DNA from: Microbacterium sp. 1S1
Lineage (GTDB): Bacteria > Actinomycetota > Actinomycetes > Actinomycetales > Microbacteriaceae
DNA length: 64,000 nt
Direction of reading: 5' to 3'
NCBI RefSeq assembly: GCF_008271365.1
Contig: NZ_CP043430.1
Location: 3,100,001 to 3,164,000 of the forward strand
Positions 1 to 64,000 of this stretch are shown here, in pieces. Below the pieces are notes generated by a model. It ran no database searches. It worked only from the letters and a program-made list of their open reading frames with translations, and had not been told where the DNA came from. Every line of letters begins with the position of its first letter. The first letter of the stretch is position 1. Position numbers and translations under genes: made by a program.

Positions 1-620
1 AGGCGGGCGGTTTCGCGGCCGGCGCACACGATCACCTTGGAGTAAACAGCCCGGTCGGTGACGCTGCGCACCTCGACCGTCCCGTCGGCGCGGGGATCGA
101 TGGAGATGACCTCACCGGTGGTGACCGCATCTGCGAGGGCACCCGTTAGTGCCGTGATCGCGGCGCGGGTGCGGATCGCGCCGCCCGACTCGTCGAGCAC
201 CGCTGGCCCCGAGTACCCAGCAAGCAGCGGCATCCGCTGGGCGACCTCGGCCGCATCGATCTCGTGCGCTACCACGCCGCCGACCTGGTCGAGCACCCGC
301 AGCCGCGCCAGGGCGCTGTCTCCGATCGCCAGGACACCGTCTGATGAGACCAGCTCGACGTCGAAGTGTTCGGACCACTCATCCCATACGCCGCGGCTTT
401 CGCGCGCGAAAGCGACGAGTCGCGGGTCGTCGTGGGCATGCCGGAAGATCCGCGACTCGCCTGCGGACTGACCCGTCCCGGGCACACCAGCCTCGTACAA
501 GCGCACCGGCACGCCCTGCTCCCGCAGCGCGTACGCCGTCGAGAGACCGACGATCCCGCCCCCGATCACTGCTACCTCGGGTGAACGCGTCGTGGCAACG
601 CCGTCGTCAGTTCCTGTCAT
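1..620 (-). CDS. FAD-dependent oxidoreductase (DAO family), N-terminal part
   Basis: The reading frame starts at ATG 620 and runs off the window at base 1, so only about 206 residues are visible. Residues 15-25 read VAVIGGGIVGL, the dinucleotide-binding GxGxxG of the DAO superfamily, followed by the Y-A-L-R-E-Q-G helix and an E (LYEAG) that would bind the FAD ribose. The G-E-S-R-I-F-R-H segment resembles the flavin-attachment region of sarcosine oxidase/N-methyl-tryptophan oxidase-like proteins. Oxidation of an amine or amino acid is therefore likely, but the substrate cannot be told from the visible half. It lies 138 bp downstream of the monooxygenase gene on the same strand; that gap shows nothing recognisable. 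Confidence 0.8.
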   Translation of the reverse strand, partial: MTGTDDGVATTRSPEVAVIGGGIVGLSTAYALREQGVPVRLYEAGVPGTGQSAGESRIFRHAHDDPRLVAFARESRGVWDEWSEHFDVELVSSDGVLAIGDSALARLRVLDQVGGVVAHEIDAAEVAQRMPLLAGYSGPAVLDESGGAIRTRAAITALTGALADAVTTGEVISIDPRADGTVEVRSVTDRAVYSKVIVCAGRETAR

Positions 621-758
621 CGCGGTTTCCCGATCTGTTGGTGATCAGCGGTAGGCCGAAAGGGAAGGGGCCGCTGCCACGATGTCAGCGGGCTGTGTAA
701 GCCCGAAGTCACCGCGCGCCGCGACTCTTTCTGGGTCAGTACTCCCCGGTCTGTGGTT

Positions 759-1061
759 TCAGGCGGGGAGTTTGGAGCCCAGGACGTCGAGCTTCTCGAT
801 CGTCGGCTCGCTGAACAGTTTGCCCGTCTGCTCGCCGAGAGCGGTCGCAACTGCGCCGGACAGGTGCGCGTCGCGGCCGGCGTCATCGGGGAACACGTCG
901 AAGATCCCGAATGAGGACGGGCCGAGACGGATCGCGAACCACGCGGTGGTGGCCGGTTCCTCCTCGACGAGCCCTCGCCCGATGCCGAGAAACTCCTGGA
1001 CCTCGTCTTCCTTGCCGGGCAGGGCCTCCAGCCTGACAAGCAGTCCCTTCGTGACGCTCAT
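759..1061 (-). CDS. Antibiotic biosynthesis monooxygenase-domain protein
   Basis: This 100-residue protein has the single ferredoxin-like ABM fold pattern: a short N-terminal strand (KGLLVRLEALPGKE), a central W-F-A-I-R segment and the I-F-D-V-F-P-D-D-A-G-R-D-A-H block that is typical of putative quinol monooxygenases (YgiN-like). Members act as small cofactor-free oxygenases or as stress-linked quinone modifiers; the substrate here is unknown. The start ATG at 1061 overlaps the stop of the DJ-1/PfpI gene by 4 bp (ATGA), so the two are translationally coupled. A paralogue with a similar second half lies at 16802-17113. Confidence 0.8.
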   Translation of the reverse strand: MSVTKGLLVRLEALPGKEDEVQEFLGIGRGLVEEEPATTAWFAIRLGPSSFGIFDVFPDDAGRDAHLSGAVATALGEQTGKLFSEPTIEKLDVLGSKLPA

Positions 1062-1627
1062 GACGTCACCTCTTCCTGGGTCGAACTGCTCGCAAATTTC
1101 GCCACGATCGTATCGCAGAACGCAGGCAGGTCGTCGGGTGAGCGGCTGGTGATCAGGTTCCCGTCGACCACGACATCCTGGTCAACGACCTCCGCTCCGG
1201 CGTTGCGCAGATCCGTGCGGATGCTCGGGAAGGACGTCAAGGTGCGACCTCCGACCACGCCAGCCTCGATCAACGTCCAAGGCCCGTGACAGATCGCGGC
1301 AATGGGCTTGCCAGTTTCGACGAAGTCGCGGACGAAGGAGACGGCGTCCTTGTCGACCCGGAGCTGGTCGGGGTTCACCGTGCCGCCGGGAAGCAGCAGG
1401 GCGTCGTAGTCGCCCACCGAGGCGTCGGCGACCAACCCGTCGACGGTGAACGTGCCCGCTTCATCCAGGTCGTTCTTACGGGCCTTGATCTCGCCGTCGT
1501 GGATCGAAAGGACCTCGGTCTGAGCGCCGGCCCGTTCCAGTGCTTCGCGGGGTTGCTCGAGCTCAACGCGTTCGACTCCGTCGGCGGCGAGGATCGCGAC
1601 CCTCTTGCCCTGAAGTTCTGCTGCCAT
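1058..1627 (-). CDS. DJ-1/PfpI family protein (YhbO-like)
   Basis: A 189-residue class I glutamine-amidotransferase-like protein. The strand V-A-I-L-A-A-D-G-V-E and the nucleophile elbow A-I-C-H-G-P-W (Cys followed by His-Gly) are those of the PfpI/YhbO branch, which has been linked to general stress protection and glyoxal/protein-deglycase activity. A longer open frame reaches 1717, but ATG 1627 is preferred: it is preceded by GAAGGAAA and starts at the family N-terminus, whereas the upstream extension overlaps the dehydrogenase. It sits 1 bp after the dehydrogenase stop and overlaps the next monooxygenase gene, giving a three-gene operon that suggests a role in aldehyde or electrophile stress (inference). 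Confidence 0.88.
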   Translation of the reverse strand: MAAELQGKRVAILAADGVERVELEQPREALERAGAQTEVLSIHDGEIKARKNDLDEAGTFTVDGLVADASVGDYDALLLPGGTVNPDQLRVDKDAVSFVRDFVETGKPIAAICHGPWTLIEAGVVGGRTLTSFPSIRTDLRNAGAEVVDQDVVVDGNLITSRSPDDLPAFCDTIVAKFASSSTQEEVTS

Positions 1628-1628
1628 C

Positions 1629-2795
1629 TCAGTTTTCCTTCGTTCCGTTTGACATGCCGGGCTTGATGAGGACCTTAGTCCAACCCTTGGACCTGGCGTC
1701 GAAGTTCTTGTAGGCATCGGCAGCCTGGTCCAGCGAGATCTCGTGGGAGACGATCCACGAAGGGGTCGCCTTGCCGGCCGCGATCAAGTCCCGCAGCTGG
1801 CGGTTGTACCGCTTGACCGGGGCCTGACCGCTTCCCATGGTCTGCCCCTTGAACCAATGTGTGCCGAAGTCGATGGCCGCCTTGCCCTGCTTGGCCAATT
1901 CGCCCTCGGCCCCCGGGTCCTGGGGGACGAACACGCCGACGGTGCCGATCCCTCCGGTGAAGCGGACCGCGTTGATGAGCATGTTCAAGGTGGCGGCGGT
2001 GTCCTCGTTGCCCTGCGGATCGTGGGCCTGGTAGCCCACGCATTCGCAACCACGGTCAGCTCCGAGCCCCATAGTCTCGTCCAGCACAGCCTGCACGGGG
2101 TCGACCTTGGAGTCGTCGATGGCAATCGCACCGATCTGCTCGGCCAGCGCGAGCCGGTCAGGGTGGCGATCGACCACCATCACCTTTGCTGCGCCCTTGA
2201 TCATCGCGGACAGGGCGGCCATCAATCCGACCGGACCCGCCCCAGCGATCACAACGCTGTCGCCGGGGATCACGCCGGCCATCTCGGTGGCGTGGTAGCC
2301 GGTGGGGAAGATGTCAGAGAGCATGACGTAGTCGTTCTCCCTATCCTCCGCATCCTCGCCCAGGCGCAGCGCGTTGTGGTCACCGAAAGGCACGCGGAGA
2401 AGCTCCGCTTGGCCACCGCCATAGGGACCCATGTCGGCGAACCCATAAGCCGCACCGGCGAGTGATGGGTCGGGCTGAGTGGTGAGGCAGTAGTTGGTCA
2501 GGCCGCGTTCGCAGTTCTTACAGAACCCGCACGAGATGTTGAACGGGAGCACAACCCGGTCTCCGACCCTGACCTTCTCCACGCCACTACCGACCTCGAT
2601 GACCTCCCCCATGTTCTCGTGCCCGAACGTCCGGCCCACCTCGAAGGAGGTCCTCCCCTCGTACATGTGGAGGTCCGAGCCGCAGATGTTCGTCGTCGTC
2701 ACCCTGACCAGGACATCGGTGGGCCGCTCGATCTTCGCGTCCGGGACCTCCTTCGTGCTGACCTGACGGGGTCCCTCGTACACCACTGCTTTCAT
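1629..2795 (-). CDS. Zinc-dependent alcohol dehydrogenase, formaldehyde-dehydrogenase-like
   Basis: A 388-residue medium-chain dehydrogenase. Visible motifs are the catalytic zinc residues C-G-S-D-L-H and G-H-E-N, the structural zinc segment C-G-F-C-K-N-C followed by a further Cys, and the Rossmann motif I-A-G-A-G-P-V-G-L-M. Overall layout (long loop after the structural zinc, ending near residue 388) matches glutathione-independent formaldehyde dehydrogenase-type enzymes. ATG 2795 (MKAVVYEGP) is the family start; the open frame continues to 2906 but the extra 37 residues have no family counterpart. First gene of the operon with the DJ-1 and ABM genes. The exact substrate is inferred only from family resemblance. 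Confidence 0.88.
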   Translation of the reverse strand: MKAVVYEGPRQVSTKEVPDAKIERPTDVLVRVTTTNICGSDLHMYEGRTSFEVGRTFGHENMGEVIEVGSGVEKVRVGDRVVLPFNISCGFCKNCERGLTNYCLTTQPDPSLAGAAYGFADMGPYGGGQAELLRVPFGDHNALRLGEDAEDRENDYVMLSDIFPTGYHATEMAGVIPGDSVVIAGAGPVGLMAALSAMIKGAAKVMVVDRHPDRLALAEQIGAIAIDDSKVDPVQAVLDETMGLGADRGCECVGYQAHDPQGNEDTAATLNMLINAVRFTGGIGTVGVFVPQDPGAEGELAKQGKAAIDFGTHWFKGQTMGSGQAPVKRYNRQLRDLIAAGKATPSWIVSHEISLDQAADAYKNFDARSKGWTKVLIKPGMSNGTKEN

Positions 2796-3003
2796 GTCTA
2801 CTCCGATCTGATGGTGTTGCTCGGTAGCCTTCTGGCCTTGATAGCCTCCTGGCAGAGCCTTGACAATGCAGCCCTTCGCGAGGTAGCGGACACCCTCGGG
2901 AACCACGTGTCAAGGGGCTCGCCTTGCGTTGATGTGTGTAGCGATCGAGCCGGGGTGGTGCCCGGGTCCCGCTGCGCGGAACCCTCTCCCCCAGTCTCAG
3001 GGC

Positions 3004-3180
3004 ATGGGGTTCTCGGATCAAAAGAGCCACAGTCGACACCCGACCAGCGTCGTCGATGCCTGGGATACCGCACTCGCGGATCACAGCAAGGAGATATTGA
3101 TCCGACTGCGGGCCGAGGTTGAGCAGATTCAAGCCGAGGCTGACGCCTCGGACGACCTGGCGGACGAGCACACGAAATAG
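3004..3180 (+). CDS. Doubtful small ORF upstream of the SOS box
   Basis: A possible 58-residue protein whose C-terminal half (A-D-H-S-K-E-I-L-I-R-L-R-A-E-V-E-Q-I) would form a charged helix and which ends D-E-H-T-K. I do not recognise it. It could equally be the degraded tail of a longer gene, since the open frame continues upstream to 2929 with implausible composition. It ends two bases into the LexA-like palindrome that drives the next gene. The stretch 2796-3003 shows no other gene. Confidence 0.2.
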   Translation: MGFSDQKSHSRHPTSVVDAWDTALADHSKEILIRLRAEVEQIQAEADASDDLADEHTK

Positions 3181-3193
3181 AACATCTGTTCTA
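3178..3193 (+). promoter_or_regulatory. LexA (SOS) box
   Basis: The 16-mer TAGAACATCTGTTCTA is a perfect 6-bp dyad around a 4-bp spacer and matches the Gram-positive/actinobacterial LexA operator core GAAC-N4-GTTC. It is followed directly by AAATCG, giving a TAAAAT that could serve as a -10 element overlapping the operator. The same GTTCTAAAATCG 12-mer recurs at the second box at 40343-40358. Confidence 0.8.
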
Positions 3194-3230
3194 AAATCGA
3201 TAACCTGGCGGTCCGCAAGGAGGATCGGCA

Positions 3231-3554
3231 GTGGGTACATCGAAGCGATACGCGTCGGCGGCCGATCGCAGGATGGATACGCGCATCCTCGAGCGGATCG
3301 CCGCGGAGGCCGGCCCCCTGCAGTCGCTCTCGAGCGCCGACCTGCGCTTAGACGTAGAACCGGTGACGATCGACCCGCGGCCGAAGCCTGCGAAAGCGTG
3401 GGTGCGCTTCGGCGCCACGCCGGCGCTCGTCGACGCGGAGGTCTGCCGGTCGACAGCGGATGCCTGCGCGATCAGGTTCCGCGTGGGCGAGACGGAGATG
3501 AAGGCATGGGTATGGGCCTCGGCTGTCACCCCGGCCTCTCCTGCAAGGCGCTGA
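3231..3554 (+). CDS. Small SOS-regulated protein of unknown function
   Basis: A 107-residue protein starting at GTG 3231, chosen because AAGGAGG lies at 3217-3223, 7 bases upstream, and because the LexA box sits 38 bp before it. I recall similar small proteins (K-R-Y-A near the N-terminus, A-K-A-W-V-R-F-G-A-T-P in the middle, A-W-V-W-A-S-A-V at the end) downstream of LexA boxes and near Y-family polymerase genes in Microbacterium, but no function is known to me. No membrane segment or enzyme motif is visible. The W-V-R-F and W-V-W strands suggest a small beta-rich fold. A DNA-damage role is inferred only from the operator. Confidence 0.7.
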   Translation: MGTSKRYASAADRRMDTRILERIAAEAGPLQSLSSADLRLDVEPVTIDPRPKPAKAWVRFGATPALVDAEVCRSTADACAIRFRVGETEMKAWVWASAVTPASPARR

Positions 3555-3609
3555 ACGTCCCCTGTGGACGGTTTCTGCAGCGCCGCCAGCATCCTGGTTG
3601 CCTGGCATC

Positions 3610-3741
3610 GTGGATGACGACGAATGGCCGGGCTTCTCCCCTACCTGTGAGCGCTGCCTGGTGCAGCTGCAACCGTCGTGGAACCCGCCGACTTCCCCGG
3701 TCTGGCGGTGCCCGAATTGCGGCCTGGTGCGCATGTTCTAG
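3610..3741 (+). CDS. 43-residue zinc-ribbon-like protein
   Basis: A short frame from GTG 3610 with two C-x-x-C pairs, C-E-R-C near residue 13 and C-P-N-C near residue 34, separated by about 20 residues rich in Trp and Pro. This is the layout of a minimal zinc ribbon. It begins 55 bp after the SOS-regulated gene and is read in the same direction, so it is probably co-transcribed. No function can be given; the conserved-looking Cys spacing is the only support that it is real. Confidence 0.45.
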   Translation: MDDDEWPGFSPTCERCLVQLQPSWNPPTSPVWRCPNCGLVRMF

Positions 3742-3849
3742 CCGATCTGGCGGACGGCGAGCAAAGCAAGCCCGAAAACGTCGGACGACGGTAGGTCGCT
3801 ATTCACTCGCAAGGAGCGTGCAGCTCCGAGGTACTATCCGCTCCTTCAG

Positions 3850-4509
3850 TCAACGAGCCATCTGATCGTGTCCCGGTTCAATACCGGGTCTGAACACGGG
3901 CTTTGCGGGGGAAATGACGTAGCTCAACGTTACAATCCCCGCCGCGATCAATCCAACACGCCAATTCCAGAACGCCAAGCCGAATGCCGCCCAATAGGCA
4001 GCGGCGGTAAGACCATACTTGATGGTAAGGCGGCGAAGATAAGCCTCGGTTAGCCTTCGATCGGGAAAACCTCTGGCGGTGGCGTACACCCACCGAAGAA
4101 ACCACCAGGTCGCCGGTGCCGCTGCTATGCCCAGGTACCAAAGGGCGGCGGTCGTGCTGTCCGCATCTCCACCGAAATGTTCGACCAACTGGCGCGCGGG
4201 AAATGGAGTGATACTGACCGCAGCCAAAAAGCCGATGGTCAGCAGGTTGTAGCCGTGGTCGGTCTTCTCCAGCAGCTTGCCGCTGAAATGACTGTGGGAC
4301 CAATAGAGGCCGATGAGGATCACGCTGAGGACGTAGGCGGCGTAGTCCGGTGCCAGCTTCAGGTAGGCCGCGGCGAGGTCGCCATCCTCAGGCCTCGGTG
4401 CGCGCAGTTCCACCACAGGGACGGTGATCGCGATCGCAAACACCGCGTCGCTGAACACCTCGAGCCGATCCGTCTCATGTTCGGTTCCCTTGAGAGAGAA
4501 GACCGCCAT
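3850..4509 (-). CDS. TMEM175-like (DUF1211) membrane protein
   Basis: A 219-residue integral membrane protein. The N-terminal R-L-E-V-F-S-D-A-V-F-A-I-A-I-T is the diagnostic FSDAVFAIA pore-helix motif of the TMEM175/DUF1211 family, which form potassium-selective channels in bacteria. Further hydrophobic segments lie near residues 50-70, 85-105, 120-140 and 165-200, consistent with six helices. The gene ends next to and is convergent with the small SOS genes. It follows the aldo/keto reductase on the same strand with a 5-bp gap, so they may share a transcript. Confidence 0.85.
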   Translation of the reverse strand: MAVFSLKGTEHETDRLEVFSDAVFAIAITVPVVELRAPRPEDGDLAAAYLKLAPDYAAYVLSVILIGLYWSHSHFSGKLLEKTDHGYNLLTIGFLAAVSITPFPARQLVEHFGGDADSTTAALWYLGIAAAPATWWFLRWVYATARGFPDRRLTEAYLRRLTIKYGLTAAAYWAAFGLAFWNWRVGLIAAGIVTLSYVISPAKPVFRPGIEPGHDQMAR

Positions 4510-4514
4510 TCGAG

Positions 4515-5384
4515 CTAGAGCATCTCGAGCGGGCGACGGTCGCGTGGCCGAGGAAATGCCGCGTCGAGTGTCGCAAGATCGGCGTCGGAAAGGACGATAT
4601 CTGCGGCTGCCCGGTTCTCCCGCACATGTGCGATCGAACTCGCCTTCGGAATCGCAATGAGGCCATCGTGCCGCAACGTCCAGGAAAGTGCGACCTGCGC
4701 AGGGGTAGCACCAACCTTAGCTGCGATCTTCACAAGGGAGGGATGGCTCGAGAGTCGTCCCTGCTCGACGGGACTATAGGCCATGACAGGCATTTCATGA
4801 GCGACGAGCCACGGCAACAATTCCAACTCAGGGCCTCGACGGACGAGATTGTAGAGAACCTGATCGGTCACGCAGCCATCCCCGCCGGCAGCAACAAGCT
4901 CGTCCATGTCGTCAGTATCGAGGTTGCTGACACCCCAATACCGAATCTTCCCGGCCGATTTCAGCGCCTCCATCGCTTCTATCGTCTCAACGAGCGGCAC
5001 CGATCCCCGCCAGTGGAGCAGGTAGAGGTCGAGCCGGTCGGTGCCGAGACGTCTCAAGCTCGCCTCGCATGCGCGTGAAAGGCGTGCGCGCGAGGCGTTC
5101 TGCGGATACGCCTTGCTGACGAGGAACAACCGGCCGCACCGGTCGCCTAGCGCTTCGCAGATCAGCGCTTCCGCCGCGCCGTCGCCGTACATCTCGGCAG
5201 TATCAACGAGTGTCATGCCCAGCTCGACACCGGCGATCAACGCGGCGATCGGCAAGGAGAGACGGCGCAAGGACCGAGCGCGCAACCGTCGGAACCTGGA
5301 CCCAGGAACGACGATCCTCCTTGAGCAGGGCAGCCCTTGGAGCGACGCTCCGACTGCGAAGATCGAGCAACTCGTCATCGCCAT
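4515..5384 (-). CDS. Aldo/keto reductase with replaced N-terminus
   Basis: From about base 5250 downward the protein is a convincing aldo/keto reductase: G-M-T-L-V-D-T-A-E-M-Y-G supplies the catalytic Asp and Tyr, L-V-S-K-A-Y-P the Lys and L-L-H-W the His, and the C-terminal I-P-K-A-S-S and E-N-R-A-A segments bind NADP. The 45 residues before this are Arg/Ser-rich and lack the family's first strand and G-x-G-T-W segment, so about 35 original residues seem lost. The abrupt change near 5250 fits the left edge of the inserted restriction-modification island. The gene may be nonfunctional; the open frame simply continues to an ATG at 5384. Confidence 0.65.
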   Translation of the reverse strand: MAMTSCSIFAVGASLQGLPCSRRIVVPGSRFRRLRARSLRRLSLPIAALIAGVELGMTLVDTAEMYGDGAAEALICEALGDRCGRLFLVSKAYPQNASRARLSRACEASLRRLGTDRLDLYLLHWRGSVPLVETIEAMEALKSAGKIRYWGVSNLDTDDMDELVAAGGDGCVTDQVLYNLVRRGPELELLPWLVAHEMPVMAYSPVEQGRLSSHPSLVKIAAKVGATPAQVALSWTLRHDGLIAIPKASSIAHVRENRAAADIVLSDADLATLDAAFPRPRDRRPLEML

Positions 5385-5397
5385 CGCGCCGACGGTA

Positions 5398-7251
5398 ATG
5401 GGAGCAGGACGCCTCGCTGCCTACCTCCGCAGCGCGCCCCCGCTCGCTTCGTCAAGGGATCAGGCCATGCCACGCGCGGCACAGCGGCTCCTCCGGAAAG
5501 CTCGCACCGCAGACCTGAAAGTCGCCCTGCCCGCCTGTGGACAGTGCGGCGAAGAGCGCTTCCTGGAACAGACAAGTCCGACCGGAGAACGGCTCGGCGG
5601 GCGCTGCACGAAACGCCGCTACGCTGCGCCCTGCTCTATATGCGACAGGCTTCTACCAATCACGCGCCGCATTGGTGAGTCACAATTCTGCGCCAACTGC
5701 TGGCGGCGCGACCCGAGGTCGCGAAGGGAATGCGCGGAGTGTGGGCGGCTACGCACGACCCACTCCATCGTCGGCGACAAGCCGTACTGCAACGACTGCG
5801 TGCCGAAACCGCGGATCGTATGTTTCATCTGTCACGAGGTCCGGCGGCTTTACTCCGCACGCATCGGTACTGGAGTCTGTGAGAGCTGCTACATCTCGAC
5901 CGCCGGGTTTATGAAGCCGTGCCCTGAGTGCGGTGACAAACGTGTGATCGCCCACGACAAGGACGACAGACTGGTGTGTGCAGACTGTGCCGGGAACGCA
6001 CCACTTTTCACCTGCAATGAATGCGGAGGCGAACGGGGGGCACGGCGGACGCTGTGCTCGGGCTGCGATCTGGTGAAACAAGTCGAGGAGCTATTCTCCG
6101 AAGCGTCGGATAGCGACGCGCGTGCTGCCCTCGAACCTCTACGCCACTATCTCCTTTCCTACAAGCACGACGCGGACCGGCTTCTGCGCTGGATGAGCCG
6201 CAGCACTAGCATCGCGATCCTGCGGCGGATTCTCGATGGCGAGATCCCCATCAGTCAACGCGCGTTGGAGATGCCCGAGCATCCGCATGCAGCATTGCGC
6301 GTTCGGGCTCTGCTTGAAGTCACGGGATGTCTGACAGAAGAACGCGACCCCTGGGCGTCATATGAACAATGGGCGGATCAACTCATCGCGATTTGCCCAA
6401 AGGCGAACCGAGAGCAATTTACGATCTTCACCCGTTGGATCGTTCCTGCCACCGCGCGCGTGCAGATTCGACGACGAGGCATCACCGATAGCACCCTCAG
6501 CCGGGCCAGAGAGATGAGCCGCGCGGCGCTCGAATTCCTCCAGATGCTCGAAGCGCGGAACCTGTCGTTGCAATCCGCCCCGCAGTCGATCTTCGACGAG
6601 TTCGCTGCCTCGCGCCGCAGCAGAGCAATCGCGATCCGTCCTTTCATCCGATGGGCGAAACAGACCGGCGCGATGCGCCGAATCTCCGCCCCGGTACGAC
6701 CCAAGTCCGCCCCGTCGCTCGCCTACAGCGAGGCCACCCATCATTCTTGGGTGTCTCGCTTCCTCGAAGACGATCAGCTGAACGAGGGAACGAGGCTCGT
6801 CGGATTGATGGTCGGTCTCTACGCAGCGCCGATCACACGGCTCGTCAAACTCCAAGACAAGAACATCGTCTATCGAGGCGAAACGGCGACGCTTTCCCTC
6901 GGGAACGCTCCGCTCCACCTAGCGCCACGCGTCACCGAACTGCTCGGCATGCAACTGGCGCAGCGCGCTATATCCCCGGAAGGATGGTTATTCCCATCAC
7001 CCGCCCTTCCTGGCCGACACATCGACCCCTCGACGCTTACCAAACGCCTGAGAGACCTCGGCTGCGAGACCATCCTGCTGCGCGGCGCTGCGATGATCAA
7101 CCTGACCGCTACCGTCCCGCTCGGACCCTTGGCGGATCTCACAGGGCGATCACTATCGGCGACAGGCAGATGGATCAAGTCATCGGGTAGCACCTATCTG
7201 GTGTACCCGGCGATCCGGGATCCCTCCCGTCCTGGTGTGTCCAGCCAGTAG
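5398..7251 (+). CDS. Multi-zinc-ribbon tyrosine-recombinase-like protein
   Basis: From ATG 5398 this is 617 residues; homology-like sequence seems to begin slightly upstream, where no start codon exists, so the 5' end may be truncated. The N-terminal 200 residues hold about eleven C-x-x-C pairs, a string of zinc ribbons. The C-terminal part resembles actinobacterial 'site-specific integrase' proteins: L-M-V-G-L-Y-A-A-P-I-T-R-L-V-K-L aligns with recombinase box I and the last 60 residues with box II, but the catalytic Arg, His-x-x-Arg and Tyr are not recognisable. It is therefore probably a DNA-binding or accessory factor of a mobile element and not an active recombinase. It precedes the mod gene by 125 bp. 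Confidence 0.7.
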   Translation: MGAGRLAAYLRSAPPLASSRDQAMPRAAQRLLRKARTADLKVALPACGQCGEERFLEQTSPTGERLGGRCTKRRYAAPCSICDRLLPITRRIGESQFCANCWRRDPRSRRECAECGRLRTTHSIVGDKPYCNDCVPKPRIVCFICHEVRRLYSARIGTGVCESCYISTAGFMKPCPECGDKRVIAHDKDDRLVCADCAGNAPLFTCNECGGERGARRTLCSGCDLVKQVEELFSEASDSDARAALEPLRHYLLSYKHDADRLLRWMSRSTSIAILRRILDGEIPISQRALEMPEHPHAALRVRALLEVTGCLTEERDPWASYEQWADQLIAICPKANREQFTIFTRWIVPATARVQIRRRGITDSTLSRAREMSRAALEFLQMLEARNLSLQSAPQSIFDEFAASRRSRAIAIRPFIRWAKQTGAMRRISAPVRPKSAPSLAYSEATHHSWVSRFLEDDQLNEGTRLVGLMVGLYAAPITRLVKLQDKNIVYRGETATLSLGNAPLHLAPRVTELLGMQLAQRAISPEGWLFPSPALPGRHIDPSTLTKRLRDLGCETILLRGAAMINLTATVPLGPLADLTGRSLSATGRWIKSSGSTYLVYPAIRDPSRPGVSSQ

Positions 7252-7376
7252 AACACTGCCGGGAACTCGCGGCCTTCGTGTCCTCAGATGCTGTTGAGTA
7301 GGCTGAGATCGAGTCCGTGCCACTCGCGCACACGCGAGAACGGACTCGTTCTTGTCCTGCCAGAAGGAGCCCGCCC

Positions 7377-9488
7377 ATGTCGCGCTTGTCGGACCTGCTG
7401 CGCACCGTCAATCAACTCGATCCGCAGCTCGCTAAGGACCTCGACAGCGAGATCCAGCCACTCCAGAAGCGTCTACCGTTCGGGCTCAACTTCGAGCGTC
7501 ATGCGCCGGAGGCGGTGGAGCTTCCCGCGCACAAGATTCGCAAGATGAGCAAGGTTCGAGTGCTCCCTCCGAGAGGGGTGACGGGGCACGGCGACCAGCG
7601 CATCTGGACTGTCGATGGAATCAACGGAGAGACCGCCGACATCTCGACGCCGAACGGCGCGAAGATCGAGGCCGCCTCGGTGGCATTGGATGACCTGGTT
7701 CTCGTGGCCGAATTCCGTGACCGCATCTACCCCGGCCTGCGCCCCGACGGGACCATCGAGCGCGGCGGCAATAAGCCGTTCCATACGGTCATCAATGGCG
7801 AGAACTTCCACGTCCTGGAGCAGCTCACGTTCACGCACGAGAAGTCCGTGGATGCGATCTACATCGACCCGCCCTACAACACAGGATCGCGCGACTGGAA
7901 GTACAACAACGATTACGTCGAGGGCGACGACCTGTACCGGCATTCGAAGTGGCTGGCGTTCATGGAGCGGAGGCTGAAGCTCGCCAAGCGGCTCCTGAAG
8001 CCCGCGAGCTCCGTGTTGATAGTCACGATCGACGAGAAGGAGTACTTGCGCCTTGGCCTGCTACTGGAGCAGACGTTTCCCGAAGCGCGTATCCAGATGG
8101 TGACGAGCGTCATCAGTAGTCAAGGCTCAGTGCGTGACGGAATGTTCAGTCGGTCTGACGAATACATCTTCTTCGTGTTCATGGGGCAGATGGCAGCCGC
8201 CCGCACGACTGACGACATGCTGAACGAAGGCCAATCCGAGAGCAAGTCTCAGGTGTGGTTTCAATACGTTCGGACTGGCAAGGGGAACTTGAGGGCAGAC
8301 TCGCCCAACTTGTTCTTCCCGATTTTTGTAGAGGAAGCAACCGGACGCATTGTTCGGGTAGGGGCGCCGATTCCGCTTGGGACGAGTGTCGAGACGGTGC
8401 CAGTCCCAGCGGGTGAGGTCGCGGTATGGCCGAAGACCGCCACGGGCGCGGAAGCTCGCTGGCGCACAGGGGTCGAGGTCGCGCGACGGCGGGTCGAGAA
8501 AGGGCTGATCAGAGCCACCAAGTCCCAGCGACGGGGACGAGGCTACTCGATCATGACGGTGAACCAGGGCACCGAGGATCAGATCGAAAAGGGCGAACTC
8601 AGTGTGACCGGCCGCAACCCTTTGACTGGCGCAGCCATCATAGACACGTCGATGGTGTCTCGTGATCGTGCAGCAAAGACAACTTGGAACAGGGTCTCTC
8701 ATAATGCGGGATGGCATGGCTCGAAGCTCGTTGCGGGCCTTCTGCCGGGTCGTTCATTCCCATACCCGAAGAGCCTCTACGCAGTGGAGGATGCCCTGAG
8801 GTTCTTTCTATCCGACAAACCAAACGCGGTCATTCTCGACTTCTTCGCTGGTTCCGGGACGACAGCTCACGCTGTCATGCGCTTGAACAAGCAGGACGGC
8901 GGCCGCCGTCAGTGCATCTCGGTGACGAACAACGAAGTCTCGGCCGACGAACAGGCCGCTCTGCGCAGGAAGGGCGTGCGGCCTGGCGATCCCGAGTGGG
9001 AGAAGCTGGGCATCTGCGACTACATCACGAAGCCGCGCATCCGCGCCGCGATCACGGGCGAGACGCCCGACGGCGCCCCGATCAAGGGCGACTACAAGTT
9101 CGTCGACGAGTTCCCGATGGCTGAGGGGTTCGAGGAGAACGCCGCCTTCTTCACTCTGACGTACGAGTCGAAGTGGCTCGTCGGCGTGGACCGCGCGTTC
9201 GCGGCGATTGCTCCGATGCTGTGGCTACGCGCCGGTGCGGTCGGCTCTCGCATCGACTGGATCGAAGGCGGATGGGCGATCGCTGACAGCTACGGCATCC
9301 TTCGCGACCTTGACCAGGCCGCCGAGTTTGTCGAGGCACTGCGCGGGAAAGGCGGCATTCGGATCGTGTACGTCGTCACGGACGACGAGGGGCGGTACCA
9401 GCAGGTCGCCGACGAGATCCGCGGCGTCGAAACCGTCCGCCTATATGAAGACTACCTCCGCAACTGCGAGATGACGGGGGACTTCTGA
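7377..9488 (+). CDS. mod: Type III restriction-modification system, Mod methyltransferase subunit
   Basis: A 703-residue beta-class adenine-N6 methyltransferase. The catalytic motif IV DPPYNTG is at residues 164-170 and the S-adenosylmethionine motif I D-F-F-A-G-S-G-T-T at 488-496; this order (IV before I) and the long target-recognition region between them are those of Mod proteins. ATG 7377 is preceded by AGAAGGAG. The segment at about 8.08-8.82 kb, the presumed target-recognition domain, looks lower in GC than its surroundings, as is common for exchanged specificity domains. Its TGA overlaps the ATG of res by one base, so the subunits are coupled. Mod sets the specificity and protects host DNA. 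Confidence 0.93.
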   Translation: MSRLSDLLRTVNQLDPQLAKDLDSEIQPLQKRLPFGLNFERHAPEAVELPAHKIRKMSKVRVLPPRGVTGHGDQRIWTVDGINGETADISTPNGAKIEAASVALDDLVLVAEFRDRIYPGLRPDGTIERGGNKPFHTVINGENFHVLEQLTFTHEKSVDAIYIDPPYNTGSRDWKYNNDYVEGDDLYRHSKWLAFMERRLKLAKRLLKPASSVLIVTIDEKEYLRLGLLLEQTFPEARIQMVTSVISSQGSVRDGMFSRSDEYIFFVFMGQMAAARTTDDMLNEGQSESKSQVWFQYVRTGKGNLRADSPNLFFPIFVEEATGRIVRVGAPIPLGTSVETVPVPAGEVAVWPKTATGAEARWRTGVEVARRRVEKGLIRATKSQRRGRGYSIMTVNQGTEDQIEKGELSVTGRNPLTGAAIIDTSMVSRDRAAKTTWNRVSHNAGWHGSKLVAGLLPGRSFPYPKSLYAVEDALRFFLSDKPNAVILDFFAGSGTTAHAVMRLNKQDGGRRQCISVTNNEVSADEQAALRRKGVRPGDPEWEKLGICDYITKPRIRAAITGETPDGAPIKGDYKFVDEFPMAEGFEENAAFFTLTYESKWLVGVDRAFAAIAPMLWLRAGAVGSRIDWIEGGWAIADSYGILRDLDQAAEFVEALRGKGGIRIVYVVTDDEGRYQQVADEIRGVETVRLYEDYLRNCEMTGDF

Positions 9489-12040
9489 TGCGCTTCACGC
9501 TGAAGGACTACCAAGCAGACGCGGTCGGTGACACGCTGCGCGAACTGACCTCTGCGCGGGACTTCTACCGCAGCGCGAGCAGGCGAGTCTCGTCGGTGGC
9601 GCTGACGGCTACGACGGGCGCCGGTAAGACGGTCATGGCTGCGGCCGTGATCGAGTCGCTGTTCTGGGGCAGCGACGACTTCAGCATCGCGCCGGACCCC
9701 GGCGCCGTCGTGCTGTGGTTCAGCGACGACCCGGCGCTGAACCAGCAGACCAAGCATCGGCTGGAACAAGCGTCGGACCGCCTGCGCAACCGTCTCGTCA
9801 CGGTCGAGCACCCGTTCAGATACCAGAAACTCCAGTCGGGCAACGTCTACTTTCTGAACACCTCGAAGCTGTCGAAGAACAGCCTGCTCGTGCGGGGCCG
9901 CGACGACTCCAACACCCTGCCTGGCTTCGACTCGCATGCAGACACAGTGCCGTTCACGTTCTGGGACACCCTGCGGAACACGATCGAGGACAACGACCTC
10001 ACGCTCTACATGGTGCTTGACGAAGCACATCGGGGCATGGGCAAACGCCCGTCGGAGACGCCGACCATCGTGAAGCGCCTCATCAACGGCCACAATGACG
10101 TGCCGCCGGTGCCGATCGTCTGGGGCATCTCGGCGACTGTGCAGCGGTTCGAGGCTGCAATGAGCGAAGCCGAGGTGCAATCGAATCGTGTGCACCTCGC
10201 GACGGTGCAGGTGGACCCTGTGCGTATCCAGGAGTCGGGTCTACTGAAGGACGACATCGTGCTCGACTTTCCCGCGGAGACGGGTGATTTCAATACAGTG
10301 CTGCTGCGCCGGGGCGTCCGGAAGGTGAAAGGAATTTCTGCGGCCTGGACGGCGTACGCGAACGATCAGAACGAGGAGCCCGTCAGGCCCCTCATGGTGC
10401 TTCAGGTGCCGAACAAGCCGTCGCCGACGGAGGTCGCCTCGGCTATCGACGTGATCCGTGACGAGTGGCCTGAACTGGAGGCGGACGCGATCGCCCACGT
10501 CTTTGGCGAGCACACTGCGCAGACGTTCGGCTCGCACAGCGTGCCTTACATCTCCCCGGAGCGCGTGCAGGACGCCTCCTACGTCCGTGTGCTGCTTGCC
10601 AAGGACGCCATCAGCACGGGCTGGGACTGCCCGCGCGCTGAGGTCATGGTCTCGTTCCGCCCAGCGAGGGACGAGACGCACATCACGCAGCTTCTCGGCC
10701 GGATGATCCGTACACCGCTCGCCAGGCGTATCGAGGGCGACGACCTGCTCAACAGCGTCGAGTGCATCCTGCCGAAATTCAACAAGGCGACGGCCAGCCT
10801 CGTGCTGGAGCGGATCATGGGCAACGACCTGACCACGGGCGGCGGGACGGGACAGCGTGTCCTCGTCGACCCACAGGTCATGACGCCGAACCAGGCCGTC
10901 CCGGACGAGGTCTGGGAATTGTTCCAAGCCTTGCCTGCCGAGACACTGCCTCGCAAGCATGCGAACCCGATCAAGCGACTCACTTCGCTGGCACACGCGC
11001 TCGCGGCTGACCGGCTGCTAGCTGACGCGGGGAAGCTCGCCCACGAGCGCCTCCACGGTGTTCTGAACGGACTCTCGGCTCAGTATGCAAACGACCTGAC
11101 GAAGGCGCTCAAAGACGTTCAGACGGTTGCTGGCGGCACCGTTCGCGGACAAGCACGCCACGGGCTCCGCCAGGACGAGTCGTGGACGGAGTACGCGGAC
11201 GACCGCGCCATCCAGGACGCATATCGCACAGGCGCGCGGTCGATCACGCCAGACATCGCCCGTACCTACGTCGAACATCTCGCCGCGGACGCTGAGGACG
11301 AGGACGCCTACCGCGACGCGAACGTCCGAGTCGCAGCCCTCGCTATGCTGCCGCAGACCCGTCCCGCGCTCGATACCGAGGCCGACCGCATCGCACACGA
11401 GTGGCTCGGCAAGTACCGTGTCGCGATCAAAGACCTCTCCGAGTCAAGGCAGAGCCTCTACGCAGAGATCACCGCCATGAGCACGGACCCTCAGCTCATC
11501 TCAATGGCGTTGCCGAAGAACCGCCAGGAGGAGACGAAACGCGTCACCGGCGACTCCGAACAGCTCCTTGAACGACGGGCACTGCACTTGTTGGCCGACG
11601 ACGAGGGCATGTTCCCGGTCGGGAAGCTGAACCCCGACGAGATCGAGGTGCTGGACGCCGAGATGTCGAGGGGCGGGGCTCTGGCCTGGTATCGGAACCC
11701 AACAGGCGGCCGCGATTCGATGAGCATCGCCTACCAGGACCGTCACGGCGAATGGCGCACACTGCGCCCCGACTTCCTCTTCTTCGCCAACGGCGAAGAC
11801 GGAGTGCGAGCGAGCATCGTGGATCCCCACGGCCACTGGCTCCCGGACGCGGCGTGGAAGCTACACGGCATGGCGAGGTTCGCCGAGGCCTACGGGGACC
11901 AGTTCCACAGGATTGAGGCAATCAGCCGGATAGACGGGAAGCTCAGAGTGCTCGACTTGAAGCTCGCCGACGTGCGCGCGAAGGTGCTGAACGAATCCGA
12001 CGCGCGGTTCGCCTACGACCGCGCCGCCGTGGACTATTGA
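9488..12040 (+). CDS. res: Type III restriction-modification system, Res helicase/nuclease subunit
   Basis: An 850-residue superfamily 2 DNA translocase: Walker A T-T-G-A-G-K-T at residues 42-48, DEAH box at 178-181, and a motif VI-like Q-L-L-G-R-M-I-R-T-P segment. The C-terminal region holds a possible nuclease core, R-P-D-F-L-F-F with D762 and then S-I-V-D-P-H-G with D779 and H781, where classic Res enzymes have PD-(D/E)xK. Expected to translocate along DNA after Mod recognises unmodified sites and then cleave. Start ATG 9488 is fixed by the one-base overlap with mod. The variant catalytic motif is discussed under findings. Confidence 0.9.
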   Translation: MRFTLKDYQADAVGDTLRELTSARDFYRSASRRVSSVALTATTGAGKTVMAAAVIESLFWGSDDFSIAPDPGAVVLWFSDDPALNQQTKHRLEQASDRLRNRLVTVEHPFRYQKLQSGNVYFLNTSKLSKNSLLVRGRDDSNTLPGFDSHADTVPFTFWDTLRNTIEDNDLTLYMVLDEAHRGMGKRPSETPTIVKRLINGHNDVPPVPIVWGISATVQRFEAAMSEAEVQSNRVHLATVQVDPVRIQESGLLKDDIVLDFPAETGDFNTVLLRRGVRKVKGISAAWTAYANDQNEEPVRPLMVLQVPNKPSPTEVASAIDVIRDEWPELEADAIAHVFGEHTAQTFGSHSVPYISPERVQDASYVRVLLAKDAISTGWDCPRAEVMVSFRPARDETHITQLLGRMIRTPLARRIEGDDLLNSVECILPKFNKATASLVLERIMGNDLTTGGGTGQRVLVDPQVMTPNQAVPDEVWELFQALPAETLPRKHANPIKRLTSLAHALAADRLLADAGKLAHERLHGVLNGLSAQYANDLTKALKDVQTVAGGTVRGQARHGLRQDESWTEYADDRAIQDAYRTGARSITPDIARTYVEHLAADAEDEDAYRDANVRVAALAMLPQTRPALDTEADRIAHEWLGKYRVAIKDLSESRQSLYAEITAMSTDPQLISMALPKNRQEETKRVTGDSEQLLERRALHLLADDEGMFPVGKLNPDEIEVLDAEMSRGGALAWYRNPTGGRDSMSIAYQDRHGEWRTLRPDFLFFANGEDGVRASIVDPHGHWLPDAAWKLHGMARFAEAYGDQFHRIEAISRIDGKLRVLDLKLADVRAKVLNESDARFAYDRAAVDY

Positions 12041-12143
12041 GCGCAGGATCGTCTGCCACTCGTAGTCGTTACTCACCGGCTGAGATCGCGAATCAATGTC
12101 GTTGGTAACCGAGAATCTCAACCACAGGGACGGGGCGTGAGCG

Positions 12144-12554
12144 ATGACAGATCCTGAGGCAACGCAGATGCCGATCTACAGTCAGGCGGAGGCATTCGCG
12201 AAGCGGCCTGGAATGTACATTGGACGGCCAATCCGAATCGACCGAGTGATGATCTTTCTGCACGGCTACGAGGTCGCGATCTTCCACGTCCGCTTGGCGC
12301 GCTTCCCCGAGATCGCCAAGGTGCACCAGTCGGGCGGTCCACTGTCACAGTTCCGCGCTCAGATGCGGGATGAAGGACGGTTGCGATGGGACAGCGTGGA
12401 GCTCACTGCGGTGGCCGAAGCAATCGGCTGGACAGGTGAAGAACCGCCCGTGCTAGATGATCTGACCGAAGAACAGCACCACGCCGCGATCTGGCGTCTT
12501 GTACCCCTGCTGGAGCGAATGTTTACATTGCCTGCTGCCGTCGTTGAATCTTGA
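12144..12554 (+). CDS. RPGMYIG-motif small protein, unknown function
   Basis: A 136-residue protein. Residues 21-27 read R-P-G-M-Y-I-G, the same string found near the N-terminus of GyrB/MutL-like GHKL ATPases, followed by a F-L-H-G-Y segment; the rest lacks the other GHKL motifs, so it is not an ATPase of that type. I recall this motif heading other small uncharacterised bacterial proteins in immunity and defence loci. ATG 12144 is used; an internal ATG at 12168 is possible. It follows res by 103 bp in the same direction and precedes the VbhA-like gene by 4 bp, so a common transcript is likely. Confidence 0.6.
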   Translation: MTDPEATQMPIYSQAEAFAKRPGMYIGRPIRIDRVMIFLHGYEVAIFHVRLARFPEIAKVHQSGGPLSQFRAQMRDEGRLRWDSVELTAVAEAIGWTGEEPPVLDDLTEEQHHAAIWRLVPLLERMFTLPAAVVES

Positions 12555-12558
12555 TGCG

Positions 12559-12759
12559 ATGAGCGAACCAAAAATTGAGAACGATCTCGCCCTAATCGAG
12601 AAGGCCCAGCAGCTCGCCGGACACTTCCCTGACGCCGACGCACTCGACCGCGCCCGCCGCATCCTCAACGGCAGCACCACCCCGGCCGAGGCATACGCCG
12701 AGCTGGACGAGAAGTACGGGTCGAACGTCGAGGACGGGCGAAAGAAGTACGTCCGATGA
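12559..12759 (+). CDS. VbhA-like antitoxin, orphan
   Basis: A 66-residue protein from ATG 12559. The C-terminal half, A-R-R-I-L-N-G-S-T-T-P-A-E-A-Y-A-E-L-D-E-K-Y-G in pattern, matches the VbhA family (antitoxins of Fic AMP-transferases). In VbhA the inhibitory helix carries (S/T)xxxE(G/N); the corresponding place here reads A-Q-Q-L-A-G, so the Ser and the Glu that block the Fic active site are replaced. No Fic gene (HPFxxGNGR) follows. It may be a remnant, an anti-toxin acting in trans, or a protein with another role. Confidence 0.5.
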   Translation: MSEPKIENDLALIEKAQQLAGHFPDADALDRARRILNGSTTPAEAYAELDEKYGSNVEDGRKKYVR

Positions 12760-12972
12760 CACGCCCTGCTCAGCGTCAGCGCCCTAACGCCTCCCGAGGT
12801 CGCGCGAGCACATTCTGACTGGCCCGAGCTGTTCGAGGGACTCAGCGCTGAGCAAGTAAACGCCGTGCGCACAGTGCTAAGCATCCGGCTGCGCAGCGGG
12901 CAGAACCTGGACTACGGCACAGTGCGAGAGCTTGCGGTCCACGCACAGACCTGCCCGTTAGTTCACGCGTAG
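12760..12972 (+). pseudogene. Degenerate gene remnant after the VbhA-like gene
   Basis: One frame over this stretch reads continuously to TAG 12972 (A-L-T-P-P-E-V-A-R-A-H-S-D-W-P-E-L-F-E-G-L and then a helical segment) but has no usable start codon, being cut by TGA at the end of the previous gene. It looks like a small helical antitoxin-like or Fic-associated protein that has lost its 5' end. ATG 12756 opens a different frame that stops after 21 codons. Confidence 0.35.
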
Positions 12973-13568
12973 CACGCCTGCCTCATCCCTTCGAAGGTGC
13001 GTCAGCCTCTTCCGGTGGAACGGAGAACTATGGGGTAACAGTTCTCGCCTGGGTATGTCACTTCCACCAGTAGACCACAATCCCCTGCTCGTTCGTCTCT
13101 TCATCCCCTTCCCTGATCAACCGTTTTTCTTCGCCTTCCGGCAGACAGAGATAAAACGGAGGCGGAGCGCGCAGCGCGCGCAATGTCGAGCGATATAAGC
13201 CCGTAGGGCGCGTTCGAGATTGTAGGAACGGAGTCGCGGGAGCCGACGTATTCTCGACAGCCGGAAAGGTCAAAGAAACAGAGCTTCTGCTGCGCCGTGT
13301 CAGCGGCTCCTTCGCGCGTTCGCGCGCTCGTCGTTTGGTTTTCCACGGGATCACCGGATGGGGAGTTCCGTGCCGTCGATCGGGGGGCGGTTGCAGGCGC
13401 CCGCGCCGCCGCACAACTCCATGCCGTAGAGGGCGTAGAACGCCTCCGGGTTGACGAAGTTCGCGTAGACGCCCGGGGCCCCTTCCGGCCTGCGAGAGAA
13501 CCAGCGTGTCGAGCTGGGCGTTGGTGTTGTGCCTCCCGTCCGTCACCGGTCGCGCCGCGACCCGCGTG
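12973..13568. other. Gene-poor stretch with a C-terminal gene remnant
   Basis: No intact gene is visible in these 600 bases. On the minus strand, 13351-13490 encodes what looks like the real C-terminus of a lost protein (residues read P-G-V-Y-A-N-F-V-N-P-E-A-F-Y-A-L-Y-G-M, then C-G-G-A-G-A-C before a TGA), frame-shifted from the sequence upstream of it. I cannot name the parent family. Confidence 0.35.
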
Positions 13569-13880
13569 TCAGCCGTTCTTCGCGGCCAGTCGGTCCGTCT
13601 CGCTGTCGTTCCGCCACCCGGCGGTCGCGCCGCCGTCGACGCTGTAGTTCTGTCCGGTCACCCAAGAGGACTCGTCGGAGGCCAGGTAGAGCGCCATGTA
13701 CGCGATGTCCTCGCCCGTGCCGGGGCGTTGAATGAGCGCGTTGCCGACCTGCCAGGCCTTGCCCTCCGCGTCCACCGCCTTGTCCGTCGCCGGGGTGCTG
13801 ACGATCGGCGCTTCCGACCCGCCGTAGTGCAGTGTGCCCATGGTGGACGACATCCATTCTCGGAATGACAACTCGGTCAC
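13569..13880 (-). pseudogene. Short-chain dehydrogenase, C-terminal fragment
   Basis: About 100 residues matching only the end of a short-chain dehydrogenase/reductase: [25 protein letters not shown] and Y-S-V-D-G-G-A-T are the classic C-terminal motifs. The Rossmann T-G-x-x-x-G-I-G and the catalytic Y-x-x-x-K are absent because the gene is cut upstream, where the DUF488 gene begins its tail 22 bp away. It is a broken gene. Confidence 0.75.
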
Positions 13881-13902
13881 ATCGGCGAGAGGCTCGCTAT
13901 GC

Positions 13903-14451
13903 CTACGGTTGCCCTTCCAGGTTAGTGGGCGGGTACCAGACCCGCTGCCCGTCCACCGACGCGAACGACGTGAGTGTGTGGGGTTTGGTGGAGGTGGCGC
14001 TCATGATGTCCTTCACAGAAATGTGGCGAACGAGCAGCGCATCCGCGATGAGAGACCGGTGGCAGCGCCACGGGACCGCTTCCGCGCACATGATCGCCAC
14101 AATCTTCTCTTTTGCTCGATCGATCAGACGGTCTATTCCACGCGCGAAGGGCTCGGTTTGCATGTAGTCGGCGTAGCTTCGGAAGCTTTTGTTGCGCCAG
14201 GCGCCGTTGATGCTCTCCACATTCACTGGGGTGTGGCGGAGACCGCCGAGTTCTTCCATCCGCGCATAGTGCAGGCCTGCGTGCGTCAGGCTTTCCTCAA
14301 GCGCCTGCGCGCCGAATTGCGGGTTATGTCGGGAGCCGGGAACCGTCCGCACATCGATGAGTTGTTGCACGCCGTTGTTTTCGAGCAGCGCTATGAACTC
14401 CTCGATCGGGTGTGTGGAGTGACCGATGGTGAACACTGTCGAGGGTTGCAT
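13903..14451 (-). CDS. DUF488 family protein
   Basis: A 182-residue protein beginning at ATG 14451 ([14 protein letters not shown] is the family N-terminus; AGGAG lies just upstream). The [14 protein letters not shown] block and [11 protein letters not shown] near residue 130 are DUF488 hallmarks. The biochemical role of the family is unsettled. A longer open frame to 14883 runs into the insertion sequence and is not real. The IS3 element ends only 30 bp upstream of this start and has probably separated it from its original promoter. Confidence 0.85.
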
Positions 14452-14481
14452 CCTGCTCCTGAACGGTTGCGAGCGGTCGGT

Positions 14482-14505
14482 GGAGCCTGACCCGGTTTCC
14501 CGGAC
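14482..14505 (+). repeat. IS3 terminal inverted repeat, orfB side
   Basis: 24 bases beginning GGAGCCTGACCCGG, matching the reverse complement of 15721-15744 with one mismatch at position 11. Confidence 0.85.
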
Positions 14506-14521
14506 GGTTTCTCTGTGTTGA

Positions 14522-15385
14522 TCATGCCGCGGTTGCGGCGGGGTTGTGAAGTCGTTCGAACTCCACGGGGCTGAGGTTGCCGAGCGCGGTGTGCGGGCGG
14601 GTGGGGTTGTAGAAGCCCTCGATCCACTCGAATATCGCCGACGACAGCTCGGTCCGGGATGTCCAGGTTGAGCGGTCGAGGAGCTCGCGTTGCATCGTGG
14701 ACCAGAAGGACTCGATGAGCGCGTTATCGACCGATGAGGCGACTCGCCCCATCGAGCCGAGCAGTCCGGCTTGCCTGAGTCGGTGGCCGAAGAGCCACGA
14801 CGTGTGTTGCGCTCCTCGGTCGGCGTGGACCACGGTGCCAGGCTCGGGTCGGCGGCGCCAGCGAGCCATTTCGAGCGCGTCAACGACGATCTCCGCGGTG
14901 ATTCTGTCTGAGATCGACCAGCCGACGACGCGGCGGGAGAACGCGTCGATCACTGCGGCGCAGTAAACCCACCCGTCTTTCGCGCGATGCTGCGTGATGT
15001 CACAGAACCAGAGCCGGTTCGGCTCGTGCGCGCGGAACTGTCGCTTCACGAGGTCCTCGTGCGTCGCCGTGTCCGGCTTCCAGCCTCGTCGTTTGCGTCG
15101 ATGAGACACCCCGGTCAGGCCATCCAGGCGCATCACCCGGGCGACGCGCTTCTTGCCCACGTGGACACCGAGCCCGAGCCGCAGCTCGGCCAGCACCCGC
15201 GGGGCACCATAGGTGCCGCGCGAATCGCGGTGAACCCGCCGGATCGTCGCCGGGGGCGCCCTATCAGCGATCGTCCGCGGCGATGGCGGACGCGACGCCC
15301 ACTCGTAGTATCCCGAGGTCGACACCCTGAGGAACCGGCAGGCCACCGCGACGGGAACCCCATCCGCGGCAAGCTCCTGGACCAA
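14522..15385 (-). CDS. IS3-family transposase OrfB (DDE integrase core)
   Basis: About 287 residues if counted from a TTG at 15385; in vivo it is most likely made only as an OrfAB fusion by frameshifting. The catalytic triad is visible: D in L-W-F-C-D-I-T, D in V-V-H-A-D-R-G-A-Q-H, and E in D-N-A-L-I-E-S-F-W. The HTH_21-like segment S-T-S-G-Y-Y-E-W and the C-terminal N-P-T-R-P-H-T-A-L-G are normal for the family. No internal stop, so the protein looks intact. Confidence 0.93.
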   Translation of the reverse strand: MVQELAADGVPVAVACRFLRVSTSGYYEWASRPPSPRTIADRAPPATIRRVHRDSRGTYGAPRVLAELRLGLGVHVGKKRVARVMRLDGLTGVSHRRKRRGWKPDTATHEDLVKRQFRAHEPNRLWFCDITQHRAKDGWVYCAAVIDAFSRRVVGWSISDRITAEIVVDALEMARWRRRPEPGTVVHADRGAQHTSWLFGHRLRQAGLLGSMGRVASSVDNALIESFWSTMQRELLDRSTWTSRTELSSAIFEWIEGFYNPTRPHTALGNLSPVEFERLHNPAATAA

Positions 15386-15393
15386 CCGGAACC

Positions 15394-15678
15394 CTATTTT
15401 GGGAGTACGTTCTCCCGAGCGAGATAGGCGCTGGCGCGCTTGAGGATCTCATTCTCCATCTCCAGCACGCGGTTGCGGCGGCGCAGCTCGACCAGCTCCA
15501 TATGCTCGTCGGTCGTGATCCCGGCCTTGCGGCCGGAGTCGATCGCGTCGCGGTTTATCCAGTTCCGAAGGCACGACTCGCTGATCCCCAGATCACGAGC
15601 GGTCTGACCGACAGGGTTTCCCTGGGCGACCAGATCCAGGGCTCGACGCCGGAACTCCGGCGAGTGGGCAGCAGGCAT
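15394..15678 (-). CDS. IS3-family transposase OrfA
   Basis: A 94-residue helix-turn-helix protein starting at ATG 15678, which has GGAAGGAG 8 bases upstream (an open frame extends to 15705 without a better start). R-R-A-L-D-L-V-A-Q-G and L-G-I-S-E-S-C-L-R-N-W form the DNA-binding HTH, and E-L-R-R-R-N-R-V-L-E-M-E-N-E-I-L-K is the leucine-zipper segment used for dimerisation with OrfAB. Confidence 0.9.
   Translation of the reverse strand: MPAAHSPEFRRRALDLVAQGNPVGQTARDLGISESCLRNWINRDAIDSGRKAGITTDEHMELVELRRRNRVLEMENEILKRASAYLARENVLPK
15397..15403 (-). promoter_or_regulatory. Programmed -1 frameshift site (CCCAAAA)
   Basis: On the minus strand the orfA frame reads C-CCA-AAA immediately before its TAG stop (15394-15396). 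This is a canonical X-XXY-YYZ slippery heptamer, and shifting back one base enters the orfB frame (Lys-Ile-Gly-Phe-Arg-Leu-Val), giving the OrfAB transposase. Confidence 0.75.
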
Positions 15679-15720
15679 CTCACGGGCTCCTTCCGAGACG
15701 ATCATCGCCTCAACTCAGGT

Positions 15721-15744
15721 GTCCGGGAAACCGTGTCAGGCTCC
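15721..15744 (-). repeat. IS3 terminal inverted repeat, orfA side
   Basis: 24 bases ending GTCAGGCTCC on the plus strand, the mirror of 14482-14505. Confidence 0.85.
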
Positions 15745-15807
15745 CCCCACGCTCGGCGTTTGCGCAGGTCAGCGGCTCGTTCGCCCAGTGGGCACATCAA
15801 GCGATAG

Positions 15808-15858
15808 ACGCAAAGCCGACGTGATGAGGTCGTCGGTTCGATTCCCACAGGGGGCTCC
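15808..15858 (+). pseudogene. tRNA 3'-end-like fragment
   Basis: Contains a T-arm-like GGTTCGATTCC (15835-15845) preceded by GAGGTCGTC and followed by an acceptor-like AGGGGGCTCC. The T-stem has one mispair (C-C) and no 5' half of a tRNA is found upstream. With the strong hairpin right after it, this looks like the 3' end and terminator of a tRNA gene, as is left at attachment sites of integrative elements. The amino-acid identity cannot be told. Confidence 0.4.
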
Positions 15859-15860
15859 GG

Positions 15861-15904
15861 CGAACAGCCCCTGACCTGCGGAAACGCAGGGCAGGGGCTG
15901 TTCG
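15861..15904 (+). terminator. Strong rho-independent-type hairpin
   Basis: CGAACAGCCCCTG (15861-15873) pairs with CAGGGGCTGTTCG (15892-15904), and inside it CCTGCG pairs with CGCAGG around a GAAA tetraloop. The nearly perfect stem just after the tRNA-like fragment suggests a transcription terminator. The rest of 15745-16086 shows no gene. Confidence 0.65.
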
Positions 15905-16086
15905 GGTCTGGTGGTCGCGCGATGCGCTGGCCTCACGGCTCTGCCCGACACCGACGTCGCTCTCCTCTGCGACGGACCCCTCGCGGCCGGCATCCTGTCC
16001 GTGTGTCGATAGGCCTCGCACCGCTCGGCAACGCAGCGTGACGTTGCGTCGCGACCTGGCTACGGCTCGGAGGGGCGCGGTTGTCT

Positions 16087-16179
16087 CGTGCGTTGGCGGA
16101 CTACGGGAGCTTGGACGCGAGGAGGTCGGCCGCCATGATCTCGGGTGCTGCGCCGAGGAGGTGCTGGTTGGCCGTCAGG
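16087..16179 (+). repeat. 93-bp direct repeat, copy A
   Basis: Matches 16788-16880 at 90 of 93 positions by eye. Copy B is the 3' end of the monooxygenase gene at 16802-17113; copy A is a detached duplicate of that gene end (it would encode the same L-L-G-A-A-P-E-I tail on the minus strand) lying after the GlcG-like gene. Confidence 0.85.
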
Positions 16180-16260
16180 TCCGAGCCGTGACCGGCTACG
16201 TCGACGACGCACGCATCCAGCCTCGTGCCGGCCGGGGGCCGGGTTCGGTGCGGGTCGGTC

Positions 16261-16671
16261 TCAGAAGGCGCTGGCGGCGGCTTCGGCGACGGCCTGGTCT
16301 TGGACGCCGGTTCCTCCGCTGACGCCGACGGCGCCGACGACCTGGCCGTCGCGCTCGAGCGGGATGCCACCGGCGAAGATCATCACCCGACCGTTGTTGG
16401 AGGCGTTGATGCCGTAGAACTGCTCACCGGGTTGGGCGAGGTCGCCGAGGTCTTTGGTGGCTGTGTCGAACGCTCGGGCCGTGAAAGCTTTGTTGATCGA
16501 GATGTCGATGCTGCCCAGCCACGCTCCGTCCATCCGTACGTGAGCGACGAGATTGCCGCCGGCATCGACGACGGCGATGTTACTGGGCTGACCCTGCGTG
16601 CTGGATTCAGCTTCTGCTGCCGCGATGACACGTTTGGCGTCGTCCAACGACAATGTAGGAATAGATGGCAT
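16261..16671 (-). CDS. GlcG/HbpS-like heme-binding-family protein
   Basis: A 136-residue member of the GlcG/HbpS (DUF336) family. L-S-L-D-D-A-K-R-V-I-A-A-A-E-A-E at the N-terminus, I-A-V-V-D-A-G-G-N-L-V-A-H, D-I-S-I-N-K-A-F-T-A-R-A-F and the final G-A-V-G-V-S-G-G-T-G-V-Q-D are the family landmarks. Members bind heme or small ligands extracellularly or accompany glycolate and aldehyde pathways; no signal peptide is seen here. ATG 16671 follows GAAGGAG with good spacing. It lies 130 bp downstream of the monooxygenase on the same strand and sits between the two copies of the 93-bp repeat. Confidence 0.85.
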   Translation of the reverse strand: MPSIPTLSLDDAKRVIAAAEAESSTQGQPSNIAVVDAGGNLVAHVRMDGAWLGSIDISINKAFTARAFDTATKDLGDLAQPGEQFYGINASNNGRVMIFAGGIPLERDGQVVGAVGVSGGTGVQDQAVAEAAASAF

Positions 16672-16787
16672 CAATTGCTCCTTCGAATGTGGCGTGCGCT
16701 TTGTGGCTCGAGCCGCTCCATAGCCGCCCGTTGGTTTGCCTGTTGAGTTTGTGACCGGCAGCGCTCGTGTTGTGTTCGCGTTGCGGA

Positions 16788-16880
16788 CGTGCGTTGGCGG
16801 ACTACGGGAGCTTGGACGCGAGGACGTCGGCCGCCAGGATCTCGGGTGCTGCGCCGAGGAGGTGCTGGTTGGCCATCAGG
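16788..16880 (+). repeat. 93-bp direct repeat, copy B
   Basis: Overlaps the 3' end of the ABM gene at 16802; partner of 16087-16179. Confidence 0.85.
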
Positions 16881-17113
16881 GCTGCGACGATGGCGCCGTC
16901 GGCGTGGGCGTCGCGAGCGGCCTCGTCGGGGAATGCATCGAAGATCCAGAAGGTGTCGGCGTGGGTCCTGACCGCGAACCAGACAATCGTTCCTACTTCT
17001 TCGTTGGCGAGTGCGACAGCGCCGGCGAGCAGATCGGCGACCGCGTCGTGCTGTCCATCGGCCGCGACGATCTTGGCGACGAAGGCATACGGAAGTGATG
17101 CGGGTGTGGACAT
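16802..17113 (-). CDS. Antibiotic biosynthesis monooxygenase-domain protein
   Basis: A 103-residue ABM-fold protein with I-V-W-F-A-V-R-T and I-F-D-A-F-P-D-E-A-A-R-D-A-H, close in pattern to the gene at 759-1061, so the two are paralogues. ATG 17113 has AAGGAGAG just upstream. The GlxA-type regulator is divergent from it, 107 bp away, so that regulator probably controls this gene and the GlcG-like gene downstream. The substrate is unknown. Confidence 0.82.
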   Translation of the reverse strand: MSTPASLPYAFVAKIVAADGQHDAVADLLAGAVALANEEVGTIVWFAVRTHADTFWIFDAFPDEAARDAHADGAIVAALMANQHLLGAAPEILAADVLASKLP

Positions 17114-17220
17114 GAGGGACTCTCCTTGAAATCGGGGTTCTTCGTGGGACGAGTTCAGCGTATGACGAGCGAGGGCCGGTGGGGAGTGGCGTATACGGCA
17201 GTATTGCTATTGTTTACGTC

Positions 17221-18162
17221 ATGCGTATTGGACTGATCGCGATCGACGGCTGCTTCGGTTCGGCTATCGCGTCGATCATCGACATCGTGCGGGTGGCCGA
17301 GGGTGCCCGCGGCGATGTCGACCCGCGGATCGACCCGATCGAACTCGCCATCCTCGGACCGAAACGGCGAGTGACCACGACGGCATCGATGACCCTGTCG
17401 GTGGACCACCCGCTGTCGGAGTCCGGAGAGTTCGACGTGGTCGTTGTCCCTGCGCTTGGAACCCTTACGGCCGCCGCTACCAACGACGCCCTCCAGAGCC
17501 GAGATGCTCGTTCGGTCATCGCCTCGCTCGGGCGCCTCGACGAGGCGACCACCCGGATCGCCGCGGCGTGCACCGGCGTGTTCGCCGTCGCCGAGACCGG
17601 ACGGATGCATCATCGGCGGGCGACGACCAGCTGGTTCCTGGGGCCGGAGTTCCTGAAGCGCTATCCGACCGTCGCCCTCGATCTCGACACCATGGTCGTG
17701 ACCGACGGGAACCTCGTCACCGCCGGCGCCGCGTTCGCCCACATCGACCTCGCGCTCTCACTCGTGCGATCGATCAGCCCCGACCTGGCCCAACATGTCG
17801 CCAAGCTCCTCATCATCGACGAGCGCCCGTCGCAGGCGGCCTTCGTCGCTTACGAACATCTCCGGCACGAGGACTCGATCGTCGTCGAGTTCGAACGCTT
17901 CGTGCGCGCCCGCCTGGACGAACCGTTCAACGTCGCCTTCGTCGCGCAGTCACTTGGCACCAGCCGGCGCACCCTCGAAAGACGAGTCCGTGCGGCGCTC
18001 AACCTGACTCCGCTCGGCTTCGTCCAACGGCTTCGCATCGAACGAGCTCGGCACCTCTCAGCAACCACGGACCTCACCTCCGCCGAGATCGCGCTACGAG
18101 TCGGCTACGCGAACGCCGAGACTCTGCGCTCCCTCCTGCGTAGGGAGCGACACCGTTCCTGA
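17221..18162 (+). CDS. GlxA-type AraC-family transcriptional regulator
   Basis: A 313-residue regulator with an N-terminal DJ-1/PfpI-like domain (I-G-L-I-A-I-D-G-C-F-G-S-A, then A-A-A-C-T-G-V-F-A-V-A-E with a Cys at the elbow position) and a C-terminal AraC DNA-binding domain: V-A-Q-S-L-G-T-S-R-R-T-L-E-R-R-V and the second helix-turn-helix S-A-E-I-A-L-R-V-G-Y. ATG 17221 (MRIGLIAIDG) is the domain start; the open frame to 17179 adds 14 unlikely residues. It is transcribed away from the monooxygenase gene; the shared 107-bp intergenic region should hold its operator. Confidence 0.88.
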   Translation: MRIGLIAIDGCFGSAIASIIDIVRVAEGARGDVDPRIDPIELAILGPKRRVTTTASMTLSVDHPLSESGEFDVVVVPALGTLTAAATNDALQSRDARSVIASLGRLDEATTRIAAACTGVFAVAETGRMHHRRATTSWFLGPEFLKRYPTVALDLDTMVVTDGNLVTAGAAFAHIDLALSLVRSISPDLAQHVAKLLIIDERPSQAAFVAYEHLRHEDSIVVEFERFVRARLDEPFNVAFVAQSLGTSRRTLERRVRAALNLTPLGFVQRLRIERARHLSATTDLTSAEIALRVGYANAETLRSLLRRERHRS

Positions 18163-18719
18163 CCTATCGCCATGCCTGTAGCCGGTGTGCCAGTGCTCGA
18201 CTGGAATCACCTCTCAGCACGTCGCGTCGACGCTCCTGCGTCGCCCCCTGAACGACCCACTCGACACGCCCGCAGCACAGGCCATGTGACGTGTCCCGGC
18301 TTCCCGGACGGTCGGAGTTGGGTGGCTGCGATGTCGCTGCGTTCTCGTCGAGAGCATCAGCAGACCCGATCAGAGTCGATTGGGATAGGACGCGAAGGCG
18401 GTCAGGTCAGGGCGGCCGAAGCCGGCCGGCGGGGTAGCGTCGGACACGTCGAGGTCTTTCGGATGGATGGCGTAGGAACCTCCATCGTCGGGAGACCTCG
18501 ACGTCTATCCCGGGACCGCCACGCCAACGCCAACTACACCCTCATCTGGGAAGAGCCCGTTTACGGCACCTTCACCGGGCATTTTTGCGGGACAGTCTTA
18601 CGGGAATCGAAGGCTTAGGTAGTTGCTGGGTTCTGGTCGTTCACCCGGATGGTCCGCACCTGTACCGGTGGACGACCGGCTATCGGGACAGCGGAAGCGG
18701 TGTGCGCGGGGCAGACCCG
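18163..18719. other. Stretch without a convincing gene
   Basis: An open frame covers 18172-18618 on the plus strand, but its composition (Arg/Ser/Pro-rich, no motif) and lack of a ribosome-binding site argue against it. The region ends at the truncated IS3 orfA and probably includes sequence scrambled by that element. Confidence 0.4.
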
Positions 18720-19025
18720 TCAGGAGCGGTCGAGTTCCTTCGCGAAGAACACGCTCGCGGCCTTGAAGACTTCGTTCGCCTTGCGCAGCTCAGCGTTCTC
18801 ACCCCGCAGGCGCTTGTTTTCCTCGGCAACATCGGTGGGCACACCGGGACGCTGCCCGCCGTCGACTTCGCGACGGCGATGCCACACCCGCAACGTCTCC
18901 GCGCTCATACCAAGAAGCCCAGCGACATGGCGCACCGCGGTTATGAGATTCGGATGCGAGGGCTTCGCCTCGTCCAGCATCCGCAACGCCTTCTCCCGCA
19001 TCTCGGGCGACTACTTCTGATTCAT
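18720..19025 (-). pseudogene. IS3-family OrfA remnant with premature stop
   Basis: The frame from ATG 19025 reads M-N-Q-K and then meets TAG (19011-19013), after which S-P-E-M-R-E-K-A-L-R-M-L-D-E continues in frame as a normal IS3 OrfA to L-D-R-S. The HTH (G-L-L-G-M-S-A-E-T-L-R-V-W) and zipper segments are well preserved, so the stop looks recent. No orfB follows on the minus strand, so the element is truncated as well. Confidence 0.8.
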
Positions 19026-19134
19026 CAATTCCATCCTTGCTTGAAGAACGGAACGGAACGAAACCCAGAGCGATTCACCTTACCCGGCCAACGACGCACC
19101 CTCGACGTCTACACCCCCATCTGCAAAGAGCCGG

Positions 19135-21801
19135 TCATGCCCCTGACGTCAGCGTCGCGGCCTCGGCGAGGGCGGCGGCGAGATACGGTGCTGAAGCGCT
19201 GTTTCTCGACGCGGCGACCTCTGCTGGCGTTCCGGACGCGACCACTGTGCCGCCGTCGTCACCGGCTCCCGGCCCGAGATCGATGACGTAGTCGGCTGCG
19301 CCGACCACCCGCATGTCGAGTTCCACCATCACGACCGTGTTGCCCGCATCGACGAGAGTCTGAAGGTGGGTAACTAGACGGTCTGCGTCGGCACAGTGCA
19401 ATCCGGAGGTCGGCTCATCGAGCACATACAGAGTGTCGCCGCGCTGCGCTCGTTGCAGTTCGGTGGCCAGCTTCACACGCTGCGCCTCCCCACCGGAGAG
19501 CTCTGTGGCCGGCTGTCCCAAGCGCAGATAACCGAGCCCGACATCAACCAGCGAGGTGAGTGAGCGCATCACGTCGTACTCGCCGGCGAAGAACTCGTGA
19601 GCCTCTTCGACGCTCATCGCGAGGATTTCCGCGATGTTGCGCCCTCGCCAGGTGATCTCCAGGGTGCTCGATTGATAGCGGGTGCCATGGCAGTCGGGAC
19701 ACACGGTGTAGACCGAGGGCAGGAAGAGCAGCTCGACCATCACGGAGCCTTCACCCTCACAGGTCGGGCAACGGCCGCCTGCGACATTGAAGGAGAACCG
19801 ACCGGGCTTGTATCCGCGTGTCCGAGCTTCCGGCGTCTCGGCGAACCGGCGCCGCACATGATCGAAGAGTCCTGTGTAGGTCGCGACGTTGGAGCGGGGC
19901 GTGCGGCCGATGGGTTTCTGGTCGATGCTCACCACACGCCGGACCGTCGTGAGGTCGCCCTCGACCGACCCTCCGAGTTCATCGGACTCGTCAGTGAGGA
20001 GCAGGGTGTCGGCCTCTGCGTTGTCCTCCTCGATGCGACGGGTGTCTCCTTGCCTGGCGCCGATGAGGGCTGGCAGGACTTGACTGACAAGGCTGGACTT
20101 CCCCGACCCTGACACGCCAGTGACAGCCGTGAGCGTTCCGAGCGGTAGCGCCACAGATACGTCCCGCAGGTTGTTGCGGGTGACGTGCTCCAGCTGCAAC
20201 CAGTCGTGGGCGGCACGGGGCTGGTGCGGTGGGAGGCCGCTGCCTCCGAAGATGTATCCGCGCGTCACCGACTCGTCGACCTCCGCGAGCCCGTCCGTGG
20301 GGCCGCTGTAGATCACGCGCCCGCCGCGTTCCCCGGCTCCGGGGCCGATGTCGACGAGCCAGTCCGCGTGCCGCATGACGTCGACGGAGTGTTCCACGAC
20401 GAAGAGGCTGTTGCCGCGCTGCTTGAGGCCGTCGAGGATACCCAGCAGCGCGGTGACGTCGTGCGGATGGAGACCGGCTGACGGTTCGTCGAGGACGTAG
20501 ACGACACCGAACAGTTCCGACGTGAGTTGCGTGGCGAGTCGAAGTCGTTGCAGTTCCCCCCCGGACAGTGTCGGCGTCGTACGGCTCAGCGAGAGGTAGC
20601 CGAGTCCGAGGTCGATGATGGGGCGCAGGCGGTCCAGCAGCTCGGCACCGAGGCGGGCTGCCGCGGCGCGCTTCTCGGCGGACCGATTCGGCGTGCGACG
20701 GACATCGGGTGCAGCGGAGTGCGCAGACCCGCCTGCAGCGACGCGTTGTGCGACGGCCTCGCGCCTGGTCTCGACGTCTATCGTTGCGCCGGAGGTCTCG
20801 TCCTCGAGGTCGGATTCGGCGACGACGGGCACGAGAAGTTCTGCCAATTCACGCAGTGGCAAGGCTGAGAAGTCGGCGATGTCCAGTCCTTCGAACGTGA
20901 CCGTCAGCGCTTCGGGCTTGAGCTTCTTCCCCTGGCACACCGGGCACACCGCTGCGCTCATGAACTGGGCTACGCGGCGCTTCATCGACGCGCTCTTCGT
21001 GTTTGCGAAAGTGTCGAGCACGTATCGTCGCGCGCCGACGAACGTGCCTGAGTAGCTCGGTTCGATCCCCGCTTGGATCGCCCGTCGAGCCTCAGCGAGC
21101 GTGAGTCGCGAGTGAACCGGGACGAACGGAGTCTCGTCGGTGTAGAGGATCCAGTCCCGATCCTTCTTCGGCAGATCTTTCCACGGCACATCCACGTCAT
21201 AGCCGAGCGCGACCAGCACATCGCGCAGCTGGTGGCCGTGCCAGGCGGTCGGCCACGATGCGATGGCGCGTTCCCGGATGGTGAGTGAAGGATCGGGGAC
21301 CATCCGCTCCTCGGTCACCGCGTACACTCTGCCAATGCCGTGGCACTCGGGGCACGCGCCCTGCACGGTGTTCGCGGAGAAGTCCTCGGCGTAGAGCATC
21401 GGCTGACCATCTGGGTATGCACCTGCTCGCGAATAGAGCATCCGAACCACACTCGACAGCGTGGTGATGCTGCCTACAGAGGAGCGCGCGCTGCGCCCTC
21501 CGCGCTGCTGCTGCAAGGCGACTGCGGGCGGCATCCCAGTGATGGAGTCGACGTCGGGGACACCCGCCTGGTCGATCAGTCGCCGCGCGTACGGGGCAAC
21601 TGACTCTAAGTAGCGCCGCTGCGACTCCGCGTACAACGTGCCGAAAGCCAAGGAGGACTTCCCGGATCCGGACACGCCCGTGAACACGACCATCGCGTCA
21701 CGCGGAACCGTGAGATCGACGTCCTTGAGGTTGTGTTCCCGGGCACCACGCACCCGGACATCGGGCTGGACGTGGGGGGACGCTGAGGAAAGGTGATCCA
21801 T
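19135..21801 (-). CDS. UvrA2-like ABC-type ATPase (excinuclease A paralogue)
   Basis: An 888-residue UvrA-family protein. The first Walker A, G-V-S-G-S-G-K-S, is at residues 42-49 and a second at G-V-S-G-S-G-K-S-S-L-V-S; two L-S-G-G-E signatures and zinc-binding pairs C-P-E-C, C-P-V-C and C-P-T-C...C-P-D-C are present. It is shorter than canonical UvrA (about 950 residues), as in the UvrA2/DrrC-like branch linked to tolerance of DNA-intercalating drugs. The start is uncertain: ATG 21801 precedes the conserved region, and an ATG at 21843 adds 14 residues; neither has a strong Shine-Dalgarno. Being in an accessory region, it is unlikely to be the housekeeping uvrA. Confidence 0.85.
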   Translation of the reverse strand: MDHLSSASPHVQPDVRVRGAREHNLKDVDLTVPRDAMVVFTGVSGSGKSSLAFGTLYAESQRRYLESVAPYARRLIDQAGVPDVDSITGMPPAVALQQQRGGRSARSSVGSITTLSSVVRMLYSRAGAYPDGQPMLYAEDFSANTVQGACPECHGIGRVYAVTEERMVPDPSLTIRERAIASWPTAWHGHQLRDVLVALGYDVDVPWKDLPKKDRDWILYTDETPFVPVHSRLTLAEARRAIQAGIEPSYSGTFVGARRYVLDTFANTKSASMKRRVAQFMSAAVCPVCQGKKLKPEALTVTFEGLDIADFSALPLRELAELLVPVVAESDLEDETSGATIDVETRREAVAQRVAAGGSAHSAAPDVRRTPNRSAEKRAAAARLGAELLDRLRPIIDLGLGYLSLSRTTPTLSGGELQRLRLATQLTSELFGVVYVLDEPSAGLHPHDVTALLGILDGLKQRGNSLFVVEHSVDVMRHADWLVDIGPGAGERGGRVIYSGPTDGLAEVDESVTRGYIFGGSGLPPHQPRAAHDWLQLEHVTRNNLRDVSVALPLGTLTAVTGVSGSGKSSLVSQVLPALIGARQGDTRRIEEDNAEADTLLLTDESDELGGSVEGDLTTVRRVVSIDQKPIGRTPRSNVATYTGLFDHVRRRFAETPEARTRGYKPGRFSFNVAGGRCPTCEGEGSVMVELLFLPSVYTVCPDCHGTRYQSSTLEITWRGRNIAEILAMSVEEAHEFFAGEYDVMRSLTSLVDVGLGYLRLGQPATELSGGEAQRVKLATELQRAQRGDTLYVLDEPTSGLHCADADRLVTHLQTLVDAGNTVVMVELDMRVVGAADYVIDLGPGAGDDGGTVVASGTPAEVAASRNSASAPYLAAALAEAATLTSGA

Positions 21802-21826
21802 TTCGGAACTGTACCAAGCGGCTCTC

Positions 21827-22066
21827 GTGGTAAGCAGGTTCATCGACCGTGGGAGGCAAGATGATGCGGCTGTCTACCGGCTCTTCAAGGTTCGTGGTGA
21901 AGGGCGCTTCGTCGGCATCGTCTTTACCAACACGTTCGAGGATTCCCTCCCCTCTACGGGAGCAGATGGGGCAACAGCGATACTCGCGCTGCTTCTTGGT
22001 CTCGGCATCCTTGGCGGGGGCGCCTGGCTGGTGACGACAAGTAGGAGGAGACGTCTCACGCGATGA
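21827..22066 (+). pseudogene. Orphan LPXTG cell-wall-anchor tail
   Basis: The frame ends with V-F-T-N-T-F-E-D-S-L-P-S-T-G-A-D, about 20 hydrophobic residues and R-R-R-R-L-T-R: a complete sortase signal (LPSTG, membrane segment, positive tail). The V-F-T-N-T-F before it is typical of the last Ig-like repeat of pilin or adhesin proteins. No signal peptide or adhesin body precedes it, only the divergent uvrA-like gene, so this is the broken end of a lost surface protein. Confidence 0.65.
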
Positions 22067-22196
22067 AGAACCTCCCCACCGTCGCCGCCGGACGGAGATC
22101 ACCGCGGTAGGTCCCTGTCGTCGATCTCACGCCAACCGCATCCGGCTCACTAGGTGGGCGTCTGTCCTGAATGCTCCTTGTAGAACCTCCGGGTTA

Positions 22197-22640
22197 TCAC
22201 TCAGTTACCGCAGCCCTACACCGAAAATCGACGACGATGGCGATCCTTGCTGGCGTCAAGAGCCACAAAACACATCGCGGATGTTCGACGTGCGGCGGAC
22301 TCCTCCGCTCCTTGACTTTGTCGATGGCCACGGCACTGAGAATCAGTGCAGGCACGCCAAGCACGCTCCGCATGCTGCCCTGGAGCAGCACCACGTTCAG
22401 CTTGGGCGCGAGCTCCAGCAGCCGCAGGATTGTCTGGACACCGGCGTCCAGTTGGGCGATGTTCGGTGCCCGGTTGATGTACCAGGAACTCGGCACACTT
22501 GTGCATGCACGAGGAACCCGGGAAGTTCGTCGTCAGTCTTATGAATCTGGCGCTGCCGCACGCCGCACGCCGCACGGGCATGGTCATGGAGTTCACAGAC
22601 GTACACGCTCCGAGCGTCACCCGCACACCACGAATCAACC
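22197..22640 (-). pseudogene. Possible uracil-DNA-glycosylase-like remnant
   Basis: One minus-strand frame contains W-Y-I-N-R-A-P-N-I-A-Q-L-D-A-G-V followed by L-R-L-L-E-L-A-P-K-L-N-V-V-L-L-Q-G, the pattern I associate with small uracil-DNA-glycosylase-superfamily proteins of actinobacteria. Sequence upstream and downstream falls into other frames and loses the pattern, so the gene seems frame-shifted and truncated. The identification rests on this short segment only. 22067-22196 holds nothing recognisable. Confidence 0.3.
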
Positions 22641-22742
22641 TTTAGCAACACGCTCTAGTGGCGGTGGCTAATGGGCCCGAGATGGTCGACACGCCGGAGA
22701 CGAGGCCGCGTAGAGCTGGGCGACAAGCAGCCGACTACCGGG

Positions 22743-23342
22743 TCAGAAGGCGACTTCGCCCGCCGGGGTAGCGCCGGCACCCTTTCCGCTCTCCTCCAGG
22801 TACCGTGCGTAATCCTCTTCGGGGTCGTACCGGTTCGGGTGGCCGTCGCCCCACAGTTCGTACTTCGTCTCGATCCTGCCGGGCGGGAATGAAGGCCAGC
22901 TCCAGTCTTCGCCGCGTGCGTGTGCCCACACCGCAGTTTCCAAGGCGGCGCGCGCGAAGTCGATGGCGGCGAGGACCGAGTCTACGAAGGCACTCCAGCG
23001 GTCTCGGTTCGAAGTGGGCCAGCCCCCGGATTCTTCGTCCCAGGAGCGATCTCGGTCTGTGTAGGAGATGCGCTGCGTCGAGAAGGTGGCGAGCTGCGAC
23101 GCCCAGTCGGCCGGCAATCCCCGGGGAATGCGGAAGTGGATGGTTGCGTACTCGTCCGTCTCGTTGGTAAGTACGCGAACGCCGTAGCCGTCCCAGGTAC
23201 CGATGACATAGCGAGTGCATGCGAGATGCGAGTAAAGAGGCGACGGGTCGATGTCTCGCACGTACTCGTCAGTGGTGGGGCGGGGGAAGTCCGGCAGTTC
23301 GATGTCTGACTGCGGCGTAGTCGAGGCGTGGATGTTAGTCAT
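22743..23342 (-). CDS. Hypothetical protein, 199 residues
   Basis: Not recognised. The protein is acidic and rich in Trp, Asp and Tyr (for example Y-V-I-G-T-W-D-G-Y-G-V and R-P-T-T-D-E-Y-V-R-D-I-D-P-S-P-L-Y-S), without membrane segments or enzyme motifs. The W-x-G-x-G-V and H-F-R-I-P-R-G-L-P segments look like an alternating strand fold. The codon pattern is that of a real GC-rich gene. It is divergent from the metallophosphoesterase, whose start is 240 bp away. Confidence 0.55.
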   Translation of the reverse strand: MTNIHASTTPQSDIELPDFPRPTTDEYVRDIDPSPLYSHLACTRYVIGTWDGYGVRVLTNETDEYATIHFRIPRGLPADWASQLATFSTQRISYTDRDRSWDEESGGWPTSNRDRWSAFVDSVLAAIDFARAALETAVWAHARGEDWSWPSFPPGRIETKYELWGDGHPNRYDPEEDYARYLEESGKGAGATPAGEVAF

Positions 23343-23582
23343 AAGCAGCTTTCTCTGAGTGGTTTGGACGCCTCCCTATGCGCGACAACATCGAGCCGGC
23401 AAGGCTCAGCTGTAGGTCGTCAAGCACGCGTGTTGAGACACCCGCGTTGGACAGAGCTCGCGTCGAGAATCGCCGAACGGAGGACAACGCTCCATGCGAA
23501 CAGACTCGACGCATGTTTGCTTGAGATGCTTGCAGGATCGCCCGGTGCACGGCCGTGGTGCTCGCCGCTGAACGGAGTCGGG

Positions 23583-24587
23583 ATGAGATTGTCTGAACAC
23601 ACAGAAAGGATCTCTTTGCCCGATCGGCGCGTCGCGGTGTGCGGCGACTGGCACGGCAATGCAGATTGGGCTCGTGTGGTCGCCCGGGCACTCCCGTCGC
23701 TGGCACCCGATGTGACGACGCTGCTGCACCTAGGGGATTGGCAGATGTCGCCGCGCGAGGTCGACGCGATCTTCGCCGACACGAACATCGACCGCTTCTA
23801 CGTGGTCCTCGGGAATCACGACGACTACGGTCAGATCACTCCGCTGCTCGATCGACATCCCGGGGAAGCCGTAAGGGTATCCGAGCTCACCTGGATCCTC
23901 CCACGGCCAGCCCGCCTCACCATCGGCGGACGCTCTGTTCTGGCGCTTGGCGGCGCCGCGTCCGTCGATCGCGAGTCCCGCCAAGAAGGGCGGACCTGGT
24001 GGCCAGATGAGACGATCACCGATGACCACGTCGCGACAGCTGTCGCCGGTGGGCGGGCGGATCTGATGCTTACCCACGAGTCGCCGGCCAACAACCCCGT
24101 CCGCGCCGTTGGCCAGGTCTTGCGCACAAACCCGCACCGGTTTCCGAGGATGGCACTCGAGGCTTCCGCAGCATCACGCGCGCGCGTGAGCGAAGTCTGG
24201 GACGCTGTGCACCCGGAGCTTCTCATTCACGGGCACATGCATATCGCAGGAGGCGGACAGACCGATGATGGACGGCGGGTCGCTAGCCTCGGACGCGACG
24301 GCCACGAGTGGAACCTCGGGATCCTCGACATGCAGAACCTTCGGATGGCAACGCCGAGTCTCGCCGTCCTCCGCGGACTGGCGAACGACCAAGCTCCCCG
24401 CCTCACTCGTGCGCAGCGAATCAACGGCGCCGCAGAAGCCCTGCACTCGGGTGTCTTGGACGGACTCAAGCCGACGCCTCGTGCCCTCCGTGACGCCCAG
24501 GACTACGTCGACGGTGTCCGCAGTCTCGAGGAGATACTCGAAGAGGTCCGCCGCCGCCATACTCGAACCCGCCACGATGAGCCTTGA
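23583..24587 (+). CDS. Metallophosphoesterase
   Basis: A 334-residue calcineurin-like phosphoesterase. All metal motifs are present in order: C-G-D-W-H-G-N near residue 20, L-H-L-G-D-W, G-N-H-D, L-T-H-E-S-P and H-G-H-M-H near residue 220. The last 80 residues form a helical, charged C-terminal extension. ATG 23583 is chosen because the frame upstream to 23328 has no family resemblance. Likely a soluble phosphatase, nuclease or phosphodiesterase; the substrate cannot be told. Confidence 0.85.
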   Translation: MRLSEHTERISLPDRRVAVCGDWHGNADWARVVARALPSLAPDVTTLLHLGDWQMSPREVDAIFADTNIDRFYVVLGNHDDYGQITPLLDRHPGEAVRVSELTWILPRPARLTIGGRSVLALGGAASVDRESRQEGRTWWPDETITDDHVATAVAGGRADLMLTHESPANNPVRAVGQVLRTNPHRFPRMALEASAASRARVSEVWDAVHPELLIHGHMHIAGGGQTDDGRRVASLGRDGHEWNLGILDMQNLRMATPSLAVLRGLANDQAPRLTRAQRINGAAEALHSGVLDGLKPTPRALRDAQDYVDGVRSLEEILEEVRRRHTRTRHDEP

Positions 24588-25364
24588 CCGAGGAGAAGCC
24601 CCTCGCTTCAGGTGCGACCCTGCGCGGGCTAGCTGCAAGCATTCAGCTAGTCGCAGTCGCCACGCGAACAGCATCGACGCTGTTTCCCTCGACGGACGGC
24701 CGCAAGTATGTCTGTCGCTGTGCCAACCGTTTTGGTCAGGCTTATACATCGCGACTGTATAAGCCTGCGCCACGGCTCCCGCCGCATCCACCCTCCCCGC
24801 TATACGGCACCGCTGGGTGAGAGGCCATCTCCTGTTGCTTCAGCGGGAGGGCGGGAGCGGCAAGGTTCGAGCAGCGTCGAGCACGCATTCGACGGACCAG
24901 CAATCCTCCCTGACGAGTCTCTCTGGAGACGAGTGAACGCCTGGGCGTGAAGGTCTGACGAAAGCTCCAGTGCACGAGCAGCCCATCGCGGGACGAAGGC
25001 TATGTTCGCCGTGCTTCAGGCGACGAGGAAGAGCGAGCCGACGCTCGCGGCCGTCGAGATGAGTAGTCCGCCCGCGGCGGTCAAAAAGTCGCGCCGAGTC
25101 GAGTTGAGCACTCGTACGCCGCAAGAAGGCTTTGTTGTCGTAGGTAGGACGTGTGAGCCCATGTTCGGCGCAAATCGCGTCCCACTTCTCGTCCCTACCG
25201 ATGAAGAGAACCATTGACGAGGGGTCGCCGGGAGGTGCGAGTTGTCCTCGAACTCGGCCTTCGCGAGCTCTTCCATCTTGCCGATCCGCGCCTGGGCATG
25301 ATCGAACTCCTTGCGCGCGCCGATGGGCCCCCGGCAACGACTTCCGCCTCGCCATCGTAACCTG
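24588..25364. other. Gene-poor region with decayed coding remnants
   Basis: No intact gene is visible. On the minus strand, around 25180-25330, two frames alternately carry sensible sequence (E-F-D-H-A-Q-A-R-I-G-K-M-E-E-L-A-K-A-E-F-E-D in one, V-L-F-I-G-R-D-E-K-W-D-A-I-C-A-E-H-G-L in another), as expected of one gene broken by a frameshift. I cannot name it. The stretch also holds the AT-rich palindrome at 24737-24767. Confidence 0.4.
24737..24767. repeat. Perfect 12-bp inverted repeat with 7-bp spacer
   Basis: CAGGCTTATACA (24737-24748) and TGTATAAGCCTG (24756-24767) are exact mirror arms around TCGCGAC. The arms are AT-rich in a GC-rich setting. It could be a repressor operator or a recombination core site; the flanks give no clear gene for it to control. 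Confidence 0.7.
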
Positions 25365-25503
25365 AAGCGAACGGACCTACTACCGGCGCCGTCGACAGCG
25401 AGCCCTCGGCAAGTTGCGCCCGTCGAATTCGAAGCCATCATGACCACACAGGCCGCATCCGCGGCCTAACACGAAGAGTCACCAAGACCCTCGGCAGTCC
25501 CAC
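25365..25503 (+). mobile_element. IS3-family OrfB 3'-end remnant
   Basis: The plus strand encodes the usual end of an IS3-type OrfB (Y-Y-R-R-R-R-Q-R-A-L-G-K-L, then P-V-E-F-E-A-I-M-T-T-Q-A-A-S-A-A and a TAA at 25467-25469), but a one-base deletion between K-L and P-V-E-F breaks the frame. About 30 further bases (GTCACCAAGACCCTCGGCAG...) resemble an IS3 terminal sequence. The body of the element is missing. Confidence 0.6.
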
Positions 25504-25718
25504 GGAGCTTCGATCAGACCGGGAGCTCGTCGTACAGCACAATCCACCCGCGGCTCAACGCTTCGGGACAACGGGGGCTGGCACTGGACGCTCCCCATTG
25601 ACCTGAAGCTTCAGATCACGCCAGCGTTCCAAAGCGAGCCCAGTTGCGGTTTTGTATTGGATCCGCGATCATCTTGAATCAGTCTGCGAAACCAGTCGAA
25701 GGATGCTTAGCTAACGCC

Positions 25719-26447
25719 ATGGACGACAACGCGCCTGAGGGCGCCCACCGCAACGAGCCTCACTCTGGCGATCTCGGTGGGCGATTGAACTGGCTGCGGG
25801 CAGGCGTACTTGGCGCCAACGATGGCATCGTTTCGGTTGCGTCGCTCGTCGTGGGCGTCGCCGGGGCGACGACGGATTTCGCGCCTCTGGTGACGGCGGG
25901 TATCGCAGGGCTGGTCGGTGGGGCGGTCTCGATGGCGCTGGGCGAGTACGTCTCGGTCAGCAGTCAGAGCGATAGCCAGCGGGCGCTGATCGCGAAAGAA
26001 CGCCAGGAGCTGGTCGATGATCCCGCTGCGGAGCTCGAAGAGCTCACCGGTATCTACCAGGCGAAGGGGCTCACTCCCGAGACAGCACGCAAGGTCGCGG
26101 AAGAACTGACCGCCCACGACGTCCTCACCGCGCACCTGGAAGCAGAGCTCGGAATGACCGAAGACCACGTGGTGAGCCCGTGGGCTGCCGCTGGAGCGTC
26201 GGCTCTTGCGTTCACTATCGGTGGGTTGCTCCCGTTGCTGGCGATCTTGCTGCCGCCCGTCGACCTGCGCGTCCCGATCACGTTCATCGTTGTCCTGCTC
26301 GCGCTGGCGCTGACGGGGTTCGTGAGCGCGAGGATCGGCGGGAACCCTGCGGTCCGGCCGACGGTTAGGGTCGTGGTCGGCGGGGCGCTCGCTCTCGCCG
26401 CGACGTTCGCACTCGGGTCGCTTCTCGGAACGACCGGCGTTGCCTGA
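25719..26447 (+). CDS. VIT1/CCC1-family iron/manganese transporter
   Basis: A 242-residue membrane protein. L-N-W-L-R-A-G-V-L-G-A-N-D-G-I-V-S-V-A-S-L and A-L-G-E-Y-V-S-V-S-S-Q-S-D are the diagnostic first-helix and second-helix motifs of the VIT/CCC1 family, with the charged cytosolic metal-binding helices (about residues 85-140, rich in E/A/R) in the middle and three C-terminal hydrophobic segments. These proteins move Fe2+ or Mn2+ out of the cytoplasm. ATG 25719 is used; the open frame upstream to 25644 lacks support. It heads the metal/redox block, 73 bp before the ferric-reductase-like gene. Confidence 0.9.
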   Translation: MDDNAPEGAHRNEPHSGDLGGRLNWLRAGVLGANDGIVSVASLVVGVAGATTDFAPLVTAGIAGLVGGAVSMALGEYVSVSSQSDSQRALIAKERQELVDDPAAELEELTGIYQAKGLTPETARKVAEELTAHDVLTAHLEAELGMTEDHVVSPWAAAGASALAFTIGGLLPLLAILLPPVDLRVPITFIVVLLALALTGFVSARIGGNPAVRPTVRVVVGGALALAATFALGSLLGTTGVA

Positions 26448-26520
26448 GAATCACCTATGACAGCTTCAGGTGCACAGCTTTCTTAAAGCTCTCTCAGAGG
26501 GCCGCGTGGACGATGGCGTC

Positions 26521-27930
26521 ATGAGCACCCTCCGCACCGCCTCAACGTTCACGCCGACCTTGCGTGTATCGAAGCCCCGGGTCGCCACTTCGTGGTGGCG
26601 GGTCGCCGCACTCTGCGTGATCTGGGCGACGAGCTTGTTCGTCGTCGCACTGTGGGTGGCCGGGGGCGGGGTGACCGCCGTACTCAGTTTCTCTGCGGAG
26701 AGCGTGACCACTCTGGGACGGCTCTCCGGGCTTGTCGCAGCGAACCTGTTGCTCTATCAGGTGTTGTTGATGGCGAAGGTTCCGCTGTTCGAGCGGGGGT
26801 TTGGGCGTGAGGGGATCACGCGGTTTCATCGACAGGTCGGCTTCTGGTCGTTCTGGTTGATGGGTCTGCACATCCTGCTGCTGGTCATCGGGTACGCTGC
26901 GGCGGCGGGTGTGGGACTGTGGGATCAGCTGTGGAGTTTCGTCTGGGATTACCCGGGGATGCTGCTGGCAACTGCGGGAACCGGTCTGCTCGTGATGGTC
27001 GTGGTCACCTCGATCCGCCGTGCCCGCCGTCGCCTGCGGTACGAGTCATGGCATCTGCTACACCTGTACGCGTACCTGGGCGTCTTCCTCGCTCTGCCGC
27101 ACCAGTTATGGACGGGAGCCGACTTCCTCGCATCAACACCGGCCACGATCTACTGGTGGTCGCTGTGGGCTATCGCAGCGGCAGCCGTCATGGTGTTCCG
27201 CGTCGTCGCACCGCTTGTCCGTTCCCATCGACACGCTCTCCGCGTCGACACCGTCGCACTCGATGGGGCAGCCGGTGTCACCGTGCGCATGTCCGGTCGG
27301 GACCTCCGTGCGCTGAAGGCACGGGCGGGCCAGTTCTTCGTGTGGCGGTTCTTGGATGGGCCAGGATGGATGCGAGGGCACCCTTTCTCCCTCTCGGCCG
27401 CTCCGGGCGACACCTACGCGCTTACGGCGCGCCTCGTCGGCGACGGCACGACACGACTCGCGTCGCTGCGTCCGGGCACCCGAGTGTTGGTGGAGGGTCC
27501 GTTCGGGGAGATGACCGGAGATCGCCGCAGCGGCCGGAAGCTCCTCATGATCGGTGCGGGAGCCGGAGTGGCCCCGCTCGTCGCGCTTCTCGAGGCGGAG
27601 CGATACGAGCCAGGTGACGCGGCCCTGGTCGTCCGGGACAGTGCGGACTCTGACGCTCTACTGCGGGAGCCGATCTCGTCGCTGATCCGTGAGCGCGGAG
27701 TGCGCCACTTCCCGCTCACCGGCCCCCGCGCGGGCGGCAACTCCCCGTGGCTGCCGGCCACCCACACCGCCTGGAATGGCCCCGATCTGCTCCGCTACAT
27801 CGCCCCTGACCCGGACGAGTACGACGTCTACCTGTGCGGCCCCGACGGGTGGATGCGCGCACTACGAGAAGACCTCCAAGGCGCCGGCTTCACCGTCGAC
27901 CGCATCCACTCCGAATCCTTCACTTCCTGA
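26521..27930 (+). CDS. Ferric-reductase-like transmembrane flavocytochrome
   Basis: A 469-residue protein from ATG 26521 (an open frame to 26470 adds 17 residues). Residues 20-230 form about six hydrophobic helices of a ferric-reductase-type heme domain, with candidate heme ligands in F-H-R-Q-V-G, L-H-I-L-L and W-H-L-L-H-L-Y. The C-terminal part is a ferredoxin-reductase-type domain: G-H-P-F-S-L-S-A-A-P-G binds flavin, M-I-G-A-G-A-G-V-A-P-L the nicotinamide nucleotide, and L-C-G-P-D-G-W-M closes the fold. It should move electrons from NAD(P)H across the membrane. The following FMN-binding protein is the obvious extracytoplasmic acceptor. Confidence 0.9.
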   Translation: MSTLRTASTFTPTLRVSKPRVATSWWRVAALCVIWATSLFVVALWVAGGGVTAVLSFSAESVTTLGRLSGLVAANLLLYQVLLMAKVPLFERGFGREGITRFHRQVGFWSFWLMGLHILLLVIGYAAAAGVGLWDQLWSFVWDYPGMLLATAGTGLLVMVVVTSIRRARRRLRYESWHLLHLYAYLGVFLALPHQLWTGADFLASTPATIYWWSLWAIAAAAVMVFRVVAPLVRSHRHALRVDTVALDGAAGVTVRMSGRDLRALKARAGQFFVWRFLDGPGWMRGHPFSLSAAPGDTYALTARLVGDGTTRLASLRPGTRVLVEGPFGEMTGDRRSGRKLLMIGAGAGVAPLVALLEAERYEPGDAALVVRDSADSDALLREPISSLIRERGVRHFPLTGPRAGGNSPWLPATHTAWNGPDLLRYIAPDPDEYDVYLCGPDGWMRALREDLQGAGFTVDRIHSESFTS

Positions 27931-27949
27931 GCACCGAGGGAGCAACGCC

Positions 27950-28405
27950 ATGAAGAAGATCATCTACGCACTCCTCGCGACACTGAGCGGGATCGTCCTC
28001 CTGTTCAGCTACCGCACCTCCCTCGACGCTGTTCCCCCCTCCGACATCGCCAGCCCCGCCAGCAGCACCACCCAGGGCACCAGCGGGTCGGCATCGACCA
28101 CCACCGCCGGGACTACGACGGGGCTCGCGGACGGGACGTTCACCGGCGACACCACCCACACGCGCTACGGGCCCATCCAGGTGCAGATCACCGTGTCGGG
28201 AGGGAAGATCACCGACGCGCAAGCGCTCCAGTATCCCGACAGCAACGGTCGAGACCAACAGATCAACGCACACGCGATCCCGCTGCTGGTCTCCGAGACC
28301 GTCCAGGGCCAGAGCGCACACATCCAGATGGTGTCCGGCGCGACCTACACCAGCGACGGATACACGAGCTCGCTGCAGAGCGCTATCGATCAGGCACAAC
28401 AATGA
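27950..28405 (+). CDS. Membrane-anchored FMN-binding domain protein
   Basis: A 151-residue protein with an N-terminal membrane anchor (K-K-I-I-Y-A-L-L-A-T-L-S-G-I-V-L-L-F), a Ser/Thr/Gly-rich linker and an FMN-binding domain that ends with M-V-S-G-A-T-Y-T-S. S129-G-A-T132 is the flavinylation motif in which the Thr receives FMN through a phosphoester bond made by ApbE, the next gene. The domain should face outward. The start overlaps the end of the reductase region by only 19 bp spacing and has GGGAG upstream; its stop overlaps the apbE ATG by 4 bp. Confidence 0.9.
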   Translation: MKKIIYALLATLSGIVLLFSYRTSLDAVPPSDIASPASSTTQGTSGSASTTTAGTTTGLADGTFTGDTTHTRYGPIQVQITVSGGKITDAQALQYPDSNGRDQQINAHAIPLLVSETVQGQSAHIQMVSGATYTSDGYTSSLQSAIDQAQQ

Positions 28406-29199
28406 CCACGCCAGACATCCACGTGCACGTGGAGCACATCATGGGCACCGCCATCAGCATCCACATCGTCGACCCGCGTGACGACGCTGCGGTCCGGGAT
28501 GCGGTGCGGGCGTGCGTCTCGGAGCTCCGCGACATCGACCGCGTGTTCTCGCCCTACCGGGCCGAATCCGACATCAGCCGCATCCGGGCCGGTGACCTCC
28601 GCATCCAGGACGCTGACCCGCGCGTGGCAGAGGTCGCTGCCGCGTGCGCCGACTACGAACACGAGACCGGCGGGCTCTTCTCCGCATCTTGGCGGGGCGG
28701 GTTCGACCCCACCGGGTACGTCAAGGGGTGGGCGGTGGAACACGCGAGCAGACGACACCTCGCCCCTCTCCTCGTATGGTCACGGGCCGTCGGCATCAAC
28801 GCCGGAGGAGACCTGCAACTGTTCACCGCACAGGGCTCGGACTGGGTCTGGGACGTGGGAATCGCAGACCCGTGTCGCCCCGGGAGCGTTGTCGCGACGA
28901 TGCAGGTGACGAATGGTGCTGTGGCCACGTCCGGTCCCGCCGAACGTGGCAGGCACATCATTGATCCACGCACCGGTCACCGCGCGCACGGCATCGCCTC
29001 CGTCACCGTCGTCGCCGACACTCTCGCTCACGCAGACGTCTGGGCTACGGCCGCCATCGCCGCAGGCTCCTCCGACACCACCTGGATCGCCGCCTCCCGC
29101 ACGAGGACCGGGCTGCTCGTCACGGATACTGGAGCCACCACACGGTGGATCGGGTCGACGCCCGTCGAGGTCACCTCGGCGTCGTCGTGGGCAGCGTAA
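28402..29199 (+). CDS. apbE: FAD:protein FMN transferase
   Basis: A 265-residue ApbE-family enzyme, on the short side for the family. M-G-T-A-I-S-I-H near the N-terminus, D-I-D-R-V-F-S-P-Y-R-A-E-S-D-I-S-R, F-D-P-T-G-Y-V-K-G-W-A and G-I-N-A-G-G-D-L are the flavin- and Mg-binding motifs; H-I-I-D-P-R-T-G and V-V-A-D-T-L-A-H-A-D close the active site. It transfers FMN from FAD to the Thr of the SGAT motif in the preceding protein. No signal peptide is evident. Its last 29 bases overlap the convergent histidine kinase gene. Confidence 0.92.
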   Translation: MTTPDIHVHVEHIMGTAISIHIVDPRDDAAVRDAVRACVSELRDIDRVFSPYRAESDISRIRAGDLRIQDADPRVAEVAAACADYEHETGGLFSASWRGGFDPTGYVKGWAVEHASRRHLAPLLVWSRAVGINAGGDLQLFTAQGSDWVWDVGIADPCRPGSVVATMQVTNGAVATSGPAERGRHIIDPRTGHRAHGIASVTVVADTLAHADVWATAAIAAGSSDTTWIAASRTRTGLLVTDTGATTRWIGSTPVEVTSASSWAA

Positions 29200-30154
29200 G
29201 AAGGAACACTGTCCTTCCCGGGGACGTCGATTCGACGACAACGCTCCCTCCGGCGCGCTGTGCGACATCCCGCACCAGCGAGAGCCCGATCCCGAATCCG
29301 CGTCCACGGCCGCTGTCGGGAGAGCGAGCGAACCTCTCGAACACCTGAGCGGGGTCGATACCGGAGATCCCAGCCCCGTGGTCGGTCACACGTATCTCCA
29401 CCCCGCTCGCCGACCGCCGTGCTGAGAGCTCGACCGAGCCGCCTGCCGGTGAGTGCGCGACCGCGTTATCCAGGAGTGCGACCAGAGCCCGCACGAGGGT
29501 CACCGGCAGCACCGGCACGACAGCGTCCACGACGTCGACGTCGATCCTCACAGCCGTGTCGTCCGCCAGGGAGCGGATCGCGGCTGTGGCGCCGCGAGCG
29601 GCGTCGGCGAGGACCGCTGATTCTCCGGCGAACGACTGTCCTTCTGCGGCGAGGAGCATGTCGGAGAGGACGTCGCGCATGCGATCCGCGTCTTCTCGCA
29701 GCTCGCGCGCCGTCGCGGTCACGTCCTCGCCGCGGTCCAGACGGCGCTGCAGGATCTGGATACGGCTCGTCAACGCCGTCAACGGCGTACGGAGCTCATG
29801 GCTCGCATCCGCGACGAACTGTCGTTGCCGCCGCAGAGCATCGCTCAACGGGAGTGCTGCTCGCCGCGCGGCGATACTCGCAACCACGGCCAGCAACAGC
29901 ACCCCCACCGCACCGAGCAGGACCACGGCGGGCACGAGAACACTGATGTCGACGACGAAATCGTCCCCACCCGCACCCGGGAACCACCCGCCCTCGTGCC
30001 TCTCGCCCTCACGGCGCGACGACGACAGCACCACCGCGAGAAGAATCAGCACACCTCCGAGGACGATCACCCCGGACGAGACGCCCACCCAGACCGCGAC
30101 GACCCGAGCCGCCCGCCGCACCTTCTCCGCATCCGGGTCTCTCTGCGCACTCAT
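29171..30154 (-). CDS. Sensor histidine kinase
   Basis: A 327-residue kinase with two membrane segments (about residues 18-45 and 70-92) enclosing a short extracytoplasmic loop of about 25 residues with G-G-W-F-P-G-A-G. H-E-L-R-T-P is the phospho-acceptor box, L-L-D-N-A-V-A-H-S the N box, D-H-G-A-G-I the G1 box and G-R-G-F-G-I-G-L the G2 box. The response regulator lies directly upstream and overlaps it by 4 bp. Its convergent placement against apbE suggests it senses redox or metal state for this block (inference). Confidence 0.92.
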   Translation of the reverse strand: MSAQRDPDAEKVRRAARVVAVWVGVSSGVIVLGGVLILLAVVLSSSRREGERHEGGWFPGAGGDDFVVDISVLVPAVVLLGAVGVLLLAVVASIAARRAALPLSDALRRQRQFVADASHELRTPLTALTSRIQILQRRLDRGEDVTATARELREDADRMRDVLSDMLLAAEGQSFAGESAVLADAARGATAAIRSLADDTAVRIDVDVVDAVVPVLPVTLVRALVALLDNAVAHSPAGGSVELSARRSASGVEIRVTDHGAGISGIDPAQVFERFARSPDSGRGRGFGIGLSLVRDVAQRAGGSVVVESTSPGRTVFLLTLPTTTPR

Positions 30155-30825
30155 GACGGGTTCCCCGCACGATACCCGCGCGCTCTGACCGTCTCGATCA
30201 TCTCCGGAGTCGTCTTCTTCCGCACATAGTGCACATACGTGTCCACGGAGCTCGCGGAATCACCGGCAGGGAACACCGCCCGGAGGATCTCCTCTCGACT
30301 GAACACATGGTCCGGACTCCCGCTGAGCACCTCCAGCAACGCGCTCTCCGTCGCCGTGAGCGTGATCCGGTACCCCGACGGGTCAAAGACCGCCTGTGCT
30401 GTCGGGGCGAAACTCCACTCACCGAGCTCGCGCCGCGCCCCACCCGACTGGAAAGCCCGCTGCAATGCGCGCAACCGCGCCAGGAGTTCCTCGTAGTCGA
30501 ACGGCTTGACGAGATAGTCGTTCGCCCCACCGTCGAGCCCCGTGACCTTGTCGTCCACCGCGCCCAGGGCAGTCAGCATGAGCACCGGGGTCGTGATGTG
30601 CGCCGTGCGCACCGCGCGAACAAGATCGACACCGTCCATCCCCGGCAGCCGCCGGTCCACCACCATCAGGTCATACCGGGTACCCAGCGCCAAACGCAGG
30701 GCGACCTCGCCGTCGGACGCATGATCGACCCGATACGTCTCCGACAACACCTCGACCGTCATCGCCGCGATCAGTGGATCGTCCTCGACATACAGCACAG
30801 ACGCGAGCTTCGAGGATCCCACCAT
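30151..30825 (-). CDS. OmpR-family response regulator
   Basis: A 224-residue regulator: receiver domain with the acidic pair E-D-D near residue 14, phospho-acceptor Asp in V-V-D-R-R-L-P-G-M-D-G, the switch Thr in M-L-T-A-L and Lys in L-V-K-P-F-D-Y; then a winged-helix output domain with F-S-R-E-E-I-L-R-A-V-F and S-V-D-T-Y-V-H-Y-V-R-K-K. The following kinase gene starts within its stop. It is the first gene of the two-component operon. Confidence 0.93.
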   Translation of the reverse strand: MVGSSKLASVLYVEDDPLIAAMTVEVLSETYRVDHASDGEVALRLALGTRYDLMVVDRRLPGMDGVDLVRAVRTAHITTPVLMLTALGAVDDKVTGLDGGANDYLVKPFDYEELLARLRALQRAFQSGGARRELGEWSFAPTAQAVFDPSGYRITLTATESALLEVLSGSPDHVFSREEILRAVFPAGDSASSVDTYVHYVRKKTTPEMIETVRARGYRAGNPS

Positions 30826-30925
30826 GAGGTGATACTGCCACGCGCCACGGGCATCACGCTATGACTCACGACAAGCGCACAACGGAATCGAGCATCTCAC
30901 TCACACAGCAGATGCCGTGCTCACG

Positions 30926-32176
30926 TCACTGCCAGGCAGCCGTCGGAGTCTCGCTGAGACGTTCCCGAGTAGGGGTGCGGCGGAACGGTGCCGTGAGAGT
31001 GGGCAGGATGTGTGCGCGGTGCGCGATGAGCATCCCCACGGCGATCAGCACCTGGATTGCTGAGAGGATGTAGCGGCCGGTGGTGTCGGTGACGAAGAAC
31101 TGCACAGCGAAGATCGCTGCGAGGGCGACGGCCGAGCGCCAGTGGAAGCGCAGCGCGATGATGATCGCGACGCCCATGAGGGTCTGTGTGCCGGTGAGGA
31201 CAAACTCTTCGATCTGGCGGGAGTCGAGTGGCAGGTCGCCTCCTCCGCCTCCGAAGAAGTGCGCGATGGGGAGGGATCCGACGAGCAGGCTCCACTGGTT
31301 GACCTTCGAGGCGATGAGGGTGCCGATGGCGGCGGCGCCCATGCCGCGCAGCGCGAAGAGCACGGCGATGATGAACTCGGGAGCCTCGGAGGCGAGTGGG
31401 GCGAGCCACTGGACGAGGAAGTAGCTGTCGATGCCGAGCGACGTCCCCGAATCCACGAGCGCGGTAGCGAACGGTTCGGCGCAGGCGAGGATGATCGCGG
31501 CCGACACGACGAACATCGAGATGACGGTGACGCGGCGGGCACGCGTCGGCATTCCGGCGATGTCGGCTGCCGCTCCGACGAACTCCTCTTCGCCGTCGTC
31601 TTCGACCCGGCTCGCGCGCCATAGGTACAGCACGAATCCGGTGATCAGGACGAGGCCGAACCAGATCGGGATGTTGCCCAGCAGCGGGATCGCGAATGCC
31701 AGCACCGCGAGGATGCCGAGGAATCCGACGTCGAGGCGCGCAGTCACGGGAAGGCCCAGACTCGACACCCGGCGCGTGTCGCCACGGCCAAGACCTCGAT
31801 TGGCGACGATGAGGGCGACGATCACGACCAGCGGCCAGCCGAAGCCGAGCAGCAGCCGGTTGGACCCGGTCATGTTCGCGGCGGCGTACTGGGCGTAGTC
31901 GGGGTCCGAACCCGAGCGGAACGCGTAGTACAGGTCGACGGCGTACTCGGGGAGCACGGCGATCAGGGCGAGGATCGCAATCGCGAGGGCGCCGGAGATG
32001 TCCTTCTGCGCGGCTTCGGCGGCCCAGGCGAGCAGGAAGCTCGCAGCGACCACCGCGGCACCGAACACGAACAGGTCGACTACGGGGTTCGGGTGGAATG
32101 CGAGGATGCGGAACACAACGGCCGGGGCGGCAATCGTCAGGCACAACAGGATGCGGGAGATGAGGGCGCGAGGCAT
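30926..32176 (-). CDS. CaCA-superfamily cation exchanger, riboswitch-controlled
   Basis: A 416-residue membrane protein with two alpha-repeat motifs of the calcium/cation antiporter superfamily: A-V-L-P-E-Y-A-V-D-L near residue 80 and P-L-A-S-E-A-P-E-F-I-I near residue 260, each with the acidic ion-coordinating Glu. About ten hydrophobic segments are visible. ATG 32176 is certain: it has AAAGGAGAG upstream, and the longer frame to 32260 would read through the riboswitch. Because a yybP-ykoY element precedes it, Mn2+ export is a better guess than Ca2+ exchange. 100 bp separate it from the response regulator gene. Confidence 0.88.
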   Translation of the reverse strand: MPRALISRILLCLTIAAPAVVFRILAFHPNPVVDLFVFGAAVVAASFLLAWAAEAAQKDISGALAIAILALIAVLPEYAVDLYYAFRSGSDPDYAQYAAANMTGSNRLLLGFGWPLVVIVALIVANRGLGRGDTRRVSSLGLPVTARLDVGFLGILAVLAFAIPLLGNIPIWFGLVLITGFVLYLWRASRVEDDGEEEFVGAAADIAGMPTRARRVTVISMFVVSAAIILACAEPFATALVDSGTSLGIDSYFLVQWLAPLASEAPEFIIAVLFALRGMGAAAIGTLIASKVNQWSLLVGSLPIAHFFGGGGGDLPLDSRQIEEFVLTGTQTLMGVAIIIALRFHWRSAVALAAIFAVQFFVTDTTGRYILSAIQVLIAVGMLIAHRAHILPTLTAPFRRTPTRERLSETPTAAWQ

Positions 32177-32220
32177 CGCGCTCTCCTTTCGGTCGGGCGC
32201 GACCGAAGAGACGACACAGC

Positions 32221-32351
32221 GGAGCTTCGGCCACACAGAGAGGCCGAAGGTCTCGCTCATCCCGGATCGGGACGGGGCACCGGACGATCTCCGTGAACGT
32301 CAGTATGTCGATGCACCCTCAGGCGCTACGGCCCGGAGCTACTCCCCTTCG
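32221..32351 (-). promoter_or_regulatory. yybP-ykoY manganese riboswitch
   Basis: Read on the minus strand, the element starts with AAGGGGAGTAGC (near 32350), has the conserved ATCGACATACTG in the middle (about 32298-32313) and ends with GCGAGACCTTCGGCC pairing to GGCCGAAGC (32222-32260). These are the three invariant parts of the yybP-ykoY class, which binds Mn2+ at a paired-loop junction and turns on manganese efflux genes. It lies 45 bp upstream of the exchanger's ATG. Confidence 0.88.
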
Positions 32352-32755
32352 ATACCCCCAGTCTTCCGGCCGGCGAGCTTCGAACATGGCCGAGAGAACG
32401 GATTCGGAGCTTTTCGGGAGACCTGAAGCGGAATCGTAAGGCCGAAGCTAAGACACTTCTTATCTTTTCGCTGCGCCGAAAGCATGAGCGAGCGTTTCTC
32501 AAGCGCCACAGCCGGCGGCGCAGCCACTCAGAGCAACGGATGGCAGCATGACATGGCCTCGCCCAGACTAGCGATTCGGGGTGCGGGGTCGCCCACGGCA
32601 ATGACGCCGAGACCCGAATGATAATGCTGGCACTTGACGTTCTCGCGTCTGGTAGACAACCATCCTGCAGCCCGACCACTGCTGGATGCGATCAGGCCAG
32701 GATTGCGAAGCGTGCACGAAATTCAGCATGTGGGACCGCTCGGGTGCGGCCGGGG
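32352..32755. other. Intergenic stretch, no gene seen
   Basis: About 400 bases of somewhat lower GC between the riboswitch and the end of the convergent-side helicase-associated gene. Only implausible open frames are present. The promoter of the riboswitch transcript should lie just above 32352. Confidence 0.5.
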
Positions 32756-33319
32756 TTATGTTCGGCGCGCTTCTCGAATAAGTCGGAGCAACTTCTGAGT
32801 ACGAGCACGTTCAAGTCGTCCGTTTCGGAGTCGCAGCAATTGACGGCCGAGCCATCGCGCGAGCACGAACTCTGCCCGATCTGCCGCGTGCAATCGAGGA
32901 AGGGTGCGATGCGCTGCGACGAATCGTTCGCATTCTTCGAACCTTTCGTTCCACGCGCGATCCAGGGGATCCCACTCGAAAGCGGGTGAGACGTCGAGTC
33001 GAGCGCGCTGGTACGCGTTCAGGCCGCCTTCGAAGCGACGCTGATACCGAGCCCACTCGCCGAGATGGCGTTCCTCGTCCATGAGGGTCGTCCTCGCGCG
33101 AGTGTTCTCGCGTGGCGCGCGACCGTGGTGTCGCCAGTGATCTTCGTAGGCATGGAGAGAACGGATCCAGGTCGCTGCGCGGCGCTGAGGTACGACTTGG
33201 TCGTCAAGAACCAACGTCACCGCCGCGGCGAACCGGTCGGCGACGGGATCGACGGGCCCCTCCGCCCGTCGTAGTTGTTCAGCTTCTTGGTGGAGTTCTG
33301 CAGGGGTCGACGCGCGCAC
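32756..33319 (-). CDS. Free-standing helicase-associated (HA) domain protein
   Basis: A 187-residue protein made of two repeats of the helicase-associated domain: W-I-R-S-L-H-A-Y-E-D-H-W-R-H-H-G-R-A-P and then L-G-E-W-A-R-Y-Q-R-R with L-N-A-Y-Q-R-A-R-L; a second N-E-R-F-E-E-C-E-R-F...L-A-R-W-L-G-R-Q-L-L-R-L-R-N-G-R-L unit follows. Such small helical repeats normally follow an SF2 helicase core and bind nucleic acid; here no helicase is attached or adjacent. Start is GTG 33319, preceded by AAAGGA. It is divergent from the recombinase-like module. Confidence 0.75.
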   Translation of the reverse strand: MRASTPAELHQEAEQLRRAEGPVDPVADRFAAAVTLVLDDQVVPQRRAATWIRSLHAYEDHWRHHGRAPRENTRARTTLMDEERHLGEWARYQRRFEGGLNAYQRARLDVSPAFEWDPLDRAWNERFEECERFVAAHRTLPRLHAADRAEFVLARWLGRQLLRLRNGRLERARTQKLLRLIREARRT

Positions 33320-33332
33320 AGGGTCCTTTCAT

Positions 33333-33350
33333 GGGCGAGACGGCTCGCCC
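33333..33350. repeat. Short inverted repeat between divergent genes
   Basis: GGGCGAG (33333-33339) and CTCGCCC (33344-33350) are perfect arms around ACGG, lying between the HA-domain gene and the start of the recombinase-like operon. It could be a regulatory dyad for either direction. Confidence 0.5.
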
Positions 33351-33476
33351 AATGGACCTATGCGCGGTGTGCACCCGTCGTCAGACCGCGCCGAGCACAC
33401 GCGTCGCTGTCGCTGAGTCGGCGGAGTCGCCCTAGACGGCTTCGTAGGGTTGCTGACATTTAAAGGAGGCGTCATC

Positions 33477-33794
33477 GTGCAGATCGACGACGAGCCGCAG
33501 GTCCGGGTGCTCGACGAGATGGACGGCGTCTTCGTCGTGACCACAGATGATGGAGTCGAGTACTGCCTCGACATGAACAACCGACAGGTCACCCGCACGG
33601 TAGAAGTGCGCACAGGGGTCCGTACGGTGCTCGACCCAGAATCCGCCGCGCTGGTCGCTGTCGCGACGTGCCGAGTCGGCGTTCCGATGGTGCTCCTCAT
33701 CGACCGAGACGTCCCCGGAGTGTTGTTCACTCGCCGCACGTCCGCCACGGTGTTGAGCATCAACCAGGTGTCACGAACACCACTCCCGCAGTAG
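33477..33794 (+). CDS. Hypothetical protein heading the recombinase-like module
   Basis: 105 residues from GTG 33477, selected because AAAGGAGG lies at 33462-33469 with ideal spacing; the frame reaches an ATG at 33450 that lacks such a site. The protein is beta-rich (R-V-L-D-E-M-D-G-V-F-V-V-T-T-D-D-G-V-E-Y-C-L-D-M) and has no recognised motif. It ends 13 bp before the first recombinase-like gene, so it is probably the first gene of that operon. Confidence 0.6.
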   Translation: MQIDDEPQVRVLDEMDGVFVVTTDDGVEYCLDMNNRQVTRTVEVRTGVRTVLDPESAALVAVATCRVGVPMVLLIDRDVPGVLFTRRTSATVLSINQVSRTPLPQ

Positions 33795-33807
33795 GAACAG
33801 CTGGACC

Positions 33808-34728
33808 ATGGCCGATACCAAGGTCGACGATGAGGCCGACGACGGAGCCTTCGCGCCGAAGAAGGCGGCACGGTACTGGACGACGCTGGGGCCGGTCGTG
33901 ACGGCTGCGGTGAACAAGACGGCGAGTCGGACGGGTCGGGAGGCGCGTTCGCTGTATCCGGTCGCGACGGCGTTCGTGCTGTGGGCGTGGCAGACCAAAG
34001 GCCTGGAACTCGACGTCGCACAGATGTTCCGGCGTCGACTGGTCGAAGAGTACGTCCACCGAGGGATGGAATCGTTCACGCGCGGGAGCCGGGCCACGTA
34101 TCGCTCCGTCCTCCTCACCATCGTCGACACCGTGACCCCACCCTCAGAGGCCCCCTTCCCTATTCCTCGGTCTGATCCCACTCCGCCATACAACTCAGCT
34201 GAGATCGCTGCCCTCCGGAGCTGGGCCGGCGCCCAGGGGTCGACTGTCCGCCGTCGTGACGCGGCCGCCCTCCTCGCGATGGGGTTCGGAGCAGGCCTCG
34301 CGACCCGTGAACTTCTGTCGGTGCGCACCGGGGACATCGACGTGCGCGGGGACGACGTTCATATCCTGGTATGGTCGGGGCGACCACGGCTCGTCCCGGT
34401 TCTCCCTGCATGGCAACCCGCACTCCGAGAAGCGATAGAAGAGCTGGGCGACGACCAGTGGGTATTCCGTATTGGACGCACGGGGGTGCGGTCGGCTCAG
34501 GTCACCGACTTTTTACATCGGGGGCACAAGACAGAGCTGGATGTTAGGCCGGCGCGGATGCGGACGACTTGGTTGCTCACCCATCTGCAGGCCCGGACAC
34601 CTCCGGGGGAACTCCTTCGTATCGCAGGGCTCGAGCACCTTGCGGCGCTGGATAGGATTCGACGGTTCCTTCCGTCGCGGGCACCACTTCCGCCATCGAA
34701 GTCCGACTTCGAGCGCTCTCGGGACTAG
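33808..34728 (+). CDS. Degenerate tyrosine-recombinase-like protein 1
   Basis: 306 residues. A helical N-terminal domain (about 1-110) is followed by a recombinase-type C-terminal domain: L-L-A-M-G-F-G-A-G-L-A-T-R-E-L-L-S-V occupies box I, but the catalytic Arg (normally G-L-R) is Ala; V-R-P-A-R-M-R-T-T-W-L-L-T-H-L occupies box II with the His replaced by Ala; G-L-E-H keeps the second His, and the nucleophilic Tyr position is not a Tyr. It should therefore bind DNA or partner proteins without cutting. 12-74 bp separate it from the next gene depending on that gene's start. Confidence 0.65.
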   Translation: MADTKVDDEADDGAFAPKKAARYWTTLGPVVTAAVNKTASRTGREARSLYPVATAFVLWAWQTKGLELDVAQMFRRRLVEEYVHRGMESFTRGSRATYRSVLLTIVDTVTPPSEAPFPIPRSDPTPPYNSAEIAALRSWAGAQGSTVRRRDAAALLAMGFGAGLATRELLSVRTGDIDVRGDDVHILVWSGRPRLVPVLPAWQPALREAIEELGDDQWVFRIGRTGVRSAQVTDFLHRGHKTELDVRPARMRTTWLLTHLQARTPPGELLRIAGLEHLAALDRIRRFLPSRAPLPPSKSDFERSRD

Positions 34729-34802
34729 GCCGGTGCGCTGTGCTGCGGGAAGTGCGACACGCCGTACGCACGCTTTGGCGACTGGCCGCGTACACGGTGG
34801 TC

Positions 34803-35795
34803 ATGAACCCAAACCACCGACTCAGCGACAACCTCGACGAGACCGCAGCACTACTCGCATCCCACCCGCAGCTGCCCGAGCTGGCCGCGCCCATCATCGT
34901 CAAGTACCGGCCCAACAGCGCCGCCCTGGCTGGCGCCTGGACGGCCACACGCTCCTTCACCGTCGAGACCGCAGCCGCGATGCTGCCGCACTCGTTCGAT
35001 GTGGCTCGCCGGCTGATGACGATGTCCGCGTCGTTCCACATGTGGGTGTGGGCGCGGACGGGTACAGAGCTGACGATCCGTCGGGTCTACACGCAGAGCA
35101 ACATCGACCGGTTTCTCGAGACGGTCCATAAGAACCGATCCGCGGGTCACCGGTGGGGCGTATCCCGTCAGCTGGTGAAGATCGGTCGCGAGCTCGCCGA
35201 CGCCGACCTCATCGCCATCACGGCACCGCACGGCAAGGTCCGCTCCCCGTTCACGACGAAGCAGATCGCGTCGATGCACAGCTGGGCGAACTCGCTCACC
35301 ACCGTGAAGAAGCGCCAGAACGCTCAGGCGCTCCTCGGACTGGCCGGCGGCGCTGGACTGACCGCGGCCGAGATCGTCAACGTCCGCGTCGCCGACATCC
35401 ACCGCGACGGCGACGTCGTCTTCGTCGATGTCGTCGGCAAGCGTGCCCGACGCGTACCTGTGCGACACGCCTGGGCTCGGGTGCTGCTTCGCAGCATCGA
35501 CGGCCGGGCCGACGCCGACCAGCGTCTGTTTCGTGGACCGCGGATCGCCGAGTACCCGCCCCGCATCATCCAGTCCTTCCTCACTGACCACCCCGCGCCC
35601 GTCCGTCCCACCCCGGCAGCGCTTCGTGCGGCGTGGTTGCTGCACCACATCAACAACAACGTGCCGCTGCCCGTGCTCCGTGAAGTGGCCGGGTTCGAGC
35701 ACTACTCGACCCTCGTTCGGTACTACGAGCACGCGAACGTGCTGGATGTCGCTGACTTCACTGCTCAGCTCGTCGGAGCGGAGGTCGCACGATGA
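34803..35795 (+). CDS. Degenerate tyrosine-recombinase-like protein 2
   Basis: 330 residues from ATG 34803; a GTG at 34740 would add 21. Box I reads G-G-A-G-L-T-A-A-E-I-V-N-V with Thr in place of the catalytic Arg; box II reads T-P-A-A-L-R-A-A-W-L-L-H-H-I with Ala for His but the Arg kept; G-F-E-H and the terminal L-V-R-Y-Y-E-H are conserved, so a Tyr is present. It resembles the first protein in domain layout. Its stop overlaps the ATG of the transposase-like gene by 4 bp, showing a coupled operon. Confidence 0.65.
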   Translation: MNPNHRLSDNLDETAALLASHPQLPELAAPIIVKYRPNSAALAGAWTATRSFTVETAAAMLPHSFDVARRLMTMSASFHMWVWARTGTELTIRRVYTQSNIDRFLETVHKNRSAGHRWGVSRQLVKIGRELADADLIAITAPHGKVRSPFTTKQIASMHSWANSLTTVKKRQNAQALLGLAGGAGLTAAEIVNVRVADIHRDGDVVFVDVVGKRARRVPVRHAWARVLLRSIDGRADADQRLFRGPRIAEYPPRIIQSFLTDHPAPVRPTPAALRAAWLLHHINNNVPLPVLREVAGFEHYSTLVRYYEHANVLDVADFTAQLVGAEVAR

Positions 35796-37738
35796 CCTCC
35801 GTCGACATCGACTACTACCGCGCCTTCGACGACAACGACGACTGCGGCATCACCGAGCGCGAGGTCCTCGGTCGCGGCCGCGACCTCCAGCAGTTCGACG
35901 ACTCCACTGTGGCCTTGGCGGAAACCCGCGTCCGGCAGTCCGGCATCCTCGAGCAACTCGACCGTTGGGCCGCTGAAGATGCCAAACGCGACGGTATGGG
36001 CGGACGACCCGCGATGATCTCCTACCGCGCCCTGCTCACCGCCCTCCTTCTTCTTGCTCAGGAAGGGGCCCCGCTCCACATCCGGCGTGCCGCGTACGTT
36101 CTTCAGCACAGGCTCTCCACGAAGTCCAGCGACCTCCTCGACCTGCCCGAGACGCCCACGAGCTTTGCTACCCATGTCGCCACAACGAAGCGCTGGTACA
36201 CGAACACGATTCGCGCGTTCCACCGAATGAAGACCCTGATGGACCCCTACCCGCAGGAGCTCTACACTGCCAAGACCCACACTCAGATCCAGGAGATCCT
36301 TCGCAATCACGACGCAGAGCGCGCGGAGAAGTACAAGGCGCGCCTGGACGAGTACACCCGCCTTTTTATCCGCATGACGTTCATGCTCCAGCCGCGAGAA
36401 GTGCGTCGGGCTTCGAAGCAGATGGATCTCTCCTTCGACCAGACCTACATCGGCACACCCACCACCAAGGGGTACAGCCGCAAGCATCTCGCGAGCAAGG
36501 TCAAGGCTGAAAAGGGAGCCGATTTCGGCGAGGTCTCCCCTGGCCCCGTGGACGCCTTCGCCGGGTGGCACGTCAAGAGCGGCAAAGCTGAGCGCGTCGA
36601 CAACCAGAAGGGCGAGGTCGACCAGACCGCACCTGAACGCGGGAAGTCGGGAGACTACGACTGGGGATGGGTGGCGAACCTGGCCGTTCGCGTCGACGCC
36701 GAGCAGCCCAGCTCAAAGCGGTTCCCGAGTCTCGTGGTCGCCGCGTCCCTCAGCATCCCGAACATGGAGGTCGCCGAAGAAGCTGCGCACCTCCTCGAAG
36801 CCGCAGCGATGCTCGACCTCGCCCCTGGTGTCGCCGACGCTGACAAGCAGTACTGGGCCAACGCCAAGCCCTTCCGACTCCTGAAGCCGGCATTGAAAAC
36901 CGGCTTCACTCCGTCCACGGACTACCGATCCGACCGCGTCGGCGTCAAGGGTGGCCAGCACGGCGCCTTGTTCGTCGAAGGCGACGCGTACTGCCCGAGC
37001 ACGCCGAAGCCCCTCCTGAACGCCACTCCGGATCGTCTCGGCGACGTGATCGACGTCGCAACGCATCGAGCCCGAATCGAAGAGCGGAAGGCCTTCCAGC
37101 TGCACGTCAAAGACAAGGCGAAGACGCCTGACGGAAAAGTGATGCTGCGCTGCCCGGCCCTCGGCGCCAGTCCGACGGTCACCTGCCCACTCCGCGAGAT
37201 GATGCTCAGCGCGGCTAAGAAGGCCCGCCCCGAGGTCGAGCCCGAGACCCTGGAAGAAGAGTTCCTCGACACCATCTGCAAGAAGCACTCGGCCGCGTTC
37301 GACCTCACTGAGATGCAGGCCCCGCAGCAGGCCTTCGCCTACGGCACCGAAGAGTGGGAGACCTTCCACGACCACGCCCGCAACACCGTCGAGTCCGGAA
37401 ACCATCAGCTCAAGGCATCAGGCGACGCAGACATCGAAACCGCCGGTCGCCGCCGCGTCCGCGGAATCGCCGCCGCACAGATCCTCGTCACACTCCTCAT
37501 CGCGGCCCACAACATCCGGAAGATCGCAGCCTTCTTCAGCGACCGAGAGATCGAACGAGCGCGCACGACTCCACGTGTCCACACCATCCGCCGCCGCGAC
37601 CGCGTCTGGGCCAATCGCTACACGAAGACCACAGGCAACGGCGACCTCAGTATCCCCCGAGGCGGTCGAGCATCGTCGCTGACGAACACACCGCCCGGCC
37701 AACCGAGCGAGCTCGCGCTGACACCAATGCGCACCTGA
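35792..37738 (+). CDS. DDE transposase-like protein
   Basis: 648 residues. An N-terminal helical part (M-I-S-Y-R-A-L-L-T-A-L-L-L-L-A) is followed by an RNase-H-like core: first Asp in D-L-S-F-D-Q-T-Y-I near residue 213, second Asp in G-V-A-D-A-D-K-Q-Y-W near residue 350, and Glu in N-T-V-E-S-G-N-H-Q-L-K near residue 535, followed by R-R-V-R-G-I-A-A-A-Q and A-H-N-I-R-K-I-A. This is the pattern of IS4/IS1182-like transposases of actinobacteria. The spacing and residues look intact. It is the last gene of the module and is followed by a terminator at 37807-37835. Terminal inverted repeats were not found by eye. Confidence 0.75.
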   Translation: MTSVDIDYYRAFDDNDDCGITEREVLGRGRDLQQFDDSTVALAETRVRQSGILEQLDRWAAEDAKRDGMGGRPAMISYRALLTALLLLAQEGAPLHIRRAAYVLQHRLSTKSSDLLDLPETPTSFATHVATTKRWYTNTIRAFHRMKTLMDPYPQELYTAKTHTQIQEILRNHDAERAEKYKARLDEYTRLFIRMTFMLQPREVRRASKQMDLSFDQTYIGTPTTKGYSRKHLASKVKAEKGADFGEVSPGPVDAFAGWHVKSGKAERVDNQKGEVDQTAPERGKSGDYDWGWVANLAVRVDAEQPSSKRFPSLVVAASLSIPNMEVAEEAAHLLEAAAMLDLAPGVADADKQYWANAKPFRLLKPALKTGFTPSTDYRSDRVGVKGGQHGALFVEGDAYCPSTPKPLLNATPDRLGDVIDVATHRARIEERKAFQLHVKDKAKTPDGKVMLRCPALGASPTVTCPLREMMLSAAKKARPEVEPETLEEEFLDTICKKHSAAFDLTEMQAPQQAFAYGTEEWETFHDHARNTVESGNHQLKASGDADIETAGRRRVRGIAAAQILVTLLIAAHNIRKIAAFFSDREIERARTTPRVHTIRRRDRVWANRYTKTTGNGDLSIPRGGRASSLTNTPPGQPSELALTPMRT

Positions 37739-37806
37739 ACGGCTCCGTACACTGACGACGCCCGCCGGCGGCACGCCCGGCACGCTCCCCGCTACACCAG
37801 GACAAT

Positions 37807-37835
37807 CGAACGCGCCCGAAAACCGGGCGCGTTCG
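37807..37835 (+). terminator. Terminator after the transposase-like gene
   Basis: CGAACGCGCCCG pairs with CGGGCGCGTTCG around AAAAC, followed by TGTTTTCG. It closes the recombinase-like operon. Confidence 0.75.
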
Positions 37836-37898
37836 TGTTTTCGTCCCCAGAATCGTGCGGACTCGACCATATGAACTCGAATCCGATCTCGCAGACGC

Positions 37899-37943
37899 AG
37901 AAAAGGGAAGGGCACCTGCTCGAAGCAGGTGCCCTTCCCTTTC
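37899..37943 (-). terminator. Terminator downstream of tRNA-Pro
   Basis: AAGGGAAGGGCACCTGCT pairs perfectly with AGCAGGTGCCCTTCCCTT around CGA. The 18-bp stem lies 40 bases downstream of the tRNA on its strand and would also stop plus-strand transcripts. Confidence 0.8.
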
Positions 37944-37980
37944 TCTAGCTGTTCTGCAATCAGTATTGCCAACAGCCCAT

Positions 37981-38057
<77 letters not shown>

Positions 38058-38165
38058 TTGTTCTGCACTCTCGCGCAGGCAACTCCCCTATCTTAGCCGC
38101 ACCGGGGGCCGTCTCGCGAACCAGGGCATTGCGGGGTGTCGGACGCTGCTTGTACCGTCGCCTGC

Positions 38166-38774
38166 ATGTCGACGATCACGACCGCGCAGGCGACGACCGC
38201 CCGGTGGGACGACGTGCAGCACGCGCTCACCGGCGGCGGTGACGGGGCGAGCTGCCAGTGCATCTGGCCGATACTTCCGAACAAGGACTGGAACCGGACG
38301 ACCACGCCGCAGCGCACGGAGATGTTCCGCGCCGAGATCGATGAGGGTCCGCCTCCGGGGCTGGTCGCGTACGTCGACGGTGAGGCCGCCGGCTGGATCC
38401 GTATCGGCCCGCGCACCCGGCAGGGCCGGATCCCCCGCACCCGCATGATCGCCGCGTCGAGCACCGAGCCATTCGACGACGAGTCCGTGTGGGCCGTGAC
38501 CTGCTTCGTCGTCCGCAGGGAGAATCGGGGCACCGGGCTCAACGCGGAGCTGCTCGACGCCGCGATCGCCTTCGCGCGGGAGTCCGGCGCCCGTCTCATC
38601 GAGGGCTATCCGGTCGACACCCGCGGCGAGAAGCAGCGCGCGAACGATCTGTACCACGGCACGCTCGGGACGTTCCTGCGCGCAGGTTTCACGGAGAAGG
38701 CGGTGATGAAGCCGGGGCGCGTGCTCGTCGCCCTCGACCTGGCACGGAGCGGGACCGATAGCGTGAAGGGATGA
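38166..38774 (+). CDS. GNAT-family N-acetyltransferase
   Basis: 202 residues from ATG 38166. The coenzyme A site is visible as V-T-C-F-V-V-R-R-E-N-R-G-T-G-L (R-x-x-R-G-x-G/A type), followed by A-F-A-R-E-S-G-A-R-L-I-E-G-Y-P and the F-L-R-A-G-F segment near the end. An early C-Q-C-I-W-P-I motif is shared with a GNAT subgroup often annotated only as acetyltransferase. The substrate is unknown. Its TGA overlaps the next ATG by 4 bp. Confidence 0.85.
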   Translation: MSTITTAQATTARWDDVQHALTGGGDGASCQCIWPILPNKDWNRTTTPQRTEMFRAEIDEGPPPGLVAYVDGEAAGWIRIGPRTRQGRIPRTRMIAASSTEPFDDESVWAVTCFVVRRENRGTGLNAELLDAAIAFARESGARLIEGYPVDTRGEKQRANDLYHGTLGTFLRAGFTEKAVMKPGRVLVALDLARSGTDSVKG

Positions 38775-39226
38775 GCGACGCGAACTCCTCCCTCGATGAT
38801 CCCGACCTCGGTCCGCTCCACCGGGCGACCTCGGAGCTCGAGGACGGTTCCGTCCTCACGCACGACTGGTTCGTCGGCAGCGTCGAGGCCGACGGCAGCA
38901 GTTACGAGCTGATGGTCGAGGGCGCGTCGCCGGACGAGGTCGCGCCGCTGCTCCCCCGGCTGCGCACCGTCGTGGCCGACACGCCGCGACTGCGCCGCGT
39001 CGCCTCGGACGCCGTGGTCACGACGTTCAGCACCGGAGACCCAGACCCCACCGAGCTCGACGAGGCGACGGACGACCTGGACCTCGAGACCATCGAGGCC
39101 GCCGCCGACGGCACGGTCGTCCTCCACTTCACGGACACCTGCGGCGAGCACTTCCCGGAGGGCTATTGGCCCGCCGTGCACCTCGATGCCGAGGATGCCG
39201 TGGCGACGGTCACCGTCGAATCCTGA
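38771..39226 (+). CDS. Small acidic protein (DUF2004-like)
   Basis: 151 residues, strongly acidic, with no membrane segment. The first half contains a D-x-H-D-W-F-V-G-S-V region, and the second D-L-E-T-I-E-A-A-A-D-G-T-V-V-L-H-F and F-P-E-G-Y-W-P-A-V, which resemble DUF2004-type proteins as far as I recall. Function unknown. Coupled to the acetyltransferase by the ATGA overlap. Confidence 0.55.
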   Translation: MSDANSSLDDPDLGPLHRATSELEDGSVLTHDWFVGSVEADGSSYELMVEGASPDEVAPLLPRLRTVVADTPRLRRVASDAVVTTFSTGDPDPTELDEATDDLDLETIEAAADGTVVLHFTDTCGEHFPEGYWPAVHLDAEDAVATVTVES

Positions 39227-39286
39227 GACATACCGGGCCTCTCGAGCGTTTCAGGACGACGACGGCTGCGGTCATACGATGGAGGG

Positions 39287-39955
39287 ATGCAGCGCCGCGC
39301 CCTCCCTCCCGCGATCGTGTGGGCGTTCGTCCCCTACCTCGTGGTCTCGCTCCTGCACGTCGTGCTCCTCGCGGCAGACCACGACCTCGCTGGCCCAACG
39401 AAGCTGCTGCTCATGCCGCTGCTCGCGGTGCCGGTCGTGGTGGGGGCGCGTCGGATCCACCCACCCGTGACGGTGGCCCTGCTCCTCCTCGCCCTGCTCT
39501 TCTCCTGGCTGGGGGACGGCGCGGGCGCGCTATTCCCCGCGGCACCCGAGCTTCCGCTCATGCTCGCCTTCTTCGGCCTCGCGCACATCGCCTACATCGT
39601 CCTCTTCGTCCGTCACCTGGTGCGCCGCCGCCTCCCGTGGTGGACCGCGATCTACGCCGCCTGGTGGCTCGCGATGATCCTCGTCCTTGGCCCGCACACC
39701 GGGCCGCTTCTCATCGGCGTCGCCCTGTACGGCCTGCTCCTCGCGGGCACCGCCGCGTTCGCCGCGCGCTGCCACCCGCTCGTCGCGACGGGCGGCGCCC
39801 TCTTCCTGGCGAGCGACACGATCCTCGCCTTCCGCCTCTTCCTGCCCGACGCACTTCCGGCCTGGAGCAGCCCGGCAGTGATGCTCACGTACACGCTCGG
39901 CCAGGGGCTGATCGTCGCCGGCACCCTCGTCTCCCTGCAACGGAAGGAACCCTGA
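39287..39955 (+). CDS. YhhN-family membrane protein (lysoplasmalogenase-like)
   Basis: 222 residues, almost entirely hydrophobic with about eight membrane segments. F-S-W-L-G-D-G-A-G-A-L, L-A-S-D-T-I-L-A-F-R-L-F and the final Y-T-L-G-Q-G-L-I are the conserved acidic and polar positions of the YhhN/TMEM86 family; eukaryotic members hydrolyse lysoplasmalogen vinyl-ether bonds. The next gene begins within its stop codon (TGATG). Confidence 0.88.
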   Translation: MQRRALPPAIVWAFVPYLVVSLLHVVLLAADHDLAGPTKLLLMPLLAVPVVVGARRIHPPVTVALLLLALLFSWLGDGAGALFPAAPELPLMLAFFGLAHIAYIVLFVRHLVRRRLPWWTAIYAAWWLAMILVLGPHTGPLLIGVALYGLLLAGTAAFAARCHPLVATGGALFLASDTILAFRLFLPDALPAWSSPAVMLTYTLGQGLIVAGTLVSLQRKEP

Positions 39956-40329
39956 TGGTCGACAGCGCGCGGGTGGACAGCTGGCTCTGGGCCGTGCGTG
40001 TCTACAAGACCCGGTCGGCGGCGACCACCGCATGCCGTGCGGGGCATGTGCGCGTCAACGGCGACAAGGCGAAGGCCGCGCAGACCGTTCGCGTGGGCGA
40101 TGAACTCCGCGTCCGGATCGCGGGCTTCGACCGGATCCTGATCGTGCGCCAGATCCTCGTCAAACGCGTCGGCGCACCACTGGCCGCCCTCGGCTACGAG
40201 GACCGGACGCCGGAACGCGAGCCGCAGGCAGCCCTCGGCGTCCGAGACCGCGGCGCCGGACGGCCGACGAAGCGGGAGCGTCGGGACATCGACCGCCTCC
40301 GTGGACGAGGCGATATACAGCACGAGTGA
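39955..40329 (+). CDS. S4-domain RNA-binding protein (Hsp15-like)
   Basis: 124 residues. The N-terminal V-D-S-W-L-W-A-V-R-V-Y-K-T-R-S-A-A and C-R-A-G-H-V-R-V-N-G form an S4 domain, and the C-terminal R-G-A-G-R-P-T-K-R-E-R-R-D-I-D-R is the basic tail of the Hsp15/HslR family, which binds stalled 50S-nascent chain complexes in E. coli. Starts at ATG 39955, overlapping the previous stop by one base. Confidence 0.88.
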   Translation: MVDSARVDSWLWAVRVYKTRSAATTACRAGHVRVNGDKAKAAQTVRVGDELRVRIAGFDRILIVRQILVKRVGAPLAALGYEDRTPEREPQAALGVRDRGAGRPTKRERRDIDRLRGRGDIQHE

Positions 40330-40342
40330 ACCCTTCCTCGAT

Positions 40343-40358
40343 TCGAACATACGTTCTA
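40343..40358 (+). promoter_or_regulatory. LexA (SOS) box over a leaderless promoter
   Basis: TCGAACATACGTTCTA has the GAAC-N4-GTTC core. It is followed by TAAAAT (40357-40362), a -10-like hexamer placed so that transcription would start at or next to the ATG at 40369. No Shine-Dalgarno is present. Confidence 0.8.
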
Positions 40359-40368
40359 AAATCGGGGT

Positions 40369-41751
40369 ATGACGAATCCACCGACCGCACCCCTCGATCT
40401 GGAGGAGCGGCGGCGCGTCCGAGACGCCTGGACGGAGACCCGTCGGCGTATCGCGATGTTGGAGGCAGAAGCTGCGGAGTTGCTGGTGGCGCAGATCGCT
40501 TTCCACGACGAGGATGTCGCCTCGGCTCCCCACCACCGCGATGCCATCCACCGCTCGATGGTTGCCGAGTTCGCCACGGCGGCGCGGCTTTCCACCGGCA
40601 CCATGGAGTTCGCGTTCGCCGACGCTCTCGCCCTGAGCACGGCGCTCCCCCGCGTGCGAGAGGCGTTCCACACGGGTGCTCTGAGCTCCGCGCATGTGCG
40701 GGAGATCGCGCGGGCGAGCGCGATCGTAGACGAGGCCATCCGCAACCGCGTCGTCGCTCCCGAGACGATGGCGCTGTTCGAGGCGGCGGTGCTCGTCGTC
40801 GCCGAGGCCGAGACCGCGGCGCGCACGCGCGCGCATGCCCGCCGCGTCGCCTCCGCTCTCGTCGGCGAGACCATCACGGAGCGACACCGCCGAGCCGCGG
40901 ACGAGCGATGCGTCACTGTGCGGTCAGTCGACGACGGCCTTGCGGTCCTGACGGCGATCCTGCCGGAATGGGCGGCGGTGGCGATCGCCGACCGACTGAG
41001 TCAGCTCACCCGCACGGTGATCCGGGCCCGTGGTGCGGCTCCCGCGTGCGCCTCGGGGTCTGCCGGTGACGCGGGGGCGACGCCTGACTCTCGCTGTGAG
41101 AGCACCATCCTGAGCGCCGACGGCGGAACGTTCGCGCTCGACCCTGAGGCGGAGCCGACCCCCACGGACACCCGCACCTGGAGCCAGGTGCAGGCCGACC
41201 TGCTGACCGATCTCCTCCTCACCGCCGACCCGAGTGCGGTCGAGGGCGAGGGCGTCACCGGGGTGCGCGGCCGCCTGCAGGTCACCGTAGCGGCGACGAC
41301 ACTCGGCGGACTCGACGACCGTCCGGCCGAACTGGACGGGCACGGCGCGCTCGACCCGGACATCGCCCGCGCTCTGGCCGGACGCGACGGCGGATGGACG
41401 CGCTTGTTCCTCGATCCGCACGGCCAGGTCATCGAGACGGACGCCTACAGCCCGACCGAGAGTATGCGACGACTACTCCGAGCCCGCGACCAGCAGTGCC
41501 GGTTCCCGGGGTGCCGCCAGCCCGTACACCGCTGCGACATCGACCACACCTGGGATCACGCGAAGGGCGGCCCGACTCGCGTCGACAATCTCGCGCACCT
41601 CTGCCGTGGACACCATGTGCTGAAACACCCCGACATCCCGGAGCCTCAGCGCTGGACGGTGAGGCAGCGCCCCGGTGGAGTTCTCGAATGGCGAAGTCCG
41701 CTCGGCGCGGTCCACACCGACCGTGCCCCACGTCGGGTCGCGTTCGTGTGA
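40369..41751 (+). CDS. DUF222/13E12-repeat HNH endonuclease, SOS-controlled
   Basis: 460 residues. The N-terminal two thirds are the helical DUF222 (13E12 repeat) domain; the C-terminus holds an HNH nuclease: C-R-F-P-G-C near residue 380, then C-D-I-D-H-T-W-D-H and L-C-R-G-H-H, the zinc-supported beta-beta-alpha metal site. These proteins are abundant in Microbacteriaceae, often in many copies per genome, with no settled role. ATG 40369 is directly downstream of the LexA box and -10 element, so it is expected to be DNA-damage inducible and translated from a leaderless mRNA. 41752-42003 holds no gene. Confidence 0.9.
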   Translation: MTNPPTAPLDLEERRRVRDAWTETRRRIAMLEAEAAELLVAQIAFHDEDVASAPHHRDAIHRSMVAEFATAARLSTGTMEFAFADALALSTALPRVREAFHTGALSSAHVREIARASAIVDEAIRNRVVAPETMALFEAAVLVVAEAETAARTRAHARRVASALVGETITERHRRAADERCVTVRSVDDGLAVLTAILPEWAAVAIADRLSQLTRTVIRARGAAPACASGSAGDAGATPDSRCESTILSADGGTFALDPEAEPTPTDTRTWSQVQADLLTDLLLTADPSAVEGEGVTGVRGRLQVTVAATTLGGLDDRPAELDGHGALDPDIARALAGRDGGWTRLFLDPHGQVIETDAYSPTESMRRLLRARDQQCRFPGCRQPVHRCDIDHTWDHAKGGPTRVDNLAHLCRGHHVLKHPDIPEPQRWTVRQRPGGVLEWRSPLGAVHTDRAPRRVAFV

Positions 41752-42003
41752 GTTTCGTGGGTCATCACGTCGACTGCGCGCACAGCGCAAACGTCGGTCA
41801 GTCAGTGCCCTGCGTCCGCGTGGGATCCCACAGCGGACGGGGCAAACCACAGCGGCCGAACGAGCAAGCGCCGGAGCCGACCGAGACGGACCGCGACGGC
41901 GAACGAGCAAGCCCCGGACCCTGCGGAGACAGACTCCGATGTCGGAAGGAGAAAACCCCAGAGAGCCGATCGGGGCGAATCCGGGAGCCCAGCGTCCCGC
42001 TCG

Positions 42004-42951
42004 CTACGCGTCGAGGAGGCGGAGGAGCCAGCCGCTCGGGCGCACCTGCGCCCCGGCGGCCTCGACGCGAGACTGCAGCTCGCGGTCACTGGTCACCGCG
42101 AGAACCGGCCGCGCGCTCGCGACCCGGCGTTCGACCTCTGCCACGATCGCGTCGTCACCGGCGCCCTCCGCGCGCACAACGTCGAGGGCCGAGCTCGCGA
42201 CACCGGCTTCCGCGGCCGCGGCATCCGCGGGCGATCCCTCGGCGGACGCCTGCGCGATGTCCCGTGCGCGACCTTCCACGACGAGCGCCACCTCCGGGAA
42301 CCAGGCGTCCCCCGCGAGCCCGAGGTCGTCCGCGGGCACGGAGAGTCCCGTCAGACGATCGCGCAGGCGTGCGGCTGCTCCAGCGCGATCCTTCCACCAG
42401 CCGTCCGGGACCGAGCCCACGACGTTGGCCGCGTCGACGACGACCACCGGGTGTGCCGACAGCTGCGCCCGCAGCATCGGCCACGCCGCACCGAAGCCGG
42501 GGTGGAGCGGCAGCCCGTCCACCTGCTCGATGGACACCCACGACAGCGCGACGCTCTCGGGGTCGCTGATCACGGGATCGAAGGGGGTCCGCACGTCCGC
42601 GACGACGGTGGTGTACGACCAGACGCCGAGATCGAGCACGCTCGTGAAACGCGGCCGCACCGCGCCGTCCGGCACCCCGGCCTCCTCCTGCGCCTCCCGT
42701 ACGGCACCGACGATGGCTGCCTCACCCTCGTGCAGCGCTCCCCCCGGCAGGCCCCAGGTGCCGCCGAAGTGGCTCCACGCCACGCGATGCTGCAGCAGGA
42801 TCCCGCGCTTCGGGTCAACGGCGAGGAGACCGGCGGCACCGAAGCGCCCCCAGTACCGCTCGCCCGTCGCCGCCACCACCCAGGCGTCGCCCGGATCGCG
42901 AGGCCCCTCGGGGCGACGCGGTTCACCGGCGGCAGGAGGTACGACAGTCAC
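42004..42951 (-). CDS. NUDIX hydrolase fused to a NYN/PIN-like domain
   Basis: 315 residues. The Nudix box G-x5-E-x7-R-E-x-x-E-E-x-G is complete (G-A-L-H-E-G-E then R-E-A-Q-E-E-A-G-V near residues 70-92). After about residue 165 a second domain begins with V-V-V-V-D-A-A-N-V-V-G-S and ends with D-A-I-V-A-E-V-E-R and V-L-A-V-T-S-D-R-E-L, the layout of NYN/YacP-like ribonuclease domains with acidic metal ligands. The pair suggests nucleotide or RNA-end processing. It is the last gene of the core cluster, 62 bp after der. Confidence 0.82.
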   Translation of the reverse strand: MTVVPPAAGEPRRPEGPRDPGDAWVVAATGERYWGRFGAAGLLAVDPKRGILLQHRVAWSHFGGTWGLPGGALHEGEAAIVGAVREAQEEAGVPDGAVRPRFTSVLDLGVWSYTTVVADVRTPFDPVISDPESVALSWVSIEQVDGLPLHPGFGAAWPMLRAQLSAHPVVVVDAANVVGSVPDGWWKDRAGAAARLRDRLTGLSVPADDLGLAGDAWFPEVALVVEGRARDIAQASAEGSPADAAAAEAGVASSALDVVRAEGAGDDAIVAEVERRVASARPVLAVTSDRELQSRVEAAGAQVRPSGWLLRLLDA

Positions 42952-43013
42952 CCCCTCAGCTTTTCACAGCATCGGGGCTCCGGCGCCACCACCGCGACAT
43001 GCGCGGCAACGAC

Positions 43014-44534
43014 TCAGCGCTGGCGACGCTCCCGCACGCGCATGTTGATGACGATCGGCGTGCCCTCGAACGGGTAGAGCTCCCGCAGCCGGCGCTGGAT
43101 GAACCGACGGTAGCCCGGGTCGAGGAAGCCGGTCGTGAACAGCACGAATGTCGGCGGGCGGGTCGAGGCCTGCGTGCCGAAGAGGATGCGCGGCTGCTTC
43201 CCGCCACGGACGGGGTGCGGGTGCTCGGCGACGAGTTCGGCGAGGAACGCGTTGAACTTGCCCGTGGGGATCCGGCGGTCCCAGTTCTCCAGCGCCATCT
43301 CCAGCGCCGGGACGAGTTTGTCGAGGTGACGGCCGGTCTTCGCCGAGATGTTGACTCGCGGGGCCCAGGCCACGTGGGCGAGGTCCTGCTCGATCTCGCG
43401 CTCCAGGTAGCGGCGGCGGTCGGCGTTCTCCAGGTCGTCGTCGTTGAGGCGATCCCACTTGTTGAACGCCAGGACGAGCGCGCGACCCGACTCGAGCACG
43501 AGGTCGATGATCCGCACGTCCTGCTCGCTGATCGACTCCGACACGTCGAGGACGACGATCGCGACCTCGGCCTTCTCCAGCGCCGCCGAGGTACGCAGCG
43601 ACGCATAGAAGTCCGCGCCCTGCGCCATGTGCACGCGGCGGCGGATACCGGCCGTGTCGACGAGGCGCCACATCTTGCCGCCCAGCTCCACGACTTCGTC
43701 CACGGGGTCGCGAGTCGTGCCGGCGAGATCGTTGACGACGACGCGCTCCTCCCCCGCGGCCTTGTTCAGCAGCGAGGACTTGCCCACGTTCGGACGCCCC
43801 AGGATCGCGACGCGGCGCGGACCGCCGATCTCCTGCTTCGCCACCGCGGAGATCTCCGGCAGCTTCTCCAGCACGGCGTCGAGCAGGTCGGCCACACCGC
43901 GACCGTGGATCGCGGACACCGGGTGCGGCTCCCCGAGACCGAGGTTCCAGAGGGCGGCCGCTTCCGGCTCCTGACGAGCGTCGTCGATCTTGTTGGCGAC
44001 GAGGAAGACCGGCTTGCCGCTCTTCCTCAGCAGCTTCACGACGTGCTCGTCGGTCGAGGTGGCGCCCACCATGGCGTCGACGACGAACAGGACGACATCG
44101 GACAGGTCGATCGCGACCTCGGCCTGCGCCGCGACCGAACGATCGATGCCGCGGGCGTCCGGCTCCCACCCGCCGGTGTCGACGAGGGTGAACCGACGGT
44201 CGTTCCACTCGGCCTTGTACGTGACACGGTCACGGGTCACACCCGGGGTGTCCTCCACGACAGCCTCACGACGGCCGAGGATGCGGTTCACGAGCGCAGA
44301 CTTGCCGACGTTCGGCCGTCCCACGATCGCCACCACGGGGAGCGCCGGCAGGAACTCGATGCCGTCCTCACCGAGAGCCACCCCGGCGAGGAGCGCGGCG
44401 TCCTCGTCGTCGAGCTCGTAGTCGGCGAGTCCGGCGCGCAGGGTCTCCGCGCGCTGCTCGGCCAGCTGGTCGTCGATCTGCTCGAGCTTCTCGGCGAGCT
44501 GGTCGGGACCGCCTTCGTATTCGTCGTCAGCCAC
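43014..44534 (-). CDS. der: Ribosome-assembly GTPase Der (EngA)
   Basis: 506 residues with two GTPase domains in tandem: [12 protein letters not shown] near residue 75 and [12 protein letters not shown] near residue 250, each with its own D-T-G/D-T-A-G and N-K-x-D motif, and a C-terminal KH-like domain. It assists 50S subunit maturation. An N-terminal acidic extension of about 65 residues, common in actinobacteria, precedes domain 1. It overlaps the end of cmk by 8 bp. Confidence 0.97.
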
Positions 44535-45225
44535 GGTCTGCTCCTCGGAGTCGTTCGATCACCGAAAGGACGGCGTCGATGGTCTGGGGGAAATCGAGTG
44601 CGGTCGAATCGACGACCTCCACGCCCTCGGCGGCGTTGAGGAAGTCGACGACGGCGCTGTCGGAGGCGTCGCGCTTGTGGAGAGCCGCCGCGACGGCGGC
44701 GGCGTTCTCGCCCGCGAGCTCTCCCGCACGGCGAGCAGCCCGTACCTCAGGCGCCGCGGTCAGCAGGATGCGGACCGGCGCGTCCGGGGCCACCACGGTC
44801 GTGATATCGCGTCCTTCGACGACGACGGCCGGATACGGCGCCTCGGCGACCAGCGCCCGGAAGAGCTCGTTGACCTGACTGCGCACCTCGGGCACGCGGG
44901 CCACGCCGCTCACGGCACCGGACACGCGCGGCTCGCGGATCGCCTCCGTCACGTCGACGTCGCCCACGCGCACGGTGCGGTCGTCCGGGTCGAGGCCGAG
45001 GCGGACCGGGAACTCGGCGGCCGCAGCACGCACGGCCTCGGCGTCGTCGGTGTCCGCTCCGCGATCGAGCACGTGCCATGCGAGGGCCCGATACGCGGAT
45101 CCCGTGTCGAGATAGCCGAAGCCCTCGCGGCGCGCGATCGCCTTGGAGACGCTCGACTTGCCGGACCCGGCGGGCCCGTCGATGGCGATGAACTTCGTGG
45201 CGGAGACGGTGGAGGTGTCAGTCAT
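44527..45225 (-). CDS. cmk: (d)CMP kinase
   Basis: 232 residues from ATG 45225. [14 protein letters not shown] is the P-loop, L-D-T-G-S-A-Y-R-A the CMP-binding motif and [11 protein letters not shown] the conserved central strand. It phosphorylates CMP and dCMP. The open frame to 45300 is rejected because it would overlap tyrA deeply; the real start overlaps the tyrA stop by 8 bp. Confidence 0.96.
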
Positions 45226-46354
45226 TGGTGTTCCCTGCGATGCGCCAGCCGCGTTCCTGGAGCCCGGTGATCGCGCCGTGCAGCGCCGCGGGGTCGACAC
45301 TGATCTCGGCGAGGCCGAACTGCGCGCCGGGAGAATGCTCCAGCCGCAGGTCCTCGACGTTCACGCCCAGCTCGCCGAGCTCGCCGAACAGGCGGCCGAG
45401 CTGGCCGGCGGTGTCGTCGACCATGACGACCAGTGTCTCGAAGCGTCGGTTCTGTCCGTGCTTGCCGGGGAGTCGTTCGACGCCGTCGTTACCCTGGCGG
45501 ATGGTCTCCGCCAGGACGCGACGGGCACCGGGGGCGCCGGGCGCGCGGAGCGCATCGGCGACCTCACTCAGATCCGTTGCGAGGGCGTCGAGGATCTCGA
45601 CCACGGGGCCGGCGTTGGCGCCGAGGATCTGCACCCAGAGCTCGGGGGCAGAGGCGGCGATGCGCGTCGTGTCCCGCACACCCTGCCCGGCCAGGCGGAG
45701 TGCGCCCTCCTCGGCCCCGGCGAGACGCCCGGCAAGGAGGCTCGCGACGACCTGAGGCACGTGCGAGGTGAGGGCGACGGAGCGGTCGTGCTCCTCGGGG
45801 GTCATCTCCAGCGGCATCGCGCCGACATCCAGAGCCAGCGCCTCGACCAGCGCGAGGTCTCGCGCAGAGGTGTCCTCGTCGCGGCACACGACCCACGGCC
45901 GTCCGATGAACAGGTCGGCCCGGGCGGAGATCGCACCGCCGCGCTCCCGACCGGCGAGGGGGTGCGAGCCGATGTAGCGGGCGAGGTCCACTCCGCGCTC
46001 CCGGAGCGTCCGGAAGGGCTCCAACTTCACACTCGCGACATCCGTCACGACGGCGTCGGGGTAGCGCTCGAGCTCGGCCTGGATCACGTCGGCCGTCACA
46101 TCCGGCGGCACGGCGACGACGATGAGCACAGGGGCGTCGTCATCCTGCGGGAGACGTCCAGCCCCGTAGTCGACGGCGAGCCGCAACTGCGCCGGGGACG
46201 CATCCGTGAGGACGACGTCGATGCCCTTCGCGCGGAGGGCGTGACCGACGCTGGCGCCGAGCAGCCCGGCGCCGACGATGCGCACGGTGCCGGACAGGCG
46301 GGGCGCGACGGCACCGGCCTTCCGCGCCGCGGGCGCACTCGTCGTCTGGGTCAT
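45218..46354 (-). CDS. tyrA: Prephenate dehydrogenase with ACT domain
   Basis: 378 residues. [14 protein letters not shown] is the NAD-binding loop; [10 protein letters not shown] and the helical dimerisation domain carry the catalytic His and substrate-binding Arg. The last 75 residues ([17 protein letters not shown]) are an ACT domain, probably for feedback by tyrosine. It converts prephenate to 4-hydroxyphenylpyruvate in tyrosine synthesis. Coupled to rluB by an ATGA overlap. Confidence 0.95.
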
Positions 46355-47148
46355 TCGGTCTCCTGCTCGCCTGGCGCCGCGGCGACACCGGATTCGCGGC
46401 GCGCGAGGGTCAACAGCGCGCCGAGTTCGATTTTACTCAGTTCCCGCGTCCGACCCGCCGGGAGGGTTCCCAGGTGCAGCGGACCGAACTGGCGCCGCAC
46501 GAGTTCCGTGACGGGATGCCCGACCGCGGCCATCATGCGGCGCACGATCCGGTTGCGTCCTGAGTGGAGCGTGAGCTCGACGAGGCTCGACCCGCGGGAG
46601 GTGTCCAGCAGCCGGGCCTTGTCGGCGGCGATGGGGCCGTCTTCCAGCTCGATGCCCTTGGTGAGCATCGAGATGGTCTGCGCGGTCACCGTCCCCTCGA
46701 CCTTCGCGATGTAGACCTTGGTAACGCCGAACGACGGGTGCGCGAGGACATGCGCGAGTTCGCCGTCGTTGGTGAGCAGCAGCAGACCGCTGGTCTCGGC
46801 GTCCAGGCGGCCGACGTTGTACAGCCGCTCGTCGTAGTCCTTCGTGAAGCGCCGGAGGTCAGGACGGCCGCTCTCATCGCGCATGCTGCTGACCACGCCG
46901 GTCGGCTTGTTCAGCATCACATAGCGCTTGGACACGTCGAGCTGCACCGCGGTGCCGTCGACGTCGACCAGGTCGCGTTCCGGGTCGATGCGGCGACCGA
47001 GTTCGGTGACCGTCTGGCCGTTCACGCGGATGCGTCCCTCGACGATGTACTGCTCGACGACGCGTCGAGAGGCGACGCCGGCAGCCGCCAGCACCTTCTG
47101 CAGTCGCACGCCCTCGGGGGCCGCGGAATCGTGGGCGTCGGTGGTCAT
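46351..47148 (-). CDS. rluB: 23S rRNA pseudouridine synthase RluB type
   Basis: 265 residues. N-terminal S4 domain (V-R-L-Q-K-V-L-A-A-A-G-V-A-S-R-R) and RsuA/RluB catalytic domain with G-R-L-D-A-E-T-S-G-L-L-L-L-T-N-D-G holding the catalytic Asp; L-T-L-H-S-G-R-N-R-I-V-R-R-M is the family C-terminal motif. It modifies the peptidyl-transferase region of 23S rRNA. It overlaps scpB by 4 bp. Confidence 0.94.
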   Translation of the reverse strand: MTTDAHDSAAPEGVRLQKVLAAAGVASRRVVEQYIVEGRIRVNGQTVTELGRRIDPERDLVDVDGTAVQLDVSKRYVMLNKPTGVVSSMRDESGRPDLRRFTKDYDERLYNVGRLDAETSGLLLLTNDGELAHVLAHPSFGVTKVYIAKVEGTVTAQTISMLTKGIELEDGPIAADKARLLDTSRGSSLVELTLHSGRNRIVRRMMAAVGHPVTELVRRQFGPLHLGTLPAGRTRELSKIELGALLTLARRESGVAAAPGEQETE

Positions 47149-47768
47149 CGGACCGTCCCTTCGTCGAAGCCGTCGGCGCCGTCATCCAGGAGCGGCGAGA
47201 TCGGCGGAAGCTCGTCCAGAGAGTTGATGCCGAGATGCTGGAGGAGCGCATCGGTCGTGCCGTAGTTGATCGCCCCGGTCTCGGAGTCGGCGAACAGTTC
47301 GGTGATCAGCCCGCGCGCGAGGAGCGTACGGACCACGGAATCGACGTTGACCGCGCGGATCGAGGCGACCTGGCTCCGGGTGACGGGCTGCTTGTACGCG
47401 ATCACCGCGAGCGTCTCCAACGCCGCCTGCGAGAGCCGGGCCGGAGCCTGACCACCGACGAACTCCGCGACGACCGGGTCGAGGTCCTCGCGGACGTAGA
47501 GCCGCCAGCCGCCGCCGACCTCCCGCAGCTCGAACCCGCGCCGCGGCCCCGCGCCCCGCCCGTCGTAGTCCTCGACCAGCGACTCCACGGTCTGCCGTAC
47601 GGCGGGCACCGGAGCGCCGACCGCCGCGGCGAGGGCCACCAGGCCGATCGGCTCGTCCACGATGAAGAGGATGGCCTCCACGCGCTCGCTGAGTGGGAGA
47701 CCGGCGCCCGTCACGGTGTCGGAGCCGTCGCGGAGCTCGGTGTCGGGCGCGGTCACATCATCGGTCAT
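47145..47768 (-). CDS. scpB: Segregation and condensation protein B
   Basis: 207 residues with two winged-helix domains; A-L-E-T-L-A-V-I-A-Y-K-Q-P-V-T-R-S-Q-V-A-S-I-R-A-V-N and I-T-E-L-F-A-D are the family signature. It partners ScpA and SMC in chromosome condensation. It overlaps scpA by 11 bp. Confidence 0.95.
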   Translation of the reverse strand: MTDDVTAPDTELRDGSDTVTGAGLPLSERVEAILFIVDEPIGLVALAAAVGAPVPAVRQTVESLVEDYDGRGAGPRRGFELREVGGGWRLYVREDLDPVVAEFVGGQAPARLSQAALETLAVIAYKQPVTRSQVASIRAVNVDSVVRTLLARGLITELFADSETGAINYGTTDALLQHLGINSLDELPPISPLLDDGADGFDEGTVR

Positions 47769-48630
47769 AGTCGGCCCCCAGGGTCGCCAGTGTCTCGTCC
47801 GACCAGGAGTCGGCTGCCCAGCGGAGCGTGAGCTCCCCGAGCGGTTCCAGTTGTTCGAAGGACAGCGCCGCGTGCCGGTACAGCTCCAGCACCGAGATGA
47901 AGCGGGCCACGACGATGCCGGGCTCGGTGACGCCGGCGACGAGCTCGCGGAAGCTCAGCGACTCGGTACCGCGCAGCAGTGTGACGACGATCGCGGCCTG
48001 CTCGCGGATGCTGACCAGCGGCGCATGCAGGTGGTCGAGCCCGACGTGCGGGATCTCCTTCGGCGCGAAGGCCAGGAGCGCCACCGCCGCGAAATCGTCG
48101 GCCGTGAGCGACCAGACCAGCTCGGGCGTCTGCTTCCGGTGTTTCTCCTCCAGCGGCACCGCCCGCACATGACGCCGGTCCTCTCGCTGCAGGCACCGCG
48201 CGAACCACGCCGACACCTCCTTGAACGCCCGGTACTGCAGCAGCCGGGCGAACAGCAGGTCACGGGCCTCCAGCAGAGCGACGGCCTCGGCGTCGACGAG
48301 CTCACCCTGCGGCAGCAGCCCCGCCACCTTCATGTCGAGCAGGGTCGCCGCGACGACGAGGAATTCGGACGCCTGGTCCAGCTCCTCTTCGTCCTCCAGG
48401 TCGGCGAGGTACGCGATGAACTCGTTGGTGACGGCACTCAACGACACCTCGGTGATGTCCATCTCGTGCTTCGAGATGAGGGTGAGCAGGAGATCGAACG
48501 GACCGTCGAAGTTCGTCAGCGAGACCCGGAACCCGGCGGCATCGTCGGCGGGGACAGCCTCCGCAGCGTCGACGGCTTCGGCGGGTGCCGGGAGCTCGGC
48601 GGTTCCGAGCTCGTCAGGCGACGGCGCCAC
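47758..48630 (-). CDS. scpA: Segregation and condensation protein A
   Basis: 290 residues from GTG 48630, which starts inside the end of the parA-like gene (17-bp overlap); the open frame to 48723 lies antisense-like in another frame and is not used. F-D-G-P-F-D-L-L-L-T-L-I is the kleisin N-terminal motif that binds the SMC neck; the C-terminal winged helix binds the SMC head. The first 35 residues are an Ala/Glu-rich extension. Confidence 0.93.
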   Translation of the reverse strand: MAPSPDELGTAELPAPAEAVDAAEAVPADDAAGFRVSLTNFDGPFDLLLTLISKHEMDITEVSLSAVTNEFIAYLADLEDEEELDQASEFLVVAATLLDMKVAGLLPQGELVDAEAVALLEARDLLFARLLQYRAFKEVSAWFARCLQREDRRHVRAVPLEEKHRKQTPELVWSLTADDFAAVALLAFAPKEIPHVGLDHLHAPLVSIREQAAIVVTLLRGTESLSFRELVAGVTEPGIVVARFISVLELYRHAALSFEQLEPLGELTLRWAADSWSDETLATLGADYDR

Positions 48631-49504
48631 GGGCGACCAGCTCCCTGGCCAGCCGCAGGTATGCCTGTGCGGCCGCGTGCTCCGGAGCGAACTCGGTGAT
48701 CGGGACCCCCGAGACCGACGCATCCGGGAACTTCACGGTACGGCCGATCACGGTCTCCAGCACATCGTCGCCGAACGCCTCCACCACGCGCTCGAGCACC
48801 TCGCGCGAGTGCAGCGTGCGCGGGTCGTACATGGTCGCCAGGAGCCCGTCCATCTCGATGGACGGGTTGAGGCGGTCGCGGACCTTGTCGATGGTCTCGA
48901 TGAGGAGCGCGACACCGCGCAGGGCGAAGAACTCGCATTCGAGCGGGATGATGACGCCGTGCGCGGCCGTCAGGGCGTTGACGGTCAGCAGGCCGAGCGA
49001 CGGCTGGCAGTCGATGAGGATCACGTCGTACTCCCCCGCCACCTGTCGCAGGACGCGGGCGAGGATGGTCTCACGGGCGACCTCGTTGACCAGGTGCACC
49101 TCCGCGGCCGAGAGGTCGATGTTCGCGGGGAGGACGTCGAGTCCTGGCACGTTCGAGTGCACGATCGCATCGTGCGCATCGCGCTTCGTGTCGAGCAGGA
49201 GGTCGTAGACCGTCGGGACGTCGTGCGTCTGGATGCCGAGGCCCGCGGACAGCGCGCCCTGTGGGTCGAAGTCCACCGCGAGCACCTTGCGGCCGTATTC
49301 CGCCAAGGCCGCGGCGAGGTTGATGGAGGTCGTCGTCTTGCCGACGCCGCCCTTCTGGTTGCAGAGGGCGATGATGCGTGCCGGGCCGTGCGACTTCAGC
49401 GGCGCCGGGATCGGAAAGCCCTGATACGGACGGCCAGTGGGTCCCATGGGGGTGTCGTCGGCCTTCTGCGCCTTCGCCCTGGACTTCGCCACTTTCTCAG
49501 CCAC
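48614..49504 (-). CDS. ParA/Soj-family ATPase
   Basis: 296 residues from GTG 49504 (GGAGAA 6 bases upstream). C-N-Q-K-G-G-V-G-K-T-T is the deviant Walker A of the MinD/ParA family, D-F-D-P-Q-G-A-L-S the switch region, and L-I-D-C-Q-P-S-L-G-L-L the Walker B. A basic N-terminal 35-residue extension precedes the fold. No parB is next to it; in actinobacteria this copy belongs to the scpAB cluster and is distinct from the origin-proximal parA (Rv1708 in M. tuberculosis). Confidence 0.93.
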   Translation of the reverse strand: MAEKVAKSRAKAQKADDTPMGPTGRPYQGFPIPAPLKSHGPARIIALCNQKGGVGKTTTSINLAAALAEYGRKVLAVDFDPQGALSAGLGIQTHDVPTVYDLLLDTKRDAHDAIVHSNVPGLDVLPANIDLSAAEVHLVNEVARETILARVLRQVAGEYDVILIDCQPSLGLLTVNALTAAHGVIIPLECEFFALRGVALLIETIDKVRDRLNPSIEMDGLLATMYDPRTLHSREVLERVVEAFGDDVLETVIGRTVKFPDASVSGVPITEFAPEHAAAQAYLRLARELVARGAVA

Positions 49505-49611
49505 CGGTTCTCCTGCTCCTTCGTGCTTGCTCGATTGTATCCGCCATGCGTTCTCCGGCCGGCCCGGCGCGCGGCGGGCGGTCTCCGCACCAGCCGGGTA
49601 TCTGCTCGCGA

Positions 49612-50514
49612 TCAGCGTGCCCGAGGATGCGAGGTCGCGTAGATGTCGCGCAAGGCGTCCACCGAGACGTGAGTGTAGATCTGCGTCGTCGCGACCGAGG
49701 AGTGTCCCAGTAGCTCCTGCACCACGCGCACATCGGCACCGCCCTGCAGGAGATGGGTCGCGAACGAATGCCGCAGCGTGTGCGGGGAGACCTCGGCAGT
49801 GAGCTGCGCACGGTCGGCGGCGGAACGGATCACCAGCCAGGCGCTCTGCCGGGAGAGCGGGGCGCCGCGTGCACCGAGGAAGAGCCGGGCCGACGCACGT
49901 CCCTTCGCCGCGAGGTCGGGACGGACGCGCGTGAGATACGCGTCGACGGCGGCACGGGCGTACGACCCGACCGGGACGATGCGCTCCTTCGACCCTTTGC
50001 CCCGGAGGCGCAGCACCTCGCCGTGCGCCATGTCGTCCACGTCGAGACCGACGGCCTCCGACACCCGGGCGCCGGTCGCGTAGAGGAGCTCCAGCAGCGC
50101 CCGATCGCGGATGCCGAGGGGTTCCTCCGCCGACGGTGCCGCGAGCAGCCGCTCCACCTGGTCGATCGTGAGGGCTTTCGGCAGTCGGCGCGGGGTCTTC
50201 GGCGGGCGGAGCCGTCCGGTCGGATCGTCCGCCTCGATGCCCTCTCTGGCGAGGAAGCGATGCCACCCGCGCACCGAGGATTGCAGGCGCGCGAGACTCG
50301 TCGCTGCCGGGGCCGGCTCCGCCGACGCGCGGTCCGCGATGAACCGGTCGACGACCGCGGACGTGACGTCCGCGGTGTCGGAGATGCCCTCCGCCTCCAG
50401 CCACTCGCGGTAGAACTCGAGGTCGCGACGATAGGCGGCGATCGTATGGGCGCTGAGTCCGCGCTCGATCGTCACGTGACGCAGGTACGCGTCGAGGGCG
50501 CGCTCGAGCAGCAT
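49612..50514 (-). CDS. xerD: Site-specific tyrosine recombinase XerD
   Basis: 300 residues from ATG 50514. The SAM-like N-terminal domain is followed by the catalytic domain with all residues: Arg in [12 protein letters not shown], the H-T-L-R-H box, L-G-H-S and the nucleophilic Tyr in T-Q-I-Y-T-H-V. It resolves chromosome dimers at dif with XerC. Start is 2 bp after the NUDIX stop. This active enzyme is a useful contrast to the degenerate relatives at 33.8-35.8 kb. Confidence 0.95.
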
Positions 50515-50516
50515 CC

Positions 50517-51113
50517 TCAGCCCCGGTCGCGCAGCCTCTGCGCCGCGGCCAGCACGCCGATGGAGAGGATGCCGTTGCGAAGACGCCCCTCCATCACCCC
50601 GTCGACCGCCTCGGTCAGCGGCACCCAGGCGAGGCGGATGTCCGCCTCCTCGTCCTCGCGGTCGTGCGCGGTCTCGGCAGCGGAGAGCCCGGTCGCGAGG
50701 AACACCCGGATCAGCTCGTCGTTGCCGCCCGGCGTCGTCCACGACGACACCAGCGGCTCCCAGTGCGCGGCGACGAGGTCGGCCTCCTCCGCCAGCTCGC
50801 GGCGGGCGGCTGCCATCGGCTCCTCCCCCTCGATGTCGAGGAGGCCGGCCGGCAGCTCCCAGTCCCGGTGGCGGATGGGGTGGCGGTACTGCTGGATGAG
50901 CAGCACCCGCCCCTCGTCGTCCAGCGCGAGGACCGCGACAGCGCCGGGGTGCGCGACGTACTGCCGAACGATCTCGCCGTCGCCGTACCGCACACGGTCG
51001 GAACGCACGTCCCAGACGTAGCCTTCGTACACGAGGTCGCTGCTCACGACCTCCGGCTCGAAGGGTTCATCGCGCAGCGACTCGTCCACCGCCGGTGCCT
51101 CCGACTCACTCAT
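50517..51113 (-). CDS. ADP-ribose pyrophosphatase-type NUDIX hydrolase
   Basis: 198 residues. The Nudix box is [11 protein letters not shown] then [12 protein letters not shown], close to consensus (final Gly replaced by Asp). [14 protein letters not shown] and the W-T-T-P-G loop match the ADP-ribose hydrolase branch, as does its position after pyrG (Rv1700 in M. tuberculosis). It overlaps pyrG by 8 bp. Confidence 0.92.
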
Positions 51114-52800
51114 CGACGGGCACGTCGAACAGCTCGCTCGCGCGGTGGCGGGCGATGGCCGCGCCGACGAGCCCGCGGAACAGCGGGTGCGGATCGGTCG
51201 GACGCGAACGCAGCTCCGGGTGCGCCTGGGTGGCGATGTAGTACGGGTGCACGTCGCGCGGCAGCTCGACGAACTCGACGAGGTCCAGCTCCGGGTTGAG
51301 GCCCGAGAACACCAGACCCGCCTCCGACAGGCGATCGCGGTAGGCGTTGTTCACCTCGTAGCGGTGGCGGTGACGCTCGGACACCTCTGCGGCGCCGTAG
51401 ACCTCGCGGGCCAGCGAGCCCTCGGCGAGAGCCGCCTGGTAGAGGCCGAGACGCATGGTGCCGCCCAAGTCGCCGCCGTCGAGGATCTCGATCTGCTCGG
51501 CCATCGTCGCGATGACGGGCTCCGCGGTGTCCGGGTCGAACTCGCTGGACGAGGCTCCCGCGATCCCGGCCACGTCGCGGGCGTACTCGATGACCATGCA
51601 CTGCAGCCCCAGGCAGAGGCCGAGGGTCGGGATGCCCTGCTCACGCGCGAACTTCAGCGCGCCCAGCTTCCCCTCGATGCCGCGGATGCCGAAGCCACCG
51701 GGCACGCAAATGCCGTCCAGCTCCGCGAGCTGCTCCTGCGCGCCCTCGGGCGTCTCGCAGAGGTCGGACGGGATCCAGCGGATGTTGACCTTGGTCTCCT
51801 GTGCAAAGCCGCCCGCCTTGAGGGCCTCCGTCACGGACAGGTAGGCATCGGGCAGGTCGATGTACTTGCCGACGAGACCGATGGTGACCTCGTGCTTGGG
51901 GTTGTGCACCGCGTGCAGCACCTTGCTCCAGCGCGTCCAGTCGACGTCGGCCGCCTTCTGGTCGAGGCCGAGGCGGCGCACGATGTAGGAATCCAGACCC
52001 TGCTCGTTGAGAGTGGAGGGGATGTCGTAGATGCTCGGCAGGTCGACGGTGTTGATGACGCCCTCGACGTCGACGTCGCACATGAGGGCGATCTTGTTGC
52101 GGTTGCTCGCACTCACGGGACGGTCGCTGCGGAGCACCAGGGCGTCGGGCTGGATGCCGACCTGGCGGAGGGCCGCGACGGAGTGCTGGGTCGGCTTGGT
52201 CTTCTGCTCGCCGGAGGCGCCCATGAACGGCACCAGCGAGACGTGCACGAAGAACACGTTGTCGCGGCCGAGCTCGTGGCGCAGTTGGCGAGCGGACTCG
52301 AGGAAGGGCTGCGACTCGATGTCACCGACGGTGCCGCCCACCTCCGTGATGATCACGTCGGGACGCGGGTCCTCCGTCGCCTGCAGCCGCATGCGTCGCT
52401 TGATCTCGTCGGTGATGTGCGGGATGACCTGCACCGTGTCGCCGAGGTACTCGCCGCGACGCTCGCGCGCGATCACCTGCGAGTAGATCTGGCCGGTGGT
52501 GACGTTGGCCGCCTCGGACAGGTTGATGTCGAGGAAGCGCTCGTAGTGTCCGATGTCGAGGTCGGTCTCCGCGCCGTCGTCGGTGACGAAGACCTCACCG
52601 TGCTGGAACGGGTTCATGGTGCCCGGATCGACGTTCAGATACGGGTCGAGCTTCTGCATGACCACGCGCAGTCCGCGGGCGGTCAGGAGGTTGCCCAGGC
52701 TGGCCGCGGTGAGCCCCTTGCCCAAAGACGAAACGACACCACCAGTCACGAAGATGTGCTTGGTCGTGTCGTTCTTGGGCCCCGCAGAAGAAGAGTTCAT
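51106..52800 (-). CDS. pyrG: CTP synthase
   Basis: 564 residues from ATG 52800. [17 protein letters not shown] and [13 protein letters not shown] are the synthetase-domain motifs; the C-terminal glutaminase has G-L-C-L-G-L-Q with the nucleophilic Cys and the H-P-E at the end. It makes CTP from UTP, ATP and glutamine. It follows recN by 26 bp with no steA/mctB-type genes between them. Confidence 0.98.
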
Positions 52801-52826
52801 CACGGGCTTCTATCCTAACAGTTCGT

Positions 52827-54509
52827 TCAGACGCCGAGGCTGAGAAGCTCACGGGCGTGGGTGAGTGCGGCATCGGAGTCCGCGAGTCCGGAGAGCAGGC
52901 GAGCCATCTCGGCCTCGCGCTCCTCCCCGTCAAGCCGCCGCACGCTGGAGGCGGTGACGGCGCCGTCGTGCGATTTCACGACGGTGAGGTGGTTGTTCGC
53001 GAAGGCGGCCACCTGCGCGAGATGGGTGACGGCGATCACCTGCGACTTCTCGGCGAGTCGGGCGAGTCGCCGGCCGACCTCGATGGCCGCGGCGCCGCCG
53101 ATGCCCGCGTCGACCTCGTCGAAGACGAAGGTCGGCACCGGATCGGTCGCCGCGATCACCACTTCGATCGCGAGCATCACCCGAGACAGCTCACCCCCGG
53201 AAGCCCCCTTGGCGACGGAGCGGGGTTCGGCACCGGGATGCGGGGCGAGCAGGATGGCGACGTCGTCGCGTCCGTGCGTGCTCTCGGCGCCCGGAGACAC
53301 GGAGACGTCGAGGCGCGCATCCGGCATGGCCAACGCGTGCAGCTCAGTGGTCACGGCCTCGCCGAGCCGGACGGCCGCCTCGCTCCGGGCAGCGGTGAGG
53401 GCGTCGGCGCGGGCGTCGAGTTCCGTCCTGGCCGCGTCGCGCTCGGCGGTGAGACGTTCCAGACGCTCCCCGTCGTCGTCGAGTTCGGCCAGCCGCGCGG
53501 ATCCGGTCTGCCACAGCGCCAGGGCCTCCGCCAGCGAGCCGTGCTGACGGATGAGGACGCCGAGCGCGGCCCGGCGCTCCTCGACGGCGGCCAGCTCGTG
53601 CGGACCGGACTCGTCGAGGTCGGCGAGGAAGCCGGAGAGCACGCCGGCGGCGTCGGCAATGCGGTAGCCGATGTCTGCCAGGGTCTCCGCGACCTCCGCG
53701 AGCTTCGGGTCGGACACGCGCTCGATCGCTCGGCGCGCTTCTGCGACCAGCGCCGAGGCATCGGGCTCGCCCTCCTCGTTCGAGAGGGCTCCGTGGGCCA
53801 AGGCGGCGGCGACGCGGAGTTCCTCCGCGTTCGCGAGGCGCTCGGCACGAGCCGTCAGCTCCTCGTCCTCGCCCTCCTCGGGGGCGGTCGCCTCGATCAG
53901 GGCGAGGTCCTCCCGCAGCCGGGCGGCCTCCTCGGCACGCCGGTCACGGTTCGCGGTGATGTCGATGATCTCGGCGTCGAGCGTTCGCCAGCGCTCGAAC
54001 GCGGCCTGGTACTCCTCCAGCGCCCGGGCGATCGGTTCGCCGCCGAAGCGGTCGAGGGCGTCGCGCTGCGCGGCGGCCGAGCGCAGCCGCAGCTGCTCGG
54101 ACTGTCCGTGCACGACGATGAGCTCGTCCGCGAGCGAGGACAGCACCCCAGCCGGCGCGGCCCGCCCGCCGACGCTCGCGCGACTGCGGCCCTCGGCGCT
54201 GAGGGTGCGCGAGACGTACAGTTCGGCCGTCCCGGCTCCGGCCGGCTCCAGCTCTCCCCCGGCCTCGGCCACGATGTCGGCGACCTCGCCGGTCTCCGGC
54301 ACGATCCACACGCCCGCGACGGACGCCTGCGCCGCGCCCTTGCGCACCGCGCCGGAGTCGGCACGCTGCCCGAGGAGCAGCCCGAGCCCGGTGACGACCA
54401 TCGTCTTGCCCGCGCCGGTCTCCCCGGTGATGGCCGTGAAACCGGGACCGAGCGGCAGGACGGCATCGGCGATCACGCCGAGCCCCTGCATGCGCATCTC
54501 CTCGATCAT
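52827..54509 (-). CDS. recN: DNA repair protein RecN
   Basis: 560 residues from ATG 54509 (MIEEMRMQGLGV is the family start; the open frame to 54683 belongs to nadK sequence in another frame). G-E-T-G-A-G-K-T is the Walker A near residue 33, a long coiled-coil region follows, and G-A-S-G-G-E-L-S-R-V-M-L-A-I with F-D-E-V-D-A-G-I-G-G form the signature and Walker B. SMC-like double-strand-break repair protein. No LexA box was seen next to it; it overlaps nadK by 4 bp. Confidence 0.97.
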   Translation of the reverse strand: MIEEMRMQGLGVIADAVLPLGPGFTAITGETGAGKTMVVTGLGLLLGQRADSGAVRKGAAQASVAGVWIVPETGEVADIVAEAGGELEPAGAGTAELYVSRTLSAEGRSRASVGGRAAPAGVLSSLADELIVVHGQSEQLRLRSAAAQRDALDRFGGEPIARALEEYQAAFERWRTLDAEIIDITANRDRRAEEAARLREDLALIEATAPEEGEDEELTARAERLANAEELRVAAALAHGALSNEEGEPDASALVAEARRAIERVSDPKLAEVAETLADIGYRIADAAGVLSGFLADLDESGPHELAAVEERRAALGVLIRQHGSLAEALALWQTGSARLAELDDDGERLERLTAERDAARTELDARADALTAARSEAAVRLGEAVTTELHALAMPDARLDVSVSPGAESTHGRDDVAILLAPHPGAEPRSVAKGASGGELSRVMLAIEVVIAATDPVPTFVFDEVDAGIGGAAAIEVGRRLARLAEKSQVIAVTHLAQVAAFANNHLTVVKSHDGAVTASSVRRLDGEEREAEMARLLSGLADSDAALTHARELLSLGV

Positions 54510-55426
54510 GCCTCGCTCCTCCGCTCCTGTCCGCGCCATCCCTCGACGGGGAGCTGGAACTTGCGCACGAGACGATTCGTGAACGCGGTGGGGTGAAGTC
54601 GCGCGAGCCGGACCGGTCGCGAGGAACGCCGCACGACGACGCGAGCCCCCGGCGGGAGGTCGTGCGAACGGCGACCGTCGCACCAGAGGATGCCGGAGCC
54701 GTCGGTCCGCTCCAGCATCTCGATCGCCACCGCCGCGTCGGGGCTGACGACGAGGGGCTTCGCGAAGAGGGCGTGGGCCGACAGCGGGACGACCGCGATG
54801 GCCTCCACGGTGGGCCAGATCACCGGGCCGCCGGCGGAGAAGTTGTAGGCGGTCGAGCCCGTCGGGGTCGAGATGACCATGCCGTCGCAGCCGAAGCTCG
54901 ACAGCGGCCGCCCATCGATCTCGAGCACCACCTCGATCATGCGCTCCCGGCTCGCCTTCTCGACGGTGGCCTCGTTCAGGGCCCAGGTCTCGAAGACGAC
55001 GTCGCCTGAGGCATCCTTCACGCGCACCGACAGCGCCAGGCGCTCCTCGACTTCGTAGTCACGGGCGATGACGCGTCGCATCGCGTCGTCCATGTCGTCA
55101 CGGTCGATCTCGGCGAGGAAGCCGACGTGCCCCATGTTGATGCCGAGCACCGGAGCGCCGCTGTCGCGGACGAGTTCCGCCGCGCGCAGGATCGTACCGT
55201 CGCCGCCGAGGACGATCGCGAGTTCGAGGGATGCCGAACCGGCGGAGACATCCAGCACCTCGACGTCCGCGAAGAACGGGTCGACCGCGGTGAGCTCGGC
55301 GTGGTCGTCGGCCGCCAGCACGGGACGCACTCCCGCACCCCGGAGGGCATCGATCACCCGACGGGCGGCCGCGACGGTGTCGACGCGGCCCGCGTGGGCG
55401 ACGACCAGGATCCTGCGCTCGTTCAT
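54506..55426 (-). CDS. nadK: NAD kinase
   Basis: 306 residues from ATG 55426. The family motifs L-G-G-D-G-T-I-L-R-A-A-E, G-I-N-M-G-H-V-G-F-L-A-E and S-T-P-T-G-S-T-A-Y-N-F-S-A-G-G-P are intact. It phosphorylates NAD to NADP. Coupled to tlyA upstream and recN downstream by 4-bp overlaps. Confidence 0.97.
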   Translation of the reverse strand: MNERRILVVAHAGRVDTVAAARRVIDALRGAGVRPVLAADDHAELTAVDPFFADVEVLDVSAGSASLELAIVLGGDGTILRAAELVRDSGAPVLGINMGHVGFLAEIDRDDMDDAMRRVIARDYEVEERLALSVRVKDASGDVVFETWALNEATVEKASRERMIEVVLEIDGRPLSSFGCDGMVISTPTGSTAYNFSAGGPVIWPTVEAIAVVPLSAHALFAKPLVVSPDAAVAIEMLERTDGSGILWCDGRRSHDLPPGARVVVRRSSRPVRLARLHPTAFTNRLVRKFQLPVEGWRGQERRSEA

Positions 55427-56220
55427 CGTCCCCCTGCCAGCCGGTTGATGGTGTCCATCCATTCTGTCGGATTGCTGCCGCCGCCCGGCACGAGGTGGAC
55501 GAGATACTCCGCATTGCCGTGGGTTCCCAGGATCGGGGAAGGAAGGATCCCCGACATCCCCAACCCCGCGTCCCATGCGCTCCACACCACGCGGGCCACG
55601 GCGTCGGCCCGGGTCGCGGGGTCGGTCACGAGACCGCCGCGCACGGCCGTCCGGCCGACCTCGAACTGCGGTTTGACGAGCAGCAGCACGTCGGCCCCCG
55701 GGGCGGCCACGGCGACCACTGCGGGGAGCACGAGTTCGAGCGAGATGAAGGAGAGATCACCCACCACGAGATCGGGAGCCGAGGACTCGCCCGTCGCCTC
55801 CGTCACGATCTCCGGCGACATGTACCGGACGTTGAATCCCTCGACGGCGGTGACGCCGGGATCCGCTGCGATCGACGGCGCGAGCTGACCGTGACCCACA
55901 TCCACCGCGAGCACGCGCCGAGCGCCGCGCTCCCGGAGCACCTGGGTGAAGCCCCCGGTGGAAGCGCCCATGTCGAGAGCGAGTCGGCCCTTCACCGGGA
56001 CGTCGAAGCCGTCGAGGCCGGCGATGAGCTTGTGCGCGGCGCGGCTGACGTAGTGGTCGGCGCCGTCGACCGTGATCGTGCTGCCCTCATCGACCGGAGT
56101 CGAGGCTTTGACGACCGGGCGGCCGTCGACACTCACAAGCCCCTCGGCGATGAGGGTGGCAGCGTGGGTGCGCGAACGGGCGAGTCCTCGGGACGCGAGG
56201 GCGGCGTCGAGTCGCGTCAT
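55423..56220 (-). CDS. tlyA: TlyA family rRNA 2'-O-methyltransferase
   Basis: 265 residues. S4 domain at the N-terminus (R-L-D-A-A-L-A-S-R-G-L-A-R-S-R), then an FtsJ-like methyltransferase with D-M-G-A-S-T-G-G-F-T as the S-adenosylmethionine loop and D-L-S-F-I-S-L as the following strand. In mycobacteria TlyA methylates 16S C1409 and 23S C1920 and its loss gives capreomycin resistance. Confidence 0.95.
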   Translation of the reverse strand: MTRLDAALASRGLARSRTHAATLIAEGLVSVDGRPVVKASTPVDEGSTITVDGADHYVSRAAHKLIAGLDGFDVPVKGRLALDMGASTGGFTQVLRERGARRVLAVDVGHGQLAPSIAADPGVTAVEGFNVRYMSPEIVTEATGESSAPDLVVGDLSFISLELVLPAVVAVAAPGADVLLLVKPQFEVGRTAVRGGLVTDPATRADAVARVVWSAWDAGLGMSGILPSPILGTHGNAEYLVHLVPGGGSNPTEWMDTINRLAGGR

Positions 56221-56396
56221 CGTGATCCCGGGGTCTCCCGCTGGTCGTGCCGGGAGCCGCTCTCGAGACGACGCGAGAGTTCATCGTGCAGGGCGGAGTA
56301 CGCCTCGGCCCGCGCGGTGAGCGGCTGACCCTCGATCAGGCGCAGGCGGCTCCACAGGCCATCCGTCGGCGCGCTGGTCGTCGTCTCGTCGCTCAC
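56217..56396 (-). CDS. 59-residue protein of the tlyA operon (Rv1693-like position)
   Basis: Starts at GTG 56396 and ends overlapping the tlyA ATG by 4 bp. The sequence (L-W-S-R-L-R-L-I-E-G-Q-P-L, then A-E-A-Y-S-A-L-H-D-E-L-S-R-R-L-E) is a single helical hairpin. M. tuberculosis has a small unknown gene at the same place. Function unknown. Confidence 0.7.
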   Translation of the reverse strand: MSDETTTSAPTDGLWSRLRLIEGQPLTARAEAYSALHDELSRRLESGSRHDQRETPGSR

Positions 56397-56445
56397 CCTT
56401 CCACTGTACGCGGCGCCGCCGACGGAAGACGGCGCCACGCGTGGC

Positions 56446-57486
56446 TCACGGACGGTGGAACGGGTCCGCGTACAGCCGCTCCGGAACGCGGAGGACGAAC
56501 ACCGGGGTGCCCGAAGCCCAGATGGCCGCGGCGCCGGCACGGAGGAGGTCGAGCTGCTCGCCCGATTCCGCCAGGATCTCGACGTCGGCGCCATGGACGC
56601 GGACGGCGGCACCGTTCACGTCGAAGATGCCGTCGGTGACGATCGGCTGCGGGTAGGTCTCGTGCAGCCCGCGCAGATCGCCGAGGATGTACGTCGGTCG
56701 GGAGCCCTCCGGAGCGGCGAGGACGTGCTTCGGCCGATCGATTCCGGTGAGCACCAGCGCGGAGTCGATGCCCGCACGGCTGGCACCCATGATGTCGGTG
56801 TCGAGACGGTCGCCGATGAACAGCGCCTTCGCGGCACCGAAGCGAGCCAGCGCCTCCTCGAAGATCGGGGTCTCCGGCTTGCCGGCGACCGTCGCCAGTC
56901 GACCGATCGCGGTATGCACAGCCGAGACGAGGGTGCCGTTGCCGGGCGCGACACCCCGCTCGCGCGGGATCGTCCAGTCCGTGTTCGTGGCGATCCAGGG
57001 TATTCCGCCCTCGTCCTCGGGGACCTTGAGGGCGAACGCCGCTTCGGCGAGGTCCGTCCAGGCCACCTCGGGCGCGAAACCCTGTACCACCGCCTGCGGC
57101 GCGTCTTCCGCGCTGCGCGTGACGGTGTAGCCGGCCTTCTGCACCTCGTCGACGAGGCCGTCGCCGCCGACCACGAGGATGGTCGCGGGCGCGGGGACGA
57201 TCCCGGAGAGCAGTCGCATCGCGGCCTGCGGGCTGGTGACGACGTCTCGCGGGGCGACCTCGAGCCCGAGGCTCGTGAGGTGCGCGGCCACGGACGCGTC
57301 GGTGCGGGAGGCGTTGTTCGTGATGTAGCCGAGCCGCACCGCGTGAGCCGCCGCGTTCAGACTTTCCACCGCGTGAGGCAGAGCACCGGGTCCTGAGTAG
57401 ACGACGCCGTCGAGGTCGGCGAGGACGGTGTCCACACCGTCGAGCGGCGTACGGCCCGACGGGCGCTTCCGTGTGAAAAGACCCAC
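56446..57486 (-). CDS. HAD-IIA family phosphatase
   Basis: 346 residues from GTG 57486, which directly follows the TAG of the TPR gene. D-L-D-G-V-V-Y-S-G is HAD motif I, I-T-N-N-A-S-R motif II and F-I-G-D-R-L-D-T-D-I-M-G motif IV; the C2-type cap lies between. NagD-like enzymes dephosphorylate small metabolites such as nucleotides or glycerol phosphate (Rv1692 is a glycerol-3-phosphate phosphatase in M. tuberculosis). The last 70 residues form an extra small domain. Confidence 0.92.
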   Translation of the reverse strand: MGLFTRKRPSGRTPLDGVDTVLADLDGVVYSGPGALPHAVESLNAAAHAVRLGYITNNASRTDASVAAHLTSLGLEVAPRDVVTSPQAAMRLLSGIVPAPATILVVGGDGLVDEVQKAGYTVTRSAEDAPQAVVQGFAPEVAWTDLAEAAFALKVPEDEGGIPWIATNTDWTIPRERGVAPGNGTLVSAVHTAIGRLATVAGKPETPIFEEALARFGAAKALFIGDRLDTDIMGASRAGIDSALVLTGIDRPKHVLAAPEGSRPTYILGDLRGLHETYPQPIVTDGIFDVNGAAVRVHGADVEILAESGEQLDLLRAGAAAIWASGTPVFVLRVPERLYADPFHRP

Positions 57487-59325
57487 CTACGCCTCCGGCT
57501 TGTCGGATGCGGACGGCGCGTCGTCCTCCGTCTCGTCCTCGCCGAGCAGCTCGCGCACCTCGTCCTCGATGGACGGCTCCACGGGCTCAGAGGTTCCGTC
57601 GAGGTCAGCGGGTGCCGCGACGTCAGGCGCATCCTCATCAGAAGAAGCACCCTCATCAGAAGAAGCACCCTCATCAGAAGAAGCACCCTCATCAGAAGAA
57701 GCACCCTCATCAGAAGAAGCACCCTCGTCAGAAGAAGCACCCTCATCAGAAGAAGCACCCTCATCAGAAGAAGCACCCTCGTCAGAAGAAGCACCCTCGT
57801 TGAGCTCGTCTTCGATCAGGCCGTCCTCGACGTAGATCTCCTCGTCACCGGCTTCGTCGATACCGAGCGCCTCGGCGGCGACCTCGGCGCGGTGCGCCCA
57901 GAACTCCGCCTCGTCCGTCCGCCCCAGGTCTTCCAGAACGGCAGCCCGCGCCGCGAACAGCGCAGGACTCCACTCGAAGGCCCGGTCGGGGTCGAGCTCC
58001 GGAATCTCGAGCTCCCCGAGCGCCAACTCCAGATCGCCCTGGTCGAGCCGCGCGCCGGACATCGCGATGGCGAGGGCCACCCGTACCGGCGTGGGGAGAG
58101 CCGAGCGGTCGACAGCCCGGCCGGTCTCGAGGGCGCGGTCGGGGCGTCCGATGCCGCGCTCACTGTCGACCATGAGGGCGATCTGGTCGTCCTTGCCGGA
58201 GATCCGGCGGTAGGTGCGCAGCTCGCGGAGTGCGAGCGCGAAGTCGCCCGTCGCATAGGCGGTGATGCCGAGGGTCTCCCGAACGATCGCGATACGGCCG
58301 GCCCGGCGGGAGGCCGCCAGCGCGTGCTCGTGGGCCAGGGCCGGGTCCTCCTCGATCAGCCGGGACGCCATGGCCAGGTGCCGCGCGACAAACTCAGCGT
58401 TCTCCTTGCTCAGCGTCTTCAGCTCATTGCGCGCGGAAGCATGCAGATCACGCGCCGTGACCTCGTCGGGGACGCGAGGCTCGTCGAACCGCGGCCGCTC
58501 GTTCGCCGCATTCGCCGGACGCTCACGCCCGGCGCCGCCACGCTGCGGGAAGGACCGGGACCGGTCACTCCCCCGCTCTCGATCGAAGCCGCCTTCCCGT
58601 CGCGGTGCGGAGTCACGGTTGTACCCGCCCTCGCGACGCGGGGCGCCACCATCACGGTTGTACCCGCCTTCACGACGCGGAGCCCCGCCACGGTTGAAGC
58701 CGCCGTCACGACGCGGCGCACCACCATCACGGTTGTACCCGCCCTCGCGACGCGGAGCACCACCATCACGGTTGTACCCGCCCTCGCGACGCGGAGCACC
58801 ACCATCACGGTTGTACCCGCCCTCGCGACGCGGAGCGCCTGAGTCACGGTTGTACCCGCCCTCGCGACGCGGGGCACCGGAGTCACGACGCGGAGCACCA
58901 CCATCACGGTTGTACCCGCCCTCGCGACGCGGAGCACCACCATCACGGTTGTAGCCCTCACGACGCGGCGCACCACCATCGCGGTTGTACCCGCCCTCAC
59001 GACGCGGCGCACCGGAGTCACGGTTGAACCCGCCTTCGCGACGCGGGGCACCGGAGTCACGACGCGGAGCACCATCGCGGTTGTACCCGCCCTCACGACG
59101 CGGCGCACCGGAGTCACGGTTGAACCCGCCTTCGCGACGCGGGGCACCGGAGTCACGACGCGGAGCACCGTCACGGTTGAAACCGCCCTCGCGACGCGGA
59201 CTGCGGTCACCGGAGCCGGCACGAGAAGCGCCGTCGCGGTACACGGGGCGACCTCCGGAAGGACGTTCGTTGCGCTGCTTCCTGTCGTCATTGCGACGTG
59301 GACGGCGCTCTTCCTCTTCCGGCAT
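57487..59325 (-). CDS. TPR protein with basic N-terminal and acidic C-terminal repeat arrays
   Basis: 612 residues from ATG 59325 (AGGGAGC upstream). Residues about 40-285 are a low-complexity array of about 17 copies of G-A-P-R-R-E-G-G-Y-N-R-D-like units, very basic. Residues about 300-490 form a helical TPR-like core (L-H-A-S-A-R-N-E-L, A-L-A-H-E-H-A-L-A-A-S-R-R-A-G-R, A-L-R-E-L-R-T-Y-R-R-I). The end holds nine copies of E-G-A-S-S-D and is very acidic. The core corresponds in position to Rv1691 of M. tuberculosis. The charge-segregated tails suggest RNA binding or condensate formation. The gene sits next to the rRNA operon, after its terminator. Confidence 0.88.
   Translation of the reverse strand: MPEEEERRPRRNDDRKQRNERPSGGRPVYRDGASRAGSGDRSPRREGGFNRDGAPRRDSGAPRREGGFNRDSGAPRREGGYNRDGAPRRDSGAPRREGGFNRDSGAPRREGGYNRDGGAPRREGYNRDGGAPRREGGYNRDGGAPRRDSGAPRREGGYNRDSGAPRREGGYNRDGGAPRREGGYNRDGGAPRREGGYNRDGGAPRRDGGFNRGGAPRREGGYNRDGGAPRREGGYNRDSAPRREGGFDRERGSDRSRSFPQRGGAGRERPANAANERPRFDEPRVPDEVTARDLHASARNELKTLSKENAEFVARHLAMASRLIEEDPALAHEHALAASRRAGRIAIVRETLGITAYATGDFALALRELRTYRRISGKDDQIALMVDSERGIGRPDRALETGRAVDRSALPTPVRVALAIAMSGARLDQGDLELALGELEIPELDPDRAFEWSPALFAARAAVLEDLGRTDEAEFWAHRAEVAAEALGIDEAGDEEIYVEDGLIEDELNEGASSDEGASSDEGASSDEGASSDEGASSDEGASSDEGASSDEGASSDEGASSDEDAPDVAAPADLDGTSEPVEPSIEDEVRELLGEDETEDDAPSASDKPEA
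57637..57798 (-). repeat. 18-bp tandem repeat, nine copies
   Basis: Nine in-frame copies of an 18-bp unit (plus strand TCAGAAGAAGCACCCTCA), nearly identical, differing mainly by A/G at one position. Encodes the E-G-A-S-S-D array. The near-identity implies recent expansion or contraction by slippage. Confidence 0.95.
58595..59205 (-). repeat. Large in-frame tandem repeat array (27-39 bp units)
   Basis: About 17 units of 27, 36 or 39 bp, sharing CACGGTTGTACCCGCC and GCGACGCGG cores on the plus strand, with third-base variation between units. Encodes the G-A-P-R-R-(E/D)-G-G-(Y/F)-N-R-D array. Confidence 0.95.
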
Positions 59326-59356
59326 GGTGCTCCCTGTTCTCTTCGCTCGTAAACGC

Positions 59357-59388
59357 AAAATGGCCACCCAACGATGGGTGGCCATTTT
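59357..59388 (-). terminator. rRNA operon terminator
   Basis: AAAATGGCCACCCA and TGGGTGGCCATTTT are perfect arms around ACGA, starting 13 bases after the 5S gene on the minus strand. Confidence 0.9.
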
Positions 59389-59400
59389 GACTAAAAGGAG

Positions 59401-59517
59401 TCCGGCGGTGTCCTACTCTCCCACAGGGTCCCCCCTGCAGTACCATCGGCGCTGTGAGGCTTAGCTTCCGGGTTCGGAATGTGACCGGGCGTTTCCCTCA
59501 CGCTATGGCCGCCGAAA
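59401..59517 (-). rRNA. rrf: 5S ribosomal RNA
   Basis: The minus strand starts GTTTCGGCGGCCATAGCG and contains CCCGGTCACATTCCGAACC, the 5S loop B/C sequence, ending GGACACCGCCGGACT-like. About 117 nt, the normal length. Confidence 0.95.
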
Positions 59518-59632
59518 CACTATTGATGTTTCAATCAAACCTAAAGCAATGATGAATCATTGTTGAAGGTAGTTCTCGACCGTACATCGAGAACCACTCA
59601 GTGGACGCAAGCACCAACAAACGGTGTGTTAT

Positions 59633-64000
<4,368 letters not shown>

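Follow-up and report, generated by a model that had tools for sequence, protein, structure and literature searches.

Genes of the operon

Why does an operon that encodes a DDE-type transposase also encode two tyrosine-recombinase-like proteins that lack catalytic residues, and why does it end beside a tRNA gene? The question is raised by a 64,000-nucleotide stretch of the Microbacterium sp. 1S1 genome (the window), in which four plus-strand genes follow one another. They encode P1 (33477..33794; an ORF for a 105-aa protein), TR-A (33808..34728; 306 aa, a degenerate tyrosine-recombinase-like protein and the candidate target-specificity subunit), TR-B (34803..35795; 330 aa, a second degenerate protein of this kind) and the DDE transposase (35792..37738; 648 aa). 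The earlier note had described a tight operon, and the ORF coordinates agree: the gaps are 13 bp and at most 74 bp (11 bp instead of 74 bp between TR-A and TR-B if the latter starts at GTG 34740), followed by a 4-bp overlap of the TR-B and DDE genes. The note had also placed a tRNA-Pro gene at the operon's end, and an intact tRNA-Pro(ggg) gene was indeed found on the minus strand at 37981..38057. Between the DDE gene and the tRNA lie two hairpins, one read directly from the sequence (37807-37835) and one at 37902-37942. An ORF similar to P1 precedes TR-A in loci L002, L004, L006 and L009; the iterated P1 profile drifted onto other ORFs, and the distribution of P1 was therefore left unused.

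Recombinase-like proteins without the catalytic set

The resemblance to tyrosine recombinases is clearer for TR-B than for TR-A. The TR-B profile matched the XerC-like recombinase 4a8e in the PDB (E 6.4e-11), and TR-B also matched Pfam Phage_integrase (E 1.9e-8, against a sub-threshold 0.19 for TR-A) and XerD by hhalign (E 7.6e-5, against only 0.12 for TR-A). A predicted model of TR-B, of modest confidence (pLDDT 63, pTM 0.45), had Cre and XerH as its best matches, at E ~1e-4 and a TM-score of ~0.3. Together, the profiles and this model point to a two-domain CB + CAT tyrosine recombinase fold for TR-B. TR-A, whose identity to TR-B is 29% across 239 aa, may share this fold and is only weakly recognised as a tyrosine recombinase.

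The loss of catalytic residues was evaluated by alignment with the host XerD and XerC, which confirmed what had been read from the two proteins alone. The box I Arg column holds Ala in TR-A and Thr in TR-B, the box II His column holds Ala in both, and the catalytic Tyr is absent from TR-A and present in TR-B. These residues could have been present and merely displaced, but the box I Arg, the box II His and the TR-A Tyr are all absent at the aligned places. Both proteins likewise lack His/Trp III and retain the box II Arg. The hairpin Lys column has another residue in each, with the status of TR-B uncertain because a Lys (in GKRA) sits three columns away. The same pattern extends to the family, in which 72 proteins were aligned and 69 used after removal of L002_A, L002_B and L067_B as fragmentary or mis-assigned. 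The box II His and His/Trp III occur in none of the 69, the Lys in 1, the box I Arg in 18, the Tyr in 35 and the box II Arg in 67; a joint set of box I Arg, box II His/Lys, box II Arg and Tyr occurs in 0/69. The TR-A and TR-B profiles merged during iteration, so the A and B labels follow gene order.

The DDE protein

The claim of a 648-residue DDE-type protein with all three acidic residues also holds, with D216, D351 and E534 invariant in 18/18 rows of an alignment that includes the window protein. The family is a remote relative of IS1182: four of the 18 members matched NF033551 (NCBIfam, IS1182 family; best E 1.7e-6), and three reached Pfam DDE_Tnp_1_6 below threshold (best E 0.015). It differs from IS1182 elements in its TR operon, its site-specific insertion and its cargo of up to tens of kb. 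The window protein itself matched nothing in NCBIfam up to E 1, NF033551 included, and the DDE profile matched nothing in the PDB. Searches with the DDE protein gave only a chance-level match in PHROGs and none in PADLOC and the phage collection.

Association with tRNA genes in actinobacteria

Matches to the DDE protein were found in 61/299 Microbacteriaceae genomes and in 16/296 genomes of the phylum (the host's own counted). Forty genome stretches were picked from the Microbacteriaceae matches, mostly longer ones; most of the short fragments were passed over, as were the near-duplicates G218 and G260. A convergent tRNA gene lies within 500 bp of 40/43 long DDE ORFs, compared with 2/762 control ORFs, and the orientation is convergent with the tRNA for all 46 ORF pieces at 45 loci; two long copies, L045 and L061, do not sit at a tRNA. 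The targets comprise many isoacceptors and one tmRNA. A TR-like gene is directly upstream of 41 of the 43 long DDE ORFs, the exceptions being L045, which has none, and L077, where it is 1.2 kb away. A second TR lies within 7 kb in 29/43; single-TR elements are also found at tRNA genes, and the TR pair is thus not essential. Among 17 distant loci of the phylum, a convergent tRNA or tmRNA adjoins 11 and a TR-like ORF is present in 12; beside the remaining six no tRNA or tmRNA was seen. Two Streptomyces plasmid copies with TR and DDE genes have no tRNA within 4 kb. Both genes are annotated merely as hypothetical proteins in two named plasmid records.

Element ends and target duplications

The operon forms the right end of a 53,910-bp transposon, to which positions 1..37978 (+) of the window belong. 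The left end lies at genome position 3084069, 15,932 bp to the left of window base 1, and reads ATTGGT followed by GGGCTGTTGGCA; the right end occupies 37949..37978 (+) and terminates in ...TTGCCAACAGCCC. The first 12 bp of the left end equal the inverted right end, with 14/20 identical overall. ATTGGT is duplicated 6/6 at both ends of the element, and the right-hand copy (37979..37984) ends on the tRNA-Pro discriminator N73 (base 37984). An uninterrupted target site of this element is present in a genus mate (L104), and a second empty site (L189) has 94-95% identity to both flanks of another element. The cargo of the window element includes defence and metal genes.

A scan of 45 loci, covering an additional 20 kb upstream for 20 of them only, located eleven further left ends besides the window's own, requiring terminal inverted repeats of at least 12/20 plus a 5-bp duplication. 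This frequency (11/45) compares with 37/1980 when ends were swapped between loci and 15/843 when an element's own end was paired with a shuffled duplication; at 14/20 or better, the figures are 6/45 and 1/1980 with swapped ends. The sixth duplication base, which was outside the scoring, agrees in 9/11 left ends, the exceptions being L053 and L073 (5 bp). A duplication directly after CCC was assumed at first and missed the window's left end; the true register, 5 nt plus N73, came from L053 and an alignment on N73. In 33/45 right ends a CCC is found 4-6 nt from N73; in 10/45 there is none within 14 nt. Element sizes range from ~7 to 54 kb, with cargo between the ends, and stacked elements (first right end, duplication, second left end) occur at tRNA-Met and tRNA-Pro. 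The family thus shows the hallmarks of a DDE transposon: terminal inverted repeats, a duplication of fixed length (6 bp, though only 5 matched in 2/11) and a conserved acidic triad. The TR and DDE cassette, far from being peculiar to this locus, recurs in other genomes, and its ends, target duplications and empty sites could be identified.

Tyrosine integrases often recognise tRNA genes, and the location at a tRNA 3' end together with recombinase-like genes might suggest an ordinary tyrosine-integrase island that carries the DDE gene as a passenger. Two loci, L005 and L044, even adjoin a 3' half-tRNA of the kind that integrase islands leave, but there the right end and duplication come before the half-tRNA, an order in keeping with an integrase island that entered the same tRNA later. 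The inverted repeats and 6-bp duplications, rather than long att identity, and the complete catalytic set missing from every TR protein counted argue against this explanation, which we regard as highly improbable.

Target choice

Insertion occurs at tRNA gene ends within ~1 base and in a single direction in many actinobacteria. A general insertion preference, for terminator hairpins or tRNA-rich safe sites, combined with survival bias could in principle produce such a distribution with no dedicated selector, and other islands also gather at tRNA 3' ends, including in the genus mates. This explanation is very unlikely given the spacing of CCC from N73, the uniform orientation, the range of isoacceptors plus tmRNA, and the grouping of target isotypes on the DDE tree, which needs 10 changes where shuffled isotypes need 23.9.

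Which protein follows the target was examined by comparing TR identity with that expected from DDE identity. TR-A identity in same-target pairs exceeded expectation, an excess matched in 0/2000 permutations that ignore shared ancestry; for TR-B the excess is unclear (p 0.06-0.11, likewise ignoring shared ancestry). No TR-A gap between target classes appears in the DDE-identity bin 0.52-0.62, and at 0.62-0.80 a difference is seen for TR-B as well as for TR-A. An earlier run on 27 loci, which included the mis-assigned L002 row, had given p 0.11 for TR-A and 0.08 for TR-B; L002 was removed in the rerun. The proposal that the dead TR pair binds the target or the ends remains the best fit to these comparisons of sequence, with the tracking of the tRNA by TR-A lending some support to the target. 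Where two TRs exist, TR-A would be the likelier specificity subunit.

A rival assignment leaves recognition of the tRNA gene to the DDE protein and has the TR-like proteins bind repeats within the element ends, for synapsis, asymmetry or regulation. Direct repeats of at least 8/10 are present in the right ends of 32/45 loci, with lags of 12 bp (12 loci), 13 bp (1) and 22-23 bp (19); that of the window element is weak (7/10 at a 12-bp lag). Their sequence varies among elements and resembles the element's own left end where this is known, and they are therefore probably read by something element-encoded. However, DDE transposases normally bind their own end repeats, and TR-A similarity follows the target beyond the level that DDE identity predicts. 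We consider this assignment unlikely, if clearly less so than the other two alternatives, and target reading by the DDE protein could coexist with a selector role for the TRs.

The likely interpretation is instead a non-Tn7 DDE transposon that homes to tRNA 3' ends, with dead recombinases as its putative target selectors. In this model, the TR-like proteins, without a catalytic set, would act as DNA-binding selectors: they would read the tRNA gene and bring in the ends bound by the DDE protein, always in the same orientation. Elements with only one TR would rely on that protein for the task. The DDE protein would join the left end (GGGyTGTT...) and the right end (...AACAGCCC in this group) to the target with a 6-bp stagger. 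The ends, duplications and empty sites place the insertion at the 3' end of a tRNA gene, at N73 on one strand and 5 nt further downstream on the other. The DDE end adjoins the tRNA, so the tRNA stays whole.

Relation to known systems

Tn7-like elements are marked by TnsB (an rve-type DDE protein), the TnsC ATPase, TniQ/TnsD and often TnsA. A Pfam scan of the four cassette ORFs and 29/40 other ORFs called in the available part of the element (the other 11 being mostly short, and a 2-kb segment, 3098001-3100000, lying outside the scan) found no TnsA, TnsC/TniB or TniQ, and its sole rve match was an IS3-like OrfB at 14522-15385. The family nevertheless resembles Tn7-like elements in inserting at one site and in one orientation next to a conserved gene, and in leaving a short duplication (6 bp here).

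The earlier note regarded dead recombinases coupled to a DDE enzyme as a different design. The coupling of two such proteins to a DDE enzyme stands, but the principle has a precedent in TnsF of the Tn7-like Tn6022, an inactivated tyrosine recombinase that, in the available portion of the account, binds comM DNA and is needed for Tn6022 transposition (PMC10293859). The present TRs would be like TnsF in selecting the target of a DDE transposon. TnsF carries N-terminal zinc fingers and acts on comM together with TniQ, TnsA, TnsB and TnsC, whereas the targets here are tRNA genes and there are often two TRs; TnsF is also longer (498 aa, against ~300-330 aa for TR-A and TR-B) (PMC10293859). A TnsF-type protein also selects the target of the non-Tn7 element Tsy, which according to the same partial source uses active tyrosine recombinases and in which its authors did not find inverted repeats; that source, as far as consulted, mentions no DDE enzyme for Tsy (PMC10293859). 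The TnsD-guided CAST I-B2 and I-D are likewise DDE transposons that home to tRNA genes, but in the available parts of the reports their selector is TnsD/TniQ and CyCAST inserts ~30-33 nt downstream of the tRNA, rather than at N73 (PMC10293859, PMC11406308).

The family also differs from elements with several recombinase genes. Consecutive tyrosine-recombinase genes, in pairs or trios, are found in Tn554 and RIT elements, and GInt elements reportedly have such genes in a row. In those systems the recombinases are the catalysts, whereas here the DDE enzyme is the likely catalyst and the TRs have no catalytic set. Probably, though with somewhat less assurance than attaches to the interpretation of the window element, the family is an independent, phylum-wide class with Tn7-like homing and without a TnsC-type ATPase or TniQ, in which dead TRs would recognise the end of the tRNA or tmRNA gene and direct the DDE protein to N73, and in which exchange or divergence of one TR would retarget the element.

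Implications

If this is true, a DDE transposon outside Tn7 would, for the second time, have gained a guide derived from a recombinase. The module is compact, with two or three genes, and the family provides many natural tRNA specificities along with defined ends and target duplications; target choice by a dead recombinase is therefore testable by a one-gene swap. Large cargo islands would find an explanation in the same reading (the one here carries defence and metal genes), as would some of the actinobacterial tRNA islands that have no working integrase.

Properties of the cassette proteins

The earlier note had described four tightly spaced plus-strand genes near tRNA-Pro (the cassette of P1, TR-A, TR-B and DDE; window 33477-37738), two of them encoding tyrosine-recombinase-like proteins (TR-A and TR-B) with degenerate catalytic residues and a third encoding a DDE protein with an intact acidic triad. 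Reading of the open reading frames in the window confirmed the genes, their spacings and their overlap, and alignments bore out the description of the residues. The TR sequences have an incomplete catalytic set throughout the family of related loci, and the DDE triad is intact. TR-B has clear tyrosine-recombinase likeness by Pfam, a PDB profile search and hhalign, and its predicted structure, of modest confidence, best matches Cre and XerH in the PDB over nearly the full length, although the TM-scores are low, about 0.3. General models pick up TR-A less readily (Pfam E 0.19; hhalign against XerD E 0.12; PHROG integrase E 2.2e-5), but it shares 29% identity with TR-B across 239 aa. The DDE transposase is a remote relative of IS1182; among 18 members of the DDE family, 4 match IS1182 transposases (best E 1.7e-6).

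The recent history of the DDE gene seems to differ from that of the TR genes, because in a DNA comparison of window 33808-37738 with positions 6039-9947 of the related locus L002, the DDE gene is 97.5% identical, as against 86% for TR-A, 88% for TR-B (split between frames in L002) and 75-85% for the host flank. To the left of the cassette, a 187-aa open reading frame with a Helicase-associated domain (PF03457; window 32756-33319, minus strand) is 86% identical in DNA to L002, with weaker and partial similarity in three other loci (L004, L006 and L007), and may be part of the module.

Distribution of the family

The DDE protein is matched in 61 of the 299 Microbacteriaceae genomes searched (its own and fragments counted), from 34 of 85 genera, and among public genome contigs in nine loci, the nearest from Microbacterium sp. 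A20 at 98%. We studied closely 50 loci (the window, nine named loci and 40 hand-chosen stretches), which contain 55 DDE reading frames or pieces; a TR-like gene lies directly upstream of 41 of the 43 DDE frames of at least 560 aa, and a second TR lies within 7 kb of 29. A profile search across the phylum matched 16 of 296 genomes, the source genome included. Of its 22 loci, 17 were examined; the remaining five overlap these and come from the same hits. A TR-like reading frame is present in 12 of the 17.

Insertion beside tRNA genes

A tRNA gene is located within 500 bp downstream of 46 DDE pieces (45 loci), and its orientation is convergent in all 46, at a median distance of 234 bp (quartiles 223-247, range 58-296). 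This holds for 40 of the 43 long DDE frames versus 2 of 762 other frames in the same loci, the latter being stop-to-stop frames of at least 300 aa, many of which are probably not genes. The targets of the 46 pieces are Pro(ggg) (14), Leu(cag) (10), Met (6), Ser(cga) (6), Ser(gct) (3) and one each of Thr, Pro(cgg), Ala(tgc), Ala(ggc), Leu(gag), Lys and Gln. Phylum-wide, 11 of the 17 loci lie 116-243 bp from a convergent tRNA (Leu, Met, Ser, Tyr, Gly) or tmRNA gene, and the other six have no tRNA in the short stretch examined. In the tmRNA case (L172) the convergent gene is 203 bp from the DDE frame, and two repeats around TTTCGTGAAC are found at the element end.

Among the three long exceptions, L044 has the 3' half of a tRNA-Pro directly after the right end (RE) and duplication, and a half-tRNA is also present in the broken copy L005; both would fit the later arrival of an integrase island at that tRNA. 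No tRNA was found within 500 bp downstream of the long copies in L045 and L061. Of six Streptomyces plasmid copies, two were examined (L204 and L205); in both, the TR-like and DDE genes share a 4-bp overlap, match the family profiles at E of about 1e-49 to 1e-79 and are annotated "hypothetical protein", with no tRNA gene within 4 kb. These copies possibly represent a second target mode, or remnants.

Ends, target duplication and serial insertion

When the REs are aligned on the tRNA, CCC finishes 4-6 nt before the discriminator base (N73) in 33 of 45 loci; in 10, CCC does not occur within 14 nt, and the end is GCC or another sequence. Left ends (LEs), sought as a 5-bp duplication ending at N73 plus similarity to the inverted RE, were located for 11 of the 45 loci, at distances of 7-28 kb. 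The sixth duplication base, which did not count towards the score, agrees in 9 of the 11, giving a 6-bp duplication. All 11 score at least 12/20, a level also reached by 37 of 1980 scans with ends swapped between loci and 15 of 843 scans with the element's own end and a shuffled duplication, and chance could therefore account for a small number of the lowest-scoring LEs; at 14/20 the counts are 6 of 45 versus 1 of 1980 swapped-end scans. For the window element, three places in the whole genome matched the search pattern. One of them, at 3084069, reads ATTGGT/GGGCTGTTGGCA; here ATTGGT of the right flank is repeated beside 12 bp identical to the start of the inverted RE (14/20). The transposon thus delimited spans 3084069-3137978 (53,910 bp).

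The terminal 48 nt of the RE contain a 10-bp direct repeat with at least 8 matches in 32 of 45 loci (lags of 12-31 bp were searched), with a lag of 12 bp in 12, 13 in 1, 22 in 15 and 23 in 4; the window's own repeat has only 7/10. These repeats look like putative binding sites for an element-encoded protein.

Empty sites were found for two elements. The 327 bp immediately left of the window LE share 75% identity with genus mate G422 (locus L104), up to the tRNA, where AATAAGCCTGTAGTGGTCGGGC is uninterrupted; L104 is the sole carrier of this flank among 29 genus mates (L081-L109). For the 9.0-kb element of L053, the empty site is in genome G241 (L189), with 94-95% identity on either side; here too the junction falls at N73, of tRNA-Leu. 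Serial insertion is seen in two stacks, in which older RE, duplication and newer LE follow in a row: GAAACCGCC-ACTTGT-GGCCC at tRNA-Met and AACAGCCC-TTTGGT-GGGCTGTT at tRNA-Pro. As expected from independent insertions, the 5 nt before N73 at the same tRNA-Pro vary by genome (ATTGG, TCTGG, TCCGG, CGCTG, TTCGG). Genus mates also carry other islands at this tRNA-Pro, with 3' tRNA fragments (30-48 bp) farther out (L114 8578-8625; L118 9085-9129; L121 near 7418), as tyrosine-integrase islands leave.

Cargo

The cargo surveyed (window 1-33000 and L153 6069-20000) includes type III restriction-modification genes (window 7317-12040), a PDC-S37/Hhe-like helicase-nuclease (L153 8031-13643), a UvrA-type ATPase matching MADS mad3 (window 19135-21843), a kinase adjoining a DO-GTPase2 protein, VIT1/ferric reductase/ApbE, a histidine kinase with response regulator, and a Na/Ca exchanger. 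An IS3-like OrfB transposase (HTH_21 + rve; window 14522-15385, minus strand) is nested in the element.

Target selection and relation to known systems

Mapped on a tree of 39 DDE proteins, the target isotype requires 10 changes, versus 23.9 with shuffled labels. Among the 26 loci with both TRs (325 pairs), same-target pairs have a TR-A similarity above that predicted from DDE identity (residual +0.03 to +0.04; 0 of 2000 permutations, which ignore shared ancestry), and TR-B gives no clear excess (p 0.06-0.11). When pairs are grouped by DDE identity, same-target pairs are ahead in TR-A by 5-8 points at DDE identities of 0.22-0.42 and by about 3 at 0.42-0.52; the gap vanishes at 0.52-0.62 and amounts to about 11 at 0.62-0.80. 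For TR-B it is about 9 at 0.62-0.80 and within about 1.5 points in other bins. With a mis-assigned row included, the TR-A test was not significant. These comparisons lend moderate support to TR-A as the target selector.

Both a dead-recombinase selector and tRNA homing already exist in Tn7 relatives. Faure et al. (2023, PMC10293859) showed that TnsF, whose tyrosine recombinase domain is inactivated, binds comM, and that the Tn7-like Tn6022 needs it to transpose. In CASTs of types I-B2 and I-D, homing to tRNA genes depends on TnsD, with CyCAST insertion 30-33 nt downstream (PMC10293859, PMC11406308). TnsA, TnsC and TniQ were not seen in the window element among the 33 reading frames scanned of 44 called, and no description of a TR/DDE module was found among the literature matches listed, which mostly exclude subscription papers and contain no preprints. 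In the mechanism that we propose for the family, the TR proteins would bind the tRNA gene and recruit the DDE protein, which would catalyze transposition, and TR-A would set the target specificity.
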